Shown here: one piece after another, positions 1 through 64,000 of the stretch | How positions within the stretch are numbered: position 1 is the stretch's first letter | Layout: the number at the start of each line of letters is the position of its first letter | Origin: Lutibacter oricola | GTDB lineage: Bacteria > Bacteroidota > Bacteroidia > Flavobacteriales > Flavobacteriaceae | Reading direction: 5' to 3' | Assembly: GCF_900106565.1 (NCBI RefSeq) | Contig: NZ_FNNJ01000001.1 | Span: forward strand, 124,001 to 188,000 | DNA: 64,000 bases | Notes under the pieces: generated by a model | The model's input: only the letters and a program-made list of their open reading frames with translations | Told to the model about the DNA's origin: nothing | The model's database searches: none | Position numbers and translations under genes: made by a program

Positions 1-553
1 GATAGTTATAATACATTTCCCAAGCTTGTTCAATAAATACTTGATCTTGTCTTTTTTCTGGAAATTGAGTTAAATAGGTAACCATTGATGTTATTAAACC
101 CATCATTGAAGCCATTAAAAATGTTAAATCAACATTCTTAATCAGCTCTTTATTAATATACTCTTGAATTAAAGTTCCAAACATTTCGTATTTGGCAATA
201 ATTTCTGGGTGATTTTTTACACGTTCCGATGCACTTGTATTATCAAACTGCATTAAAAACTTGTATTTTAATGAGTTATCTAACGCCCAATTCCAAGAAT
301 TTGACCAAAGTAAACGTAATTTTCCAAGATCTGAATTCACTTTTTCTAAATCGTGTAGAATATAACTTGTGTATTCTTTTTTTATAGAAACGTATAATTT
401 ATCAATTAAATCGTCCTTCGTTTTAAAGTAATGAAATAAAATACCAGCACTTACTCCTGCTTCTTTTGAAATTGCCGAAGTTGGTGTTGCGTGTAAACCT
501 CTTTCTACAAAAAGTTTAGTGGCAGCTTCTAATAATAATTCTCTTTTATCCAT
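1..553 (-). CDS. TetR/AcrR-family transcriptional regulator, 3' end cut by window edge
   Basis: The minus-strand frame opens with an ATG at 553-551 (protein starts MDKRELLLEAATKLF) and stays open for 184 codons to base 1, so the C-terminus lies outside the window. The N-terminal 60 residues have the TetR-type helix-turn-helix pattern: GLHATPTSAISKEAGVSAG followed by LFHYFKTKDDL, the usual 'YxHFxxKxxL' landmark. The rest is the helical ligand-binding and dimerisation part. TetR proteins are normally repressors relieved by a small ligand. The ligand and target cannot be read from this sequence, and the nearest gene on the other side is separated by a repeat element. Confidence 0.85.
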   Translation of the reverse strand, partial: MDKRELLLEAATKLFVERGLHATPTSAISKEAGVSAGILFHYFKTKDDLIDKLYVSIKKEYTSYILHDLEKVNSDLGKLRLLWSNSWNWALDNSLKYKFLMQFDNTSASERVKNHPEIIAKYEMFGTLIQEYINKELIKNVDLTFLMASMMGLITSMVTYLTQFPEKRQDQVFIEQAWEMYYNY

Positions 554-632
554 TTCTTAATTGACTAATCACTCAACAAATGTAATGCAATATTTTTAAT
601 TGGCAAATAAATTTATAAAAACATTAAATATC

Positions 633-715
633 TGTCATTCTGAACGAAAGCGAAAAATCTCACGTATTGATAAGTGCAAGATTCTTCATTTCACGTTGTT
701 ACTTTGAGAATGACA
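633..715. repeat. Interspersed palindromic repeat, copy 1
   Basis: The element begins TGTCATTCT and ends AGAATGACA, a perfect 9-base terminal inverted repeat (633-641 and 707-715). Inside is ATTCTGAACGAAAGCG on the left and AAGATTCTTC on the right. It closely resembles the element at 2177-2264 and sits between genes. The form is that of a REP-like intergenic repeat; no coding potential is visible. Confidence 0.7.
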
Positions 716-727
716 TTTTATAAAAAT

Positions 728-1654
728 CTAATAATTTTTCCCTTGCCAAAGATTCTTCTCAATTAGGTTTTTATCAATTTTTGCAACAATCTCAAAGTTT
801 TTTAAACCTCCCCATTTTGGAGCAATTAGCAAATCTTTTGGAGCTTCACTAATAAAACGTTCTATAATAATATCAGGTCTAAGATGAGTTATAAATTCTG
901 AAACAAAGTTTATATAATCTTCCGAAGTAAATAAATTAAATTTTTCTGGATTACGTTTGTATTGTACACTCATTACCGAATTTTTTACAATTTGTAAATG
1001 ATGTAATTTTAGTGTGTTTATTGGTAGTTTTGATAAATTATAAGCGTGTTGTAGTAAGTCTTCTTTGTTTTCTCCAGGTAAGCCCAAAATTATATGCGCA
1101 CCTAAATGAAATCCTTTGTTTCGGCATAATTCATAAGTTGCTTTGGTTTCTTTAAAAGTGTGGCAGCGGTTAACTTCTAAAAGTGTTTTTTCGTTGGTAC
1201 TTTCTACTCCAAATTCTAATGAAATAAAGTAATCTTTAGAAAGTTCATCTAAATAATTAATAATATCTTCTGAAATGCAATCTGGACGAGTTCCAATTAC
1301 TAAACCAACCACTTTTGAAACGCTTAACGCTTCCTCATACATTTTTTTTAAATCTTCAAAATCTCCATACGTGTTTGTATAGGCTTGAAAATAAGCTAAA
1401 AACTTATTGTTTTTTCCTTTTCTTGAAAAGAATTCTACACCTTCTTCTAACTGATGTTTTATGCTTTTTTGAGGCTCGCAATAATCTGGATTAAATGTAT
1501 TGTTATTGCAATAAGTACAACCTCCAAAACCTTTACTTCCATCTCTATTTGGACACGTAAAACCAATATCTAAAGATATTTTTTGTACACGTTCACCAAA
1601 GTGTAATTTAATAAAAGAGCTATAATCTAGATATCGTTTTCCTGTAATTTTCAT
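728..1654 (-). CDS. Radical SAM protein, TIGR01212/YhcC family
   Basis: A 308-residue protein. The [4Fe-4S]-binding cysteines are C34, C46 and C49 in CPNRD...GGCTYC, a CX11CX2C arrangement typical of the TIGR01212 (E. coli YhcC-like) branch rather than the classic CX3CX2C. It is followed by radical SAM barrel landmarks (GTRPDCI, SLEFGVES, HIILGLPGE). The substrate of this family is not established. A good -7 box (TAATTTTG) lies on the minus strand in the short gap to the divergent gene at 1707. Confidence 0.85.
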   Translation of the reverse strand: MKITGKRYLDYSSFIKLHFGERVQKISLDIGFTCPNRDGSKGFGGCTYCNNNTFNPDYCEPQKSIKHQLEEGVEFFSRKGKNNKFLAYFQAYTNTYGDFEDLKKMYEEALSVSKVVGLVIGTRPDCISEDIINYLDELSKDYFISLEFGVESTNEKTLLEVNRCHTFKETKATYELCRNKGFHLGAHIILGLPGENKEDLLQHAYNLSKLPINTLKLHHLQIVKNSVMSVQYKRNPEKFNLFTSEDYINFVSEFITHLRPDIIIERFISEAPKDLLIAPKWGGLKNFEIVAKIDKNLIEKNLWQGKNY

Positions 1655-1706
1655 TAAAAATAGTTGTGTTGCAAAATTATGAATTGTTATTTTTACAGCA
1701 ACCTAT

Positions 1707-2162
1707 ATGAAGAACTATTTAAAAATAAAGAGTCAATTATTAAAAGAGTGTTTACTTTTTGTTGAAAAAAAATGTGATACTATTTCTAAATCTATTGCTT
1801 CTAATAAATACGATTTGTTTTCTGAAACTAAAAGTTCTGCAGGAGATAAACACGAAACAGGTAGAGCTATGATTCAGTTAGAAATGGAAAAAGCGGGTCA
1901 GCAATTGAGTATTGTAAATGAAATGAACGAAATTTTACAAAAAATTGTTATTGAAGATTCTTCTGAAATTATAAAACTTGGAAGTCTTATTAAAACAACC
2001 AAAGGCACTTATTTTTTAGCGGTAAGCGTTGGGCAAGTTAAGGTTAAAAACAATACTTATTTTGTAGTTTCTTCAAAATCTCCAATAGGAAAACAATTAC
2101 TTGGAAAACAAGTTGGAGCAATTATTCCTTTTAATAAAGCAGAGGTTTTGGAAGTATTTTAA
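1707..2162 (+). CDS. GreA/GreB-like C-terminal domain protein
   Basis: A 151-residue protein. The last 60 residues (LGSLIKTTKGTYFLAV..., SPIGKQLLGKQVG, AEVLEVF) match the FKBP-fold C-terminal domain of the transcript cleavage factors GreA/GreB, including the 'SPLGxALLGKxVGD' motif. The N-terminal half is predicted helical and contains SSAGDKHETGRAM, characteristic of a Bacteroidota family often listed as hypothetical. It is shorter than GreA, and I see no clear acidic tip for RNA polymerase cleavage activity. An RNA polymerase-binding role is inference. Confidence 0.65.
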   Translation: MKNYLKIKSQLLKECLLFVEKKCDTISKSIASNKYDLFSETKSSAGDKHETGRAMIQLEMEKAGQQLSIVNEMNEILQKIVIEDSSEIIKLGSLIKTTKGTYFLAVSVGQVKVKNNTYFVVSSKSPIGKQLLGKQVGAIIPFNKAEVLEVF

Positions 2163-2176
2163 TAATAAATATTAAT

Positions 2177-2264
2177 TTGTTATTCTGAACGATAGTGAGG
2201 AATCTCAAGCATTGTTGAGTTTTAAAGATTCTTAATTCCGTTAGCACTACATTCAGAATAACAA
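2177..2264. repeat. Interspersed palindromic repeat, copy 2
   Basis: The ends are a perfect 11-base inverted repeat (TTGTTATTCTG at 2177-2187, CAGAATAACAA at 2254-2264). The left inner part ATTCTGAACGATAGTG and the right inner part AAGATTCTTA match copy 1 at 633-715 with few differences. It lies between convergent genes ending at 2162 and 2280, so it may also act as a bidirectional terminator. Confidence 0.7.
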
Positions 2265-2279
2265 GTTTTAAGGTTGTTT

Positions 2280-2900
2280 TTACTGAAGAGTTAATTCGTT
2301 AGTATCAGTATGTTCAAATTCTTTTCCGTAGATATCTAAAAGGGTAGTTTCTTCATATTTTAACTTACCATTTTCAATTTCTATTTTTAGCTTGTAGTTT
2401 TTTGTTAAAGCTTTTTGTTTCATAAAAGGAGATTGAATAATACCCCAATCTTTATTGTCAATTCCTGCTTCAATTTCAAAAGATAGTTTTCCATTTTTAA
2501 AATTGTTTTCTGATAATTTTGTTCCAGCTAATAAACTTACAGCTCTTGGAATGTTTAAAGAATGCATAATAACATTGTTTTCAGCATCCCACATCCAATA
2601 ACCTGTTTGATCGTGAAAAATATTATTATTAGATTTTCTTCTAACAAGTCTACGATAATGTAACGTTGATAGTTTTTGAGATTCAGCATTAGTTACGCTT
2701 GTATCTCCATCAGTTGTTATTGTTATTGTTTCATAGTATGGATTTTCTTCTATTCCATCAGATTCTGGTGAAACATCCATTCCTTTATCACCTTTCCAAA
2801 CACCAATTAAATCTTTTAACGGTCCGTAATTTACTTCTACAATTGTATCTTCCATAAGAGAGTTTAAATTTGGTTCGAAATTAAGAAATGGAGGTTTCAA
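2280..2900 (-). CDS. Nitrobindin/THAP4-like heme-binding beta-barrel protein
   Basis: A 206-residue soluble protein without signal peptide. It has GVWKGDKG (residues 33-40), matching the GxWxGxG entry motif of nitrobindin-type (DUF1794) beta-barrels, followed by alternating strands, LHYRRLVRR and the TGYWMWD strand expected in this family. Nitrobindins bind heme b and act on nitric oxide or peroxynitrite. The axial histidine cannot be assigned with certainty by eye, so heme binding is inferred. M16 is an alternative start. The gene is transcribed alone. Confidence 0.65.
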   Translation of the reverse strand: MKPPFLNFEPNLNSLMEDTIVEVNYGPLKDLIGVWKGDKGMDVSPESDGIEENPYYETITITTDGDTSVTNAESQKLSTLHYRRLVRRKSNNNIFHDQTGYWMWDAENNVIMHSLNIPRAVSLLAGTKLSENNFKNGKLSFEIEAGIDNKDWGIIQSPFMKQKALTKNYKLKIEIENGKLKYEETTLLDIYGKEFEHTDTNELTLQ

Positions 2901-2959
2901 TTAAAATGACTTTTATCAAGCCCTCTTTGTTTTAACTGTTTTTTACCAAATAGAAACAA

Positions 2960-2987
2960 AAAAACCACTCAATTTTGAGTGGTTTTT
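2960..2987 (-). terminator. Rho-independent terminator after the prolyl oligopeptidase gene
   Basis: Stem CCACTCAA/TTGAGTGG with a 2-base loop, extended by A and T runs on both sides. It lies 18 bases past the stop codon at 3005. Confidence 0.8.
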
Positions 2988-3004
2988 GTACTATTTAGGT
3001 GAGG

Positions 3005-5143
3005 TTAACCTTTAATTTTAGATTTGCTAGGTAATTCTTTATAACCCATATTGTACAATGTGAATCCGAAAATATCGGCATATTGCTCAATAGTTTTAGA
3101 AACTGGAGTTCCAGCTCCGTGACCAGCATTTGTTTCAATTCTAATTAATGTTGGATTGTTTCCAGCTTGTTTTGCTTGTAATTCAGCAGCATATTTAAAT
3201 GAATGTGCAGGTACAACTCTATCATCGTGATCACCAGTAGTAACCATTGTTGCAGGGTATTGAACACCTTTTTTTACATTATGTACAGGCGAATAACCTT
3301 TTAAATATTCAAACATTTCTTTAGAATCTTCAGCAGTTCCATAATCGTAAGCCCAACCAGCACCAGCTGTAAATGTGTGGTAACGTAACATATCCATTAC
3401 TCCAACAGCAGGTAAAGCTACTTTCATTAATTCTGGACGCTGTGTCATAGTTGCACCAACTAATAAACCTCCATTACTTCCTCCTCTAATTGCTAAATAT
3501 TCAGAAGAAGTATATTTTTCAGCAATTAAGTATTCTGCAGCAGCAATAAAATCATCAAATACATTTTGTTTTTGCAATTTAGTTCCAGCATCGTGCCATT
3601 TTTTACCATATTCTCCACCACCACGTAAGTTAGGTACTGCGTAAATTCCTCCTTGCTCCATCCATACAGAATTTGCAATGCTAAAACTAGGAGTTAAACT
3701 AATATTAAAACCTCCATAAGCATATAAAATAGTTGGGTTTTTACCATTTAAAACAGTTCCTTTTTTATACGAAATAATCATAGGAACTTTTGTACCATCT
3801 TTTGAAGTATAAAATACTTGTTTAGATTCAAAATCTTCTGAGTTGAAATCAATTGCAGGTTTTTTATACAGTTCACTATCTCCAGTTTTTGGTTTAAATG
3901 AATAAATTGAACCTGGCGTTATGTAGTTTGTAAATGAATAGTAGATAGTTTCGGCATCCTTTTTACCACTAAATCCTCCAGCTGATCCAACACCTGGTAA
4001 TTCAATATTTCTAACTAGTTTTCCATTAAAATCATATTGCATTACTTTAGAAACTGCATCTACCATATATTTTGCAAAAATATATCCACTTGCATCAGAA
4101 ACGCTTAGTACATTTTCAGTTTCAGGAATTACATCTACCCAATTTTTTTTACTTGGATTTTTAACTGAAACTTTTACTACGCGTTTGTTTGGAGCATCAA
4201 CATTTGTTGTCATGTAGAAATAACCATTTTTATGGTCAATTACATTAGTGTCATTATCAAACCCTAAAATAATAGGTTTAATTTGGCTATTTGGATTAGA
4301 AAGGTCTTTGTAATACAATTCGTTTCCTGAGGTTGATACCGATGCACTAATAATTAAATATTTTCCATCGTCAGTAACGCTACCACCAACATAACGCCTT
4401 TTATCTTTGTCTCCAAAAATAATAGGATCGTTGGCTTGTTTTGTTCCTAGTTTATGGTAAAATAAACGGTGTTGATCTGTTTTAGCAGAAAGCTCACTTC
4501 CTTCAGGTTTTTCGTAACTAGAATAGTAAATACCTTCGTTTTCTTTCCAAGATAAACCACTAAATTTTACATCAATTAAAGTATCTTCTTTAATTTCTTT
4601 TGAAATGGCATCCATAATAATAATTTTTCTCCAATCGCTTCCGCCTTCTGAAATTGAATATGCAACTGTATTTCCGTCTTTAGAAAAAGACATACCGCTT
4701 AAAGAAGTTGTTCCATCTTCAGAAAAAGTATTAGGGTCTAAAAATACTTCAGGTTTTTCATCACCTTTTGAACGATACAAAACATATTGGTTTTGAAGTC
4801 CGTTATTTTTATAGAAATAAGTATAGTCTCCTTCTTTAAAAGGCGAACCAATTTTTTCGTAATTCCATAATTTTTCTAAACGATTTTTTAATTCATCTCG
4901 GTAAGGAATATTAGATAAATAATCGAAAGTAACTTTGTTTTGTTCACCAACCCATAAGGCTGTTTCTTCGCTCATATCATCTTCTAGCCATCTGTATGGA
5001 TCTTTTACATCTGTTCCAAAATAATTAGTAACAGTATCAACTTTTTTTGTTGTAGGATATTTCAAGTCAACAATTTTTTTTGAGTCAGAATTACATGCAA
5101 CCATAAGAACTCCAACAAGTGTTAATAAAAATAAATTTTTCAT
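3005..5143 (-). CDS. Prolyl oligopeptidase family (S9A) lipoprotein
   Basis: A serine peptidase that cleaves short peptides after proline. I chose the ATG at 5143 because it begins a lipoprotein signal ([17 protein letters not shown], Cys17), giving 712 residues. An upstream in-frame ATG at 5203 adds 20 residues without signal character. Residues about 30-430 form the beta-propeller lid, including DPYRWLED near the start. The alpha/beta-hydrolase domain holds Ser556 (GGSNGG), Asp in DHDDRVVP (638-641) and His675 (NAGHGAG), so the triad is complete. Lipidation suggests anchoring in the periplasm or outer membrane, where it would process imported peptides. Confidence 0.93.
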
Positions 5144-5399
5144 TTTGATTGTTTTAAGTGTTTCAAAATTAACAAAAAAGAACAATTCTTCTAATGGAAG
5201 CAATATTTTTTTGTGAATCTTTAGTCAAAAACTAAAAGAATTGAGTTAAAATAAGATAAAATACGTAAAAAATTGTAACTTAATAGTTTGTAAGCACATG
5301 TAACTTGTGTTACTTAAAATGTGTAAGTTTTTATGTCACTTTGCCGTCTAACTTAGCGGTATAGAATTTGCTATACAAACTAAAATTAATATAAATAGA

Positions 5400-5759
5400 A
5401 TGACAGAATTATTAACAAAAGAAACGTTTTTAGAAAAGGTTTTTAATTTCGAAAAAAATAAAGAGTGGAAGTTTGAAGGTGATTTACCTTGTGTAATTGA
5501 TTTTTATGCAGACTGGTGTGGACCTTGTAAAGCTGTAGCACCTGTTTTAGAAGAGCTAGGAGAAGATTATAAAGGAAAAGTAAATATTTATAAAATTGAT
5601 ACTGAAGTTGAGCAAGAATTAGGCGCAGCTTTTGGAATTAGAAGTATTCCTTCAATTTTATTTGTGCCTAAAAATGGAGAACCACAAATGGCTCAAGGCG
5701 CCTTACCAAAGCACCAATTTGAAGAAATTATAAAAGATGTGTTAGGAGTGGATAAATAA
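5400..5759 (+). CDS. trxA: Thioredoxin
   Basis: A 119-residue cytoplasmic thioredoxin. The active site is WCGPC (Cys40, Cys43) after DFYAD, and the cis-proline is Pro84 in RSIPSILF. An N-terminal extension of about 15 residues compared with E. coli TrxA is common in this group. There is no signal peptide. It would reduce disulfides in enzymes such as the ribonucleotide reductase encoded at 59-62.5 kb. It is monocistronic, with its own terminator at 5783-5813. Confidence 0.93.
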   Translation: MTELLTKETFLEKVFNFEKNKEWKFEGDLPCVIDFYADWCGPCKAVAPVLEELGEDYKGKVNIYKIDTEVEQELGAAFGIRSIPSILFVPKNGEPQMAQGALPKHQFEEIIKDVLGVDK

Positions 5760-5782
5760 TATATAACCTCAGCCCAAAGATG

Positions 5783-5813
5783 AAAAAGCCGCACAATTTG
5801 TGCGGCTTTTTTG
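5783..5813. terminator. Bidirectional terminator, copy 1 of a duplicated hairpin
   Basis: Stem GCCGCACAA/TTGTGCGGC flanked by A5 and T6. It serves trxA on the plus strand and the SGNH lipoprotein (stop at 5840) on the minus strand. The same 31 bases recur inside 7280-7336. Confidence 0.85.
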
Positions 5814-5839
5814 AGTATGGAATTAGCCCAATATATATT

Positions 5840-7195
5840 TTACTCAACTATTCCTAGATTTAAGAGTCTATCATAAACTAAATTACCAATTAATGATGAT
5901 GATATTGAATTAAAGTGAATACCATCGCTACTTAATAGTTGGGGAGGACACTCACCATTTTGCATTGCAATAATATCTTCCTTTGTTGGTTTTAAGTTCG
6001 CGTCTTCTATTGCATTTGTAGATAAATACTCCCTTAAATTTATAAATCGAGCACCGAATTCTTTTATCATAAGGTTTTCAATCTGTTTCATATATTCTAC
6101 AGAACTGTATTTATGCAGTCCAATAATAATATAATTTGAACAGCCACTAAATTCAACCATTTTTTTATATTGATTCACTAAATCTTTTGCATCCAAAAAT
6201 CCACCATTTTGCCCAATAAAATATATATTAGCATATAGGTTTCTATATTTATTCATTGAAGAGGTAAATATTAAAGAATTTTCAGGAATTTTATGTTTTT
6301 TACCACAAGAACTTCTTTCCACGGTATATCTACCATTTAGATCGAAATGATTAGCCCCTGTCCATCTTAAAAGGCATTGAACACCATCAATAGTGCAATT
6401 ATTAATAGTTGAAAACCCACCTTGAAGCAGTGGATAAACACGTTTGTCATTATAAATAGAATATAAGCCTGAGTCAGTTAAAGATCCAATATTAATAGGT
6501 TCTTTAGTTTCGGGTAGCTCTATTGAATTTTTTAAATACATTGGAATTCCTCCTTGTCTTGCGCCAATTGTTATTGAATTCTCTCCTCCAACACCACAGT
6601 TTATTACTTCGTAATTATTACCTAATAACTCTCTTAAATAAATAGGATAATTATTCCAAGCTGTTAAACTGTCTCCCCAACAAGCTATTCTTTTAAAATT
6701 TAAATCAACAGGAACTTCTATTATTGATCCATCATTAAAATAAAAAGAAAACATTAATTCGGAATAAGAAATACTTATGATTTCGGTTGAATCTTGCCCA
6801 TCTTCTCCTAATGCTTTAACCCCGCTATCCTCTCCATTGATGATCCAATTACCACTTTCTCCAATTATAATATCCGGAGATTCACCAATTGATCCTTGGG
6901 CTTGGTTACCACTATCTTCTCCATTGATGATCCAATTACCATTTTCTCCAATAAAAATAACTGGAATTTCTCCATTTTTTATTGTTATTGATGAATCATC
7001 AGAGAAATAGATTTTGTATCCATTTTCAATATTCTCAATAAAATTAATGAAAAGGTTATCGCTTAATTTGTTTATTAGATTTCTATTCAGGTTAATTTCG
7101 TCTCTTAATTCATCTATTTCCTCTTCTAGTTTTTTGTTGCAAGAATTAAAAAATAATAAGCAAAAGCTTATAAATATGATTAGAATTTTTTTCAT
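5840..7195 (-). CDS. SGNH/GDSL-type hydrolase lipoprotein with repeat stalk
   Basis: A 451-residue secreted lipoprotein (signal ending LLFFNSC, Cys19). Residues 21-50 look like a short coiled coil. Residues about 60-160 hold beta-rich 'NGxW.INGEDSG' repeats seen in Bacteroidota surface lipoproteins: a 16-residue unit occurs at 81-96 and 110-125. The C-terminal domain has the SGNH block I (ACWGDSLTAW, Ser176) and the block V Asp/His pair (SDGIHF, Asp424 and His427), consistent with an esterase or deacetylase acting on glycans. The substrate is unknown. The gene is enclosed by two copies of one terminator and looks like an accessory insertion between trxA and asd. Confidence 0.75.
   Translation of the reverse strand: MKKILIIFISFCLLFFNSCNKKLEEEIDELRDEINLNRNLINKLSDNLFINFIENIENGYKIYFSDDSSITIKNGEIPVIFIGENGNWIINGEDSGNQAQGSIGESPDIIIGESGNWIINGEDSGVKALGEDGQDSTEIISISYSELMFSFYFNDGSIIEVPVDLNFKRIACWGDSLTAWNNYPIYLRELLGNNYEVINCGVGGENSITIGARQGGIPMYLKNSIELPETKEPINIGSLTDSGLYSIYNDKRVYPLLQGGFSTINNCTIDGVQCLLRWTGANHFDLNGRYTVERSSCGKKHKIPENSLIFTSSMNKYRNLYANIYFIGQNGGFLDAKDLVNQYKKMVEFSGCSNYIIIGLHKYSSVEYMKQIENLMIKEFGARFINLREYLSTNAIEDANLKPTKEDIIAMQNGECPPQLLSSDGIHFNSISSSLIGNLVYDRLLNLGIVE
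6821..6955 (-). repeat. Coding direct repeat (two 48-bp units) in the SGNH lipoprotein
   Basis: Units at 6821-6868 and 6908-6955 encode the near-identical 16-residue segments ending GNWIINGEDSG. The DNA is also highly similar (shared TCTCCATTGATGATCCAATT), spaced 87 bp, which points to a recent internal duplication. Confidence 0.75.
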
Positions 7196-7279
7196 AATTT
7201 TTTAAGGCTAAAATACTCACAGTTTTTAATAATAAAACTGATAATTATCACACCTCTACGATTAAAACTTGTCTTTAAA

Positions 7280-7336
7280 AACTATACTTTACAAAAAAGC
7301 CGCACAATTTGTGCGGCTTTTTTGTAAAGTATAGTT
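7280..7336. terminator. Perfect 57-bp palindrome containing terminator copy 2
   Basis: The arms of 28 bases (7280-7307 and 7309-7336) are exactly complementary around a single T. The core is the same GCCGCACAA/TTGTGCGGC hairpin as at 5783-5813; the outer arms (AACTATACTTTAC and complement) are unique to this copy. It is positioned to terminate asd (stop at 7369, minus strand). Confidence 0.85.
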
Positions 7337-7368
7337 AGTTGATTTTAATCAACAAATATAGAGGAAAA

Positions 7369-8358
7369 TTATACTAGGTTTTGTTCTATTAAGTACTCTG
7401 CAATTTGAATTGTGTTTGTTGCTGCACCTTTACGTAGGTTATCTGCTACAATCCACATATTTAAAGTGTTTGGTTGAGATTCATCACGTCTTAAACGTCC
7501 AACAAAAACTTCATCTCTATTATGAGCGTGAATTGGCATTGGGTAAACGTTATTATCTAAATCGTCACTTACAATAACACCAGGCATATCGCTTAATAAC
7601 TGACGTACTTCAGCTAAATCAAAATCATTTTCGAACTGAACATTCACAGCTTCAGAGTGTCCACCAGCAGTTGGAATACGAACAGCAGTTGCAGTTACAG
7701 AGAAAGAATCGTCACCTAAAATCTTTTTAGGTTCTTTTACTAATTTCATTTCTTCTTTCGTGTATCCGTTTTTTAAAAATACATCACAATGTGGAATTGC
7801 ATTTCTGTAGATTGGGTAGTTATACGCCATATCTCCTTCAATTCCTTTTTCTTCGTTGTCTAATTGAGCAACAGCTTGTACACCTGTACCAGAAACAGAT
7901 TGGTAAGTAGAAACAACTAAACGTTTCATATTGTATTTATTATGCAAAGGAGCTAATGCTAATACCATTTGAATAGTAGAACAGTTAGGGTTTGCAATAA
8001 TTTTGTCTTCTTTTGTTAATTCGCTCCCGTTAATTTCAGGAACTACTAATTTTTTAGTTGGGTCCATTCTCCAAGCAGAAGAATTATCTACCACAGTACA
8101 ACCAACTTCAGCAAATTTTGGAGCCCATTCTTCAGAAGTACTTCCACCAGCAGAAAATAAAGCAATGTCTGGTTTAGCATCTACAGCATCTTGTAAACCT
8201 ATAACGGTATAAGTTTCGCCTTTATATTCCATTTGTTTACCCTTTGATCTTTCTGAGGCAACTAATAATAATTCAGTAATTGGAAAATTTCTTTCCGCTA
8301 AAACTTGTAACATTACGTTTCCTACCATACCGGTAGCGCCTACAACAGCTACTTTCAT
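7369..8358 (-). CDS. asd: Aspartate-semialdehyde dehydrogenase
   Basis: A 329-residue cytoplasmic enzyme. It makes L-aspartate-4-semialdehyde from aspartyl phosphate with NADPH, the branch point to lysine/diaminopimelate, threonine and methionine. The N-terminal nucleotide motif is VVGATGMVG, the catalytic cysteine is Cys126 in NPNCSTIQ, and the catalytic histidine is His234 in AGGHSEAV. Length and motifs match the family. It is transcribed alone, with a terminator at 7280-7336. Confidence 0.96.
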   Translation of the reverse strand: MKVAVVGATGMVGNVMLQVLAERNFPITELLLVASERSKGKQMEYKGETYTVIGLQDAVDAKPDIALFSAGGSTSEEWAPKFAEVGCTVVDNSSAWRMDPTKKLVVPEINGSELTKEDKIIANPNCSTIQMVLALAPLHNKYNMKRLVVSTYQSVSGTGVQAVAQLDNEEKGIEGDMAYNYPIYRNAIPHCDVFLKNGYTKEEMKLVKEPKKILGDDSFSVTATAVRIPTAGGHSEAVNVQFENDFDLAEVRQLLSDMPGVIVSDDLDNNVYPMPIHAHNRDEVFVGRLRRDESQPNTLNMWIVADNLRKGAATNTIQIAEYLIEQNLV

Positions 8359-8556
8359 CTTTTATTTTATTTTAATTTTTAATAACACTACAAATTTTTA
8401 GAAAAAAACTGACTTGACCAATAGAAGTTATAGAAAATAACAAATAAAACTCATTTTGTTAAAATAAATTTAAATATTAAACATTTTGTTAAATAACAAA
8501 ATTTAATAGTACTTATAATGGAATAGTTATTGATGCATAAAGGGGAAAACTTTATT

Positions 8557-9894
8557 ATGAGAAAATTTCTACTATTATTAGGTTTATTATTTAATATTCA
8601 AACTTATTCGCAGTATGTTGAAGGTATTGTTTTAGATTCAAAAACTCATAAACCAATTGAAAATGTTTCAGTTTATATGGATGAAATTGATAGAGGAACA
8701 ACCACAAATAGTAAAGGAGTTTTTTATTTAAAATTTCCTACTAAAATTATAAAATCTGGGGTATTAATATTTTCACATTTAAAATATAAAGAGCAAAAAG
8801 TAAATTTTACAAATAAAAAGAAAAATTATAAGGTGTATTTGGTTGAGGATGTAACTAATTTGCGAGAAGTTCAAATAACCAAAACATTAAAGAAAAATAT
8901 AAGCTACAAAAAATTAGAGTCTATGAAAGACGGAAGGTATTTTTATGGGGCTGAGCTTGTGGATAATAAAATTTTTATTGTTGGAGGTGATGTTTCTTAT
9001 GATTATAATGCGTTTAAGAAAGTATTGGAATATGAGCCGGAAGTTCTTTATGCAAAAATGATGGAGGGGAAAATTCGTAATTATACTAGCACTAATTATA
9101 AAGGTGATGTGAGAATATTTAATTTGAAAAACAATACTTGGGAAGCATCAAATTTAAAATTTAGAAAAAGAGCATATCATAATATTAATTATATAGATAA
9201 TCAACTTTATATATTAGGCGGTAAGCGTTTATCAAAAAATAAAAGGAAGGAATATTTAGATGATAAAATTGAAGTTTTTAACTTAAAAAATAATTCTATT
9301 AAAGTTGATGGCACCAATCCACACCAAGCTGTTAATTTTGCTTCGTTTTCGGTTGACAATAAATTAGTGTTAATAGGCGGCTCTATAAAAAGAAACAGTC
9401 AAGGAATTAAAAAGTACATAAGTAAAGTTCATTCATTTGATACAAAAACAGGTTTGTGGTATAAAATTGGAGATATGCCAACTCCTAAAGAAACAAATGG
9501 TGTTGTTGTAGATGATAAAATTTATTTAATAGGAGGTTATAATAAAAAACCTTTAAGAGCTGTTGAAACTTTTGATTTAAAAACAGGAAAGTGGGAGCAT
9601 GTTGGAGAACTAAATTTTAATTTTAATTCTGAAGGAATTACTTCAAACAATGAAACTATATTTTTATATAATAATGGGCAAATTTCTACTTTCAATACAA
9701 AAAGTAAAAAGTTAAAAACCTATAATATTGATCTTGCTGTTAAATCTGCAAAGCTTTTTTATGCAAATAATAAGTTATATATTTTAGGTGGCTATATCGA
9801 AAAAGAATACTCTATTTATCCGTCTAAAAGGTTTTACTGTGTTGATGTGGATGAGTTTCAAACAACTAGAGTTATAAAATCTAAAGTGTTGTAA
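8557..9894 (+). CDS. Secreted kelch-repeat protein with N-terminal carboxypeptidase-like domain
   Basis: I start at the ATG at 8557, which begins a signal peptide (MRKFLLLLGLLFNIQTYSQ); in-frame TTG and ATG codons lie 24-27 bases upstream and add only polar residues. The product has 445 residues. Residues about 20-100 resemble the CarboxypepD_reg-like fold (VEGIVLDSKTHKPIENVSVY, TTTNSKGVF). Residues about 120-430 contain kelch propeller blades with repeated 'IFIVGG', 'LYILGG', 'LVLIGG' and 'IYLIGG' strands. The role is probably binding at the cell surface or periplasm; no enzymatic motif is visible. Confidence 0.75.
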   Translation: MRKFLLLLGLLFNIQTYSQYVEGIVLDSKTHKPIENVSVYMDEIDRGTTTNSKGVFYLKFPTKIIKSGVLIFSHLKYKEQKVNFTNKKKNYKVYLVEDVTNLREVQITKTLKKNISYKKLESMKDGRYFYGAELVDNKIFIVGGDVSYDYNAFKKVLEYEPEVLYAKMMEGKIRNYTSTNYKGDVRIFNLKNNTWEASNLKFRKRAYHNINYIDNQLYILGGKRLSKNKRKEYLDDKIEVFNLKNNSIKVDGTNPHQAVNFASFSVDNKLVLIGGSIKRNSQGIKKYISKVHSFDTKTGLWYKIGDMPTPKETNGVVVDDKIYLIGGYNKKPLRAVETFDLKTGKWEHVGELNFNFNSEGITSNNETIFLYNNGQISTFNTKSKKLKTYNIDLAVKSAKLFYANNKLYILGGYIEKEYSIYPSKRFYCVDVDEFQTTRVIKSKVL

Positions 9895-9972
9895 TTTTTA
9901 AATTAATTTTTTGGTTAAATATTTAATTTAATATTTGAAAACCCAAGTAATTCAGAATTAATCTAAATTACG

Positions 9973-9980
9973 TATTTTTG
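9973..9980 (+). promoter_or_regulatory. Bacteroidota -7 box upstream of the U32 gene
   Basis: TATTTTTG matches TAnnTTTG exactly, 14 bases before the ATG at 9995. No convincing -33 TTTG is present. Confidence 0.5.
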
Positions 9981-9994
9981 CAAAAAATTAAAGT

Positions 9995-11248
9995 ATGACT
10001 ACTACAGGAAAAATAGAATTAATGGCTCCTGCCGGAAATTTTGAATCAATGCAAGCTGCGTTAGATAACGGAGCAGATTCTATATATTTTGGTGTTGAGC
10101 AATTAAATATGAGAGCAAGAGCATCTATCAATTTTACGTTAGATGATTTACAAGAAATTTCCGACCGATGTAAAGCTAAAAACGTAAGAACATATCTTAC
10201 TTTAAATACTATTGTATACGATCACGATTTAACCATTGTTAAAACCTTAATTCAAAAAGCAAAAGATGCAGATATTACTGCTGTAATAGCTATGGATCAA
10301 GCGGTAATTGCGACGGCTAAAGAAATAGGGATGGAAATTCATATTTCAACTCAAATAAATATTACCAATTTCGAAACGGCTAAGTTTTATGCCATGTTTG
10401 CAGATACTATGGTATTAAGTAGAGAGTTAAGTTTACGTCAGGTTAAAAAAATTACAGAGCAAATTGTAAAAGATGATGTTCGTGGACCTTCTGGAGAATT
10501 GGTTGAGATAGAAATATTTGGTCACGGAGCTTTATGTATGGCAGTTTCAGGGAAGTGCTATATGAGTTTGCATAACCACAATTCTTCAGCAAATAGAGGC
10601 GCTTGTAAGCAAAATTGTAGAAAAAAATATACAGTTATAGATCAAGAAACTGGTGTTGAAATGGAGTTGGATAATGAGTATATTATGTCTCCAAAAGATT
10701 TATGTACTATCGATTTTTTAAATGAAATTGTTGATGCTGGTGTAAAAGTATTAAAAATTGAAGGTAGAGGAAGGGCTCCAGAATATGTTGCTAGAGTAAT
10801 TAAATGTTACCGAGATGCTATTGATAGTATTGATGAAGGAACATACACAAAAGAGAAAGTAATTGGTTGGATGCAAGAGCTTGAAAAAGTTTATAACAGA
10901 GGTTTTTGGAGTGGATATTATTTAGGTCAAAAATTAGGTGAATGGAGCAACGGTTCAGGAAGTCATGCAACGCAAAAGAAAGTGTATTTAGGTAAAGGAA
11001 TGCATTATTTTCCGAAGGCAAATATTGGAGAATTTAAAATTGAAGCGTACGATATTTCAATTGGTGATACTATTTTAATTACTGGTCCTACTACTGGAGC
11101 ACAAGAAATGGAAGTAAAGGAAATGTACGTGAATGATGAGAAAGGTGAAAAAGGTAGTAAAGGAGATTCAGTAACTATTCCATTAGAATTTAGAATAAGG
11201 CCTTCAGATAAATTATATAAAATTGTTGAAAATAAAGTAGAGGCATAA
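9995..11248 (+). CDS. Peptidase U32 family protein (TrhP/YegQ-like tRNA hydroxylation factor)
   Basis: A 417-residue cytoplasmic protein with the U32 signature LMAPAGNFESMQAALDNGAD at residues 9-28 and four clustered cysteines (C181, C188, C204, C208), the pattern used by this family to hold a [4Fe-4S] cluster. Despite the name, characterised relatives (E. coli TrhP/YegQ and RlhA) are needed for hydroxylation of tRNA uridine 34 or 23S rRNA cytidine. The length and the complete C-terminal beta domain favour TrhP over RlhA; this choice is inference. The stop codon is immediately followed by the start of a ferredoxin gene. Confidence 0.82.
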   Translation: MTTTGKIELMAPAGNFESMQAALDNGADSIYFGVEQLNMRARASINFTLDDLQEISDRCKAKNVRTYLTLNTIVYDHDLTIVKTLIQKAKDADITAVIAMDQAVIATAKEIGMEIHISTQINITNFETAKFYAMFADTMVLSRELSLRQVKKITEQIVKDDVRGPSGELVEIEIFGHGALCMAVSGKCYMSLHNHNSSANRGACKQNCRKKYTVIDQETGVEMELDNEYIMSPKDLCTIDFLNEIVDAGVKVLKIEGRGRAPEYVARVIKCYRDAIDSIDEGTYTKEKVIGWMQELEKVYNRGFWSGYYLGQKLGEWSNGSGSHATQKKVYLGKGMHYFPKANIGEFKIEAYDISIGDTILITGPTTGAQEMEVKEMYVNDEKGEKGSKGDSVTIPLEFRIRPSDKLYKIVENKVEA

Positions 11249-11479
11249 ATGGTAATTATAACCTTACAAAGAGCCAAATGTATTGGCTGTAATTACTGTG
11301 TAGAGTTGGCTCCAAATCAGTTTCAAATGTCTAAAAAAGACGGAAAATCTGTATTGTTACACTCTAAAGAAAAAAAAGGCTTTTTCACAATAAAATCACC
11401 AGATGAAACTATTTTTAACGAAAGTATGAATGCTAAAGAAGCGTGCCCTGTTAAAATAATAGATGTAAAGCAGACTTAA
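11249..11479 (+). CDS. Small 4Fe-4S ferredoxin coupled to the U32 gene
   Basis: A 76-residue protein with C11, C14 and C17 (CIGCNYC) and a fourth cysteine C66 in the closing ACPVKI motif. This is the ligand set of a single-cluster bacterial ferredoxin. The ATG follows the upstream stop codon with no spacer, so translation is very likely coupled and the protein probably supplies electrons to the U32 protein. No other redox partner is encoded nearby. Confidence 0.88.
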   Translation: MVIITLQRAKCIGCNYCVELAPNQFQMSKKDGKSVLLHSKEKKGFFTIKSPDETIFNESMNAKEACPVKIIDVKQT

Positions 11480-11592
11480 ATTTCATTTTTTAACGTTTTA
11501 ATCTTCATAATTTAATTATATCTTTACAAATTAGTGAGGATTGTAAAATTGAAAAATTCAATTTTTCGTAATACAATAAAACAAAGAAACTT

Positions 11593-13002
11593 ATGAGCTG
11601 TAATAGTTGCTCTTCAGATATAAATACCGTACCAAAAGGATGTAAAAGTAATGGAAACTGTTCTACAGGAAGCTGCGATAAGCTAACTGTTTTCGATTGG
11701 CTTTCTAATATGGCAATGCCTACAGGACACAAACCGTTAAATATTGTTGAAGTTAGTTTTAAAAACGGACGAAAGCACTTTTACCGTAATAATGATGGAT
11801 TAAAAATTTCTATTGGTGATGTTTTGGCCGTAGAAGGTAATCCAGGACACGACATTGGTACTGTTTCTTTAACAGGTGAATTAATTAAAGTTCAGTTAAA
11901 GAAAAAAGGTGTTAGTATAGATAGTGAAGATATAAAAAAAATATACCGTAAAGCCACACAAAAAGATATTGATATTTGGAAATCGGTTAGAGATAAAGAA
12001 TACGATACGCAATATAAAGGAAGAGAAATTATTAGCCGTTTAGGGTTGAAAATGAAACTGTCTGATGTTGAATATCAAGGAGATGGTAACAAAGCTACTT
12101 TTTATTACACGGCAGACGATCGTGTAGATTTTAGACAATTAATTAGAGATTTAGCAGGTGCGTTTAGCATTCGTGTTGAAATGAAACAGGTTGGTTTACG
12201 TCAAGAAGCTGCTCGTTTAGGAGGTGTTGGTTCTTGTGGTAGAGAGTTATGTTGTTCAACGTGGTTAACAGATTTACGTAAGGTAAATACTGCAGCAGCA
12301 CGTTACCAACAATTGTCTCTAAATCCACAAAAATTAGCGGGTCAATGTGGTAAATTAAAGTGCTGTTTAAATTTTGAACTAGATACATATTTAGATGCTT
12401 TAACTGGTTTTCCAAAGCACGATGTTGTTTTAAATACCGAAAAAGGCCCTGCTGTTTTTATTAAAATGGACATTTTTAAAGAGTTACTATGGTATACTTA
12501 TAAAAATGAACGTGCTAAATGGTTTAAATTAACATTAGATCAGGTTAAAGAAATTATTGAAGCTAACAAAAATGATGAGGTAATTTCGTCTTTAGAAGAT
12601 TACGAAACCGAAGAGGCTGTTGTTCAAAAAGTTGAATTTGAAGATGTTGTAGGGCAAGATAGTTTAACAAGGTTTGATGCTCCTAAGCGTAAGAATAAAG
12701 GAAAGCGTAAAAACAGAAGGAAAAACCCGAATCAAAAAAAGGTAAATAACCAAAATAAACAAGGACAGCAAAATCAGCAAGCAGATTCTAAAAAGAGACC
12801 AATAAGAAAGAAGCCAAATAGGCCAAAAAAAGCTGGTAATTCAACAAATAAGCAAGGTAACCAGAATCCGCAAGGCAATAAAAAAGCGCAACCTAATAAG
12901 GGTAATAATCCAAATGCTTCTGCAAATAAACCTGCGCAAAATAAAAATAATAAACGTAGAAGACCACCTAAAAAAAATAATAACAATAATAGTAATGCGT
13001 AA
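11593..13002 (+). CDS. ricT: RicT/PSP1-family protein with Cys-rich N-terminus and basic tail
   Basis: A 469-residue protein. The N-terminus has seven cysteines in the first 36 residues (SCNSCSS, GCKSNGNCSTGSC). Residues about 45-300 are the PSP1 domain with the hallmarks CGRELCCSTWL and GQCGKLKCCLNF. RicT of Bacillus is part of a [4Fe-4S]-binding complex that tunes mRNA maturation. From about residue 365 the protein becomes a low-complexity Lys/Asn/Gln/Arg-rich tail of about 100 residues that could bind nucleic acid. The following gene, gldH, starts inside the end of this gene. Confidence 0.85.
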   Translation: MSCNSCSSDINTVPKGCKSNGNCSTGSCDKLTVFDWLSNMAMPTGHKPLNIVEVSFKNGRKHFYRNNDGLKISIGDVLAVEGNPGHDIGTVSLTGELIKVQLKKKGVSIDSEDIKKIYRKATQKDIDIWKSVRDKEYDTQYKGREIISRLGLKMKLSDVEYQGDGNKATFYYTADDRVDFRQLIRDLAGAFSIRVEMKQVGLRQEAARLGGVGSCGRELCCSTWLTDLRKVNTAAARYQQLSLNPQKLAGQCGKLKCCLNFELDTYLDALTGFPKHDVVLNTEKGPAVFIKMDIFKELLWYTYKNERAKWFKLTLDQVKEIIEANKNDEVISSLEDYETEEAVVQKVEFEDVVGQDSLTRFDAPKRKNKGKRKNRRKNPNQKKVNNQNKQGQQNQQADSKKRPIRKKPNRPKKAGNSTNKQGNQNPQGNKKAQPNKGNNPNASANKPAQNKNNKRRRPPKKNNNNNSNA

Positions 13003-13471
13003 ACTAGTAGTTATTTTTAGTGCTTTATTGGTTATTTCATGCAATTCAAAAGAAGATTATAATACTTATAAATCTATTGAGAATGGTAAATGGAGTTCAA
13101 AAAATAAAATTGAATTTATTGTTAATAATGCAGATACTATTTCTTCAAAAAATGTGTTTATAAATATTAGAAACAATAAAAATTACGAATTCAGTTCAAT
13201 ATTTTTAATTGGTAAAATAGAATTTCCTAGCGGAATAAAAGTTGTAGATACACTTGAGTATGAAATGACTGACGCTGCGGGTAATTGGTTAGGTACAGGT
13301 TTTACTGATGTTAAAGAGAACAAACTTTTTTATAAAGAACAAGTAGTTTTTAATGAAACAGGAGACTATATTTTTAATATAGAAAACGCAACGCGAGGTA
13401 TTAGCGATATTGAAGGTAATAAGCCTTTACAAGGAATTACAGACGTAGGAATTAGCATAGAAAAAGAATAA
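12995..13471 (+). CDS. gldH: Gliding motility lipoprotein GldH
   Basis: A 158-residue lipoprotein (MRKLVVIFSALLVISC, Cys16). I use the ATG at 12995 because it creates the signal sequence; the longer frame from 12914 is the out-of-frame shadow of the ricT tail. It overlaps ricT by 8 bases. Position after ricT and before a class A PBP matches the conserved flavobacterial gldH locus. GldH is required for gliding and stabilises other Gld lipoproteins in the envelope. Presence of gldH suggests the organism may glide; the core motor genes are not in this window. Confidence 0.88.
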   Translation: MRKLVVIFSALLVISCNSKEDYNTYKSIENGKWSSKNKIEFIVNNADTISSKNVFINIRNNKNYEFSSIFLIGKIEFPSGIKVVDTLEYEMTDAAGNWLGTGFTDVKENKLFYKEQVVFNETGDYIFNIENATRGISDIEGNKPLQGITDVGISIEKE

Positions 13472-13472
13472 A

Positions 13473-15755
13473 ATGGCAACAAAAAAAACAGAAGCACCTA
13501 ATTTTTTAAAATATATAAAATGGTTTTGGGTAACTATTTTAGGTGGTACACTTGCAATTGTTTTAATATTTTTATTAGCTTCTTGGGGAGTTTTTGGACC
13601 TCTTCCAACATTTGAAGAGTTAGAAAATCCAGAAAATAATTTGGCTACCGAAGTTATTTCTATAGATGGAAAAACGTTGGGTAAATATGCTTTTGAAAAT
13701 AGAACTCCAGTAAAATATAAAGATTTACCAAAAAACTTAGTAAAAGCTTTAGTTGCTACTGAAGATGAACGTTTTTACGAGCATTCTGGTATCGATTTTA
13801 AAGCAACTTTACGTGCCGTTGTTAAAATGGGAAGAGATGGTGGAGGAAGTACCATTACGCAACAATTAGCAAAACTATTATTTCATGGTGAAGGGTCTAA
13901 AAACATCATTCAACGTATTGGACAAAAAGTAAAAGAGTATGTTATTGCTACTCAATTAGAACGCCAATATACCAAGCAAGAAATTTTAACAATGTACTTA
14001 AATAAGTACGATTTTTTGAATTTAGCAGTTGGTATTCGTTCAGCATCTCGTATTTACTTTGGTAAAGAACCAAAAGAATTAACTGTGTCAGAATCGGCTA
14101 TGTTAATTGGTATGCTTAAAAATGCATCGTTATACAATCCATTAAGAAGAGCCGAAAGAGTTAAAAATCGTAGAAATACGGTGTTGGGGCAAATGTTTAA
14201 AAATGGGTTTATTACCGAAGTTCAAAAAGATTCGCTTCAGAAAAAAGATTTAGGTTTAGATATTCATAAAGAAGGTCATAGTGATGGTTCTGCAACGTAT
14301 TTTAGAGAGTATTTACGTGATTTTATGAAAACTTGGATTAAAAACAATCCAAAACCAGATGGTAAAGCATATAATTTACACCGTGATGGACTTAAAATAT
14401 TTGTAACCTTAGATTCTCGTATGCAAAAATATGGAGAAGAGGCTATGAAAGAGCACATGTCTAATTTGCAACGTGCCTTTTTTAAAGAACACAAAAAGAA
14501 TAAAACAGCACCTTTTTACGATATAGATAAAAAACAAATCGAAAGAACTATAGAGCAGGCAATGAAGCGTTCTAACCGTTGGAAAAGAATGAAGAAAAAC
14601 GGAAAAAAAGAAAAAGATATTAGAGCTTCATTTACTAAAAAAACGAAGATGAAGGTGTTTTCTTGGAAAGGAGATATTGATACAATTATGTCGCCTAGAG
14701 ATTCTATTTTCTATTACAAACATTTTTTAAGAGCTGGTGTTTTATCTATAGAACCACAAACGGGCCATGTAAAAACTTGGGTTGGTGGTATTAACTATAA
14801 ACACTTTCAGTTTGATGCTGTAAAACAACAAAAACGTCAAGTTGGTTCTACATTTAAGCCATTTGTGTACGCAACGGCAATAAACCAATTAAACCTTTCG
14901 CCTTGCGAAAAATTTCCAAATACTTTATATACAATTCCTAAAGAAAAGTATGGAATGCCTAAAGATTGGACTCCAAAAAATTCTAGCGAAAAATACGGTG
15001 GTGAGTTAACGTTAAAAGAAGCTTTAGCAGGCTCTGTAAATGTTATTACTGCACAGTTAATAGATATGGTAAACCCACAAAATGTAGTGAGTTTAGCAAA
15101 AAGTGCAGGTATTAAATCAGATATTGAAGCCAACCCTTCAATTGCATTAGGTTCGGTAGATTTATCATTATTCGAAATGGTTGGTGCTTACAGTACCTTT
15201 GCAAATAAAGGTTTACAAATAGAACCAATGATGGTATTAAAAATTGAAGATAAAAACGGAACGGTTTTAGAACAATTTGTACCAAAATCTAAAGAGGTTT
15301 TAAGTGAAGAGTCTGCCTATGTTGTTTTAAATCTATTAGAAGGTGTAACTCAAGCTGGTTCTGGTATTAGATTAAGAACTTCTTGGGGAAGTTACCCTGA
15401 TAATGTTGTTACTGGTTTCCCTTATAAATTTACAAACCCTATTGCAGGTAAAACAGGAACTACTCAAAATCAATCTGACGGTTGGTTTATGGGAATTGTA
15501 CCTAATTTAGCAACAGGAGTTTGGGTTGGGGCTGAAGATAGAGCTGCACACTTTTACGGCATTGGAAAAGGTCAAGGAGCTTCTATGGCGTTACCAATTT
15601 GGGGATTATATTACAAAAAAATGTACGCAGATAGTAAATTGAAAATTAGCAAAGATGAATTTGAAAAACCTGAAGATTTATCTATTGAAGTTGATTGTTC
15701 TAAAAAGGCAGATAATGATGTAGATGATACGCTGGATGATGAAATTGAATTTTAA
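13473..15755 (+). CDS. Class A penicillin-binding protein (PBP1A-like)
   Basis: A 760-residue bifunctional peptidoglycan glycosyltransferase/transpeptidase anchored by one N-terminal membrane segment (about 16-40). The GT51 domain has EDERFYEH (residues 97-104) and GGSTITQQLAK. The transpeptidase domain has the SxxK motif in GSTFKPF, the SxN motif in SVNV and KTGT. It polymerises and cross-links the cell wall on the periplasmic side. It starts 1 base after the gldH stop codon, so the two are co-translated or nearly so. The acidic C-terminus (DDTLDDEIEF) has no known domain. Confidence 0.95.
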   Translation: MATKKTEAPNFLKYIKWFWVTILGGTLAIVLIFLLASWGVFGPLPTFEELENPENNLATEVISIDGKTLGKYAFENRTPVKYKDLPKNLVKALVATEDERFYEHSGIDFKATLRAVVKMGRDGGGSTITQQLAKLLFHGEGSKNIIQRIGQKVKEYVIATQLERQYTKQEILTMYLNKYDFLNLAVGIRSASRIYFGKEPKELTVSESAMLIGMLKNASLYNPLRRAERVKNRRNTVLGQMFKNGFITEVQKDSLQKKDLGLDIHKEGHSDGSATYFREYLRDFMKTWIKNNPKPDGKAYNLHRDGLKIFVTLDSRMQKYGEEAMKEHMSNLQRAFFKEHKKNKTAPFYDIDKKQIERTIEQAMKRSNRWKRMKKNGKKEKDIRASFTKKTKMKVFSWKGDIDTIMSPRDSIFYYKHFLRAGVLSIEPQTGHVKTWVGGINYKHFQFDAVKQQKRQVGSTFKPFVYATAINQLNLSPCEKFPNTLYTIPKEKYGMPKDWTPKNSSEKYGGELTLKEALAGSVNVITAQLIDMVNPQNVVSLAKSAGIKSDIEANPSIALGSVDLSLFEMVGAYSTFANKGLQIEPMMVLKIEDKNGTVLEQFVPKSKEVLSEESAYVVLNLLEGVTQAGSGIRLRTSWGSYPDNVVTGFPYKFTNPIAGKTGTTQNQSDGWFMGIVPNLATGVWVGAEDRAAHFYGIGKGQGASMALPIWGLYYKKMYADSKLKISKDEFEKPEDLSIEVDCSKKADNDVDDTLDDEIEF

Positions 15756-15758
15756 TTT

Positions 15759-17576
15759 ATGATAAAACCTTTTTGGAAACCAACTGATAGGAATATTGAG
15801 CAAAGCAACATTTTTAAAATGATGCAAAAGAATGGTTTCCAAAATTATAATGATTTTTGGCGTTGGTCTGTTGATAATAAAGAAGATTTTTGGACACAAA
15901 CTGTAGAAAATATAGGAATTCCTTTTCAAAAAGATTTTAATAAAATTGTAGACACTTCTAAAGGAGTAGAAAATGCTGAATGGTTAAAAGGAGCTAAATT
16001 TAATATTGTAGATGCTTGTTTTAATAATGAAGATAATGCTGTTGCAGTAATTTTTCAGGAAGAAGGGAAACAACTTCAAAAAATAACTCAAAAAGAACTT
16101 CAAAAGTTAGTTAATAGAATAGCAAACTCTTTAGTTGAAATTGGTTTGAAAACTGGTGATGCTATAGCAATTGATATGCCAATGACTTTGGAAGCTGTTG
16201 CTGTTTATTTAGCAGGAATTAAAGCAGGAATGCCAATTGTTACCGTTGCTGATAGTTTTACGCCAAACGAAATTGAAGTCCGTTTAAATATTGCAAAACC
16301 TAAAGTAATTTTTACACAAGATTTTTTGCATAGAGGAGGAAAAACAATTCCATTATTTGAAAAGGTAGTGGAAGCAAATGCTCCAAAAGCAATTGTAATT
16401 CAAACTATAAATAAAGCTGTAGAGTTAAGAGAAAACGATGTTTTTTGGAATGATTTTCTTTCTAATAACACCTTTTTTAGTTCAGTAATTCAAAAACCTG
16501 AAGATGTAATTACTATTCTTTTTTCGTCGGGAACTACTGGTGAGCCAAAAGCTATTCCGTGGACACATATTACGCCCATAAAAAGTGCTAGTGATGGTTA
16601 TTATCATCAAAATATTCAAAAAAATAATGTGGTGTGTTGGCCAACAAATTTAGGTTGGATGATGGGACCTTGGCTGGTTTTTGCTTCATTAATAAATAAA
16701 GCTGTAATTGGGTTATACTACGGAATTCCAACTACTGAGAGTTTTGGAAAATTTGTTCAAGATGCAGAGGTTACTATGTTGGGTGTAATTCCGAGCATTG
16801 TAAATTATTGGAAAACCTCTAAATGTATGGAGCAATTTAATTGGAGTACAATTAAATGTTTTAGTTCTACAGGCGAAGTTTCTAATCCAACAGAAATGGA
16901 ATATTTAATGCAATTGGCAAATAACAAACCGGTTATTGAATATTGTGGAGGTACGGAAATTGGCGGAGGTTATATTACAAGCACAGTTGTTCAGGAAAAT
17001 ATGGCAAGTACTTTTTCTAGCCAAGCTTTGGGTGGAGAATTTGTGTTGTTAGATGAAGATAGTAATGAAAATTCTAAAGGTGAAGTGTTTTTAATACCTC
17101 CAATTTTAGGATTGTCGAATAAGTTAATAAATAGAGATCATTTTAAAGTGTATTACGAAGGTACTCCTAGTTATAAAGGAAAACTACTTCGAAAACACGG
17201 TGATCAAATGCAACAATTAGAGAATGGTTTTTACAAAGCGCAAGGTAGAGTTGATGATGCTATGAACTTGGGTGGAATAAAAGTAAGTTCTATTCAAATT
17301 GAAGCTGTAATAAATAAGTTAGATTTTGTTAAAGAGTCCGCAGCAATTGCAGTTTCACCAAAAAGTGGTGGACCAAGTGAATTGGTTGTTTATTTTGTTG
17401 AAATTTCTTCAGAAAAAACTTCAAAAGAAAAATATATTGAAGCAAAAAGCAGTATTAAAAAACAATTAAATCCATTATTTAAGTTAATTGATTTAGTTGG
17501 AATTGATAAATTGCCTAGAACGGCTTCAAACAAAATAATGAGAAGAAAATTAAGGAGTTTATATGAGGGTGAATAA
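15759..17576 (+). CDS. AMP-binding acyl-CoA synthetase (acetyl/acetoacetyl-CoA synthetase-like)
   Basis: A 605-residue adenylate-forming enzyme. Motifs are ILFSSGTTGEPKAIPWTH (phosphate-binding loop), YCGGTEIGGGY (A5), the hinge region ...RVDDAMNLGGIKVSS, and the C-terminal lysine motif PRTASNKIMRRKLR. The N-terminal WRWSVDNKEDFW segment resembles the ACAS_N region of acetyl- and acetoacetyl-CoA synthetases. The expected loop TSGTTGxPKG is altered (SSGTTGEPKAI), and the acyl substrate cannot be decided. It begins 3 bases after the PBP gene, so it is probably in the same operon. Confidence 0.8.
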   Translation: MIKPFWKPTDRNIEQSNIFKMMQKNGFQNYNDFWRWSVDNKEDFWTQTVENIGIPFQKDFNKIVDTSKGVENAEWLKGAKFNIVDACFNNEDNAVAVIFQEEGKQLQKITQKELQKLVNRIANSLVEIGLKTGDAIAIDMPMTLEAVAVYLAGIKAGMPIVTVADSFTPNEIEVRLNIAKPKVIFTQDFLHRGGKTIPLFEKVVEANAPKAIVIQTINKAVELRENDVFWNDFLSNNTFFSSVIQKPEDVITILFSSGTTGEPKAIPWTHITPIKSASDGYYHQNIQKNNVVCWPTNLGWMMGPWLVFASLINKAVIGLYYGIPTTESFGKFVQDAEVTMLGVIPSIVNYWKTSKCMEQFNWSTIKCFSSTGEVSNPTEMEYLMQLANNKPVIEYCGGTEIGGGYITSTVVQENMASTFSSQALGGEFVLLDEDSNENSKGEVFLIPPILGLSNKLINRDHFKVYYEGTPSYKGKLLRKHGDQMQQLENGFYKAQGRVDDAMNLGGIKVSSIQIEAVINKLDFVKESAAIAVSPKSGGPSELVVYFVEISSEKTSKEKYIEAKSSIKKQLNPLFKLIDLVGIDKLPRTASNKIMRRKLRSLYEGE

Positions 17577-17635
17577 GGTTTGTTATAACCTAGTATTTAC
17601 CTGAATAAATTATATAAAAACAACAAAACTTAGTT

Positions 17636-18415
17636 ATGAATATTTGGATATTGGCCATTATAATAATGCTTATTGCATTTGTAATGACAATGACAGGAAG
17701 AGGTGGCGGAAACTTCTATGTGCTAACACTAGTTATTGCTGGTGTAAGTATGAATATATCGGCTTCAACAGGGCAATTTGTATTGATGTGTTCATCGTTT
17801 ATGGCGGCAATTCTTTTTAGTAAGCAAAAAATGAATCATTGGAAATTAACACTATTGTTAGGTGTTATGATTTTTGTGTCTGCTATGGCAGGTGGATTTT
17901 TAGGTCAGTATTTTAATGAAAAAATATTAAAAATAGTATTTGCTGTAGTTATGTTAATAGCGGCAATTTTTATGTTAAAAAAACCAAAACAAAAGCTAAA
18001 AAGTGATCGAAAATGGGTGGTTTCTCTTTCTTCTAACAATGAAAGTTATCAGGTTAATTTGTTAGTAACTGTGCCAATTGTTTTATTAACTGGATTTATT
18101 TCGGGTATGGTAGGTGTTTCTGGAGGATCGTTTTTAGTACCACTAATGATTTTGACTATGGGAGTTCCAATGCAAGTTGCAATTGGTACATCGACAACCT
18201 TAGTGTTTATATCTGCTGCAGCAGGTTTTTTTGGCCATTTTGGAGCAGGTTTATTTGATTTTAATATTGCAATTCCTTTAGCAATTGGTGGTGTAATTGG
18301 TGGTTTTGCAGGTGCAAAAATGGCGCTAAAATCAAAGCCTAAAAATTTAAAATATTTGTTTGCAGGCACACAAATAGTGGCTTCAGTAATAATGATAATT
18401 AATGTTTTAAAGTAA
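17636..18415 (+). CDS. Sulfite exporter TauE/SafE-family membrane protein
   Basis: A 259-residue integral membrane protein with about eight hydrophobic segments in two similar halves. Each half has a Gly-rich turn (TMTGRGGGNFY near residue 20 and GMVGVSGGSFLVP near 158), the signature of the TauE/SafE (DUF81) family. Members export organosulfur or related anions. The substrate here is not known and no sulfur gene is adjacent. Confidence 0.85.
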   Translation: MNIWILAIIIMLIAFVMTMTGRGGGNFYVLTLVIAGVSMNISASTGQFVLMCSSFMAAILFSKQKMNHWKLTLLLGVMIFVSAMAGGFLGQYFNEKILKIVFAVVMLIAAIFMLKKPKQKLKSDRKWVVSLSSNNESYQVNLLVTVPIVLLTGFISGMVGVSGGSFLVPLMILTMGVPMQVAIGTSTTLVFISAAAGFFGHFGAGLFDFNIAIPLAIGGVIGGFAGAKMALKSKPKNLKYLFAGTQIVASVIMIINVLK

Positions 18416-18536
18416 TATGAGAAGATATAGAGCGTTTTTAATTAACAAAAATAGTTATTAAACAGCTTTTTACTTTTAATTTTTAATCGTTAAATCTTTC
18501 AGTTAACTTTACAAACTTTCAATTCAATAATAAAGT

Positions 18537-19295
18537 ATGAAAATAATATCGTATAACGTAAATGGAATTAGAGCAGCCTTAAAAAAAGGTTTTATAGAGT
18601 GGTTAGAAGTTGCAAATCCAGATGTGGTTTGTATTCAAGAAACAAAGGCGCATAAAGAGCAATTAGACTTAAGTTTGTTTGAAGAAGCTGGTTATCCGTA
18701 TCATTATTGGTTTTCGGCTCAAAAAAAAGGATATAGTAGTGTTGCAATTTTATCGAAAATAGAACCTAAACATGTAGAGTATGGCACGGGAATTGAGTCA
18801 ATGGACTTCGAAGGTAGAAATTTGAGAGTTGACTTTGATGATGTTTCGGTAATGAGTTTGTATTTACCATCGGGAACTAATGATGCTCGTTTAGATTTTA
18901 AGCTAAATTATATGGCTGAATTTCAAGAGTATGTAAATGAGTTGAAAAAGGATTTACCGAATTTAGTTATTTGTGGAGATTACAATATTTGTCACGAAGA
19001 AATTGACATTCATAATCCAAAAATGAAAGGTGTTTCTGGGTTTTTACCAGTAGAAAGAGAATGGATTGGAAATTTTATAGATAGTGGTTTTATAGATTCG
19101 TTTCGTTTTTTAAATAAGGAACCCCACAATTACAGTTGGTGGAGTTATAGAGCAAATGCTCGTAACAACAATAAAGGATGGCGTATAGATTATAATATGG
19201 TAAGTGAACCATTAAAAGATAGAATTAAAAGAGCCTATATTTTACCTGAAGCAAAACATTCTGACCATTGTCCAATAGTAGTAGAAATAGAATAA
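18537..19295 (+). CDS. xth: Exodeoxyribonuclease III
   Basis: A 252-residue cytoplasmic AP endonuclease/3' exonuclease of the base excision repair pathway. Landmarks are ISYNVNGIRAA, QETKAH (metal-binding Glu), LPSGT, CGDYNICH, WRIDY and the C-terminal catalytic SDHCPIV. Length and motifs match the ExoIII/Exo A family. It is followed after 15 bases by the OmpA lipoprotein gene. Confidence 0.94.
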   Translation: MKIISYNVNGIRAALKKGFIEWLEVANPDVVCIQETKAHKEQLDLSLFEEAGYPYHYWFSAQKKGYSSVAILSKIEPKHVEYGTGIESMDFEGRNLRVDFDDVSVMSLYLPSGTNDARLDFKLNYMAEFQEYVNELKKDLPNLVICGDYNICHEEIDIHNPKMKGVSGFLPVEREWIGNFIDSGFIDSFRFLNKEPHNYSWWSYRANARNNNKGWRIDYNMVSEPLKDRIKRAYILPEAKHSDHCPIVVEIE

Positions 19296-19310
19296 AAATA
19301 AGATAGTATT

Positions 19311-20261
19311 ATGTTAAAAAAAGTAACCCTTTTAGTTGTAGTGTTTTTTACACTAAGTTCTTGTGTTTCAAAAAAAGTATACCAGGAGTTAGAAACAAAA
19401 TTTAATAAATTAAGAGCTTCAAATTCAGCTTTAATTAAAGAAAAGCAAAGTTTATTAAGTGCTAAAAAAGCCTTAGAATTAGATTTAGCCAAACTTCAAA
19501 AGGAGTATGATGCTTTATTAGCTAAAAAACAAAATTTAGATAATGAGTACACAGCTTTAAAGTCTAAATACAATAAATTAGATGCTTCTTACGCAGCTTT
19601 ATCTACTCAAAGTTCTCAAAAATTAGCTGATCAAGCTAAAAAGAATCAAGAGTTACTAAAACAATTAGAAGAGAAAGAAAAAACATTACTTGCTGAAAGT
19701 ACAAGGCTAGAAAAACTTCAAAAAGAATTAGAAGAACGCTCTAATCAAATAGCAGAATTACAAGCATTGATTAATGCTAAAGAAGCCCAAATGCAAAAAT
19801 TAAAAGATGCTATTTCTAAAGCTTTGCATAATTTTGAAGGTAAAGGTTTAACTGTGGTTCAGAAAAATGGTAAAATTTATGTTTCTATGGAAAATAAATT
19901 ATTATTTGGATCTGGAAGTTGGGCAGTTGGTGCTGAAGGTAAAAAAGCAGTTCAACAATTAGCTAAAGTGTTATCAGAAAATAAAGACATAAATGTTTTA
20001 ATTGAAGGTCATACAGATAATGTGCCTTACAAAGGAGCTACGTTAATTGATAACTGGGATTTATCTGTTAAAAGAGCAACAGCAATTGTACGTATTTTAC
20101 AAAACAAAGGTGTAGATCCAACACAAATAACAGCAGCAGGTAGAAGTGAATTTTTACCTATAGATTCTAATAAATCTGCTAAAGGAAAAGCTAAAAATAG
20201 AAGAATTGAGATTATATTAGCGCCAAATTTAGACGAAATCTCGAAACTACTAAACGATTAA
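19311..20261 (+). CDS. OmpA-family lipoprotein with long coiled coil
   Basis: A 316-residue lipoprotein (signal ending TLSSC, Cys18). Residues about 25-175 are a continuous heptad-rich coiled coil (many KxxLxxExxxL repeats). Residues about 190-310 form an OmpA-like peptidoglycan-binding domain (IEGHTDNVPY, NWDLSVKRA, GRSEF, NRRIEI). It would tether the outer membrane to the cell wall across a long spacer. It is followed after 7 bases by a lytic transglycosylase, a sensible partner in wall remodelling. Confidence 0.9.
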   Translation: MLKKVTLLVVVFFTLSSCVSKKVYQELETKFNKLRASNSALIKEKQSLLSAKKALELDLAKLQKEYDALLAKKQNLDNEYTALKSKYNKLDASYAALSTQSSQKLADQAKKNQELLKQLEEKEKTLLAESTRLEKLQKELEERSNQIAELQALINAKEAQMQKLKDAISKALHNFEGKGLTVVQKNGKIYVSMENKLLFGSGSWAVGAEGKKAVQQLAKVLSENKDINVLIEGHTDNVPYKGATLIDNWDLSVKRATAIVRILQNKGVDPTQITAAGRSEFLPIDSNKSAKGKAKNRRIEIILAPNLDEISKLLND

Positions 20262-20268
20262 TACTTAA

Positions 20269-21828
20269 ATGAAAAAACTAGCCTTTATATTTTTAATTCT
20301 AACAAGCTTAGGATATGCGCAGGTAGAAAATGATACGATTAAGTTAGAACCAATTGAAGATACAAAGGCATTGTTTTCAGATGGAGATTCTATTGTTTTA
20401 AAGCGATTAGACTCATTAATTACTTTAAAAATAAATAAAGAAGCAGCGTTAATTGATAGTTTATGGTTAAACGAATTAATTAAATCACCGTTGTATGATA
20501 CTATTCAATATGTTCTAAGAGATGATGAACGTATGGTAACAGAATTGGAAGAGTTACCAACCGATTTATTAAAGGAACGTTTAAAAGTATTGAATAGTAA
20601 AACGCCATTTCATATTGAATATAATTCTTCGCTGGAGTCTATTATTAAAACATATTTAAAAAGAAGGAAATCTTCTTTTTCTGGGTTAATGGAAAAAGCC
20701 AGGTACTATTTTCCAATGTTTGAAGAGCAATTAGATAAGTATGACATTCCGTTAGAAATGAAATATTTAGCAATTGTAGAATCAGCTTTAAAACCAAGAG
20801 CAAAATCTAGAGTTGGCGCAACAGGCTTGTGGCAATTTATGTATCCAACTGGTAAAATGTTCGATTTAAAGGTTAGCTCTTATGTAGACGAGCGTCAAGA
20901 TCCGTATAGAGCTACAGAAGCCGCTTGTAAATATTTAGCTAGTTTGTATAAGATTTTTGGCGATTGGGATTTAGCTTTAGCAGCTTACAATTCTGGCCCA
21001 GGTAATGTAAATAAGGCAATAAGAAGATCGAATGGGAGTAAAAATTATTGGAATATTCGCCATAATTTACCTAGAGAAACAGCTGGCTATGTACCTGCTT
21101 TTTATGCAACGTTATACATTTTTGAATATGCAAAAGAGCATAATATTGTAGCAAAAAAAAGCGCTTTACCTTTTTTTAAAACAGACACTGTTCAGGTAAA
21201 ACGCCAAATGACATTTGAACAAATTCACGAAACATTGGGTGTAGATATTGAATTGCTTCAATTTTTAAATCCTCAATATAAATTAGACATTATTCCATAT
21301 ATAAAAGGAAGAAATTATACGCTTTCGTTACCGGTAGAATCTATCGGTAATTTTGTTACAAATGAAAAAGAGATATATGCTTTTGTAGAGAAAGAAGAAG
21401 CGAAACGAGAAAAACCTTTACCAAAGTATACTGAGCTAAATGATAGAATTAGATACAAAGTAAAAAGTGGAGATTTTCTTGGTAAAATTGCAAATAGATA
21501 TGGAGTTTCTGTTAGTAGTTTAAAACGTTGGAATAATATGAGAAGCTCTAGACTTAAAATAGGTCAGCGTTTAACTGTTTATCCACGAAGGTTAGATAAG
21601 TTAACTTCAAACGTTAAAAAAACTTCAACAAAAAAAGAGGAAAATAGAATAAAACCACCTTTGCCAACTGGTCCACATCAATTGTATACAGTTAAAAATG
21701 GAGACTCATTATGGGTAATTGCTCAAAAGTTTCCAAATGTTTCTGTCCAGAATATTAAAGATTGGAATGATAATTGGGGGGTTAAAAATTTAAAACCTGG
21801 TACCAAATTAAAAATATTTAGTAAATGA
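20269..21828 (+). CDS. MltD-like lytic transglycosylase with two LysM domains
   Basis: A 519-residue exported protein (MKKLAFIFLILTSLGYAQ signal). The SLT domain at about 150-270 carries the catalytic Glu in VESALKPRAKSRVGATGLWQF and the AAYNSGPGNV motif. Two LysM modules follow, near 395-440 (YKVKSGDFLGKIANRYGVS) and 470-515 (YTVKNGDSLWVIAQKF). It cleaves peptidoglycan to form anhydro-muropeptides. The family is usually bound to the envelope, but no lipobox is present here. The stop codon overlaps the next start (ATGA, 21825-21828). Confidence 0.93.
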   Translation: MKKLAFIFLILTSLGYAQVENDTIKLEPIEDTKALFSDGDSIVLKRLDSLITLKINKEAALIDSLWLNELIKSPLYDTIQYVLRDDERMVTELEELPTDLLKERLKVLNSKTPFHIEYNSSLESIIKTYLKRRKSSFSGLMEKARYYFPMFEEQLDKYDIPLEMKYLAIVESALKPRAKSRVGATGLWQFMYPTGKMFDLKVSSYVDERQDPYRATEAACKYLASLYKIFGDWDLALAAYNSGPGNVNKAIRRSNGSKNYWNIRHNLPRETAGYVPAFYATLYIFEYAKEHNIVAKKSALPFFKTDTVQVKRQMTFEQIHETLGVDIELLQFLNPQYKLDIIPYIKGRNYTLSLPVESIGNFVTNEKEIYAFVEKEEAKREKPLPKYTELNDRIRYKVKSGDFLGKIANRYGVSVSSLKRWNNMRSSRLKIGQRLTVYPRRLDKLTSNVKKTSTKKEENRIKPPLPTGPHQLYTVKNGDSLWVIAQKFPNVSVQNIKDWNDNWGVKNLKPGTKLKIFSK

Positions 21829-22799
21829 AAAAGTTAGGAGTAATTATCGCGGTATTAACAATGTTTGTGGCCTGTGAATCAGGACCACAAAAAAGAGTGT
21901 TGAAAAATGCAAACGGACGTATTAATAACGTACTAGTTGTTATTAAAAATAGTGAGTGGCAAGGTGAAATAGGAGATGAGTTACGTAAAATTGTTGCAGA
22001 GCCAGTTTTAGGTTTACCACAACCTGAAGCTAAGTTCGAAATTTCTCAAATACCACCAGAAAATCTTGGTAGTATGTTTAGAGCAACTAGAAGTATTTTA
22101 AATATTGGTGTTGGTGAAGAAAATTCATTTAATATAGCAACCGATGTATATGCTTCTCCACAAAAAGTAATAACTGTTATTGGTAAAACTAAAGAAGATT
22201 TAGTAAAACTTATTCAAGATAATAGCACAAAAATTATTACTTCTTTTAGAAGCGCCGATTTAGTTTCTATTCAACGAAAAATATTAAAAAAATATTGGGA
22301 TCCAGCTAAAAGCGCTACTTTTTCAAAACAAGGATATTCAATAAAAATACCAAAAACATATAGTGTTGTAGAAGATGATGGAGATATTGTTTGGTACAGG
22401 CATAAAATTAGCAAAGGAGAAAGTATGGAGATTTTTGCATATTCGGTACCAATTACTTCTGAAGATGATGAAAATGGAAATAATATTGTAGCTACAAGAA
22501 ATGCTTTTGGTAAAAAATACATTCCTGGAGAAGTAGAAGGTTCTTATATGATTACAGAAGAAGCATATACGCCACACGTTTTTCCTATAAATTTTAAAGA
22601 GCGTAAAGCTTTTGAAACAAGAGGTAAATGGGAAGTTAAAGGAGTTTGGATGGCAGGTCCGTTTTTAAGCTACACAGTAGTAGATAAACCAAATAACAGA
22701 CTTATTGTTGTTGAAGGGTTAACTTATGCACCAGGAGCTAATAAACGTGATTATATGTTCGAAATTGAAGCTATATTAAAAACGTTGGTTATTAATTAA
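21825..22799 (+). CDS. DUF4837 family lipoprotein
   Basis: A 324-residue lipoprotein (signal ending TMFVAC, Cys18) matching the Bacteroidota DUF4837 family by its NNVLVVIKNSEWQGEIGDEL start and the later PFLSYTVVDKPNNRLIVVEG strand. The function is unknown. Four-base overlap with the transglycosylase gene indicates translational coupling and a role in the envelope. Its stop codon overlaps that of the convergent small gene by 4 bases. Confidence 0.85.
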   Translation: MKKLGVIIAVLTMFVACESGPQKRVLKNANGRINNVLVVIKNSEWQGEIGDELRKIVAEPVLGLPQPEAKFEISQIPPENLGSMFRATRSILNIGVGEENSFNIATDVYASPQKVITVIGKTKEDLVKLIQDNSTKIITSFRSADLVSIQRKILKKYWDPAKSATFSKQGYSIKIPKTYSVVEDDGDIVWYRHKISKGESMEIFAYSVPITSEDDENGNNIVATRNAFGKKYIPGEVEGSYMITEEAYTPHVFPINFKERKAFETRGKWEVKGVWMAGPFLSYTVVDKPNNRLIVVEGLTYAPGANKRDYMFEIEAILKTLVIN

Positions 22800-23011
22800 A
22801 CTCTAACAACTACATATCCTTTTCTAGTTTTTCGGTAATGTTTACCATTAAATTTGTAATACCTAACACCTTTAATACGAACAATTTTGTGAGTTCTGGG
22901 TAGTTTTTTAATTACTACAACTTTAGAAGGTGTATTTTTAACTGTAGTTGCGCAAGAACTAGCTGTTGTTGTAAATAATAAAATAAGTATAAAATAAAAA
23001 GCAGTCTTCAT
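22796..23011 (-). CDS. Small Tyr/Lys/Arg-rich lipoprotein or secreted protein
   Basis: A 71-residue protein with a signal and possible lipobox (TTASSC, Cys20). The mature part has tandem short beta strands (VRYYKFNGKHYRK, KGYVVVRV) like the repeated 'YYxYNGxYYxxxxxGYxVV' units of DUF6515-type envelope proteins. The function is unknown. The start codon lies inside the terminator hairpin at 23002-23048, so its expression may be limited. Confidence 0.6.
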   Translation of the reverse strand: MKTAFYFILILLFTTTASSCATTVKNTPSKVVVIKKLPRTHKIVRIKGVRYYKFNGKHYRKTRKGYVVVRV

Positions 23012-23048
23012 AATCTAAATGTTTGTTTAGATCTAAGACTGTTTTTTT
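23002..23048. terminator. Bidirectional terminator overlapping the start of the 71-residue gene
   Basis: CAGTCTT pairs with AAGACTG and ATCTAAA with TTTAGAT, with a small internal bulge and a 6-base loop. T8 follows on the plus strand (ends the OmpA-MltD-DUF4837 operon) and CTTTTTATTTT on the minus strand (ends the membrane-protein operon above). The ATG of the small minus-strand gene (23011-23009) is within the stem region. Confidence 0.7.
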
Positions 23049-23077
23049 TGTGAAAAGTTTAATTTTTTATAATAATT

Positions 23078-24256
23078 TTATTCTGTACCCTTTTCTTCAA
23101 TAGGTTTGAATACTTCTTTATTAAATGAATAAATTATGTAGTAAATTAGTAAAGGAGAAACCATGTTAAAATAGCTTATGTCAGCAAATGAGTTAAAAAT
23201 TGTTTTTTCAAACCCATAATTAAACCAACTACTTAAAAAATGACCAAGAATAGGTATAAGTATAATAGGAATACTATAAAGTACAGTATTAATAGCTTCA
23301 TTTTTTACTTTAAATGAAATGAAAAACGGTAATAATAAGCTAATTAAACTAATCAATAAAGGTGTTTTATTGCCTTGTAATGTTAATGGGTTATAGTTTT
23401 TTAAAACTTCAATGTTTGGACAATCTTTCAATACAACAAAGCCTAGAAAAAGGGTTACAACCATTGATGAAATTATAAAATAAATTTTCTTTTTAATTGA
23501 TGTATTTAGAAAATCTTTAAATAAAAATATTACTAAAGGAATTAATACAGGAATTCTTGTAAGTGCTATAAAACTTGTAATAACTCCAAGTAAGAATGAT
23601 TTTTTAAAAAGTGATTTGGAGTACTTTTTACTCCATAAAACAATAAATCCTAAAACAAAAATAAAGTTACTCATTAATTCACTTTTTGTATAAACTTCCC
23701 ACAAGTAAAAAATAGAAGAAATCAATAATAAAATTCCAAGAAGTTTTACCTTATAATTAGTAAAGGATTTATGGAGAATATAAGCAAAGAATAAAAAAGT
23801 AAATGATTGTAGAAAGCCAACATCACCAAATAAATAAAAAGGTAATCCAATTATTACTAATGAAGGCAAATTAGAGCTGTATTGACCTAGATGATTTGGA
23901 ATTGAATAAGGATATTCTCCGTTCAATACAGCATGTACTGATACGTCTATTGCGGACCACCTATCAACAATTAGAGTATTTCCATCAACAAAGTTGTTTA
24001 ATACAATGGTAAAAATAAAAAATGTAAACACAATAATAAAAAACAACATTTTATATACTTGTTCTTTAAAGTTAGTAATCTTTAAAAAGTAAAATGTTAA
24101 AAATTGAAATGCAGGGTATAGAAGTAAAATTAGAAATACACTAATATAGTTTTGTCTGCTTCCATATTTATACAGAAAAAGACTGTTAATAGTAAAATAT
24201 GCCAGAAAAGATAAAACTAAAACAAGTTTTTTTTTATTAATCATATTAATTAGCAA
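23078..24256 (-). CDS. Polytopic membrane protein, probable GT-C-type glycosyltransferase
   Basis: A 392-residue protein with about ten hydrophobic segments. A soluble loop near residues 90-130 contains DRWSAIDVSVHAVLNGEYPYS, the acidic/aromatic pattern after the first membrane segments typical of polyprenyl-phosphate-dependent GT-C enzymes. It overlaps the preceding acyltransferase gene by 7 bases, so the pair probably modifies a surface glycan. No donor or acceptor can be named. It is very A+T-rich and looks accessory compared with glnS. Confidence 0.55.
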   Translation of the reverse strand: MLINMINKKKLVLVLSFLAYFTINSLFLYKYGSRQNYISVFLILLLYPAFQFLTFYFLKITNFKEQVYKMLFFIIVFTFFIFTIVLNNFVDGNTLIVDRWSAIDVSVHAVLNGEYPYSIPNHLGQYSSNLPSLVIIGLPFYLFGDVGFLQSFTFLFFAYILHKSFTNYKVKLLGILLLISSIFYLWEVYTKSELMSNFIFVLGFIVLWSKKYSKSLFKKSFLLGVITSFIALTRIPVLIPLVIFLFKDFLNTSIKKKIYFIISSMVVTLFLGFVVLKDCPNIEVLKNYNPLTLQGNKTPLLISLISLLLPFFISFKVKNEAINTVLYSIPIILIPILGHFLSSWFNYGFEKTIFNSFADISYFNMVSPLLIYYIIYSFNKEVFKPIEEKGTE

Positions 24257-25284
24257 TTATTGGTTTTTGAAGTAATTTTTCCATTTAAAATAGGAACATA
24301 TTTATTTATTATAAATATTATTGGAACTAACATTAAAATTTGAAAAATTGAAATTACAAGTTTTTGTAATTCTGAGAAATTAAATAAGGTAATTCCAAAA
24401 ATAACAAGTAGTACTGCTTTAATTAGGGTTAATACTCTTAAGTGTAGAGCTAGTATTGGAATAGTAGACTTTCCAAGAAAACTAAAAAAACTAAAAATTG
24501 GAATATTTTTAAATAAAAACAAATAAAACAAAGTTCCTGAAATTCCATTTAATATAAATATAAACTCATTCCTATAAATTGAATTATACATATCTACCTT
24601 ACCATTAAAACTATAGCAACTTATATGTAGTACTCCAAATATAATTAGTGCAAACCAAGATTTAACCTTATTCAAATTAATTAAAGTGTTTTTTGAATAA
24701 AACCCCAAAGAATAAAAAATTAGAGCTACAAGTGAAACATCTAAACTCCAAACAAACGATTTTTCACTTAAGTAAGGAAGTAGAAAGCCAATTAAAATAA
24801 AAGAAAATAAAAGTATTAATTGTAAATAAAGAAGCTTTAGAAATCTAATTATATAAAAGAAACAAAAAGTTAAAAAGATTGAAGGAATAAACCACATTTG
24901 AATTCCCCAATTCATATATTCTTTACCTCCCTGAGCATAAAAAACTCCAATAAAATTATTTATTGGAGATAAATCATACAGTTTACTATCTCCATAAAAC
25001 CTACCAATAAAAAACCAAAATAAATATAACATTATTGCCCATAAAAAATAAGGTAATAATAAGTATTTTGCTCTTTTAATAATATGAGAGTAGTTCTGTT
25101 TTGAAGGATGAAATATACCTGCTAATAAAAAAAATAGGGGCATATGATAAGAGTAGATATATTTTTCAGTAATAGGAAAATTATGACCATATACAACTAA
25201 AAAAATACCAAACCCTTTAACTTGATCAATCCATTCAATTCTTTTATTCAAAACATTACTTCTCCATCTTAGCCCAACTATCAC
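24250..25284 (-). CDS. Acyltransferase family 3 membrane protein
   Basis: A membrane O-acyltransferase with about ten membrane segments. The N-terminus has RIEWIDQVKGFGIFLVVYGH, the family signature with the catalytic histidine, followed by SYHMPLFFLLAG. The first ATG (25284) gives 344 residues and overlaps glnS by 29 bases. A TTG at 25251, 5 bases after the glnS stop, would remove the first 11 residues (MIVGLRWRSNV), which do not look like the family, and may be the true start. It probably acetylates a surface sugar together with the overlapping downstream gene. Confidence 0.8.
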   Translation of the reverse strand: MIVGLRWRSNVLNKRIEWIDQVKGFGIFLVVYGHNFPITEKYIYSYHMPLFFLLAGIFHPSKQNYSHIIKRAKYLLLPYFLWAIMLYLFWFFIGRFYGDSKLYDLSPINNFIGVFYAQGGKEYMNWGIQMWFIPSIFLTFCFFYIIRFLKLLYLQLILLFSFILIGFLLPYLSEKSFVWSLDVSLVALIFYSLGFYSKNTLINLNKVKSWFALIIFGVLHISCYSFNGKVDMYNSIYRNEFIFILNGISGTLFYLFLFKNIPIFSFFSFLGKSTIPILALHLRVLTLIKAVLLVIFGITLFNFSELQKLVISIFQILMLVPIIFIINKYVPILNGKITSKTNNC

Positions 25285-26935
25285 GTAAAGGCACGGTTCT
25301 ATTAAAAACTAAATTACTTTCAGTAGTATCTTTATCAACGCAGAAATAACCTAAACGTTGAAACTGAAATCTATCTAATTCTTTAGCATCTTTTAAACTA
25401 GGTTCAACAAAAGCATTAATTACATTTAAAGAATCTGGATTAATAAATTCTTTAAAATCTTTGTCTTTATGTCCATCAGGAGCCTCGTCTGTAAATAAAC
25501 GATCATAAACACGTACTTCAGCTTTTTCAGCGTGTTTTACAGAAACCCAATGTAAAGTTCCTTTCACTTTACGCTTACTAGCCTCAGAACCACTTCCACT
25601 TAAAGAATCCTCGTCATAAGTACAGTGTATTTCTGTAACCTCTCCATTTTCATCTTTAACACAGCTATTAGCTTTAATTATGTAGGCATTTTTTAAACGA
25701 ACCTCTTTATCTAATTTTAAACGGAAAAATTTCTTATTAGCTTGCTCTCTAAAATCTTCTTTTTCAATATAAATTTCACGAGAAAAAGGAACAGGTCTAC
25801 TACCAAAACCTTCAGCATAATCGTTATAATTAGCATCTAAAAACTCCTCTTTATCTTCAGGATAATTAGTAATTACAACTTTAACAGGATCTAAAACCGC
25901 CATTACTCTTGGGGCAGTTTTATTTAAATCATCCTTAATACAATGCTCTAATAAAGCCACATCGGTAACATTATCACGTTTAGAAATACCAGCAGTATCA
26001 CTAAAAGTTCTAATAGCGCTTGGAGTATAACCTCTTCTACGCAAACCTGAAATTGTAGGCATACGCGGATCATCCCAACCGTTAACAACACCTTCTTCTA
26101 CCAATTGTAATAATTTACGCTTGCTCATTACAGTATAGCTCAAATTCCTTCTAGCAAACTCGCGTTGTTTTGGTCTTAAAAGAGAAGTGTCATAAACTTG
26201 ATCAACATACCAATCGTATAAATCTCTATGACTCTTAAATTCTAACGTACAAATAGAATGCGAAATTTGTTCTAAATAATCACTTTCACCGTGTGTCCAG
26301 TCGTACATTGGGTAAATACACCAATCGTTACCAGTTCTATGATGATGTTTTTTTAGAACCCTATACATAATAGGATCACGCATATGCATATTCACGTGTT
26401 CCATATCAATTTTGGCACGTAAAACGTGAGTTCCTTCATCAAACTCACCATTTTTCATACGCATAAATAGATCTAAATTTTCTTCAACAGATCTATCTCT
26501 AAACGGACTATTAGTTCCAACCTCAGTAGGCGTACCTTTTTGTTTCGCCATTTCTTCAGATGTTTGGTCATCAACATAAGCCTTACCTTCTTTAATTAAT
26601 TCTACAGCCCAATCAAATAATTGCTGAAAATAATCAGAAGAATACAAAACTTTATCCCATTGAAAGCCTAACCATTGCACATCTTGCTGTATGGCATCAA
26701 CATATTCTTGTTCTTCTTTTGCAGGGTTTGTATCATCAAAACGCAAGTTAACAGGCGCATTGTATTTTAAACCTAACCCAAAATTTAAGCAAATAGATGC
26801 AGCGTGCCCAATGTGTAAATACCCATTTGGCTCAGGCGGAAAACGAAAACGTAATTTGTCATTCGATAATCCGTTTGCTAAATCATCTTCAATAATTTGC
26901 TCAATAAAATTCAGCGATTTTTTTTCTTCACTCAT
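25256..26935 (-). CDS. glnS: Glutamine-tRNA ligase
   Basis: A 559-residue class I aminoacyl-tRNA synthetase charging tRNA-Gln directly. It has the HIGH motif (PEPNGYLHIGHA near residue 34) and the KMSKS counterpart VMSKRKLL, plus the GlnRS insert DWTHGESDYLEQISHSICTLEF. The C-terminal part is the beta-barrel anticodon-binding domain. Presence of GlnRS means the cell does not depend only on the GatCAB amidation route for Gln-tRNA. Length matches the family. Confidence 0.96.
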   Translation of the reverse strand: MSEEKKSLNFIEQIIEDDLANGLSNDKLRFRFPPEPNGYLHIGHAASICLNFGLGLKYNAPVNLRFDDTNPAKEEQEYVDAIQQDVQWLGFQWDKVLYSSDYFQQLFDWAVELIKEGKAYVDDQTSEEMAKQKGTPTEVGTNSPFRDRSVEENLDLFMRMKNGEFDEGTHVLRAKIDMEHVNMHMRDPIMYRVLKKHHHRTGNDWCIYPMYDWTHGESDYLEQISHSICTLEFKSHRDLYDWYVDQVYDTSLLRPKQREFARRNLSYTVMSKRKLLQLVEEGVVNGWDDPRMPTISGLRRRGYTPSAIRTFSDTAGISKRDNVTDVALLEHCIKDDLNKTAPRVMAVLDPVKVVITNYPEDKEEFLDANYNDYAEGFGSRPVPFSREIYIEKEDFREQANKKFFRLKLDKEVRLKNAYIIKANSCVKDENGEVTEIHCTYDEDSLSGSGSEASKRKVKGTLHWVSVKHAEKAEVRVYDRLFTDEAPDGHKDKDFKEFINPDSLNVINAFVEPSLKDAKELDRFQFQRLGYFCVDKDTTESNLVFNRTVPLRDSWAKMEK

Positions 26936-27039
26936 AATTTCAAAAACTAATTAAGCCACAAAAATATCGATTTTTTCTGCAAAACCACTAGAAAACAAGC
27001 CAACAAATGGTAAATAAACTATTTTATACAATTTTTTAG

Positions 27040-27143
27040 GCGTTACCTTTCAGGTCGGGCTTTCACTACTCGCTTTTTTTAAGTGCAAAAAGGCACCAAA
27101 AAAAGAGCTCAAACAAACCGTTCAATCCCTAACGCAATGTTAG
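27040..27143. repeat. Structured intergenic element with GCGTTA/TAACGC ends
   Basis: Starts GCGTTA (27040-27045) and ends TAACGC (27130-27135), followed by GTTAG so that CTAAC and GTTAG (27129-27143) form a small palindrome. Inside, T7-AAGTGC pairs with GCACC-A7 (27074-27104). Read on the minus strand it runs GCGTTAGGGATTG ... GCCCGACC, which I recognise as a pattern of non-coding elements scattered in flavobacterial genomes. It occupies much of the 303-base gap before folB; no ORF is visible. Confidence 0.55.
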
Positions 27144-27213
27144 CAGTTGTTAGTTTTTGGTAGATAGTGTTTAGTTTCATTTTTAAATAATGATTAATTC
27201 ATAATTAAAACTC

Positions 27214-27221
27214 TAACTTTG
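27214..27221 (+). promoter_or_regulatory. -7 box of folB
   Basis: TAACTTTG is an exact TAnnTTTG match, 17 bases before the folB ATG. Confidence 0.5.
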
Positions 27222-27238
27222 CAATACAAAACACAATA

Positions 27239-27607
27239 ATGGGAACAATAAAAGTAAAAAACATACGTGTATATGCCTATCACGGTTGTTTAGTTGAAGA
27301 AGGAAAAATAGGTTCAGATTATAGAGTAGATGTAGCCGTAAAAGCCGATTTGTCAAAATCTGCAGTTTCAGATGAGCTAGAAGACACTGTAGATTATGTA
27401 CACTTAAACAAAATAGTAAAAGAAGAAATGGCTATACGTTCCAAACTATTAGAAGAAGTAGCCAAACGTATTTTAGATAGAATTTTAAGCGAAATAGCAA
27501 TTGTTAACGTAGCAAAAGTTGAAGTTTCAAAAATAAACCCGCCCATAGGTGGTAACGTAGCAATGGTTACTATAGAAATGATAAAACGACGAAAAGATTT
27601 GAAGTAA
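27239..27607 (+). CDS. folB: Dihydroneopterin aldolase
   Basis: A 122-residue enzyme of folate synthesis converting 7,8-dihydroneopterin to 6-hydroxymethyl-dihydropterin and glycolaldehyde. Motifs are VYAYHGCLVEEGKIGSDYRVDV at the N-terminus (catalytic Tyr and Glu region), DTVDYVHL, and KVEVSKINPPIGG near the end. The size is standard for an octameric FolB. It lies alone between glnS and tRNA-Cys. Confidence 0.93.
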   Translation: MGTIKVKNIRVYAYHGCLVEEGKIGSDYRVDVAVKADLSKSAVSDELEDTVDYVHLNKIVKEEMAIRSKLLEEVAKRILDRILSEIAIVNVAKVEVSKINPPIGGNVAMVTIEMIKRRKDLK

Positions 27608-27640
27608 AATAAGTAGATGCAACAATAATTAAAAAAAAAG

Positions 27641-27670
27641 TTGCCAACTTATTAAAATTAATTAAATTTG
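27641..27670 (+). promoter_or_regulatory. Promoter of tRNA-Cys
   Basis: A TTG (-33 element) at 27641 and an exact TAnnTTTG box (TAAATTTG, 27663-27670) are separated by 19 bases, the expected Bacteroidota arrangement. Transcription would begin about 10 bases before the tRNA. Confidence 0.65.
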
Positions 27671-27682
27671 CAATCCAATTAA

Positions 27683-27753
27683 GGCGTCGTGGCCGAGTGG
27701 CTAGGCTGGGCTCTGCAAAAGCTCCTACAGCGGTTCGAATCCGCTCGACGCCT
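27683..27753 (+). tRNA. tRNA-Cys (anticodon GCA)
   Basis: 71 bases. The acceptor stem is GGCGTCG/CGACGCC, the D stem GCC/GGC, the anticodon stem GGGCT/AGCTC with loop CTGCAAA (anticodon GCA), and the T arm AGCGG TTCGAAT CCGCT. The discriminator is T (U73), the identity base expected for tRNA-Cys. CCA is not encoded. Confidence 0.97.
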
Positions 27754-27757
27754 CAAC

Positions 27758-27786
27758 AAAACCAAAGCATTAGCTTTGGTTTTTTG
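27758..27786 (+). terminator. Terminator after tRNA-Cys
   Basis: Stem AACCAAAGC/GCTTTGGTT with loop ATTA, followed by a T run. Confidence 0.85.
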
Positions 27787-27799
27787 TTTTCTTTAACAT

Positions 27800-27828
27800 T
27801 TTGTTAAGTATAAAAACTTGTATATTTG
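27800..27828 (+). promoter_or_regulatory. Promoter of the MBL-fold hydrolase gene
   Basis: TTTG at 27800-27803 and TATATTTG (exact TAnnTTTG) at 27821-27828, 17 bases apart. The predicted leader is about 80 bases long. Confidence 0.6.
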
Positions 27829-27909
27829 TGAAAAAGTAAAAAATTTAACTAAAAACAGTATAAAAATTAACGTTTTAGTCATCTTTTTAACTTAAAATTG
27901 AATAAGCCC

Positions 27910-28770
27910 ATGAAAATTTATCCTATTGAAACCGGAAACTTTAAGTTAGATGGTGGAGCAATGTTTGGAGTAGTGCCAAAAACACTTTGGCAACGCACTA
28001 ACCCTGCAGATAGCAATAACTTAATAGATATGAGTATGAGAAGTATGCTTATTGAAGACGGTAATAGGTTAATTTTAATTGATACAGGAACAGGAAACAA
28101 ACAATCAGACAAGTTTTTTGGATATTATTACTTTTTTGGAGATTTTTCTTTAGACACATCATTAGCAAAACACGGTTTTCATAGAGATGATATTACCGAT
28201 GTTTTTTTAACACACCTACATTTCGATCATTGTGGTGGAGCCATTCAATGGAATAAAGACCGTACGGGTTACGAGCCTGCATTTAAAAATGCTAAATTTT
28301 GGTCTAATAAAAACCATTGGCAATGGGCTGTAGAACCTAATGTTAGAGAAAAAGCATCTTTTTTAAAAGAAAACATAAACCCTATTGAGGCTAGTGGGCA
28401 ATTAAACTTTGTAAATATTCCTAATGGAGATTTTGCGCAAAATACAGAACTTGGTTTCGATATTTTATTTGCAGATGGACATACGGAAAAGCAAATGATT
28501 CCACACATTCAATATAAAAATAAAACCATTGTTTTTATGGCCGATCTGTTACCAACAGTTGGTCATATTCCATTACCATACGTAATGGGTTATGATACAC
28601 GTCCGTTATTAACTATGGACGAGAAAGCAACGTTTTTAAACAAAGCAGCAGATAATAACTACTTGCTATTTTTAGAGCATGATGCACATAACGAGTTGTG
28701 TACACTTAAACATACCGAAAAAGGCGTTCGATTGAACGAAACATATAAATTTAACGAAGTATTTAACTAA
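27910..28770 (+). CDS. MBL-fold metallo-hydrolase
   Basis: A 286-residue beta-lactamase-fold hydrolase. I use the ATG at 27910; an in-frame TTG 12 bases upstream adds four residues. The metal-binding motif is THLHFDHCGG (HxHxDH), with further ligands in ADGHTEKQM and LEHDAHNE. There is no signal peptide, so it is cytoplasmic. The N-terminal layout (YPIETGNFKLDGGAMFG...PKTLW) is like quorum-quenching lactonase or related MBL proteins in Bacteroidota, but the substrate is not determined. Confidence 0.85.
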   Translation: MKIYPIETGNFKLDGGAMFGVVPKTLWQRTNPADSNNLIDMSMRSMLIEDGNRLILIDTGTGNKQSDKFFGYYYFFGDFSLDTSLAKHGFHRDDITDVFLTHLHFDHCGGAIQWNKDRTGYEPAFKNAKFWSNKNHWQWAVEPNVREKASFLKENINPIEASGQLNFVNIPNGDFAQNTELGFDILFADGHTEKQMIPHIQYKNKTIVFMADLLPTVGHIPLPYVMGYDTRPLLTMDEKATFLNKAADNNYLLFLEHDAHNELCTLKHTEKGVRLNETYKFNEVFN

Positions 28771-28784
28771 ATAATTTAATAGAA

Positions 28785-30428
28785 ATGAGAATTTTAAAAT
28801 CAGTTTCTGTTGCAGTTTTAGCAACAGCTACATTAGCAAGTTGTAGTTCACTTAAAAACATGGCAGTACCTGCTATGGACACTTCAGTTGCTTTAAAATC
28901 TGCAAAAACAGTAGAATTAAGCGATAAAGATTTTAATCACTGGGCGCACAGAGACTTAGTTTCAGACACTGTACCAGGAATGAGCTTGGCAAAAGCATAT
29001 AAATTTATTGAAGGAAAAGAAAGTACACAAGTAATTGTTGGTGTAATTGATTCTGGAATTGATATTGAGCACGAAGATTTAAAAAATGTACTTTGGACAA
29101 ACCCAAAAGAAATTGCTGGAAACAATATTGATGACGATAAAAATGGATATGTAGATGATGTTTATGGATGGAACTTTTTAGGAGGTGACAGTGTAGATGC
29201 TCCAGAACAATTAGAAATTACTCGTTTATATGCAAAAGCTAAAAAACGTTTTGAAGGTAAAACTTTAGAAACTGTTAGTGCAGATGAAAAAGCAGATTTC
29301 GAAATGTTTAAAAAGTACGAAAAAGGCTACGAAGCTTCTTCAAAAAGATTTTTTGGTACTATGACGCGTTTAAAGCAAATAGAAGAAAATTATACAGCTG
29401 TTAAAAAGTTTTTAGGTAAAGACAAAATCGAACTTAAAGATTTACAAGCAGTAAAAACAGGAGATAAAAAGTTACAAGCTCAAATTGGAGATGTTTTAAG
29501 TATGTTTAACCGAGGTTTAACTGAAGATGCGTTTAATGAGTACTATGATTCTCAAAAGAAAAACAAAAACTATAGTTTAGATTTTGATGGTAGAGCCATT
29601 GTAGGTGATAATCCAAACGATATTAATGATGTTGTTTACGGTAACGGAAATGTTATTGGTTCTAAAGATGTTGAATCTCACGGAACACACGTTTCTGGTA
29701 TTATTTTAGCTGAAAGAGGAAATGGAATTGGATTAGATGGTGTTGCAAATAACGCTGTATTAATGTCTGTAAGAGCTGTGCCAGATGGTGATGAGCGTGA
29801 TAAAGATGTTGCTTTAGCAATTAGATATGCTGTAGATAATGGAGCAAAAGTAATTAATATGAGTTTTGGTAAAAGCTGGTCTCCAAATCCAGAATGGGTT
29901 TTTGACGCTTTTAAATATGCTGAAAAACATGATGTATTATTAGTACATGCTGCAGGTAACGATCATAAAGATATTGATGTTAAAGAAAACTGGCCAAATG
30001 ATACGAATGATAAAATTAATGAGTTATGCGATAACGTATTAACTATTGGAGCAATGAGTTCTAGTTATAACGAAAACATTCCTGCTACATTTAGTAACTA
30101 CGGTGCAAGAAATGTAGATATTTTTGCTCCTGGTGTGCAAATCTATTCTACGGTTCCTAAAAACGAATACGCTCGTTACAATGGTACTTCAATGGCATCG
30201 CCAGAAGCTGCTGGTGTTGCAACTTTAATAAGAAGTTATTACCCAGAACTTTCTGCAAGTCAAGTAAAACACATTATTATGAATTCAGGTACTGAAATTG
30301 ATATGGATGTATTACTTCCAGGCGGTGATGGTAAAAAAGTAAAATTCTCAAGTTTATCTGTTTCAGGTAAGGTAGTTAATGCATACAATGCGTTAGTTTT
30401 AGCTGATAAAATGGTAAACGGAAAATAA
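28785..30428 (+). CDS. Subtilisin-like (S8) peptidase lipoprotein with large insert
   Basis: A 547-residue lipoprotein (signal ending ATLASC, Cys20). The catalytic triad is Asp89 (GVIDSGIDIEHED), His299 (ESHGTHVSG) and Ser469 (NGTSMASPEAAG). The oxyanion Asn is in HAAGNDH. Asp and His are 210 residues apart, far more than the roughly 30-40 of subtilisin. The insert (about 105-295) is charged and helical with an acidic DDDKNGYVDD loop at its start that could bind calcium. It is likely envelope-anchored. It lies 14 bases after the MBL gene and has its own terminator. Confidence 0.92.
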   Translation: MRILKSVSVAVLATATLASCSSLKNMAVPAMDTSVALKSAKTVELSDKDFNHWAHRDLVSDTVPGMSLAKAYKFIEGKESTQVIVGVIDSGIDIEHEDLKNVLWTNPKEIAGNNIDDDKNGYVDDVYGWNFLGGDSVDAPEQLEITRLYAKAKKRFEGKTLETVSADEKADFEMFKKYEKGYEASSKRFFGTMTRLKQIEENYTAVKKFLGKDKIELKDLQAVKTGDKKLQAQIGDVLSMFNRGLTEDAFNEYYDSQKKNKNYSLDFDGRAIVGDNPNDINDVVYGNGNVIGSKDVESHGTHVSGIILAERGNGIGLDGVANNAVLMSVRAVPDGDERDKDVALAIRYAVDNGAKVINMSFGKSWSPNPEWVFDAFKYAEKHDVLLVHAAGNDHKDIDVKENWPNDTNDKINELCDNVLTIGAMSSSYNENIPATFSNYGARNVDIFAPGVQIYSTVPKNEYARYNGTSMASPEAAGVATLIRSYYPELSASQVKHIIMNSGTEIDMDVLLPGGDGKKVKFSSLSVSGKVVNAYNALVLADKMVNGK

Positions 30429-30446
30429 TATTTATAATATTCTGTT

Positions 30447-30479
30447 AAAAAGCGCTCTTATTGTAAGAGCGCTTTTTTT
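30447..30479 (+). terminator. Terminator after the S8 peptidase gene
   Basis: Stem AAAGCGCTCTTA/TAAGAGCGCTTT with loop TTG and T7. Confidence 0.9.
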
Positions 30480-30522
30480 GTTTTAGAACCATTTTTTATA
30501 TTGCAACCACAATAAAAAATTT

Positions 30523-32355
30523 ATGCAAAAGTTATTTTTACTACTATTTATTTCAACAACAATTTTAACAGCACAAACCAATCCAAATTATTGGCAACAG
30601 CATGTAGATTATACAATGAATGTTGATGTAGATGCTGAAAATTATCAATATACCGGAACTCAAAAATTAGTATATACAAATAATTCACCAGATGTTTTAG
30701 ATAAGGTATTCTATCATTTATATTTTAATGCATTTCAACCCGGAAGTGAAATGGATTTAAGGCTTCAAAATATAGTTGATCCTGACTATAGAATGGTTAC
30801 TAATATTGGTACTAAAGAAAATCCAATTTACGAAAGTAGAATAGCAAAATTAAAACAAAATGAAATTGGTTTTTTGAAAGTGAAATCGTTAAAACAAAAC
30901 GGAAAAGAGGTTGATTATTTTGTTGAAGGTACCGTTTTAGAAGTAACTTTAAATAAAGCTATAGAGCCAGGCGAAATAGTAACATTTAATATGGAGTTTG
31001 AAGGTCAATTACCTAGCCATATTAGAAGAGCTGGTAGAAATAGCGAAGATGGTATTGCACTTTCTATGGCGCAATGGTATCCAAAAATGGCGGAGTATGA
31101 TTTTGAAGGTTGGCAAGCGCACCCATATATTGGTAGAGAGTTTCAGGGTGTTTGGGGTAATTTTGATGTAAAAATTTCAATAGATAAAAAGTACACCATT
31201 GCTAGTACAGGCTACTTACAAAACCCACAAGAAATTGGACACGGATACGAAGACACTTCAAAAAAAATTATAAAACAACAGCAAGGCAATAAATTAACGT
31301 GGCATTTTGTTGCACCTAAAGTTCATGATTTTACGTGGGCTGCAGATGCTAATTATAAACACGATGTTAGAGAAACAAAGTGTGGTGTAACTCTTCATTT
31401 CTTTTATAAAAATGAAGGTAAATATAAAAAGGCTTGGAAAGAAGTGCAGCCTTATACAGAGAAAGCTTTAGATTATTTTAATGAACATATTGGCCCGTAT
31501 CCTTGGAAGCAATATTCTGTAATTCAAGGTGGAGATGGAGGTATGGAGTATGCTATGTGCACTTTATTGGCTGGAGGTGAAAAATTAGGCCATATTGTTG
31601 GTACATTATATCACGAGTTGGCGCATTCTTGGTTTCAGCAATTATTAGCTTCAAATGAAAGTAAACACTCGTGGATGGATGAAGGTTTTACTACCTATAT
31701 TTCAACTTTAGCTTCAAATAAAATAATAAAAAAAGGTTCTGATAAGCCAACAAATGATGATTATTTAGGGTATTTCTATGCCGTAAAAAATAATATTGAA
31801 GAGCCTTTAACTACACACGCAGATAGGTTTAATACAAATGTTGCTTTTAGCATTGGTAGTTATACAAAAGGAAGCATGTTTTTAACACAGCTAAATTATA
31901 TTATTGGTGAAGAAAATACTGCAAATACACTAAAAAAATTCTATTCAGATTTTAAATTTACGCACCCAACACCAAACGATATAAAACGTACTGCTGAAAA
32001 GGTTTCTGGCTTGCATTTAGATTGGTATTTAAACGAATGGATTGAAACTGTGAACACAATAGATTATGCTGTTGCAAAAGTTGATAAAAACAGTGTTAAA
32101 TTAGCTAGAGTTGGACAAATGCCAATGCCAATAGATGTTAGTGTTACTTATGTTGATGGTAGTAGCGAAGATTTTTACATTCCGTTAAATTTAATGCGTG
32201 GAGAAAAACCAACTTCAGCAACTATTTTAAAAGATTGGGCTTGGGGAAAACCTACCTATTCTTTTGTCACTAAAAAAGAAATTAAAACTGTAGAAATAGA
32301 TGTATCAGGTTTAATGGCTGATGTTGATAGGAGCAATAATTTTTTGAATAAATAG
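30523..32355 (+). CDS. M1-family metallopeptidase (aminopeptidase), exported
   Basis: A 610-residue protein with a cleavable signal (MQKLFLLLFISTTILTAQ). The zinc site is HELAH (364-368) with the third ligand Glu387 in WMDEGFTTY. The exopeptidase motif GGMEY is at 339-343. It probably removes N-terminal residues from peptides in the periplasm. The gene ends 10 bases from the convergent histidine kinase gene. Confidence 0.92.
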   Translation: MQKLFLLLFISTTILTAQTNPNYWQQHVDYTMNVDVDAENYQYTGTQKLVYTNNSPDVLDKVFYHLYFNAFQPGSEMDLRLQNIVDPDYRMVTNIGTKENPIYESRIAKLKQNEIGFLKVKSLKQNGKEVDYFVEGTVLEVTLNKAIEPGEIVTFNMEFEGQLPSHIRRAGRNSEDGIALSMAQWYPKMAEYDFEGWQAHPYIGREFQGVWGNFDVKISIDKKYTIASTGYLQNPQEIGHGYEDTSKKIIKQQQGNKLTWHFVAPKVHDFTWAADANYKHDVRETKCGVTLHFFYKNEGKYKKAWKEVQPYTEKALDYFNEHIGPYPWKQYSVIQGGDGGMEYAMCTLLAGGEKLGHIVGTLYHELAHSWFQQLLASNESKHSWMDEGFTTYISTLASNKIIKKGSDKPTNDDYLGYFYAVKNNIEEPLTTHADRFNTNVAFSIGSYTKGSMFLTQLNYIIGEENTANTLKKFYSDFKFTHPTPNDIKRTAEKVSGLHLDWYLNEWIETVNTIDYAVAKVDKNSVKLARVGQMPMPIDVSVTYVDGSSEDFYIPLNLMRGEKPTSATILKDWAWGKPTYSFVTKKEIKTVEIDVSGLMADVDRSNNFLNK

Positions 32356-32365
32356 AAGCGTTTAG

Positions 32366-33568
32366 TTATTTTGAAATTGTAAATATAAATTTAGCTCCTT
32401 TACCAATTTCAGATTGGACTTTGATTTCTCCTCCACTTTTTTCAACTAAATTTTTAACAGTTGCTAGGCCAATACCATTGCCAGACACTCCAAATTTATC
32501 TTTTAATGAAACAACTTCGAAAATTTTGAATATTTGTTTATGGTGCTTAAATTCTATACCTGGACCATTGTCTTGAATATAAAAATTATAAAATAAATCG
32601 TTTTCTTGAATACCAATTTCAAGTTCAACTACTTTTTTATTACTATATTTTATAGCATTTGAAATAAGGTTAACTAAAATTTGTTCAATAACAACTCTAT
32701 TTATGTGAATTTTAGTAAGGTTAGATTTTATATTGATTTTTAAGTTTTTTTCATAAGAGAAAATAGTTTTAATACCATCTATTAATACTGTTAAACTTAA
32801 ATCAGTTTTTTTCTTTTTTAGGAAATTTTCACTTTTACTATTTTCTAATAAACCATCAATTAATCGAGTTAGTTTGTTTGATGCATTCTCAATTACATTT
32901 AACATTGAAACTCCTTTTTTGTCAATTTTTGTTGCGTATTTTTCAGTAAACAATTTTGTTAAACTTGAAATTCCTATTAATGGAGATTTTAGGTCGTGCG
33001 CTGTTATTGATGCGAATTTTTCTAAGGTTTTATTTTTTTCTTCTAATATAAAAAGAGATTTTTCCAATTCACTTTTACTTTTTCTAAGGTAAAGTAAATT
33101 CATTACTTGATTAGATAAAGCTCTAAGTGTTTTTAGTTGTTTTTTAGTTAAAGATTTAGGTTTGTTATCTATAACACATAATGTACCTAAAGAAAAACCA
33201 TCAGAAGTTGTTAAGGGAACACCTGCGTAAAAAACAACATTTGGATTTCCTAAAACTAAGGGGTTGTCATGAAACCTTTCATCTATTCTAGCATCTTTTA
33301 CAATAAATATTTCTTCTGGCTCATTTATGGCGTGAGCGCAAAACGCATGTTCTCTTTTTGTTTCTGTAGCATTGAGTCCGTGGTTTGATTTAAACCATTG
33401 TCTATTTTTATCAATTAAACTAATTAAAGAAATTGGTGTATTGCAAATTTCTGAAGCAATAGCTGTTAAGTTATCGTAATCCGATTCTGAAATTGTATCT
33501 AATATTGAAAAAGAATTTAATTTATTAATTCTTTCTTTTTCATTTTTAGGAATTTTAGGAGATAACAT
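32366..33568 (-). CDS. Cytoplasmic GAF-domain sensor histidine kinase
   Basis: A 400-residue protein with no membrane segment. Residues about 20-160 are a GAF domain (SLIDKNRQWFKS, REHAFCAHAI, PLTTSDGFSLGTLCVID). A short coiled coil leads to the H box (FASITAHDLKSPL) and then the HATPase domain with N (LVNLISNAIKYSN), G1 (DNGPGIE) and G2 (GNGIGLA) boxes. The GAF type is the one often linked to light- or redox-sensing kinases, but the ligand is unknown. No response regulator is adjacent, so its partner is elsewhere. Confidence 0.9.
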   Translation of the reverse strand: MLSPKIPKNEKERINKLNSFSILDTISESDYDNLTAIASEICNTPISLISLIDKNRQWFKSNHGLNATETKREHAFCAHAINEPEEIFIVKDARIDERFHDNPLVLGNPNVVFYAGVPLTTSDGFSLGTLCVIDNKPKSLTKKQLKTLRALSNQVMNLLYLRKSKSELEKSLFILEEKNKTLEKFASITAHDLKSPLIGISSLTKLFTEKYATKIDKKGVSMLNVIENASNKLTRLIDGLLENSKSENFLKKKKTDLSLTVLIDGIKTIFSYEKNLKINIKSNLTKIHINRVVIEQILVNLISNAIKYSNKKVVELEIGIQENDLFYNFYIQDNGPGIEFKHHKQIFKIFEVVSLKDKFGVSGNGIGLATVKNLVEKSGGEIKVQSEIGKGAKFIFTISK

Positions 33569-33613
33569 TTTGTAAATGTATTTAAAAATAACATGTAAAT
33601 GTAAGGTTTAATT

Positions 33614-33823
33614 TTAAGAATTAAGTAGTACCCATTTTACACGTCCAACTTCACCAGTATCTAATAAAACTTTTATGCCGTGCGGATGCGTTGGTGATTT
33701 AGTTAAAAGGCGTTTTACAAATCCTTCGGTTAATTCGCCAGAACGTTGATGGTGTTTTTGAACAATTTCAACTTCGCTACCTATTTGAATGTTTTTACGG
33801 TATTTTCCGCTTAATTTCTCCAT
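33614..33823 (-). CDS. YwbE family protein
   Basis: A 69-residue protein matching the YwbE/DUF2196 family by IQIGSEVEIVQKHHQRSGELTEG and TKSPTHPHGIKV...GEVGRV. The family is a small basic beta-barrel-like fold, possibly nucleic-acid binding; the function is not established. It is transcribed alone. Confidence 0.85.
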   Translation of the reverse strand: MEKLSGKYRKNIQIGSEVEIVQKHHQRSGELTEGFVKRLLTKSPTHPHGIKVLLDTGEVGRVKWVLLNS

Positions 33824-33878
33824 ATGGCAAATTTAACTTTTTTAGTTATAAACCAATAAATAGAGTTTTAAAAGATTA

Positions 33879-34466
33879 CTATATTTCTATAACTGTTGTA
33901 TTTGAAATTGTATCGTGCCAACCACCGTTTTCTCCAAATAGAAAAGAAAAAGCATCGAAAGGTATAAAACGACAAATTGAACGTATAAAAATTGTTTTAA
34001 AATCTGGTTTGTTTCCAAATTCATCTACAACCTTGGTTTTAGTAACAAATTTTCCAACTGAACGACCAAAAACACCTTCAAAAAACAGAAAATATACCAT
34101 ACCTGCCGTAAATGCAATAATGTAACCAAATGCATTGGTATCGAAGATGTGAGCAGAACTTGGAGAAAAAATAGATATAATAATTCCTAATGAGAAAGCA
34201 AATGCAAACGCAAATAAATACAGAAAAAATAAATCGATAATATGATTTACAAATCGTTTAGATTGACTTGCAGATTTATTAACAATAAAATTCTCTTTTG
34301 AAGAAGCTTCAATTTTGCTCTTTAATTCTGGGTTTTCAATATAGTTTTCGCAAGTTTTTTCAAAGTCTGCAATTTCATTGGTAAGTTCGCAAATAATTCC
34401 TTTATTCGAATCAAAATTTTGGTGGTTACACGCTTTACAAAACGTTAAGTGGTATTCTCTATTCAT
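33879..34466 (-). CDS. RDD family membrane protein with N-terminal Cys cluster
   Basis: A 195-residue protein. The N-terminus (Cys10, Cys13, Cys27, Cys39) looks like a small zinc-binding domain. From about residue 70 come three to four hydrophobic segments with RFVNHIIDLFFL, the Arg-Asp entry of the RDD family, and later SVGKFVTKTKVVDEFG. RDD proteins are implicated in ion or Na+/H+ transport in some bacteria, but no substrate is known here. Confidence 0.8.
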   Translation of the reverse strand: MNREYHLTFCKACNHQNFDSNKGIICELTNEIADFEKTCENYIENPELKSKIEASSKENFIVNKSASQSKRFVNHIIDLFFLYLFAFAFAFSLGIIISIFSPSSAHIFDTNAFGYIIAFTAGMVYFLFFEGVFGRSVGKFVTKTKVVDEFGNKPDFKTIFIRSICRFIPFDAFSFLFGENGGWHDTISNTTVIEI

Positions 34467-34544
34467 AAGTTTAGCAATTTTAACTCAAAAGTAGATTAGA
34501 GAATTAGAGATTCCTATGATATTTGTCAAATGTGAAATTTATAG

Positions 34545-34928
34545 TTAGTTTACAAAACCAAAATAGGCAAATATTAACCCAAAAATTAGCACTAATGGGG
34601 TTAATATTTTTGTTACGTTTCCATTATTAAATAAAGGCTTAAAAAAAGTGATTGTACTCGGAAATGCTAAAAGTAAAACCCCTTTAATTAATGCTACCCA
34701 ACCAATTATTGTAATAATTACGGTCCAATTTTTTACCCAATAATTATGATTTTCAACAATAAAAAAGCCAATAATAATGGCAATTATACCACCTAAAATA
34801 ATATAAGTAGCATCATTTAAAAGTTTAAGAATTACTTTTCGATAGTAATTGCTATTTACAATTAAACCAACACCAAAAGCTAAATAAATAACAGCTATTA
34901 TTTTTGCTATAAAAATTGAAAGTTCCAT
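34545..34928 (-). CDS. Small four-helix membrane protein, unrecognised
   Basis: A 127-residue hydrophobic protein with about four predicted membrane segments (around 3-23, 38-58, 68-90, 105-125) and short charged loops. I do not recognise the family with certainty. It lies 78 bases upstream of the RDD gene on the same strand and may be co-transcribed with it. Confidence 0.6.
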   Translation of the reverse strand: MELSIFIAKIIAVIYLAFGVGLIVNSNYYRKVILKLLNDATYIILGGIIAIIIGFFIVENHNYWVKNWTVIITIIGWVALIKGVLLLAFPSTITFFKPLFNNGNVTKILTPLVLIFGLIFAYFGFVN

Positions 34929-35079
34929 AATGTGTACAGTTAACTTTTAAACTAATTTTTGTTTTTTAATAAGCTTGGTTGGTTAAAGTTACAAAATATT
35001 TTTTTCTAGAAATAGTTACTTTATTTAAAATAAGATGTTTATTGTTTTTATTTACAATAATTCTTAATGAAACAATTTG

Positions 35080-35087
35080 TATTTTTG
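35080..35087 (+). promoter_or_regulatory. -7 box upstream of a small Cys/Lys-rich gene
   Basis: TATTTTTG matches TAnnTTTG exactly, 32 bases before the TTG start at 35120. Confidence 0.45.
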
Positions 35088-35119
35088 TGCGCACTTAAAA
35101 TTTAAACTCAACTTTATAA

Positions 35120-35260
35120 TTGGCTAAGGATATTTTTAACTACGAATTTGATTGGAAGAAACTTCTGAAAAAAAAATCAAAGAAAAAGGTTAAGGATGTT
35201 TGTTGTGAAAAATATAAAAAGAAGGGTGAAAAAAAATGTAAAAGTTGTCCTAACCGTTAG
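35120..35260 (+). CDS. Small Lys-rich protein with C-terminal Cys motif (TTG start)
   Basis: A 46-residue reading frame (TTG start, TAG at 35258-35260). It begins AKDIFNYEFDWKKLLKKK, then a lysine stretch, and ends with DVCCEKYKKKGEKKC followed by KSCPNR. The cysteine set CC...C-x2-C could bind a metal. The pattern 'VCCEKYKKG..CKxCP' resembles small conserved hypothetical proteins of Bacteroidota. It has a -7 box upstream and sits before the ClC gene. The function is unknown; the TTG is the best start because no ATG lies in frame. Confidence 0.6.
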   Translation: MAKDIFNYEFDWKKLLKKKSKKKVKDVCCEKYKKKGEKKCKSCPNR

Positions 35261-35309
35261 TGATTTTCTTTAAATCAATAATTTGCAACTTCTTTTTTAC
35301 AAAAAATAG

Positions 35310-37103
35310 ATGATGTCTAAGAGATTTAAAATATTACTAAAAAAATTCCTTATTTGGAAATATCAACACATTTCCGATAAACAATTTATACGTATTGCAA
35401 GTGCAATAATTGGTTTATTAGCAGGTTTAGGTGCCGTATTGTTAAAAAACTTTACACACTGGATCCAGCATTTATTAGAATTAGAATTTATAAAGGATGT
35501 GCATATTGCCTTTTTCTTTATTTTTCCATTAATTGGGTTGTTTTTGGTACGTATGATTAAAAGGTATGTGATTAAAAAGAAAGTTGGCCATGGTATACCT
35601 TCAACCTTATTTGCAATTTCTAAGCTAAAAGGTATTCTTCCACGGCATCAAATGTGGTCTTCGATTATAACGGCTCCTTTAACAGTTGGTTTTGGAGGTT
35701 CGGTTGGGTTAGAGGGTCCAACAGTTGCAACTGGTGCAGCTTTGGGATCTAATTTTGCACGTTTAATGCACTTAAATCAAACTACTAGAACGTTATTAAT
35801 TGGTGCAGCTGCTGCAGGAGCAATGTCTTCGATATTTAAAGCACCTATTGCAGCAATTGTTTTTGCTGTTGAAATATTTAGTTTAGAATTAACTTTAGCA
35901 TCAATGATTCCGTTATTGTTGGCATCAATAACAGCAGTACTAACATCGTATTTCTTTTTTGGAGATGATGTATTGCTTCACTTTAATATTGAAGATAAAT
36001 TTCAATTAAATGATGTGTTTTTTTATGTTTTACTTGGTGTTTTTTCTGCAGGAGTCTCAATTTACTTTAGTAAAATATATTTAGGTATTGGCGCATTTTT
36101 TAGAGATTTTAAAGGAGCGCATAAACGATTACTTTTTGGAGGTATTTTATTAGGAGTTATGGTGTTTTTGGTGCCACCATTATTTGGAGAAGGGTATTCA
36201 ACCATAAATAATATTTTAAAAGGTAATGTTGAAGGTGTTATTTCTAACAATATATTTAATATTGAAGTAGATAACATACTTGTTATAATTGCATTTTTAT
36301 TAGGCTTAGTTTTGTTAAAAGTAATAGCTACCGCATTAACTTTTGGAGCTGGAGGTGTTGGAGGTGTTTTTGCCCCTACACTTTTTACAGGAAGTATTTC
36401 GGGTTATGTTTTAGCTTTAATTATAAACAATAGTAATTTATTTAGTCATCAACTATCATCAACCAATTTTGCAATGGTTGGTATGGCAGGTTTAATGGCG
36501 GGTATTTTACAAGCGCCTTTAACAGCTATTTTTTTAATTGCAGAACTTACGGGTGGTTATGAGCTGTTTATACCGTTAATGATTGTTGCTTCAATCTCGT
36601 TTTTAATAACTAGATATTATATACCTCATAATTTATATGCAACCGAATTGGCCAAAAAAGGACAATTAATGACGCATAATAAAGATAAGAATGTACTTAT
36701 GTTAATGGATGTTGATAAAGTTATTGAAACCAACTTTATTATACTTTACCCAGGTATGAATTTAGGTGATATTGTTCAAAAGGCCGTAGTAAAATCTAGC
36801 AGAAATCATTTTCCTGTAGTAAATAATGAAAATGAGTTTTTAGGTATACTAAGGTTAGACGATATTAGAAGTATTATGTTTGAAAAGAAACTTTATAAAA
36901 AAGTTGAGGCTAGAAGTTTAATGCAAACAGCACCTGAGGTAATTGATTATGATAAGGATACTATGGAAGTAATTATGAATAAATTTAAAAGCACTGCTGC
37001 TTGGAATTTACCTGTAATAAAAGATGGAAAGTATCACGGATTTATTTCAAAGTCTAGATTGTTAACAGCTTATAGAAGAAAATTGATAGACGTAACTGCA
37101 TAA
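35310..37103 (+). CDS. ClC-family chloride channel/transporter with CBS domains
   Basis: A 597-residue membrane protein. Selectivity-filter motifs are all present: GHGIP (residues about 92-96), GLEGP with the gating glutamate, and GGVFAPT. The gating glutamate suggests a Cl-/H+ exchanger type. The last 150 residues form a CBS pair, the first after LMLMDVDKVIETNF and the second around ARSLMQTAPEVIDYD, so activity may respond to nucleotides. ATGATG leaves two possible starts 3 bases apart. Confidence 0.92.
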   Translation: MMSKRFKILLKKFLIWKYQHISDKQFIRIASAIIGLLAGLGAVLLKNFTHWIQHLLELEFIKDVHIAFFFIFPLIGLFLVRMIKRYVIKKKVGHGIPSTLFAISKLKGILPRHQMWSSIITAPLTVGFGGSVGLEGPTVATGAALGSNFARLMHLNQTTRTLLIGAAAAGAMSSIFKAPIAAIVFAVEIFSLELTLASMIPLLLASITAVLTSYFFFGDDVLLHFNIEDKFQLNDVFFYVLLGVFSAGVSIYFSKIYLGIGAFFRDFKGAHKRLLFGGILLGVMVFLVPPLFGEGYSTINNILKGNVEGVISNNIFNIEVDNILVIIAFLLGLVLLKVIATALTFGAGGVGGVFAPTLFTGSISGYVLALIINNSNLFSHQLSSTNFAMVGMAGLMAGILQAPLTAIFLIAELTGGYELFIPLMIVASISFLITRYYIPHNLYATELAKKGQLMTHNKDKNVLMLMDVDKVIETNFIILYPGMNLGDIVQKAVVKSSRNHFPVVNNENEFLGILRLDDIRSIMFEKKLYKKVEARSLMQTAPEVIDYDKDTMEVIMNKFKSTAAWNLPVIKDGKYHGFISKSRLLTAYRRKLIDVTA

Positions 37104-37125
37104 AATTTAATTTAAAAGAAAGAAG

Positions 37126-37377
37126 ATGAAGTATATTATAACAGTAATTTTGATTGCAATTTTAGGTGGTTTAGGCTACGGTTTTTATGTTAAAAGTTCG
37201 GGTAACCCTAAGGCTGATGTTGTTATTGGTATTTGCGTATTGGCTATTGCTTTTATATTTATGCCTTTATTTATTTACCATAGGTATAAAAACAAAAATA
37301 TTGAAGATTTTAAATTCGACAATTACCGAAAAGATTTAGAAGAACACTTAGAAAAAGAAAAAAAGAAAGACGGTTAA
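37126..37377 (+). CDS. Small two-helix membrane protein
   Basis: An 83-residue protein with two hydrophobic segments (about 3-22 and 32-52) and a basic/acidic cytoplasmic tail (NYRKDLEEHLEKEKKK). I do not recognise the family. It lies 22 bases after the ClC gene, so co-transcription is likely. Its end overlaps the tadA stop codon by 4 bases. Confidence 0.65.
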   Translation: MKYIITVILIAILGGLGYGFYVKSSGNPKADVVIGICVLAIAFIFMPLFIYHRYKNKNIEDFKFDNYRKDLEEHLEKEKKKDG

Positions 37378-37823
37378 TTTAAATTTCGTTTTTCAATAAA
37401 AAACTTTTTTAATAGCAAGCTACATTCATTTTCTAAAATTCCACTTACAACTTTAGTCTTTGGATGCAACGTTGTATTCATAGCTTTAAAACCTCTTTTT
37501 TCTTCGGAAGCACCATAAACTATTTTGCCAATTTGAGTCCAATAACTAGCGCCAGCACACATTTGGCAAGGCTCTAGTGTTACATATAACGTACATTTAT
37601 TTAAATATTTACCACCTAAAAAATCTGCAGCAGCCGTAAAAGCTTGCATTTCTGCATGAGCAGTAACATCATTTAGCGTTTCAGTTAAATTGTGAGCACG
37701 AGCAATAATTTGATCATTCATAACAATTACAGCACCTACAGGAACTTCATTCTTTTCAAAAGCTAGTTCAGCTTCTTGTAAAGCTCGCTTCATAAAGTAA
37801 TTATCGTCAAACGGATTCATCAT
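37374..37823 (-). CDS. tadA: tRNA-adenosine deaminase TadA-like (cytidine/deoxycytidylate deaminase family)
   Basis: A 149-residue zinc deaminase. Zinc ligands are His56 in HAE (Glu58 catalytic) and Cys86/Cys89 in EPCQMC. The size and the VPVGAVIV and NALTETL-like (NLTETLND) region match TadA, which makes inosine at position 34 of tRNA-Arg. A guanine deaminase-type relative is a less likely alternative. Start at 37823 (or ATG at 37820); the longer frame from 37973 only adds antisense sequence of dxs. It is divergent from dxs across 58 bases. Confidence 0.88.
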   Translation of the reverse strand: MMNPFDDNYFMKRALQEAELAFEKNEVPVGAVIVMNDQIIARAHNLTETLNDVTAHAEMQAFTAAADFLGGKYLNKCTLYVTLEPCQMCAGASYWTQIGKIVYGASEEKRGFKAMNTTLHPKTKVVSGILENECSLLLKKFFIEKRNLN

Positions 37824-37827
37824 AAAC

Positions 37828-37876
37828 CAAAAGTAATTAATTTTAAACAACGAACAATTTAAATATTGTAGTTTTG
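37828..37876. promoter_or_regulatory. Divergent near-leaderless promoters of tadA and dxs
   Basis: TACTTTTG on the minus strand (37835-37828) and TAGTTTTG on the plus strand (37869-37876) are both exact TAnnTTTG boxes. Each ends 4-5 bases before the start codon of its gene, so both mRNAs would have almost no leader. Confidence 0.55.
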
Positions 37877-37881
37877 TAGCA

Positions 37882-39657
37882 ATGCAAAACTTGCTTTCTA
37901 AAATATACAATCCAAAGGATTTACGTAAACTTCCGTTAGAACAATTACCAATAGTTGCTAAAGAACTGCGCAATTTTATTATTGATGTTGTGGCAACTAA
38001 AGAAGGGCATTTAGGTGCTAGTTTAGGAGTTGTAGAATTAACAATTGCACTGCATTACGTGTTTAACACACCAAATGATTTATTAATTTGGGATGTTGGC
38101 CATCAAGCATATGGACATAAAATTTTGACTGAAAGAAGAGATAAGTTTGATACAAATAGGCAGTTTGGTGGAATTTCTGGGTTTCCAAAAATGAGCGAAA
38201 GTGAATATGATGCGTTTGGAACGGGACACTCTTCAACATCAATTTCGGCTGCTTTGGGTATGGCTATTGCTTCAAAAATAAAAGGAGATGTAGCTAAAAA
38301 CCATATTGCTGTTATTGGAGATGCTTCAATTGCTAGCGGTATGGCTTTTGAAGGTTTAAATCATGCGGGTGTTACTGATGCTAATTTGTTAATAGTTTTA
38401 AATGATAACGCTATGGGAATTGACCCAAGTGTAGGAGCTTTAAAAAACTATTTTACAAATGTTAAAGCAGGTAAAGCTGTTAGCAAAACCAATATAATTA
38501 AAGCATTAAATTTTAATTATTCAGGGCCAGTAGATGGTCATGATTTAAATGCATTGGTTAAAGAGTTAGAACGATTAAAAAATGTAAAAGGCCCTAAGTT
38601 TTTACATATTATTACTACTAAAGGAAAAGGTCTAGAGCAAGCAGAACAAGATCAAGTAAAATATCATGCGCCTGGAAAATTTGATAAAATTACTGGCGAA
38701 ATTCTTCCGAAGAAAAATGTAATACAACCTCCAAAATATCAAGATGTTTTTGGTGATACTATTGTAGAGCTAGCAAGAAAAAACAAAAAAATTGTAGGTA
38801 TAACACCCGCAATGCCTACAGGCTCATCTTTAAAATATATGATTGAAGAGTTTCCTGATAGAGCTTTTGATGTTGGTATTGCTGAGCAACATGCGGTTAC
38901 CTTAGCTGCTGGTATGGCTACTCAAGGATTAATTCCTTTTTGTAATATTTATTCAACATTTTTACAAAGAGCATACGATCAAATTATACACGATGTTGCT
39001 TTGCAAAATCTACCTGTTGTTTTTTGTATAGATAGAGCAGGTTTAGTTGGAGAAGATGGAGCTACACATCACGGTGTGTTCGATATTGCTTATTTACGAA
39101 GCATACCAAATATGGTAATTTATGCTCCAATGAATGAAATTGATTTAAGAAATATTCTTTACACAGCTCAATTAGGTATTAATTACCCGTTAGCAATCCG
39201 TTACCCTAGAGGAAGAGGTGTAACCTTAAACTGGAAAAAAGAATTTAAAAAAGTTGAAATTGGGAAGGCTAAAACACTATTTGAAGGAACAAAAATAGCA
39301 GTGTTAAGCATTGGTACAATAGGCAATGCAATTAATAGTGTTATTGCCGAATTACCTGAAAATGAGGTAGGTCATTTCAATATGAAATTTATTAAACCAC
39401 TAGATGAAAAACAGTTACATAGCATATTTAAAAAGTATAAAAATATAGTTACAATTGAAGATGGCACAATTTTTGGAGGTTTTGGTTCATCAATTTTAGA
39501 GTTTTCAAGTAAACATAATTATAAAAACAAACCCATTAAGCAATTAGGTATTCCAGATAAATTTATTGAGCATGGAGAAATGAACGAGTTATTAAATGAA
39601 GTTTATTTATCTAAAAAACACATAAAAAGTGTATTGTTAGATATTCTTACTGAATAA
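37882..39657 (+). CDS. dxs: 1-deoxy-D-xylulose-5-phosphate synthase
   Basis: A 591-residue thiamine diphosphate enzyme starting the MEP isoprenoid pathway (pyruvate + glyceraldehyde 3-phosphate). Motifs are IWDVGHQAYGHKILT, TGHSSTSISAALG, the TPP motif GDASIASGMAFEGLNHAG...NDNAMGI (Ala in place of the common GDG third Gly), DVGIAEQHAVTLAAG and YPRGRG. It is about 30 residues shorter than E. coli Dxs, mainly in the linker between domains I and II. Confidence 0.95.
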   Translation: MQNLLSKIYNPKDLRKLPLEQLPIVAKELRNFIIDVVATKEGHLGASLGVVELTIALHYVFNTPNDLLIWDVGHQAYGHKILTERRDKFDTNRQFGGISGFPKMSESEYDAFGTGHSSTSISAALGMAIASKIKGDVAKNHIAVIGDASIASGMAFEGLNHAGVTDANLLIVLNDNAMGIDPSVGALKNYFTNVKAGKAVSKTNIIKALNFNYSGPVDGHDLNALVKELERLKNVKGPKFLHIITTKGKGLEQAEQDQVKYHAPGKFDKITGEILPKKNVIQPPKYQDVFGDTIVELARKNKKIVGITPAMPTGSSLKYMIEEFPDRAFDVGIAEQHAVTLAAGMATQGLIPFCNIYSTFLQRAYDQIIHDVALQNLPVVFCIDRAGLVGEDGATHHGVFDIAYLRSIPNMVIYAPMNEIDLRNILYTAQLGINYPLAIRYPRGRGVTLNWKKEFKKVEIGKAKTLFEGTKIAVLSIGTIGNAINSVIAELPENEVGHFNMKFIKPLDEKQLHSIFKKYKNIVTIEDGTIFGGFGSSILEFSSKHNYKNKPIKQLGIPDKFIEHGEMNELLNEVYLSKKHIKSVLLDILTE

Positions 39658-39694
39658 ATAAAGGAATTATTAGTTGGTTATAAAACTAGAAAAA

Positions 39695-40660
39695 ATGAAA
39701 ATTAAATTAGTTGCACTCCTTACGCTATTAATCAGTTTAAATTCTTTTGCAAATCCTACTTTTAGTAAAGATTCTCTGGCTGTTGTTAAGCCAGATTCTA
39801 TAAGTCATTGGAAAGTGAAAAACAATGTTAGTTTATTATTTACACAAAACTCATTTGTAAATTGGAGTGCAGGGGGTAATAACTCTATTTCTGGAATAAT
39901 TAAATTGTATTTACAACGTAACTACAAAAATGAACATACTGTTTGGTCTAATGAGTTAAAAGGAAACTACGGTTTAAACAAAGAAGAATCTAGAGAATTA
40001 AGAAAAACAGAGGATAGATTTGAAGTAAACTCTACTTTTGGTTACAGAAAAAATACAGAGTCTAATTGGTATACTTCTGCTAAATTTAACTTTAGAACAC
40101 AGTTTACCAATGGATATAAATATCCGAATACAGATAAACCAATTTCTAGGTTATTTGCTCCTGCATATTTGTTTCTTGGAGTTGGATCTGAATATTCATC
40201 AAAGAAAAAATCATTAAAATTTTATTTATCACCAATAACAAATAAAACAACGTTTGTTTTTAGTGAAGTTTTAGCAGATGAAGGAGCTTTTGGTGTGGAT
40301 GCAGCAGTTAAAGATGATGAAGGTAATATAATTGAAAAAGGAGAAAAAACTAAAATGGAGTTTGGGACATTGTTAACTGGTGAATGGAAAACTAATGTAA
40401 TGGAGAATATAAAAATGGCTAATAAGCTTATCTTATATTCAGATTATTTACACGACTATGGAAATGTAGATATTAACTGGGAGATTAATTTTGATTTGAC
40501 TATTAATAAGCACGTAACAGCAAATGTTGGTTCTCATTTAAGATTTGATGATGATATTTTACATAAAGAAGATGTTGATAATGATGGAACGTTAGATATT
40601 TTGGGGCCTAAAGTTCAAATAAAGCAATTATTAGGGGTCGGGTTTTCGTATAATTTTTAA
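39695..40660 (+). CDS. DUF3078 outer-membrane beta-barrel protein
   Basis: A 321-residue exported protein (MKIKLVALLTLLISLNSFA). The start is the ATG at 39695; an in-frame TTG 21 bases upstream is ignored. The mature protein is rich in alternating aromatic/polar strands with SLLFTQNSFVNWSAGGNNSISG, characteristic of DUF3078, and ends with the aromatic GVGFSYNF of outer-membrane barrels. The function is unknown. Confidence 0.85.
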   Translation: MKIKLVALLTLLISLNSFANPTFSKDSLAVVKPDSISHWKVKNNVSLLFTQNSFVNWSAGGNNSISGIIKLYLQRNYKNEHTVWSNELKGNYGLNKEESRELRKTEDRFEVNSTFGYRKNTESNWYTSAKFNFRTQFTNGYKYPNTDKPISRLFAPAYLFLGVGSEYSSKKKSLKFYLSPITNKTTFVFSEVLADEGAFGVDAAVKDDEGNIIEKGEKTKMEFGTLLTGEWKTNVMENIKMANKLILYSDYLHDYGNVDINWEINFDLTINKHVTANVGSHLRFDDDILHKEDVDNDGTLDILGPKVQIKQLLGVGFSYNF

Positions 40661-40671
40661 TAATATAAAAT

Positions 40672-40705
40672 AAAAAAAAGAGGCTTTTTAAAAGCCTCTT
40701 TTTTT
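40672..40705. terminator. Bidirectional terminator
   Basis: Stem AAAAGAGGCTTT/AAAGCCTCTTTT with A and T runs on both sides, between the convergent DUF3078 and T9SS protein genes. Confidence 0.9.
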
Positions 40706-40730
40706 ATGCATTAATTTATAAAACAGCTAT

Positions 40731-43700
40731 TTATTTTATAATTATTTTCTGTGTTGATTGTTGTTGTTCACTATTAAATTTAGTAATATAAACTCCGCTA
40801 GATAAATTAAGATTTAATTGTTTAGTAGAACCATTATTAAAATTAACATTAGTATTGTAAACTTGTTTTCCATTTAAATCGTAGATAACTAGTGTACCTT
40901 CTAAAACATCACTTGCTTTAGAAATATTAATTTCTCCGTTAGAAACAGTTGGGTAAAGTTTAACTAAGTTGTTTTTAGTGAAATTATCAACGGCAAGAGT
41001 ACTTGCGTCAGATGTAAATTGACCTGTAAACATTCCTCTACCGTAAGTAGAAGCTACAACAGTATTGTCTGAAGTTCTTAAATCAAAACTAGTTACTTTA
41101 ACATCTTTCATTCCGTTTTGAGATCTGTGCCAGTTTGGATTAGCATCATTAAAGTTTTTAGTTCCCCAAACACCTAGTTCAGTACCAATAATTACTTCAT
41201 TACTATTTAAAGGATTTTGTAAAATGGCTTTTACAGGTAAATCTGGTAAATCATTTTCTTTGTTTAACCAAGTCGTACCTCCATCTTCAGTGTAAAAAAT
41301 GTTGGTTACACCATAGTTATGGAAAGTAACAAAAATTTCATTAGCATTTTCACCTAATTCTACACAAGAAATACTTCCATAAAACTCATTACCAGTTAAT
41401 TCTTCCCAACTGCTAAAGGCTGTATTCGCATTAGTAATTTTAAAAAGTTTTCCATTGTCAGTTCCAACAAATAATATTGAACCACCAAATGGAGTATCAC
41501 CAGGGAATGGAGAAACTTTAAAAGCCGAAGGAGCTCCAGTTAAAAGTGGGTCTGTAACAGTACCTGCAGATGCAGAACTATTACCAAGCGAGTATCTATT
41601 AATTTGGTATGTTGTACCAGAAGACCCATTTGTAAATAATACATCTTCAGTACTATCTAGTACCGCTGGGTTTATAAAATTTCCAGTATTTTGGTTGTTT
41701 ACAATTGTATATTGTTGTGAGCCCGTAGTGTAATTTAAATAATAGAAAACATTGTATACATATGAAGAAATCATATATTCATTGTCTTTATCAATAAAAA
41801 CATAAGCACCATCTCCACCAGTAACTCTATTTGAACTGTTAACGCCTGCAGAGGCATTATTTATTAAGTGGGATCCATTATCTTGAGCTCCTGCTAATAA
41901 TTTCTCAGAAGCTTCTTCTTGCCCAATTGCAGCTTTATAAAATTGCGTAGTAATGTAGTTTTTATTTCTTTCAACAAAGGCATTGCTGTTTGTAGCAGCA
42001 GTAGAAAGTTTATTTTCACATAAAAACAAACCTCCATCAGTACCTGCAATAGCGGTATTAGAATTTGTTGGATGGAATACAAAAGCATGCTGATCTGCAT
42101 GAACATAGCTAAATCCTGATCCTGTCCATTCAGAAATTTGAGACCAAATCATTCCAGAACCTACACCTCTAAATAAATCAATTCCACCAGCATATAAGAT
42201 AGTATCATCACTAGGGTCAACTTCTAACATTAAGTCGTAAAATGCTTGTCCTCTTGTAAAATCATCTGCAGGAACACCTGTACCTTCAGGTAGAGCTAAA
42301 GCAGTTGTACTAGTAAATCCATTTTCAGTTCTAAACATTGTAATTGGTACAGGTTCTTCCAATACACCCGTATTAATTTGCGCTAGTACATAAATTTTAT
42401 TTGGATTAGATGATGAAACTGCAATTTGTGTTCTATCCCCATCTGTAATAGTATGTTTAACGGTAAAATCTCTTCCGTTTGTTGAAGAAAGAATTGTTCC
42501 TCCTCCATCACCTTCTAATAGGTCTCCCGTAGTGGCTACCCAAATAGTATTATCAGCACTAATTTCAATATCATTTGGAACGTAAACAGCTCCATCTGCA
42601 GTAAGGGGAAGGGAAACTTTAGACCAACTTGTTCCGTTTAAAGAGCGATATAAACCATGTTCTTGAGAACCTAAAATACTTGCAGGACTAGAATCGAAAT
42701 ATCCAGTTTCTCCTACAGCTACATAAACTTCAGAAGTTCCTCCATTATCTCTTATTTTAATATCATTTATATGTTGAATACCTGGAGTAACAAAGTTTCC
42801 TTGAAAAGGAGAGTCTGTAGCTTCTAAAGTTACGTTTACACCACTAGAAATTTGAGCAATAATTGCTTCCCCTTCATCTTTAGCTATCATAACAGTTGGA
42901 ATTGTAATACCAGCATCGTCACCACCTAAAGAAATTGGCGACCCACCAACATTGTTAACTACTAATACAGCAATTGCTCCAGCAGTTTGTGCAAAGTTTA
43001 CTTTTTCAACAAACGTACAATCTCCACGTCTAACAACAGCAATTTTGCCTGTAAGGTTATTTGTAATAGCTGTACAAGCATCAGAATCTCCAGTATTATC
43101 AATTGCTAATATTAAATCGTCCGTTATTGTTGTTAAATCAGGTCCAAAAGCAGCTGTAGTAATTACATATTCACCAGCAATTGACCCAGGTGAGTTTACA
43201 GTAAGTTTAGCGTTAGATTCAAAAGTAGTTTCGCCAGTTACACCACCAAAAGCTTTTGTCCAAGTAACACCAGCATCTGTAGATTTCCATACACCATTAC
43301 CATTAACATCTCCTTGAACATACGATTCTCCTGTACCAACATAAAAAGTAGTTGGCGTATTTGGGTCGTAAGTAATACAGCTAATAGCTAAATTATTTGG
43401 CATATCAACTAAACTCCAAGCAGATGATGCACTAGTAATATCATTATTAACCCATAAACCACCACTAACTCCACCTGCAAATACTCTTTTATGCGTAGAA
43501 TCATTAGGGTCGTACATTACGGCTCTTGTTCTACCACCAACATTGTTAGGGCCTCTTTCTTCCCAAGCTAAGCCATTTTCTCCTGGTACTTTGTTTGCAT
43601 TTAAAGTTTCTTGTAATTTAAATAAGCGCTCTGGGTGTGGTTTTCCTGTAGCAGGATCCATGTTTAATTCCCATTCACGCTCGTAATATTTGTTGGGAGA

Positions 43701-43895
43701 TAACCCCATTGCTTTTCTTTCTTTTTTAGAAAGTAAAAGAGTTTTTTTAAAAGGACTGTTTTTTAAGAAATACTCGTGTTGTTTTCTTAACTCAGCCATT
43801 TTACCATTGCTAGATTCTTGTTTTTTGTTAAAAACAAATAAACCTATACCTAGTATTAAGCATAAACCTAATAGAAAAGTAATTTTGTTTTTCAT
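40731..43895 (-). CDS. T9SS-secreted protein with PA domain and beta-propeller repeats
   Basis: A 1054-residue secreted protein. I start at the ATG at 43895 (MKNKITFLLGLCLILGIGLF signal); the first ATG at 43922 adds nine residues. The N-terminal propeller part has sialidase/VPS10-like strands (VWKSTDAGVTWTKAF). A protease-associated (PA) domain is inserted at about 230-360 (GKIAVVRRGDCTFVEKVNFAQTAGA). More propeller repeats follow, then a type A T9SS sorting domain at the end (LVKLYPTVSNGEINIS ... GVYITKF ... KIIIK). It is likely exported by T9SS and attached to the surface or released. The role is unknown. Confidence 0.85.
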   Translation of the reverse strand: MKNKITFLLGLCLILGIGLFVFNKKQESSNGKMAELRKQHEYFLKNSPFKKTLLLSKKERKAMGLSPNKYYEREWELNMDPATGKPHPERLFKLQETLNANKVPGENGLAWEERGPNNVGGRTRAVMYDPNDSTHKRVFAGGVSGGLWVNNDITSASSAWSLVDMPNNLAISCITYDPNTPTTFYVGTGESYVQGDVNGNGVWKSTDAGVTWTKAFGGVTGETTFESNAKLTVNSPGSIAGEYVITTAAFGPDLTTITDDLILAIDNTGDSDACTAITNNLTGKIAVVRRGDCTFVEKVNFAQTAGAIAVLVVNNVGGSPISLGGDDAGITIPTVMIAKDEGEAIIAQISSGVNVTLEATDSPFQGNFVTPGIQHINDIKIRDNGGTSEVYVAVGETGYFDSSPASILGSQEHGLYRSLNGTSWSKVSLPLTADGAVYVPNDIEISADNTIWVATTGDLLEGDGGGTILSSTNGRDFTVKHTITDGDRTQIAVSSSNPNKIYVLAQINTGVLEEPVPITMFRTENGFTSTTALALPEGTGVPADDFTRGQAFYDLMLEVDPSDDTILYAGGIDLFRGVGSGMIWSQISEWTGSGFSYVHADQHAFVFHPTNSNTAIAGTDGGLFLCENKLSTAATNSNAFVERNKNYITTQFYKAAIGQEEASEKLLAGAQDNGSHLINNASAGVNSSNRVTGGDGAYVFIDKDNEYMISSYVYNVFYYLNYTTGSQQYTIVNNQNTGNFINPAVLDSTEDVLFTNGSSGTTYQINRYSLGNSSASAGTVTDPLLTGAPSAFKVSPFPGDTPFGGSILFVGTDNGKLFKITNANTAFSSWEELTGNEFYGSISCVELGENANEIFVTFHNYGVTNIFYTEDGGTTWLNKENDLPDLPVKAILQNPLNSNEVIIGTELGVWGTKNFNDANPNWHRSQNGMKDVKVTSFDLRTSDNTVVASTYGRGMFTGQFTSDASTLAVDNFTKNNLVKLYPTVSNGEINISKASDVLEGTLVIYDLNGKQVYNTNVNFNNGSTKQLNLNLSSGVYITKFNSEQQQSTQKIIIK

Positions 43896-43974
43896 GTTAT
43901 TATAAATTGAATTGAATAACACAAATATACGTTTTCGTAATTAAATGACTGTTTTATTATAAATTATATGGTAT

Positions 43975-45306
43975 TTAGCTGTTAATTTTTTTATATAATT
44001 GAAAAGCATAGCCATCTGTTAAACTTGCTACAAAACCACAAATTGTTATAAGTCTATCATACAAATTATCTTTTGGAAGTTGTAAACTTTCTGGAAGTAA
44101 GTTAATTATAAGCTTATCGTAATTAGACATTGTATTGTTATACTTATTGTTTGAAGCGTTTAGAAACACATCTAAAAGTTTTGAAATAATAGAATATCCA
44201 ACAATTTCTTTTTCAACAACTTCTCTACATCTATATATTTTTTCGACACTAATTTTAATAATGTCGTTTATTTGAGCTTCATATTTGCACTTGTCTAGAA
44301 GGGAATAGGGGTATTCACCTTTTAAAATTGCATCTTCGTTTTCAAGAAAAATGGTTGCAGCTTCATTAATTAATGTTCCAATTGCTAAGGCTCTTAAATA
44401 ACTAAGTCTATCTTTTTTATATTGAAGTTGATGATACTTTTTAATATCTATAGTATCTTTTACTAATTTTATAAGGTATTCTAAAGCAAACTCTTCATCA
44501 ATTAAGCCAAGGTTTATTCCATCTTCAAAATCTATAATAGTGTAGCAAATATCATCTGCAGCTTCAACTAAATAAGCTAATGGGTGTCTTTTATATGCAA
44601 TATCTCCATTTTTTCCTGTTGAAATTAATCCTAACTCATTGGCTATTTCATTAAAATATGGAACCTCGGATTGGAATATACCATATTTTTTATCTGCAAT
44701 ATTTGATGTTGGTTTTTTCGGTAAAGATTCTTTTGGGTATTTTATAAATGCACCTAAAGTAGCATACGATAATCGTAAACCACCTATAGAACCTTGTTTA
44801 CTTTGTGTTAAAATTCTAAATCCGTTGGCATTTCCTTCAAAATCAATTAAATCTTGCCATTGTTTATCGGTTAAATGCTCTTTATATTTTTGCCCTTTGT
44901 TGTTTGCAAAATACTCACCAATTGCTTTTTCTCCACTATGACCAAAAGGAGGGTTTCCAATATCGTGTGCTAAAGCTGCTGTGGCAACTATAGCACCAAA
45001 ATCATTCATTTTATAACCGTGTTCAATTAAATTACTGTGTTTTTCTAATACTTTTTCACCAACATTTCTACCTAAAGATCTGGCAACAACACTTACTTCT
45101 AGACTATGAGTTAAACGAGTATGAACAAAATCTGTTTTAGATAATGGTACAACTTGTGTTTTATCTTGAAGACTTCTAAAAGAGTCAGAAAAAATAATAC
45201 GGTCGTAATCTACTTCAAAACCTAATCGAGTTTCGTTTTGATTTATTCTTGGTCTTGGTTGTGTATCTCCATGTCTTTTAAGAGATAATAATTGAATCCA
45301 GTTCAT
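43975..45306 (-). CDS. dgt: Deoxyguanosinetriphosphate triphosphohydrolase (dGTPase)
   Basis: A 443-residue HD-domain enzyme that removes triphosphate from dGTP. HD residues are in RLTHSLEVS and AHDIGNPPFGHSGE, with DDICYTIIDFEDG later. The N-terminal RPRINQNETRLGFEVDYDRIIFSD...LQDKTQV matches Dgt. Together with nrdAB it influences the dNTP pool, though the genes are far apart. Confidence 0.93.
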   Translation of the reverse strand: MNWIQLLSLKRHGDTQPRPRINQNETRLGFEVDYDRIIFSDSFRSLQDKTQVVPLSKTDFVHTRLTHSLEVSVVARSLGRNVGEKVLEKHSNLIEHGYKMNDFGAIVATAALAHDIGNPPFGHSGEKAIGEYFANNKGQKYKEHLTDKQWQDLIDFEGNANGFRILTQSKQGSIGGLRLSYATLGAFIKYPKESLPKKPTSNIADKKYGIFQSEVPYFNEIANELGLISTGKNGDIAYKRHPLAYLVEAADDICYTIIDFEDGINLGLIDEEFALEYLIKLVKDTIDIKKYHQLQYKKDRLSYLRALAIGTLINEAATIFLENEDAILKGEYPYSLLDKCKYEAQINDIIKISVEKIYRCREVVEKEIVGYSIISKLLDVFLNASNNKYNNTMSNYDKLIINLLPESLQLPKDNLYDRLITICGFVASLTDGYAFQLYKKINS

Positions 45307-45372
45307 AATTTATTTCAGAAATATTAAGTATCGCAATATACTTAAATTATAATTTTAGTTAAGGGAATAAAT

Positions 45373-45439
45373 TTAACAATTGAGTTACATAAGTGTAAAG
45401 CTATAATAACCTTTAATTAACATTGAGAATAGATATTTG
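45373..45439 (+). promoter_or_regulatory. Pho-box-like array and promoter, gene at 45463
   Basis: Five contiguous 11-base units start at 45373, 45384, 45395, 45406 and 45417; the clearest are TTAACAATTGA and TTAACATTGAG. A 4-base gap leads to the -7 box GATATTTG (45432-45439, one mismatch). Spacing and phase equal those at 45857 and 50891. Confidence 0.6.
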
Positions 45440-45462
45440 TAGCATAAAAAATAATAGTAGTT

Positions 45463-45843
45463 ATGAGGTTTTTAGTTGTTTTATTTTTAATGGTAAGTAC
45501 GTTTTCATTTGGTCAAACATTTGAAATGGAATCTTTAATTAAAGAAAACACAAACGGTGTACTACAAGGTGTTGTTCTAGATAACGAGGTTAGTAACGAG
45601 CCTTTGGCTTTTGCCTCTGTAACCATTAAGGAAACAAACACTACAATTAAAACAGAGTTAGATGGTACTTTTTCATTTAACTTAAAGCCAGGTTTTTATA
45701 CATTGGAGTTTAGTTTTATTGGTTACGACTCTGTTGTGGTTAGTAAGATTGAAGTAAGCTCTAATTTAACTACAGTAAAAAATCAAAAATTAAAAGCTTT
45801 AGAGGTAAGCTCAATGTCTTCGATTACGCTTTCAGAAAAATAA
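45463..45843 (+). CDS. Stand-alone carboxypeptidase-like regulatory (TonB receptor N-terminal) domain protein
   Basis: A 126-residue exported protein (MRFLVVLFLMVSTFSFGQ). Residues about 35-108 are a single CarboxypepD_reg-like domain that closely parallels the N-terminal extension of the receptor encoded next: GVVLDNEVSNEPLAFASVTI here versus GTVYDKEAANAPLPFANVFI there, both with LEFSFIGY/LVFSFIGY. No plug or barrel follows. It could be a duplicated remnant or a soluble periplasmic partner for the TonB system. It has its own Pho-box-like promoter, which argues for function. Confidence 0.75.
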   Translation: MRFLVVLFLMVSTFSFGQTFEMESLIKENTNGVLQGVVLDNEVSNEPLAFASVTIKETNTTIKTELDGTFSFNLKPGFYTLEFSFIGYDSVVVSKIEVSSNLTTVKNQKLKALEVSSMSSITLSEK

Positions 45844-45856
45844 CCGAAAAATGCTA

Positions 45857-45934
45857 GTAACGTTTAATTAACGTTATAATTAAGTTTTTATAAACACGGG
45901 TTAACTTTTCATTTACGTTGTAACAGTTTCTTTG
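45857..45934 (+). promoter_or_regulatory. Pho-box-like array and promoter of the TonB receptor
   Basis: Six 11-base steps start at 45857, 45868, 45879, 45890, 45901 and 45912. GTAACGTTTAA, TTAACGTTATA, TTAACTTTTCA and TTTACGTTGTA are clear units; 45890 is degenerate. After a 4-base gap comes TTTCTTTG (45927-45934) followed by CAGC, nearly the same as the porin promoter. Confidence 0.62.
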
Positions 45935-45956
45935 CAGCAAGAAATTAAAACAAAAA

Positions 45957-48788
45957 ATGAAAAGAATAATAACAGCAATTTTGATCCTTATAAGTGCGGT
46001 TGCATTTAGTCAATCAAAAGGACTTATTACCGGAACAGTTTATGATAAAGAAGCTGCAAACGCACCATTACCATTTGCCAATGTATTTATTAAAGATACT
46101 ACCATTGGGGTAACTACAGAGTTTGAAGGAACTTATACTTTACAAGTAGACCCTGGAACATACACTTTGGTATTCAGTTTTATAGGTTATCAAACTATAG
46201 AAGTACCAAATGTTGTTGTAACAGCAGATGGGAATACGGTAATTGATAAAACATTAAATGCTAGTCAAGGAGTTTCTTTAGATGAGGTACTTATTACAGG
46301 TACTACTAAAAAAGAATCTGAAACTGCTTTGTTAACGGAGCAAAAGAAAGCTGTTGAAATTAAGCAAAGTATTGGTGCTGATGAGTTAAATAGAAAAGGT
46401 GTAAGTGATGCAGCTGCTGCAATTACAAAAATATCAGGTATTTCTAAAGAAGGTTCGAGTAATGTATACGTTCGTGGATTGGGAGATAGATATTTAAATA
46501 CTACTTTAAACGGTTTATCAATGCCTTCTAATAACATTAATAAAAAGAATATAGATTTAAATTTATTTTCTTCAGATGTTATTCAAAATGTTTCTGTAAG
46601 TAAAGCATACGCTGCTAATTTTTACGGAGATTTTGCTGCAGGTAATGTAAATGTTACTTCAAAAGAGTTTACAGGCGATAGCTTTTTAGATGTATCGGTT
46701 TCTACAAGTGTTAACACAAATGCAGCTGATAAAGATTTTGTAAAAAGTGATGGAACTGGATTTTTTGGGTTCTACGGTAGATACGAACATAATCCTTATG
46801 CAGTGGTATTATCTCACGGTGTTGATCCAATTTCTGCACAAACGCCAATTAATACGGGTGTAAGTTTATCTGCAGGAAAATCATTTGATGTTGGTGATGC
46901 AGGAAGGTTAAGTTTATTTATAACTGGAAGCTTTGATAATAATTATACTTTTTTTGAAGGTAGAGAAACTGATTATACAAATGTTGAGAAAAAATCTTTT
47001 CCAAATGTAGATCGTTACAATTACTCAACTAATTCTACAGTAATGGGAAGTGCTATTTATAAAATTAACGATTTCAACAAAATATCTTATAACTCATTAT
47101 TTATTAATAGTTCTAGTGATGAGGTTGGTTACTATGGTGTAAAAGGTTTAGGATCTAATCGTGATGCTCGAATTGATACAGATGCTGGTTTTTACCAAAT
47201 GAATGTACAATTTAATCAAGATTTAGTATTTGTAAACCAATTATTAGGAGAACATACGTTAGTTGAAGATAAATTGGAACTAGATTGGGGATTAGGTTAT
47301 AACAATGTGTACTCTCACGAACCAGATAGAAAAAGAATTTCTTTAGAGGAATATTACAACCATTTAGATAGTGATCCAAATACATATGCAACTTTATACA
47401 CAAATAACTCTTTTGACAACCAACGTTATTTCGAAAAAATTATAGATGAAGAATTAAATGGTCGTTTTAATTTAAAGTATACGGTTTCGGATGATTTTAA
47501 ATTAAACTTTGGAGCAAACCATAGAGCAAAGGAGCGTAATTTTAAGAATATTAGATACGGTTACAAAAACATTGATAGTTCTTTTAATGTAGACCCTAAT
47601 AATTTCAACGCAATTTTTAATTACAATAACTGGGCAGATGGATTGTATGATACTGATGTGTTTAAAGCTTTATATCCTGAAGGTGAAGGCGTATTTCATA
47701 TAGGGCCAACAAATTTTCCTGGTAAATACGAGAACACCTATAAAGGAGAGTTAGAAACCTATTCTATGTATACTTCAGCAGAAATTAATTTAGGCGAAAA
47801 ATGGTTAATAGTTCCAGGTGTAAGATCTGAATGGTTTAGCCAAACAATTAACTACGATGTTGTAAACTTAATTAAAAACCCGGGAGTTGCTGAGGTAACC
47901 GAAGAGTTGTTATTACCAACATTAAATGTAAAATATGCGCTGAATGATGATATTAACTTACGTTTTTCAGTTAGTAATACAGTTTCATTTCCAGAATTTA
48001 AAGAAATGGCGCCTTATGTATACGAAAGTGTAACACAAAGAATTGGTGGTAATCCAGATTTATTAGGTCATCAAGAAGGTGTTAACTATGTAAATGTTAA
48101 AGATGTTTCTTACTCAGATATTTTAAATGTAGATTTTAAATTCGAATGGTTTGTTTCAAGAGGTGAAATTATTTCATTAGGTGCATTTGCAAAAGAAATT
48201 AAAGATCCTGTAAACTTAGTTGTTGCAAATGATGCAACAGGTACTCAACGTTTTTTTAGAACTGGAGATAAAGCAAAAGTATATGGTGTTGAGGTTGAAG
48301 TGAAAAAAGATATTTTAATGAATGAAGATGATGAAGCTAAATTATCTGGAGGTTTCAACATTTCTTATATGCATACAAAACAAGACTTATTTAATACAAT
48401 TCAAGGTACATACAGTACAGCATTTAATAGAGATAGTGATGAGCTTCAAGGAGCATCTCCGTTATTAGTAAATGCAGATTTAAACTTTAGACCAAATTTT
48501 GGTGAAAAGGTTGAGCCAACAATAAACTTAGTAGCCAACTATTTTTCTGATAGAATTTTCGCATTAGGTTCTGGTCAATTAGGAAACAAAATAGAAAAAG
48601 GATTTGCAACATTAGATTTTGTTTGGAAAAATAAAATTGGAGAGAAAACTGAAATAAACTTCAGTGCAAAAAACATTTTAAATCCAGAAATAGAAATTTT
48701 CAGAGAATTATCTAATAACCAAGAAGTAGTATTAGAAAGCTACAAAAAAGGTTTAAACATAGGCCTTCAATTCAAATATAACTTTTAA
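45957..48788 (+). CDS. TonB-dependent outer-membrane receptor, predicted phosphate-regulated
   Basis: A 943-residue receptor: signal peptide (MKRIITAILILISAVAFSQ), a CarboxypepD_reg-like extension (about 20-105), a plug (about 125-230, with KEGSSNVYVRGLGDRYLNTTLNG), and a 22-strand-type barrel ending in the aromatic GLQFKYNF. TonB-driven uptake through the outer membrane is the family role. The ligand is not apparent from sequence; the promoter array and the neighbours suggest a phosphorus-containing compound. The lipoprotein gene that follows after 32 bases is probably its partner. Confidence 0.85.
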   Translation: MKRIITAILILISAVAFSQSKGLITGTVYDKEAANAPLPFANVFIKDTTIGVTTEFEGTYTLQVDPGTYTLVFSFIGYQTIEVPNVVVTADGNTVIDKTLNASQGVSLDEVLITGTTKKESETALLTEQKKAVEIKQSIGADELNRKGVSDAAAAITKISGISKEGSSNVYVRGLGDRYLNTTLNGLSMPSNNINKKNIDLNLFSSDVIQNVSVSKAYAANFYGDFAAGNVNVTSKEFTGDSFLDVSVSTSVNTNAADKDFVKSDGTGFFGFYGRYEHNPYAVVLSHGVDPISAQTPINTGVSLSAGKSFDVGDAGRLSLFITGSFDNNYTFFEGRETDYTNVEKKSFPNVDRYNYSTNSTVMGSAIYKINDFNKISYNSLFINSSSDEVGYYGVKGLGSNRDARIDTDAGFYQMNVQFNQDLVFVNQLLGEHTLVEDKLELDWGLGYNNVYSHEPDRKRISLEEYYNHLDSDPNTYATLYTNNSFDNQRYFEKIIDEELNGRFNLKYTVSDDFKLNFGANHRAKERNFKNIRYGYKNIDSSFNVDPNNFNAIFNYNNWADGLYDTDVFKALYPEGEGVFHIGPTNFPGKYENTYKGELETYSMYTSAEINLGEKWLIVPGVRSEWFSQTINYDVVNLIKNPGVAEVTEELLLPTLNVKYALNDDINLRFSVSNTVSFPEFKEMAPYVYESVTQRIGGNPDLLGHQEGVNYVNVKDVSYSDILNVDFKFEWFVSRGEIISLGAFAKEIKDPVNLVVANDATGTQRFFRTGDKAKVYGVEVEVKKDILMNEDDEAKLSGGFNISYMHTKQDLFNTIQGTYSTAFNRDSDELQGASPLLVNADLNFRPNFGEKVEPTINLVANYFSDRIFALGSGQLGNKIEKGFATLDFVWKNKIGEKTEINFSAKNILNPEIEIFRELSNNQEVVLESYKKGLNIGLQFKYNF

Positions 48789-48820
48789 AACAAAATATGA
48801 ACATTAATAATTTAAAAACG

Positions 48821-50005
48821 ATGAAGAATACATTTTTAACTTTGGCTATAGCTTCAGCATTATTTATCTCTTGTGGAGAAGATGACACAGCTGATATTAT
48901 TATCAACAACACAGACAATTCAGTAACAAACACTACTACAGGAGGAACAACTGATCCTAATGCAAGTGAAAAAATAAGCATTTCAGGAGTTCAGTCAAGT
49001 GACTTATTATTAGAGGCTAAAAATGAATACACTTTAACAGGTGCATTAGTAATGGAAGCTGGTACTACTTTAACTATTGAAGAAGGTACTGTAATTAAAG
49101 CGCAAGCTTCAGGATCTGATGTGTATATTGCAATTGCACAAGGAGCAAAAATTGTTGCAGAAGGAACTAAAGATAAGCCAATTATTATGACATCTAACTC
49201 TACTGCACCTAAAGCTGGTGATTGGGGAGGATTAATTATTTTAGGAAAAGCACCTATTAACTCTGTTGCTACTGGAACTTCAACTTCAGAAATTGGAAGT
49301 TTACCTTACGGTGGAACTGACGCTACTGATAACTCAGGTACACTTCGTTACGTACGTGTTCAATATTCAGGTGGTAAAGCTGATGGACAGTCTGAAAACA
49401 ACGGATTTTCTTTTTACGGTGTAGGAAGTGGAACTACTGTTGAGTACATTCAAATGTTTGAAGGTTTAGATGATGGTTTAGAATTTTTTGGAGGTACAGT
49501 TAACGTAAGTTATGTTTCTGTTGTAAACGCTCAAGATGATTCTATTGACTGGACTGAAGGTTACACAGGTACTATTATGAATGCTTATGTTATGCACGGA
49601 GCCGACCACGATAAAGCTTTTGAATGTGATGGTTATAATACTGATATAGGTAACAACTCAAGCCCTAAATATTTTTCTGCACCAAACGTAACAAACGTTA
49701 CTGTAGACGGTTTCGAAGGTGAAGCAATTAGATTAAGAGCTGGTACACAAGGAATTTTTACAAACGTTGTAATAAACAACTTTGAAGAAGGATTCGATTT
49801 GGATGGAGATACTTCTGATAACCCAACAGGACAAGGAGTTATTGATGATGTATTACAAGTTAACAATGTTACTTTTAATACTGTAACTGTTAAATTAAAA
49901 AACGATACTGGTTTTTCTTTTACTGAAGCTGATTTTATTTCAGGTGATGGAAATGGAACAGGAACTGATTATGCTACTTGGGGAGCTGGTTGGACTGTTG
50001 AGTAA
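48821..50005 (+). CDS. Beta-helix lipoprotein, partner of the TonB receptor
   Basis: A 394-residue lipoprotein (signal ending ASALFISC, Cys16); an in-frame ATG at 48797 adds eight residues without signal character. After a Thr/Asn/Asp-rich linker the mature part has repeating short strands (GTTLTIEEGTVIKA, DWGGLIILGKAPI, LRYVRVQYSGGKAD, DDGLEFFGGTVN) typical of right-handed beta-helix proteins of Bacteroidota. Position directly after the TonB receptor suggests a surface-exposed ligand-binding lipoprotein, like SusD-type partners but of a different fold. The substrate is unknown. Confidence 0.75.
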   Translation: MKNTFLTLAIASALFISCGEDDTADIIINNTDNSVTNTTTGGTTDPNASEKISISGVQSSDLLLEAKNEYTLTGALVMEAGTTLTIEEGTVIKAQASGSDVYIAIAQGAKIVAEGTKDKPIIMTSNSTAPKAGDWGGLIILGKAPINSVATGTSTSEIGSLPYGGTDATDNSGTLRYVRVQYSGGKADGQSENNGFSFYGVGSGTTVEYIQMFEGLDDGLEFFGGTVNVSYVSVVNAQDDSIDWTEGYTGTIMNAYVMHGADHDKAFECDGYNTDIGNNSSPKYFSAPNVTNVTVDGFEGEAIRLRAGTQGIFTNVVINNFEEGFDLDGDTSDNPTGQGVIDDVLQVNNVTFNTVTVKLKNDTGFSFTEADFISGDGNGTGTDYATWGAGWTVE

Positions 50006-50040
50006 ACTATAAAATATAATTGTTGTTATATAAATAAAAA

Positions 50041-50067
50041 AGGGATGCTTTAAGCATCCCTTTTTTT
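50041..50067 (+). terminator. Terminator of the TonB receptor-lipoprotein operon
   Basis: Stem AGGGATGCTT/AAGCATCCCT followed by T7. Confidence 0.9.
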
Positions 50068-50098
50068 ATAAGCACTATTTAAAAGAATGAGATTTGTG

Positions 50099-50446
50099 CT
50101 AATTAATAATAATGTCTTTAGTTTCTACATTAACCACTTTGTTATTTTTATAAGTAACTAAGTTAACTTTGTCTTTTTTAATAAAACTCCAAGTACCTTC
50201 TTTTTTACCGTTTTTGTAATTCGCAATAATCGTTTTAGATCCGTTTACGTCGTAATTGATCCAAGTACCATGTAACTTACCAGATTTATTAAAGAAACCT
50301 TCACGTTCAACTATATTTGCATTATCTGCAAAGTAATAAGTTGCTTTTGTTAAATCGTTATCAATTTTTTTGAAGTCTACTTTTTGTTCTTGAGCAAATG
50401 TTGTAACACAAAATAATAATACAACTAATTTTAATAATGTTTTCAT
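50099..50446 (-). CDS. Exported MORN-like repeat protein
   Basis: A 115-residue exported protein (MKTLLKLVVLLFCVTTFAQ). Residues about 45-100 hold MORN/YwqK-type repeats (GFFNKSGKLHGTWINYDVNG, ANYKNGKKEGTWSF). Such repeats are common in Bacteroidota envelope proteins of unknown role. It has an exact -7 box and an 11-base repeat array upstream, so it may belong to the same regulon as the neighbouring phosphate genes. Confidence 0.75.
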   Translation of the reverse strand: MKTLLKLVVLLFCVTTFAQEQKVDFKKIDNDLTKATYYFADNANIVEREGFFNKSGKLHGTWINYDVNGSKTIIANYKNGKKEGTWSFIKKDKVNLVTYKNNKVVNVETKDIIIN

Positions 50447-50491
50447 GTCTATATGTTTTTTAAGGTTATTTTTTTAGTTTTTAATAATACT

Positions 50492-50547
50492 CAAATATAG
50501 TAGGTTTACATTAAAATTACAGTTTCTTAACATTAAGTTTACATTAA
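50492..50547 (-). promoter_or_regulatory. Pho-box-like array and promoter of the MORN-like gene
   Basis: On the plus strand four 11-base steps start at 50504, 50515, 50526 and 50537; three are GTTTACATTAA or CTTAACATTAA. An exact -7 box TATATTTG lies on the minus strand at 50499-50492 with a 4-base gap. The units face the opposite way relative to the gene compared with the other arrays. Confidence 0.55.
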
Positions 50548-50726
50548 ATTTTTTAAAAAATCACTTAAAAAACTGATTATCAACACCTAAAGTTTAGTGT
50601 TGAAAGGCGCTTAAAATTTGGATATTTAAAATATTAACATTAGAGTAACAATAAAAAGGGTGTTTAAATCTTAATATTTAGATAATATTTAGTTTAAATT
50701 AAATTAAGATTATTATGTAATATTTG

Positions 50727-50823
50727 TTTTTCTCATATAGAAGATATAACATTTCATAAATATCGTTTTTGTCAACAATACATTGAAATGAAAAAGACCA
50801 CCATTATTTGGTGGTCTTTTATT
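50727..50823 (+). ncRNA. Possible small RNA ending at an orphan terminator
   Basis: A strong terminator (50791-50823) lies inside a 528-base region with no gene. A near-consensus -7 box AATATTTG (one mismatch, 50719-50726) lies about 65 bases upstream on the plus strand. A transcript of roughly 90 bases would fit. No ORF is visible, and the gene on the left is transcribed away. This is an inference only. Confidence 0.25.
50791..50823. terminator. Orphan terminator upstream of the porin gene
   Basis: Stem AAAAGACCACC/GGTGGTCTTTT with a 7-base loop and a T run. No gene on the plus strand ends near it. Confidence 0.75.
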
Positions 50824-50890
50824 TTAATAAAAATTAAAATGTTAGTTTACTATTAAATATGTTTAAAGAATAGATTAAAAAACACTCCTT

Positions 50891-50946
50891 TTAATTATAA
50901 GTTAATCATTAAGAAACATTAACTTAACATTAAAATGAGTTCTTTG
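50891..50946 (+). promoter_or_regulatory. Pho-box-like array and promoter of the phosphate porin
   Basis: Four contiguous 11-base units start at 50891 (TTAATTATAAG), 50902 (TTAATCATTAA), 50913 (GAAACATTAAC) and 50924 (TTAACATTAAA). After 4 bases comes GTTCTTTG (50939-50946), a weak -7 box of the kind expected for activator-dependent promoters. Confidence 0.7.
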
Positions 50947-50974
50947 CAGCGACAAAAACGAAACAACACTATTT

Positions 50975-52165
50975 ATGAAATTCAAAGTATTACTAATTAT
51001 GTTATGGCTTTTAGCCGTACCATTAACTTATTCTCAAGAAGCAAATGCTTCAAAATTTGGAAAAGGTCTTTTTAATTTAAAAGGTGAAAATGACAGCTGG
51101 AGTATGAAAGTTGGTTTACGTATGCAACTTTTAGGAACTTCTAACTGGGAAGATGGAGGCAAAAGCGAAGCAAATTTTTTAACTAGAAGAGCAAGGTTAA
51201 AATTTGATGGTTTTGCATACAGTCCAAAATTAAAATACAAAATTGAATTAGGCTTATCTAATAGAGATCAATCTGGAGCTTCAGAATATACAAGTAACGC
51301 GCCACGTTATATTTTAGATGCACAATTAAAATGGAATTTTTACCAAAATTTTGAATTGTGGTTTGGTCAAGGTAAACTTCCAGGAAACAGAGAGCGAGTT
51401 ATTTCATCAGCAAATTTACAGCAAGTAGATAGATCTTTATTAAATAAAAGGTTTACTATAGATCGTGATTTTGGAGTTCAATTGAGACATAAATTTAATT
51501 TAACGGATAAATTTGTGGTAAAAGAAATATTTTCAGTAGCACAAGGAGAAGGTAGAAATATTACCTCTGGAAATCTTGGAGGTCACCAGTATACTGGGCG
51601 TGTTGAGTTATTTCCTTTTGGAAGTTTTGCTGGTAAAGGAGATTATAAAGGAGCTGATTTACAACGTGAAGCTAAGCCAAAATTAGCTATTGGAGTAAGT
51701 TATGACCATAATAACAATGCTGTTAAAACCAGAAGTAATCAAGGTTCTTATATGGAAACTGATAATGGTTTTTTTGAAACAAATATTAACACTTGGTTTA
51801 TAGATGCAATGTTTAAATATCAAGGGTTCTCTTTTATGGCTGAATATTCAGATAGAACAGCAGATGACCCATTTGCAAAAAACTCTGACGGTACTTTAAC
51901 TGGTGATGTGGTTCAAGTAGGAAACGGATTAAATTTACAAACAGGATATTTATTAAATAATGATTGGGAAGTTTCTGGTCGTTATACAAACATTGAGTTA
52001 GATAAAAATATTACAGGAAAAAATCAAGAGAGCCAATATACATTAGGACTTTCAAAATACATTGTTGGTCATAGTTTAAAGGTACAAACCGACATTAGCC
52101 ATTTAGAAATTGATGGAGGTAATAACGAACTGTTATATAGGCTACAAGTAGATATTCATTTCTAA
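50975..52165 (+). CDS. OprO/OprP-type phosphate-selective porin
   Basis: A 396-residue outer-membrane barrel with signal MKFKVLLIMLWLLAVPLTYSQ. The sequence SMKVGLRMQLLGTSNWEDGG, then RRARLKFDGFAYSPKLKYKIELGLSN, then LWFGQGKLPGNRER matches the phosphate-selective porin O/P family, and the end RLQVDIHF has the terminal aromatic. It would allow passive entry of phosphate or other anions. A 4-unit Pho-box-like array upstream supports control by phosphate. Confidence 0.88.
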   Translation: MKFKVLLIMLWLLAVPLTYSQEANASKFGKGLFNLKGENDSWSMKVGLRMQLLGTSNWEDGGKSEANFLTRRARLKFDGFAYSPKLKYKIELGLSNRDQSGASEYTSNAPRYILDAQLKWNFYQNFELWFGQGKLPGNRERVISSANLQQVDRSLLNKRFTIDRDFGVQLRHKFNLTDKFVVKEIFSVAQGEGRNITSGNLGGHQYTGRVELFPFGSFAGKGDYKGADLQREAKPKLAIGVSYDHNNNAVKTRSNQGSYMETDNGFFETNINTWFIDAMFKYQGFSFMAEYSDRTADDPFAKNSDGTLTGDVVQVGNGLNLQTGYLLNNDWEVSGRYTNIELDKNITGKNQESQYTLGLSKYIVGHSLKVQTDISHLEIDGGNNELLYRLQVDIHF

Positions 52166-52184
52166 GAGCTTAAAACTGAGTAAT

Positions 52185-52222
52185 AAAAAAGGTCGCTATA
52201 TGTTTATATAGCGACCTTTTTT
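52185..52222. terminator. Bidirectional terminator between porin and PiT genes
   Basis: Stem AAGGTCGCTATAT/ATATAGCGACCTT with loop GTTT and A/T runs on both sides. Confidence 0.92.
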
Positions 52223-52238
52223 ATTGGTATAAATTCAA

Positions 52239-54491
52239 CTACTTATTTTCATTATTTATTTGAAACTCTTGAAATAGTTGTAGTAAACTCATTAAAGCTG
52301 TAATTAAATCTTTTGTTTCTAGTAGAATTCCAAAGTATAAAGTAGAATTTTTTGGACTTGTTTCATCTGTTCTAATTCTTGAAATTTGGCTATCAATCGA
52401 ATCAGAAACATGATTTAATAAGTTTTGTTTGTCATCAATTATATACGCAAAGTTTGTAAAGTTTCTTTTATCAAAATCTACAATTATTTGGTCCAGTAAC
52501 TTTTGAAGCTTTTTATTAATTAGTTTTAAATCTTTAATTTGACCTTTTTTAAGGTCTTTATGATTGTTGTTTACATGATTAAAACTAGTTGTAGAAATAA
52601 ACTCAATAGACTGTGTAATATCTTGTAAATATCTTAATACTAGCAAATAAAACCTACTTGCTTTTACTAAACTATCATCTAAAGATTTAATAAAGTAGAA
52701 TATGTCAGATTTTAGTTCGTTTACTTCAGTATTTAATTTTTTAACGTGTTTATCGGTTTTAGATAGCTTGTTTAAATCTTGGTTGGTTAAATCTGTAACA
52801 ACATTGGTGTATAATTTATTTACACGGTTTATTACTTCAGAAATATGTCCCGAACTATCTTCAATAACTTCATTAATAGAATTAACTTCGGCTCTATTAA
52901 CACGTTGTACTTCCTTTTTTTCTTTTAGTTTTTTAGAATGGTTTAAATAACTTCTTACTAATAAAAAAGCTACTATAACTAATAAAACTGCAACTACAGA
53001 AATACCTCCTAAATACATTAAGAAAGCGAATATACCTGCAGCTGTAAAAGCAATAATGGCAGTAGAAAACCAACCAGCAATTACGTTAACTACACCAGCA
53101 ACTCTATAAACAGCACTTTCTCTATCCCAAGCTCTATCTGCTAATGAAGTTCCCATTGCCACCATAAAAGTTACATAGGTAGTAGATAAAGGTAGCTTTA
53201 ATGAGGTTGCAATAGATATTAAAATACCAGCTACCATTAAATTAACAGAAGCTCGTATCATATCAAATGCAGGAAGCTCATATTCTTTATCTTTTGGTAG
53301 TGCTATTGTAGGTTTTTGAAATTGACTATCTATTTTACTAGATATTGAATTAGGTAAAATGCTATTAAGAGTTTTACTTAAACTTACAGTACCTCTAACA
53401 ATTGACCTAGAAAGCATGTTAGATTTAAATTTTTCGTGTCCAGCTCCTTGTCTTGCTAAACCAATTTCGGTTTCGGTTACAGATTTTGCTTTTTTAGAAA
53501 ACCATAAAGTAACTACCATAATTGCACCAGCAATAAATAATAGGGTAGATTCTGTTGGCACTTTTTTAGCTAAAACACCCATAGAAAATTCAGTAGCGGG
53601 CACACCGCTCGCTACCCAAGCATCATAAGAGTGTAGTGCAGCCATTGGCACTCCAATAAAGTTAACTAAATCATTACCTGCAAAGGCTAAGGCTAAACCA
53701 AATGTTCCGATAATAATAACAAGAACTAATATGTTTTTTTTGAATAAGCTTGTGTATAATTGAGAAAGTAAAGTCCAAAAAACAAAACTTCCACCAATAA
53801 TAATAAGTTCGTTACCATTTAAAATATGCTTAACATCTCCATAAAAAGGAGTTCCTTTTAAACCTTTCATAAAGATAAAATAGGTAATTGCTGTTAGTGC
53901 TATACCACCAAAAATAGCCCCAAAATATTTCATTCTTTTTTCATAATGAAATGAAAACACCAAACGAGAAATGTATTGAACAATAGCACCAATAGAGAAT
54001 GCAATTACTACAGACATTAAAATACCAGATATAATTAGCAATGCTCTATCTGAATTTATATAATGACCTAAATCTGCAAAAGTTTGAGCATCATTGGCAT
54101 TAATTTTAATTAATGCAATAGCTACGGCAGCACCTAACAATTCAAATACAATAGAAACTGTAGTTGAGGTTGGCATACCTAAAGAGTTAAACAAATCCAA
54201 CAAAATTACATCGGTTATCATAACCGCCATAAAAATGAACATAATTTCATTAAAGTAAAACTCACTAGGAATAAAAATACCTTTTCTAGCAACTTCCATC
54301 ATACCGCTCGAAAAAACGGCACCAAAGAAAATACCAAAACTCGCAATTATCATTAAAGTTCTTACTGAAACAGCTTTAGAACCCAAAGCGGAGTTTAAAA
54401 AGTTAACAGCATCATTACTAACACCAACCACTAAATCTATTACTGCTAAAATGGTTAATGCCACTAGCATTAATATATAAATATCATTCAT
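52239..54491 (-). CDS. PiT-family inorganic phosphate transporter with C-terminal PhoU-like domain (copy 1)
   Basis: A 750-residue membrane protein. The N-terminal GVSNDAVNFLNSALGSK and the second-half GNDLVNFIGVP are the duplicated PiT (PHO4) signatures, and LKLPLSTTYVTFMVAMGTSLADRAW lies near residue 450. About 250 residues after the last membrane segment are helical and charged (SSGHISEVINRVNKLYTNV, SLDDSLVKASRFYLLVLRYLQDI), like PhoU. The protein would take up phosphate by ion symport, with the tail probably regulating transport. Copy 2 at 56543 is a close paralog. Confidence 0.93.
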   Translation of the reverse strand: MNDIYILMLVALTILAVIDLVVGVSNDAVNFLNSALGSKAVSVRTLMIIASFGIFFGAVFSSGMMEVARKGIFIPSEFYFNEIMFIFMAVMITDVILLDLFNSLGMPTSTTVSIVFELLGAAVAIALIKINANDAQTFADLGHYINSDRALLIISGILMSVVIAFSIGAIVQYISRLVFSFHYEKRMKYFGAIFGGIALTAITYFIFMKGLKGTPFYGDVKHILNGNELIIIGGSFVFWTLLSQLYTSLFKKNILVLVIIIGTFGLALAFAGNDLVNFIGVPMAALHSYDAWVASGVPATEFSMGVLAKKVPTESTLLFIAGAIMVVTLWFSKKAKSVTETEIGLARQGAGHEKFKSNMLSRSIVRGTVSLSKTLNSILPNSISSKIDSQFQKPTIALPKDKEYELPAFDMIRASVNLMVAGILISIATSLKLPLSTTYVTFMVAMGTSLADRAWDRESAVYRVAGVVNVIAGWFSTAIIAFTAAGIFAFLMYLGGISVVAVLLVIVAFLLVRSYLNHSKKLKEKKEVQRVNRAEVNSINEVIEDSSGHISEVINRVNKLYTNVVTDLTNQDLNKLSKTDKHVKKLNTEVNELKSDIFYFIKSLDDSLVKASRFYLLVLRYLQDITQSIEFISTTSFNHVNNNHKDLKKGQIKDLKLINKKLQKLLDQIIVDFDKRNFTNFAYIIDDKQNLLNHVSDSIDSQISRIRTDETSPKNSTLYFGILLETKDLITALMSLLQLFQEFQINNENK

Positions 54492-54511
54492 GATTTCAAT
54501 TTAATATATTG

Positions 54512-54556
54512 CAAAATTAATTTGAAATTAAGTAGTTGACATTAAGTTAATGTTAA
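54512..54556 (-). promoter_or_regulatory. Pho-box-like array and promoter of PiT copy 1
   Basis: On the minus strand TTAACATTAAC (54556-54546) and TTAATGTCAAC (54545-54535) are adjacent 11-base units; TACTTAATTTC continues the phase. The exact -7 box TAATTTTG is at 54519-54512, 15 bases (4+11) after the clear units. A further unit TTAACATTAAC lies at 54587-54577, out of phase by two bases. Confidence 0.7.
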
Positions 54557-54647
54557 TATTAGCCGGCTTATACTATGTTAATGTTAACAAAAATAACCCT
54601 TAATGTTTTAGTTTTTATGTTGTTATAAGTTGGTTGGTAATAATGGG

Positions 54648-56432
54648 TTATTTGTTCTTCTTTTTCTTTTTAACTTTTCCGTTTTCTAATAATGAGTCTT
54701 TTTCACCATATAATAATTCGGCTACTTCAATTAGCTTTTTTATCATATCGTTTACGTTGGTAAAATCATTAAATAGTGAAGAAGCCATTTCTGCAGAAAT
54801 TAAATCTTTTCGAATTAACTTATCTATAGATTTATTACTTTGCCTAATATTTTCTCTAGCATTTTCTTTTAGCTCATTTAGCTTTTCGGCATACTTTTCA
54901 GAGTTTTCTTCAGTGCTAAAAAGGTAAATAACGCGCAATACTTTTGTTACTTTTTTTCTGAAATTATCATATTCATGGTGAAGATCTTTGTTGTTTAAAC
55001 TTACAGAGGAAGTTAAGTTTTTATTCAACTCTCTAATATCCTTTATAATTTCAACCATTTTTCTATTAGCAATTTTAATCTCTGTAATAGTTTTGTGTTG
55101 TTTTTTATTTAAAATTAAATCGCTTTGAACAGTTGTTGCATACCTAATAATTTCGCCATAAATAGATTTTACTTTGGTATAATATAATTCTTCAACATCT
55201 GTTTCCATGTCAACAGTTGATTTTTTTATAATTTTTTTAATCTTTAAATCCGATTTAATATCACTTTGATGAATGTTTAACCCGTGTGCAACTATTTCAA
55301 AAATTGCATTTTTAAATAAATACTCAGATTCTTTTACTAACGAAGAAATAGCAGTTCCAGGAAATTCTAACACAGATTCGGTTAAGAATTTTGCATCATC
55401 AATATCTTTTGTCTTTTTATCTTTAATAACTTTTATTAAAAAACGTTCAAGTATATTAATAAAAGGAATCATAACTAAAACACCCAGCACATTAAAAATG
55501 GTATGAAATAGTGCTAGTTTTAAGGTATAATCATCGTGGGCTATTTGTAATAATTCAGATAAATGATTAACTAGTCTTGCTAATGGAAATATTAAAATTA
55601 AGGTTATAATACCGGTGGTAACATTAAAAACTAAATGTGCTCCAGCAAGACGTTTTCCAGCAATGTTTGAACTTAAAGATCCTAAAACCGCAGTAATTGT
55701 TGTACCAACATTGGCTCCAATTGCTAATGCAAGTGCGTTTTCATATTCTATTTGTCCAGCTGCAAGTGCTGTTAAAATTAAGGCCAGTGTTGCGCTACTA
55801 GATTGTAAAATAGTAGTTATTAAAATTCCTAAACCGGCATAAATTAAAGCTCCTAAAAATCCTGAAACTGCAAATTGGGTAAGGTCTATATATTGCTTAA
55901 AAATATCAAAACCTTCTTTCATATAATGTATACCAAGAAAGAAAAAACCTAACCCAGCTAATACATTTCCAACACCTTTTAGTGCTACTTTTTTCTGAAA
56001 AGAAAATATGATTCCAAAAATTAGCATTGGCATAGCTAATGCCGAAATCTTAATTTTTAAACCAAAACCAGCAACTAGCCAAGCTGTAGCAGTTGTACCA
56101 ATGTTTGCTCCAAAAATTAATCCTAAACCTCCAGAAAGGCTAATTAAACCAGCGCTTATAAATGAAATTGTAATTACTGACACTAAAGAACTAGATTGAA
56201 TTAAAGCAGTAACAAAAGCACCAGCTGTAATACTTTTGTATAATTTATTAGTAGCTTTTTTTAATATATTTTGAAGCGGACCTTTTGTAAATACTTTAAA
56301 ACCTTCTTCAAGCATTATCATTCCAAATAGTAAAATGGCAACACCTGCGGAAATTGTTTTAAAATTAGGGTTAAAGTAAAGTACAACAGCTAAAGCGGCT
56401 AAAAATATAGTAAAGGAAACTTTTCTAATCAT
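54648..56432 (-). CDS. Na/Pi cotransporter family protein (NptA-like)
   Basis: A 594-residue membrane protein. The two repeated Na/Pi cores are GAFVTALIQSSSLVSVI (about 72-88) and ILQSSSATLALILTALA (about 213), each followed by GANIGTTATAW or GANVGTTITAV. The C-terminal 230 residues are a PhoU-like helical domain. It lies between the two PiT genes on the same strand and would add a sodium-coupled phosphate route. No array of 11-base repeats is visible directly upstream, so it may depend on read-through from PiT copy 2 or a separate promoter. Confidence 0.92.
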   Translation of the reverse strand: MIRKVSFTIFLAALAVVLYFNPNFKTISAGVAILLFGMIMLEEGFKVFTKGPLQNILKKATNKLYKSITAGAFVTALIQSSSLVSVITISFISAGLISLSGGLGLIFGANIGTTATAWLVAGFGLKIKISALAMPMLIFGIIFSFQKKVALKGVGNVLAGLGFFFLGIHYMKEGFDIFKQYIDLTQFAVSGFLGALIYAGLGILITTILQSSSATLALILTALAAGQIEYENALALAIGANVGTTITAVLGSLSSNIAGKRLAGAHLVFNVTTGIITLILIFPLARLVNHLSELLQIAHDDYTLKLALFHTIFNVLGVLVMIPFINILERFLIKVIKDKKTKDIDDAKFLTESVLEFPGTAISSLVKESEYLFKNAIFEIVAHGLNIHQSDIKSDLKIKKIIKKSTVDMETDVEELYYTKVKSIYGEIIRYATTVQSDLILNKKQHKTITEIKIANRKMVEIIKDIRELNKNLTSSVSLNNKDLHHEYDNFRKKVTKVLRVIYLFSTEENSEKYAEKLNELKENARENIRQSNKSIDKLIRKDLISAEMASSLFNDFTNVNDMIKKLIEVAELLYGEKDSLLENGKVKKKKKNK

Positions 56433-56490
56433 TTATAAAAGGAAATATTTGGTCTAAAAAGTTATAAACTTACATATATTAATTAAAACA

Positions 56491-56527
56491 AAAAAAGCCT
56501 TCAAATAATTTAATTTGAAGGCTTTTT
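56491..56527 (-). terminator. Terminator of PiT copy 2
   Basis: Stem AAAAAGCCTTCAAAT/ATTTGAAGGCTTTTT with loop AATTTA, followed on the minus strand by a T run. Confidence 0.9.
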
Positions 56528-56542
56528 AGAAATATAAGTTAA

Positions 56543-58798
56543 TTATTTATTTCCGTTTTCTTGAACTTGAAATTCTTCATATAATTGAAGTAGGCTCATT
56601 AAAGCAGAAATTAAATCTTTAGTTTCTAATAGAATACCAAAGTATAATGTTGAGTTTTTAGGACTCGTTTCTTCTGTTCTAATTCTTGAAATTTGCTTAT
56701 CAATAGATTCAGAAACGTTATTAAATAACTCTTGTTTAGCGTTTATAATAGTTAATAGGTTAGAGAAATCTCTATCAGAGAAGTCTTTTTCTATTTTACT
56801 AAATAACGATTGTAGCTCATTATTAATAGATTTTAAATCTTTTACTTGAGATTTTTTAAGATTCTTGTGGTTGTTATTAACGTGGTTGTAACTTGTTGTT
56901 GAAATATATTCAATAGACTGTGTTACATCTTGTAAGTACCCTAAAACTAAAATATAAAATCTACTTGCTTTTACAGAAGAGTCATCTAAAGATTTAATAA
57001 AGTAGAAAACTTCACTTTTAAGTTCGTTAACTTCTTTATTTAGTTTTTTAACGTGTTTTTCAGTTTTGGTTAACTTCTTTAAATCGTGGTTAGATAAATC
57101 ATCTACAACGTTTGTAAATAGCTTATTCACACGTTTTACAACTTCAGAAATGTGATCAGAACTTTCCTCAACAACTTCATTAATAGTTATTAACTCAGCA
57201 CGTTCAATATATTTTCTTTCTTTTTTCTCTTTTGCTTTTCTTGTATGTCTAACAGAACTTCTACCTATTAAAAACAATACAATAATTAATAATACAGCTA
57301 CAGAAACAATTTCACCTAAATATATAATGTAAGCAAAAATTGCAGCTACTGTAAATGCAGATAAAGCAGTTAAAAACCAACCACCAATTACGTTAAATAC
57401 ACCAGCAACTCTATAAACGGCACTTTCTCTACCCCAAGCTCTATCAGCTAAAGATGTACCCATTGCTACCATAAAGGTAACGTAAGTTGTAGATAATGGC
57501 AGTTTTAATGAAGTACCAATCGAAATTAAAATACCAGCAACAAATAAGTTAACCGATGCTCTAACCATATCAAAGGCAGGTAATTCATAAGTTTTTTCTT
57601 TAGATAAATCTATAACAGGTTTTTGGAATTTAGAGTCTATCCACTTTAAAGATCTATTAGGAACTACTTTAGCTAAACCAGAGCTAAACAAAATTGCTCC
57701 ACGAACAACAGTTCTAGAAACGGCATTTGATTGAAATTTTTCATGCCCTTCTCCTTGTCGAGAAAGGTTAATACCAGTTTCAATTACTGCTTTTGCTTTT
57801 TTAGAGAACCATAAAGTAATAACCATAATTGCACCTGCAGCTAATAATAGCATTGGGTTAGATGGTACTTTTTTGGCTAAAACTCCCATTGAGAATTCAT
57901 TAGCAGGTATTCCAGAAGCACTCCATTCTTGGTAAGAGTTCCAAGCAGCAATAGGTACACCAATAAAGTTAACTAAATCGTTACCAGCAAATGCCATTGC
58001 TAAAGAAAATGTTCCAATTATTACAATAAATTTTAAAATATTTACTTTGAATAGCATTATTAATAATTGCGATAATATTGTCCAGAAAGCAAAACCATAA
58101 AGGATAATTTCAAAAGTTTTTCCTTCAATTAAGTGTTTAATATCTCCGTAAAAAGGAGTTCCTTTCATACCTTTTACAAAAATAAAGTAGGTAATTGCTG
58201 TAATTGCAAAACCTCCAAAAATTGCATTTATATAACTTTTTCTTTTTTCAAATTGGAAAGAATACAGCAAACGCGATAGGAATTGTACAATTGCACCCAC
58301 CGAAAATGCTATAAATACAGAGAGTAAAATACCCGATATAATTAATAAGGCTTTTTCTGAATTAATGTATTTTCCTAAGCTAGCTATAGTTTCACCTTCA
58401 GCATTAGAAATTTTAATTAATGCCATTGCAACTGCAGCACCCAACAATTCAAATACAATAGAAACTGTTGTAGATGTTGGCATTCCTAATGAATTAAAAA
58501 CATCTAACAGAAGAATGTCTGTTATCATTACCGCCATAAAAATGAACATTATTTCGTCGAAATAAAATTCTGCCGGATTAAAAATACCTTTACGTGCAAC
58601 CTCCATCATTCCACTCGAGGTTATTGCTCCAAGAGCAACTCCAATACTTGCAATAATTAAAATCCATTTCATAGAAATAGCTTTAGAACCAATTGCTGAA
58701 TTCAAAAAGTTTACTGCATCGTTACTAACTCCAACAACTAAATCAATAATTGCTAGTACTGTTAATGCAACAAGCATTAAAATGTAAATATCTCCCAT
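56543..58798 (-). CDS. PiT-family inorganic phosphate transporter with C-terminal PhoU-like domain (copy 2)
   Basis: A 751-residue close paralog of the protein at 52239, colinear over the whole length (GVSNDAVNFLNSAIGSK, GNDLVNFIGVP, TYVTFMVAMGTSLADRAW, SSDHISEVVKRVNKLF). Both copies keep the full set of PiT motifs and the PhoU-like tail, so neither is a pseudogene. They may differ in affinity or in the degree of induction. Its own Pho-box-like promoter lies at 58820-58864. Confidence 0.93.
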   Translation of the reverse strand: MGDIYILMLVALTVLAIIDLVVGVSNDAVNFLNSAIGSKAISMKWILIIASIGVALGAITSSGMMEVARKGIFNPAEFYFDEIMFIFMAVMITDILLLDVFNSLGMPTSTTVSIVFELLGAAVAMALIKISNAEGETIASLGKYINSEKALLIISGILLSVFIAFSVGAIVQFLSRLLYSFQFEKRKSYINAIFGGFAITAITYFIFVKGMKGTPFYGDIKHLIEGKTFEIILYGFAFWTILSQLLIMLFKVNILKFIVIIGTFSLAMAFAGNDLVNFIGVPIAAWNSYQEWSASGIPANEFSMGVLAKKVPSNPMLLLAAGAIMVITLWFSKKAKAVIETGINLSRQGEGHEKFQSNAVSRTVVRGAILFSSGLAKVVPNRSLKWIDSKFQKPVIDLSKEKTYELPAFDMVRASVNLFVAGILISIGTSLKLPLSTTYVTFMVAMGTSLADRAWGRESAVYRVAGVFNVIGGWFLTALSAFTVAAIFAYIIYLGEIVSVAVLLIIVLFLIGRSSVRHTRKAKEKKERKYIERAELITINEVVEESSDHISEVVKRVNKLFTNVVDDLSNHDLKKLTKTEKHVKKLNKEVNELKSEVFYFIKSLDDSSVKASRFYILVLGYLQDVTQSIEYISTTSYNHVNNNHKNLKKSQVKDLKSINNELQSLFSKIEKDFSDRDFSNLLTIINAKQELFNNVSESIDKQISRIRTEETSPKNSTLYFGILLETKDLISALMSLLQLYEEFQVQENGNK

Positions 58799-58819
58799 TT
58801 TTTATTATTATTTAAAGCG

Positions 58820-58864
58820 CAAAAATATATTCATTCTTTTTAGCGTATGTTAAGTTAAGGTTAA
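58820..58864 (-). promoter_or_regulatory. Pho-box-like array and promoter of PiT copy 2
   Basis: On the minus strand TTAACCTTAAC (58864-58854) and TTAACATACGC (58853-58843) are adjacent 11-base units. The exact -7 box TATTTTTG lies at 58827-58820, a 15-base gap, the same as for PiT copy 1. Confidence 0.7.
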
Positions 58865-58941
58865 CAACATTAAAATTGTGTTAATTTACCGTTATAAGAT
58901 GGGTATAAATTTACAAAATTAATACTATTTGGTATTAATAT

Positions 58942-58980
58942 AAATAAGCCTTTAAATAATAGTACTTAAAGGCTTATTTT
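58942..58980 (-). terminator. Terminator of nrdA
   Basis: Stem AAATAAGCCTTTAA/TTAAAGGCTTATTT with a 10-base loop, 20 bases after the nrdA stop codon on the minus strand; the T run is short. Confidence 0.7.
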
Positions 58981-58999
58981 TAATAATGTATTTTACATT

Positions 59000-61381
59000 T
59001 TATGATCCACACATTTCACAATCGTCTGGATTGTTTTGTGAAGCAATTAACATAGCCTTTAGTTCTTCAGGAGTTAATGGCTTGTCTTCTTCTTTTTTAT
59101 TGTTAGATAAGGTAAATTTAATTGCGTTTACAGCACTTTTTGTACGTAAGTAGTACATTCCAGTTTTTAAGCCACTTTTCCAAGCGTAAAAATGCATAGA
59201 TGTTAATTTAGAGTAATTTGCATCTTGCATAAATAAATTTAATGATTGAGATTGATCAATAAAATATCCTCTTTGGCGAGACATATCAATAATATCTTTC
59301 ATACTCATTTCCCAAACGGTTTTATACAGTTCTTTTAAATCTTGTGGAATAACATCTATATGTTGGATTGAACCGTTGGCACGCATTATTTCTTCTTTCA
59401 TTTCATTATTCCATAAACCTAATTCAACCAAGTCTTCTAGTAAATGCTTATTAACAACAATATATTCGCCGCTTAAAACTCTACGCGTGTAAATATTAGA
59501 TGTGTAAGGCTCAAAAGCTTCGTTATTACCTAAAATTTGTGAAGTTGAAGCTGTTGGCATTGGAGCAACTAATAACGAGTTTCTAATACCGTTTTCTAAT
59601 ACATTTTTTCTAAGAGCTTTCCAGTCCCAACGACCACTCAAATCATCTTCAGAAACATTCCACATGTTAAATTGAAATTCTCCTTTAGACATTGGAGAGC
59701 CTTCATATGTAGAGTAGGTTCCTTTAGTTTTAGCCATTTCCATTGATGAGGTTACAGCAGCAAAGTAAATGGTTTCAAAAATTTCTTCGTTTAACTTTTT
59801 CGCTTCGTCACTTGTAAAAGGCATACGCAGCATAATAAAAGCATCTGCCAAACCTTGAATTCCTAAACCTACGGGTCTATGTCTAAAGTTTGAATTTTCG
59901 GCTTCTTTAACTGGGTAATAATTACGATCTATTACTGTATCTAAATTTCTTGTAATTTTTTTAGTTACCTCAAATAGTTTTTGGTGATTAAAATATTTTT
60001 CGCCCTTTTCATTTTCATCTACAAACATTGGAATGGCAATTGAAGCTAAGTTACATACTGCAACTTCATCTTTTGCAGTATATTCCATAATTTCTGTACA
60101 TAAATTTGAAGAACGAATGGTTCCTAAATTTTTTTGATTCGATTTTCTATTTGCCGAATCTTTGTAAAGCATGTATGGATTTCCAGTTTCAATTTGAGCT
60201 TCTAAAATCTTTTCCCAAAGTTCACGTGCTTTTATAGTTTTACGTCCTTTACCAACTTGCTCATAACCTGTGTATAGTTTTTCAAACTCATCTCCATAAG
60301 TATCAAATAAATGAGGACATTCATTAGGACACATTAATGTCCAATCTCCATTTTCTTCAACACGTTTCATAAATAAATCTGGAATCCACATAGCGTAAAA
60401 TAAATCACGCGCACGCATTTCTTCAGCTCCAGTATTTTTACGTAAATCTAAAAAGTTAAAAACATCTGCGTGCCAAGGTTCCATATAAATAGCGAAAGAA
60501 CCTTTACGTTTTCCTCCACCTTGATCTACATAACGAGCAGTATCATTATAAACTTTTAGCATTGGAACAATTCCGTTTGAAGTTCCATTAGTACCTCTAA
60601 TATAAGATCCTGTTGCACGTACGTTGTGAATAGATAAACCAATTCCTCCAGCAGATTGAGAAATTTTTGCAGTTTGTTTTAATGTATCATAAATACCATC
60701 AATACTATCTTCTTGTATTTGAAGTAAAAAACAAGACGACATTTGTGGTTTTGGTGTTCCTGAATTGAATAATGTTGGTGTTGCGTGAGTAAAAATCTTT
60801 TTAGACATTAACTCATACGTTTCAATAGCTTCATCAATATCATTTTGATGAATTCCAATTGCAACACGCATTAACATATGCTGAGGTCTTTCAGCAATTT
60901 TACCGTTTAATTTTAATAAATAGGAGCGTTCTAATGTTTTAAAACCAAAATAATCGTACCCAAAATCTCTATTGTATATAATTGTTGAATCTAGCTTGGC
61001 AGCATTATCCATAATAGATTTGTATGTCTCGTCAGATAATAATGGTGCTTTTTTACCAGTTCTTGGATTTACATAATTGTATAAATCCGTCATAACTTCA
61101 CTAAATGTTTTTTTAGTGTTTTTATGTAAGTTAGAAACAGCAATACGTGCAGCTAGTTTTGCATAATCTGGGTGTCGTACAGTCATTGTAGCAGCAGTTT
61201 CAGCAGCTAAATTATCAAGTTCGGAAGTGGTAACCCCATCATAAAGTCCTTCAATAACTCTCATAGCTACCTGAACAGGATCTACCAATTTATTAAGGCC
61301 ATAACACATTTTTCTAACTCTTGCTGTAATTTTATCGAACATTACAGGCTCTTTTCTTCCGTCTCTTTTAAGTACAAACAT
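59000..61381 (-). CDS. nrdA: Ribonucleoside-diphosphate reductase, alpha subunit
   Basis: A 793-residue class I large subunit that reduces ribonucleoside diphosphates to deoxy forms. The N-terminus is an ATP-cone ([20 protein letters not shown]), so activity is allosterically controlled. Catalytic cysteines lie in [19 protein letters not shown] and VAVCNLASI, and the shuttle pair is at the C-terminus (Cys788/Cys791, CEMCGS), reducible by thioredoxin. The sequence is of the eukaryote-like NrdA type common in Bacteroidota. nrdB lies 113 bases upstream on the same strand. Confidence 0.96.
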
Positions 61382-61494
61382 AGGTTACACGTTGGTTTTA
61401 ATAATTATTATATACAGTTGTATTATTGATTTTATTTAAAAAATCAAATTTCAATTGGGGTGTATTGTAATTTGAAAAGTTTTTCTAATAAATA

Positions 61495-62466
61495 TTAGAA
61501 GTCAGCATCAAAACTTATATCACCAGTTCCTCCGCTTTTTACACCAGCTTTTTGGTATTCAGATACTCTTTTTTCGAAAAAATTTGTTTTTCCTTCTAAA
61601 GAAATCATTTCCATAAAGTCAAAAGGATTAGAAACATTGTAAACTTTATCACATCCAAATTCAGTTAAAAGTCTGTCTGTTACAAATTCTAAATATTGAG
61701 TCATTAATTTAGCATTCATACCAATTAAACTAACTGGTAATGATTCTGTTATAAATTTACGTTCAATATCTAATGCATCTACAATAATTTCTGAAATGCG
61801 TTCTTTTGGTACTTTGTTTACAATATGGTTATTGTGTAAGTGTACAGCAAAATCACAGTGTAAACCTTCATCTCTAGAAATTAATTCGTTAGAAAATGTT
61901 AAGCCTGGTAATAATCCTCGTTTTTTTAACCAAAAAATAGAGCAAAAACTTCCTGAAAAGAAAATTCCTTCAACGGCAGCAAAAGCAATTAAACGCTCAG
62001 CAAAACTTGGACTTTCAATCCATTTTAATGCCCAATCAGCTTTTAATTTAATAGCAGGAAACACCTCAATTGCTTTAAACAATTGATCTTTTTCTGCTTC
62101 ATTTTTTACATACGTATCAATTAACAATGAGTATACTTCAGAGTGTATATTTTCCATCATTATTTGAAAACCATAGAAAAATTTTGCTTCAGAATATTGA
62201 ACTTCACTAACAAAATTTTCTGCTAAATTTTCGTTTACAATACCATCAGAAGCTGCAAAAAACGCTAAAATATGTTTGATAAAATAACGTTCATCATCGT
62301 TTAATTTATTTTCCCAATCAATTACATCTTGGTGTAAATCAATTTCTTCAGCAGTCCAAATACTAGCTTCTTGCTTTTTATACCATTCCCAAATATCTTG
62401 GTGTTGAATAGGGAAAATTACAAATCGGTCTTTGTTTTCTTGTAAAATAGGTTCAATAGCAGGCAT
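61495..62466 (-). CDS. nrdB: Ribonucleoside-diphosphate reductase, beta subunit
   Basis: The small subunit that carries the diiron centre and radical. I start at the ATG at 62466 ([15 protein letters not shown]), giving 323 residues; the ATG at 62526 adds 20 residues without family similarity. Metal ligands are Asp74 (AASDGI), Glu105 and His108 (ENIHSEVY), with later Glu and His in [10 protein letters not shown]. Tyr112 stands at the radical position, so this is a tyrosyl-radical enzyme rather than the Phe-bearing Ic type. Confidence 0.95.
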
Positions 62467-62561
62467 TTCTTTGACTTTTTTAGATGGTAAATAGTTAGTT
62501 GATTTCTCTTGAAACGAGAGAAACAAATATTGGAAAAAATTGGGTATAATGAAAGGGGTAC

Positions 62562-62570
62562 TTATTCACA
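62562..62570 (+). promoter_or_regulatory. DnaA-box-like site upstream of nrdB
   Basis: TTATTCACA matches the DnaA box consensus TTWTNCACA, about 100 bases upstream of the nrdB start. A single 9-base match can occur by chance in A+T-rich DNA. Confidence 0.35.
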
Positions 62571-62724
62571 TTTATCAATAAGTTTTTAACATTCTACTAT
62601 TTTTGTAATTAACGACTAATTACTCCTAAAAACTGATTATCAGTAAAATATAAATCTGTTTTGTTGCTCGCTAGTTGGTTTTATTGGCTTTGTATTGAAA
62701 AGGAGTATTGGTGTAAATAAATGA

Positions 62725-62755
62725 AAAAAGTTCAAGCTTTTAAACTTGAACTTTT
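62725..62755. terminator. Hairpin in the nrdB upstream region
   Basis: Perfect stem AAAAGTTCAAG/CTTGAACTTTT with an 8-base loop. It lies in a 468-base gene-free region and could end a transcript on either strand. Confidence 0.5.
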
Positions 62756-62826
62756 CAAAGTACATGGAATTAAATCAACAATTAATTACTGCAAATACTA
62801 ATTTTTGAATGCTTTTTGAAATACGT

Positions 62827-62882
62827 TTCTTGAATTACATCTGTTTGTTTTATAAATAATAAACAGATGTAATTTACAAGAA
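62827..62882. repeat. 56-base inverted repeat
   Basis: AATTACATCTGTTT (62833-62846) pairs exactly with AAACAGATGTAATT (62861-62874). TTCTTG (62827-62832) pairs with CAAGAA (62877-62882) after a 2-base bulge. The loop is 14 bases, all A/T after a G. It lies between nrdB and the lipocalin-like gene with no nearby ORF. It might be a terminator or the relic of a small mobile element. Confidence 0.6.
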
Positions 62883-62934
62883 GCATAAGTGTAATTACTT
62901 TTTATAGCGCTTTTTTTTGAGTGCAGGGGATTAT

Positions 62935-63882
62935 CTAGTTTTTAATTTCTTTTAATATATACACATTTGTACTACCAAATGGTACTGGAGCATCTTTTAC
63001 TTTTATTATTTTGGCAAATACTCCTGGTTTTTCTGTTATCATCCAATATTTAATTTTACTATCAAATTGACCAAAACCTTCAACAACTGTACAATTAAAA
63101 GTACCTGCAGGTGTTTTAATTTCTTCTGTTCCTAAAACTTTGTAGGTATCTACATTATCTTTTGGAAAAAAGTTGTAATCATACTCATAATCAGATAAGT
63201 TATTCATCCAAATTGGATTTTCGGTCATATCGATATAATCGTTTTGAAAATATGAATATTCCCTAACGTCAATAGATTTTTCTGTAGCATTGTAGTTTAT
63301 TTTTTCGCTTACTACCCAGGCATCTGGCTCTTGTTCATCAGGAAAACTAGTTATGTTATAGACCAATTCTGTGTAATTTTTTAAATTGTTTACAATAGTT
63401 TCAATTTTCCAAGGTAATTTTGCTTCTTCCTCTTCGTAATTAAAATCACCATTTTTATTATACATAGCTTCCCTTTTAAATGAAAGTATTGGTTTTTCCA
63501 TTTTTATTTTTGGTGAAGCGTTTTGCATTTTTATTTTTACAAAGCTTAGTATTGCTTTATCTTTTTTATAAACCAGTTCTTTGTTTTTAGATTTTATTAC
63601 AGAAGCTTCTCCATTAAAATCTTTATCTAAAGAGCTGTTCATTACAATTGTTTTTTTCTTTTTATTGTATTTCCAAGTACCAACTGTTACTATTTTTGAA
63701 GTAGCACTTCTTGCAGCTTTTAAAACTCCTTTATCTTCAAAAATGAATACTGCTTTTAAATCGGTTTCGGTTTTATCTCCTATAACAGCTTTTACTAATT
63801 GCCAGTTTCCAATTATTTTAGATTTTTGGGCTTTTGCTGAAATACTACAAATGATAATTATTAGTACGATTAATTTTTTCAT
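62935..63882 (-). CDS. Exported protein with N-terminal lipocalin-like domain
   Basis: A 315-residue exported protein (MKKLIVLIIIICSISAKA). Residues about 22-115 match a lipocalin-like beta-barrel (IIGNWQLVKAVIGD, AVFIFEDKGVLKA, GTWKYNKKKKTIVM). The C-terminal 150 residues are a beta-rich region (GTEEIKTPAGTFNCTVVEGFG) of the kind seen in DUF3108-like envelope proteins. The function is unknown. It begins 10 bases after the stop codon of the gene cut by the right edge. Confidence 0.65.
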   Translation of the reverse strand: MKKLIVLIIIICSISAKAQKSKIIGNWQLVKAVIGDKTETDLKAVFIFEDKGVLKAARSATSKIVTVGTWKYNKKKKTIVMNSSLDKDFNGEASVIKSKNKELVYKKDKAILSFVKIKMQNASPKIKMEKPILSFKREAMYNKNGDFNYEEEEAKLPWKIETIVNNLKNYTELVYNITSFPDEQEPDAWVVSEKINYNATEKSIDVREYSYFQNDYIDMTENPIWMNNLSDYEYDYNFFPKDNVDTYKVLGTEEIKTPAGTFNCTVVEGFGQFDSKIKYWMITEKPGVFAKIIKVKDAPVPFGSTNVYILKEIKN

Positions 63883-63892
63883 AATATTTTAT

Positions 63893-64000
63893 TTAATTAT
63901 TTCTTTTGTATTTTTTAATTTCTAGTGTTGTTCTACTTGGTTTTAGTAATAATACGCTAATGTTATTTTGAGGGAATAACTTGGTTTTATTGGATACGCT
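63893..64000 (-). CDS. C-terminal end of an unidentified protein, cut by window edge
   Basis: The minus-strand frame is open from the edge for 35 codons and ends with TAA at 63895-63893 (last residues LEIKKYKRNN). The other two minus frames are stopped early. It is too short to identify. Confidence 0.35.
   Translation of the reverse strand, partial: SVSNKTKLFPQNNISVLLLKPSRTTLEIKKYKRNN

Follow-up and report, generated by a model that had tools for sequence, protein, structure and literature searches.

Regulators of the OmpR family share a direct-repeat geometry of 10-11 bp. In the Bacillus subtilis PhoP box a TTAACA-like word recurs with a period of 11 bp, as in the DNA described here, but at Firmicute sigma-A promoters; the Escherichia coli Pho box stands in the place of the -35 element, and the cyanobacterial SphR system belongs to a phylum and a promoter type different from those of the Flavobacteriaceae. 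Like our arrays, the Pho box of E. coli PhoB comprises a pair of tandem 11-bp units immediately before the promoter, and it differs in its unit, CTGTCAT, and in the sigma-70 -10 element (PMC4415409, PMC1906773). The SphR box resembles them in a nearly identical unit (CTTAAC), in the 11-bp period and in its association with pst and phosphatase genes; it is composed of CTTAACCT (8 bp) plus a 3-bp linker and has at least three units, and the accessible text describes no register to a TAnnTTTG element (PMC1906773).

Two further regulators can be compared with the one considered here. PhoB of Bacteroides fragilis binds the promoter of a phosphate gene (pstC); the fragment bound was 512 bp long, and the word "consensus" is absent from the main text (PMC3547664). 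PhoP of Riemerella anatipestifer, a Flavobacteriales regulator reported to be up in phosphate starvation, has TTTAACA as its best-conserved word, which makes it a partial precedent for our repeat unit (PMC9603813). A site upstream of its own operon was confirmed by EMSA, and its 583 DAP-seq peaks were compared with ArcA and tied to virulence and aerotolerance; an 11-bp tandem geometry, a Pho box, a -7 register or a phosphate regulon is not described in the accessible text (PMC9603813). Furthermore, the phosphorus-scavenging genes of Flavobacteriaceae are unusual and include Pus operons and FI-FIII lipoproteins, known from expression data (PMC8115612). The phosphate-depletion regulon of Flavobacterium johnsoniae overlaps with the genes treated below in phoBR, a TonB receptor and an FII lipoprotein, and additionally holds PhoX-like and Pus operons (PMC8115612). 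The main text of that report gives no operator (the terms "pho box", "promoter" and "motif" are absent), and none for the Pus operons or the FI-FIII lipoprotein genes was found in the searchable literature.

The window is a stretch of 64,000 nucleotides of Lutibacter oricola, numbered here from its first letter. The product of the gene at 45463..45843 (+) is small, contains a single CarbopepD_reg_2 domain and shares 39% identity with Fjoh_0545 across 110 columns. The gene is followed by a TonB-dependent receptor, the counterpart of Fjoh_0545 (45957..48788, +; 37.7% identity over 960 columns), and by a 402-aa protein, the counterpart of the FII lipoprotein Fjoh_0546 (48797..50005, +; 37.7% over 417 columns), for which a Pfam search gave no match. 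Both F. johnsoniae genes are in the phosphate-induced list (PMC8115612, Table 1). A small 115-aa protein (50099..50446, -), also without a match in a Pfam search, precedes an outer-membrane porin (50975..52165, +; Porin_4 and ExtI-type porin matches, both under cut-off). Domain matches identify a PiT-type phosphate transporter (PHO4; 52239..54491, -) and a Na+/Pi cotransporter (54648..56432, -), the latter flanked on its other side by a second PiT-type transporter that is 72% identical to the first (56543..58798, -). The initial annotation had counted three phosphate genes downstream of the arrays, and the counterparts at 45957 and 48797 raise that number. A search for pstS in the own genome found none.

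It had also been proposed that six promoters in this region share phased repeat arrays. Units resembling TTAACA or TTTACA and spaced by 11 bp, about one helical turn, do occur at the proposed places in all six upstream regions; four of the arrays stood up to scoring, the one at 45957 proved weak and the one at 50446 is reversed. We used a composite score that combines a period-11 array with a -7 box at 28-30 or 39-41 nt and that was trained solely on PiT promoters of other species, with significance taken from 1000 dinucleotide shuffles per promoter. The matrix was built from 60 PiT rows selected for TTTG or TTCG at 38-42 nt, so that the spacing in these rows is not independent evidence.

Upstream of 45463, five units in register (45373..45427, +), with scores of 6.5, 5.3, 0.5, 6.1 and 8.5, the middle one being poor and the best two lying at 45406-45427, end 4 nt before the -7 box GATATTTG (45432..45439, +), in the 29-nt register (composite 21.4). 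The porin gene has the array GAAACATTAAC/TTAACATTAAA (50913..50934, +), again 4 nt before its -7 box GTTCTTTG (50939..50946, +) and in the 29-nt register (composite 20.4). The boxes of 50975 and 45463 start with GT and GA, respectively, not with TA. At both PiT genes the array ends 15 nt before the 8-base -7 box assigned by the composite scoring, in the 40-nt register: TTAACATTAAC/TTAATGTCAAC (54535..54556, -) and TAATTTTG (54512..54519, -) at 54491, where the array is kept in orthologs (composite 22.4), and TTAACCTTAAC/TTAACATACGC (58843..58864, -) and TATTTTTG (58820..58827, -) at 58798 (composite 24.5). Each of these four composites was reached by 0 of 1000 shuffles.

The composite of 45957 was 11.9, a weak value reached by 29 of 1000 shuffles. 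Its proximal array TTAACTTTTCA-TTTACGTTGTA (45901..45922, +) is in the 29-nt register and carries only 4.1 array bits; the gap to the -7 box TTTCTTTG (45927..45934, +), whose sequence and register were read by counting, is also 4 nt. A distal two-unit array (45857..45878, +) has 12.4 array bits without a well-placed -7 box. At 50446 the composite of 8.6 was reached by 252 of 1000 shuffles and is not significant, and the half-sites are reversed and directed away from the gene, unlike those of the other five promoters. The good units there lie on the + strand and therefore face the porin gene: they form a four-unit array, TTTACATTAAA/ATTACAGTTTC/TTAACATTAAG/TTTACATTAAA (50505..50548, +; best pair 15.0 bits), and a second, two-unit array is located in the same 50446/50975 intergenic region (50634..50655, +; 16.9 bits, or 14.7 with the first matrix). 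The predicted gaps of 4 nt in four promoters and 15 nt (4+11) in the two PiT genes were confirmed, with the 4 nt to the -7 box of 50446, TATATTTG (50492..50499, -, read from the sequence), holding only if the units are read on that gene's own strand.

To place these promoters within the own genome, we scored 445 genes from 1.31 Mb whose non-coding upstream DNA measures 100 bp or more. The genes 58798, 54491, 45463 and 50975 ranked 1 to 4, 45957 ranked 42 and 50446 ranked 144; the ranks of the PiT genes are aided by orthology with the training set, of which 45463 and 50975 are independent. The initial annotation had regarded frequent arrays at unrelated genes as a point against its proposal. 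The array plus box turned out to be rare, since a composite of at least 20 was reached by only 4 of the 445 genes, all inside the window, but a loose exact pattern showed no excess over the whole genome (34 matches vs 51 for the reversed control), which indicates that the sites are few, not abundant.

Conservation was examined upstream of PiT and pstS genes in relatives. The exact pattern TAACA-N6-TAACA was present within 150 bp upstream of 48 of 78 PiT orthologs (79 loci less L050, which has 22 nt upstream), as against 26 of 889 other genes of the PiT loci; of eleven other periods between 6 and 17, ten gave 0-1 matches and period 16 gave 5. A second set came from 30 further genomes whose selection preceded any reading of their PiT promoters; its 31 matches were reduced to 30 loci by omitting the second of the PiT copies in G060. 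A period-11 score of at least 10 was obtained in 22 of 30, compared with 1-2 at each of the periods 8-10 and 12-14. Of these 22 array-bearers, 21 have TTTG or TTCG at 40 nt and one has it at 39 nt. The -7 motif of 48 PiT promoters has T in 65% and G in 31% at its first position and A in 100% at its second; as these rows were selected for TTTG or TTCG, TA is the actual test of TAnnTTTG, the Bacteroidota promoter element, which was found downstream of the array. In the classical Pho gene pstS (22 loci less L027, L034 and L035), the period-11 array was present in 17 of 19 upstream regions vs 0-2 at other periods, with TTTG or TTTA at 29 nt in 13 of 19; for pstS of other families within the order (five such loci among the 22), the 29-nt register occurred in 0 of 4 scored. 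The register to the -7 box is thus 40 nt for PiT and 29 nt for pstS, the porin gene and 45463, one unit apart. Conservation between species, the lack of which would have counted against the proposal according to the initial annotation, extends to other genera in period and phase at PiT and pstS, and in period at phoB (see below).

The arrays were then compared with the published phosphate response of F. johnsoniae, whose genome was recognised by its SprA chain (100% identity over 251 residues). Induced genes were those of Table 1 of PMC8115612 (phosphate depletion), of which 17 were located in 1.02 Mb; Fjoh_2225 and Fjoh_4889 were not located, PafA 0023 was outside the set, and 1367, 2477, 3249-3251, 3851, 3853-3857, 4168 and 4169 were counted as downstream operon members and left unscored as leads. 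Gene order, neighbouring genes and Pfam domains served to assign the locus tags, in part once the first ranking was known, and low-ranking genes were retained. The PhoX-like gene, missed by a PF05787 search, was placed via its MauG neighbour; fjoh_2477 is named beside phoX (PMC8812569). In Table 1 the Pfam entries of 4172 and 4173 are swapped relative to the domains found here, and both are leads regardless.

In F. johnsoniae, neither of two earlier approaches gave a signal: with the original, stricter matrix the induced genes of the first 400 kb showed no site, and when intergenic DNA in 800 kb was scanned with a softened score for the array alone, period 11 was not in excess. It was after these two failures that the -7 box was scored together with the array, at offsets known from pstS and PiT of other species, and only this combination gave the signal. 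The 17 induced genes then outscored 441 other genes with an upstream region of 100 bp or more (p 3e-9, with 0.00017 to 0.042 at other periods); low p-values were also obtained with decoy periods and offsets, so that composition explains part of this score difference. Of 792 promoters, the ten best include six whose genes are induced on phosphate depletion according to PMC8115612. The best two array-to-box offsets were 40 and 51 nt; in 20,000 permutations that covered all offsets neither was reached once, and in the same profile the out-of-register 50, 45 and 15 nt outrank the in-register 62 and 29 nt. The genes at ranks 2 and 7 (3858 and 3841) use 41 and 39 nt; if confined to exactly 29, 40 or 51 nt, they score only 7.7 and 8.5. 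Several induced genes scored low: 4171 ranked 86, 4172 ranked 98, 1368 ranked 135 and 0549 ranked 212, and PlcP 4577 ranked 270 with the first ATG, as tested, and scores 16.3 with an upstream TTG start. As for uninduced genes, PhoA2, not induced at the transcript level, ranked 321 of 792, and OprP 0542 ranked 11. Taking the 17 located promoters together, the published data agree with the array, in line with the phosphate response that had been predicted.

The own genome encodes an OmpR/PhoB-type regulator together with a PhoR-like kinase (G000:C23:154461-156186). The organization is that of a phoBR-type locus, with receiver and winged-helix domains in the regulator and an adjacent HisKA kinase, and a glycosyltransferase-28 gene is present as in the phoBR locus of F. 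johnsoniae. The best matches of the kinase, PnpS and PhoR, are under cut-off, and the regulator falls below the curated PhoB cut-offs (NF053854, 210.6 of 270 bits; TIGR02154, 206.8 of 296.2), as F. johnsoniae PhoB does for both models. Within the 1.31 Mb scanned of this genome, the best array match (18.3 bits) is upstream of this phoB. Among 30 phoB upstream regions, own genome included, 25 carry a period-11 array vs 0-4 at other periods; these are the best 30 matches among 120 genomes, and the set therefore leans to near relatives.

In 24 of the 25 phoB regions scoring at least 10 the half-sites are directed away from phoB, as they are at 50446. It may be, though it is less likely than not, that PhoB-bound arrays act as repressor or autoregulatory sites at some genes such as these two, which would be compatible with the arrays being Pho boxes. 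However, the 40- and 29-nt registers put the array where such activators work, array-bearing F. johnsoniae genes rise upon phosphate depletion, and the list of induced genes includes Fjoh_0544 (PhoB) itself, at 3.06 (PMC8115612, Table 1).

Another OmpR-family regulator could use the arrays as operators, given the geometry that the family shares; besides the PhoB-type regulator, the genome encodes two full-length family members, of RprY type by best match and under cut-off (283.7 and 284.1 bits; cut-off 370). This is improbable, as the strongest array adjoins phoB and not the RprY-type operons (best array on both strands 16.7, vs 6.0-8.9 at four RprY-type upstream regions) and the targets are phosphate genes, including pstS and the phosphate-induced genes of F. 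johnsoniae. In addition, the PiT array is absent in 4 of 5 genomes without a detected PhoB ortholog. Points against PhoB in this comparison are that two of these four are incomplete (G093, 86%; G150, 64%), that the remaining genome without detected PhoB, G086 (82% complete), still has a strong PiT array, and that the array is also absent in 5 of 6 genomes with a divergent PhoB (54-60%).

It is very improbable that an ArcA-like redox regulator reads the arrays and that phosphate genes are just a part of its targets. The Riemerella PhoP motif from DAP-seq does resemble that of E. coli ArcA and is tied to aerotolerance, but the regulator purified in that work is reported to be upregulated under phosphate starvation, and its best-conserved word TTTAACA matches our unit (PMC9603813). 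The genes tested in F. johnsoniae belong to the response to phosphate limitation. Chance, or A+T-rich upstream elements of strong promoters in a genome of 30% G+C where TTAA-rich words are common, decoy periods give modest scores and p-values and the loose pattern lacks excess, is just as hard to credit and was rejected on the grounds that the same exact register is found in other genera, period and register being kept across species and the register tests, with their best offsets of 40 and 51 nt, already contradicting it.

The arrays are thus very probably Pho boxes, the predicted operators of PhoB. They have at least two tandem half-sites at an 11-bp period, are sited upstream of pst and other phosphate genes and, in F. 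johnsoniae, upstream of genes that respond to phosphate limitation in the published data, occur at the gene of the regulator itself, and keep a fixed register to the promoter core at PiT, pstS and in F. johnsoniae, though not at phoB. The reading as Pho boxes is well supported within the Flavobacteriaceae, and the designation "Bacteroidota Pho box" was too wide because it is in this family that it has been demonstrated. We infer that PhoB is the binder, that it activates rather than represses, and that the genes are induced in L. oricola.

Under low phosphate, PhoR would phosphorylate PhoB, and PhoB monomers would occupy successive TTAACA-like 11-bp units head to tail on one face of the helix. 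The PhoB array would stand directly upstream of the -7 box TAnnTTTG, in the usual place of the -33 element, and the bound protein would recruit RNA polymerase. There are two registers, one unit apart, with the first TAACA 40 nt before TTTG at PiT genes and most phosphate-induced promoters of F. johnsoniae, or 29 nt at pstS, the porin gene and 45463. In the window, outer-membrane uptake (TonB receptor and porin) and the inner-membrane PiT transporters would be turned on. The chances seem about even that this is a promoter code of the whole family, in which TTAACA units replace the -33 element and register, not sequence, separates inner-membrane PiT and Pus operons (40 nt) from pstS, porin and surface proteins (29 nt), possibly with different activation mechanics or thresholds.

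Flavobacteriaceae are common in the sea, in soil and in the rhizosphere. The array found here would supply the operator for the phosphate-depletion regulon of F. johnsoniae, and a defined box with a fixed register would make the phosphate regulon predictable from sequence. Furthermore, the box would tie uncharacterised outer-membrane proteins to phosphate, and it would offer a simple spacing test of an OmpR-type activator on the divergent Bacteroidota promoter.

The stretch from 45463 to 58798 of the window (G000:C51:124001-188000, within a 4.12-Mb draft genome of 57 contigs) is a phosphate locus, which encodes a small CarbopepD_reg_2 domain protein (45463-45843), a TonB-dependent receptor, a 402-aa protein, a small protein, a porin, two PHO4/PiT transporters and a Na+/Pi cotransporter. 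The nearest relatives of the PiT protein are found in Lutibacter (top identity 81%), and on this similarity we regard the host as Lutibacter-like, within the Flavobacteriaceae. In Flavobacterium johnsoniae, the receptor has a counterpart in Fjoh_0545 and the 402-aa protein one in Fjoh_0546, with 37.7% identity in either case; for these two, the transcriptome fold-change column in Table 1 of PMC8115612 gives 8.02 and 9.91. At 52239-58798, PiT, Na+/Pi cotransporter and PiT follow consecutively, that is, three inner-membrane phosphate transporters in a genome where no pstS (TIGR02136) was found; this model matched in 21 of the 40 genomes searched. The 45463-45843 protein, which has a strong Pho-type promoter, is 39% identical to Fjoh_0545 over 110 columns and looks like a detached receptor domain.

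The initial annotation had proposed that six promoters (genes 45463, 45957, 50446, 50975, 54491 and 58798) share arrays of direct repeats with an 11-bp period, and TTAACA-like units of this spacing are visible in upstream regions of the window. They were evaluated with a matrix for which PiT promoters of other species were the sole source: of the 78 orthologs that have 150 bp upstream, 60 were picked by TAACA-N6-TAACA with at most one mismatch plus TTTG or TTCG 38-42 nt downstream. Over 1.31 Mb of the own genome, the array part alone found 13 sites of at least 14 bits when the period was 11, and 2-5 at periods 8-10 and 12-14. When the softened array and the -7 box (TAnnTTTG) were scored jointly in the 445 genes that have 100 bp or more upstream, the promoters of 58798, 54491, 45463 and 50975 took ranks 1-4, and no other gene reached a score of 20; none did at periods 8, 9, 10, 12 and 13, and three did at period 14, including the PiT 54491 promoter. 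The proposal held for these four promoters, whose scores were not reached by any of 1000 dinucleotide shuffles each, and was weaker for 45957 (reached by 29/1000) and 50446 (252/1000); the array-to-box distances of 4 and 15 nt had been given correctly. As regards unrelated genes, the array plus box is rare in the 1.31 Mb scored, whereas a loose exact pattern showed no excess over the whole own genome (34 matches vs 51 in the control). The regulon is small and its sites are degenerate. The array at 50446 is reversed and faces the porin gene 50975, which leaves the 50446 promoter unaccounted for by the Pho-box reading; the intergenic region between both genes holds an additional + strand array. 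Elsewhere on the same contig, overlapping arrays on both strands (L152, G000:C51:842265-842298; 16.8 and 11.9 bits) lie between genes 841576-842166 and 842367, with a further array of 12.4 bits 1.2 kb off (G000:C51:843459-843480).

Conservation of the repeats between species was borne out. Upstream of PiT orthologs, TAACA-N6-TAACA was present exactly in 48/78 and with at most one mismatch in 66/78, while other periods from 6 to 17 gave 0-1 exact matches, except for 5 at period 16. The 889 other genes of the PiT loci gave 26 exact matches (118 with at most one mismatch) and 15-26 at periods 9, 10, 12 and 13; neighbouring phosphate genes are possibly among them, which keeps them from being a clean negative control. 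In a second set of 30 genomes from a family sample, selected ahead of reading their PiT promoters, 22 scored at least 10 at period 11 and 1-2 at other periods, and the distance from the first TAACA to TTTG/TTCG was 40 nt in 21 of these 22 and 39 nt in one. Of the 19 pstS upstream regions, 17 scored at least 10, and 13 have TTTG or TTTA at a distance of 29 nt. Therefore, the PiT and pstS registers are exactly one unit apart, and so are, in the window, those of the PiT genes and of the porin and 45463 genes.

The proposed phosphate response agrees with published data for F. johnsoniae, whose genome was identified by a 100% match to SprA over 251 residues. We covered 1.02 Mb around the positions at which the Table 1 genes (PMC8115612) were expected, and located and scored 17 of those with fold-change >4: Fjoh_0541, 0545, 0546, 0549, 1368, 2478, 3252, 3414, 3841, 3858, 3859, 4171, 4172, 4173, 4577 (first ATG as start), 4721 and 4723. 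Only PiT genes, none of them among the 17, had gone into the matrix, and these came from loci of other organisms, a few being drafts labelled Flavobacterium sp. The array plus -7 box score separated the 17 from 775 other genes (p = 4.3e-10) and from the 441 others that have 100 bp or more upstream (p = 3e-9); genes lying side by side, such as 3858/3859 and 4171-4173, are not independent of each other. Against these 441, decoy periods and offsets also gave low values (p 3.9e-5 to 0.042), and therefore composition explains part of the difference. More discriminating is the profile of offsets, taken over every array-to-box distance from 15 to 65 with 20,000 permutations: the induced genes peaked at 40 (11.10; permuted mean 3.89) and 51 (10.01; permuted mean 3.40), values reached by no permutation at any distance. 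Next came 50, 45 and 15, out of register, and then 62 and 29, in register, which exceeded all permutations at their own distance and were reached somewhere in the range by 329 and 496 of the 20,000.

Six of the top ten genes in the F. johnsoniae ranking were induced ones (the PhoX-like phosphatase, FecR 3858, TonB receptor 0545, 3841, 4173 and FecR 3252); 3858 and 3841 owe their high ranks to 41 and 39 nt, and score only 7.7 and 8.5 at 29, 40 or 51. Induced genes 4171, 4172, 1368 and 0549 scored low, and PhoB 0544 (fold-change 3.06) ranked 141. PhoA2 (3187), whose transcript is not induced, ranked 321/792, and OprP 0542, not induced, ranked 11. A stricter matrix found no site at the induced genes, and array-only scoring gave no excess in this species. 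A candidate new regulon member is the gene of a TonB-receptor-like OMP_b-brl_3 protein (L297:9379-11496; F. johnsoniae 5459379-5461496, minus strand), at rank 5/792 with array and -7 box at 41 nt and absent from Table 1 of PMC8115612. The PhoX-like protein (L261:17890-19371), given under pf05787 in PMC8115612, had no match to the current Pfam PhoX model PF05787.

The analogy to Pho boxes is strong, and the arrays most likely function like them. The Bacillus PhoP box has the word TTAACA. Tandem 11-bp units are also the geometry described for E. coli PhoB and others (PMC4415409), and the unit resembles the CTTAACCT plus 3-bp linker of the SphR box (PMC1906773). A Riemerella PhoP motif contains TTTAACA (PMC9603813), and putative Pho boxes near plcP were marked bioinformatically in a study that includes a flavobacterium (PMC4796936). 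In open-licence literature we noticed no description of an 11-bp Pho box for Flavobacteriaceae. The special feature with respect to known Pho boxes is the two registers.

Regarding the regulator, a PhoB model gave 43 matches in the own genome, three of near-full model length. The one on contig C23 matched best the Bacteroides-type PhoB, with 210.6 bits against a cut-off of 270, and has a PhoR-like kinase gene and a glycosyltransferase-28 gene as neighbours. For the remaining two, RprY was the best match, likewise under cut-off. We name the C23 protein PhoB by position and best match and not by membership, its score lying below the curated cut-offs. In F. johnsoniae the neighbours are the same (glycosyltransferase 0541, OprP 0542, PhoR 0543, PhoB 0544, TonB receptor 0545). 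The top array in the 1.31 Mb (18.3 bits) adjoins phoB, which scored 16.7, compared with 6.0-8.9 for four upstream regions of RprY-type operons (best of both strands). A phoB array was present in 25/30 genomes (phoB loci L175-L204) at period 11 and in 0-4 at other periods, and in 24 of the 25 arrays scoring at least 10 the half-sites are directed away from phoB. The own-genome phoB array faces the gene of a Lamin-tail/Por-secretion-tail protein, so that it possibly serves a divergent target or autorepression. Five genomes have no detected PhoB ortholog (no full-length match in four, only 44% identity in one); four of these lack the PiT array, two of them being incomplete (86% and 64%), and a strong PiT array is present in the fifth, a draft of 82% completeness. 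Where PhoB is divergent (54-60%), the array is also missing in five of the six genomes.

Bacteroidota promoters have -7 and -33 elements. The array of phoB itself, the pst and PiT targets and the partial co-loss point to PhoB as the binder. PhoB would most likely occupy the tandem units head to tail, along a single face of the helix and immediately upstream of the TAnnTTTG -7 box, taking the place of the -33 contact, and two registers one unit apart would present the same face to RNA polymerase. Through these arrays, PhoB would activate the phosphate genes, and those of the window would be induced in this organism.
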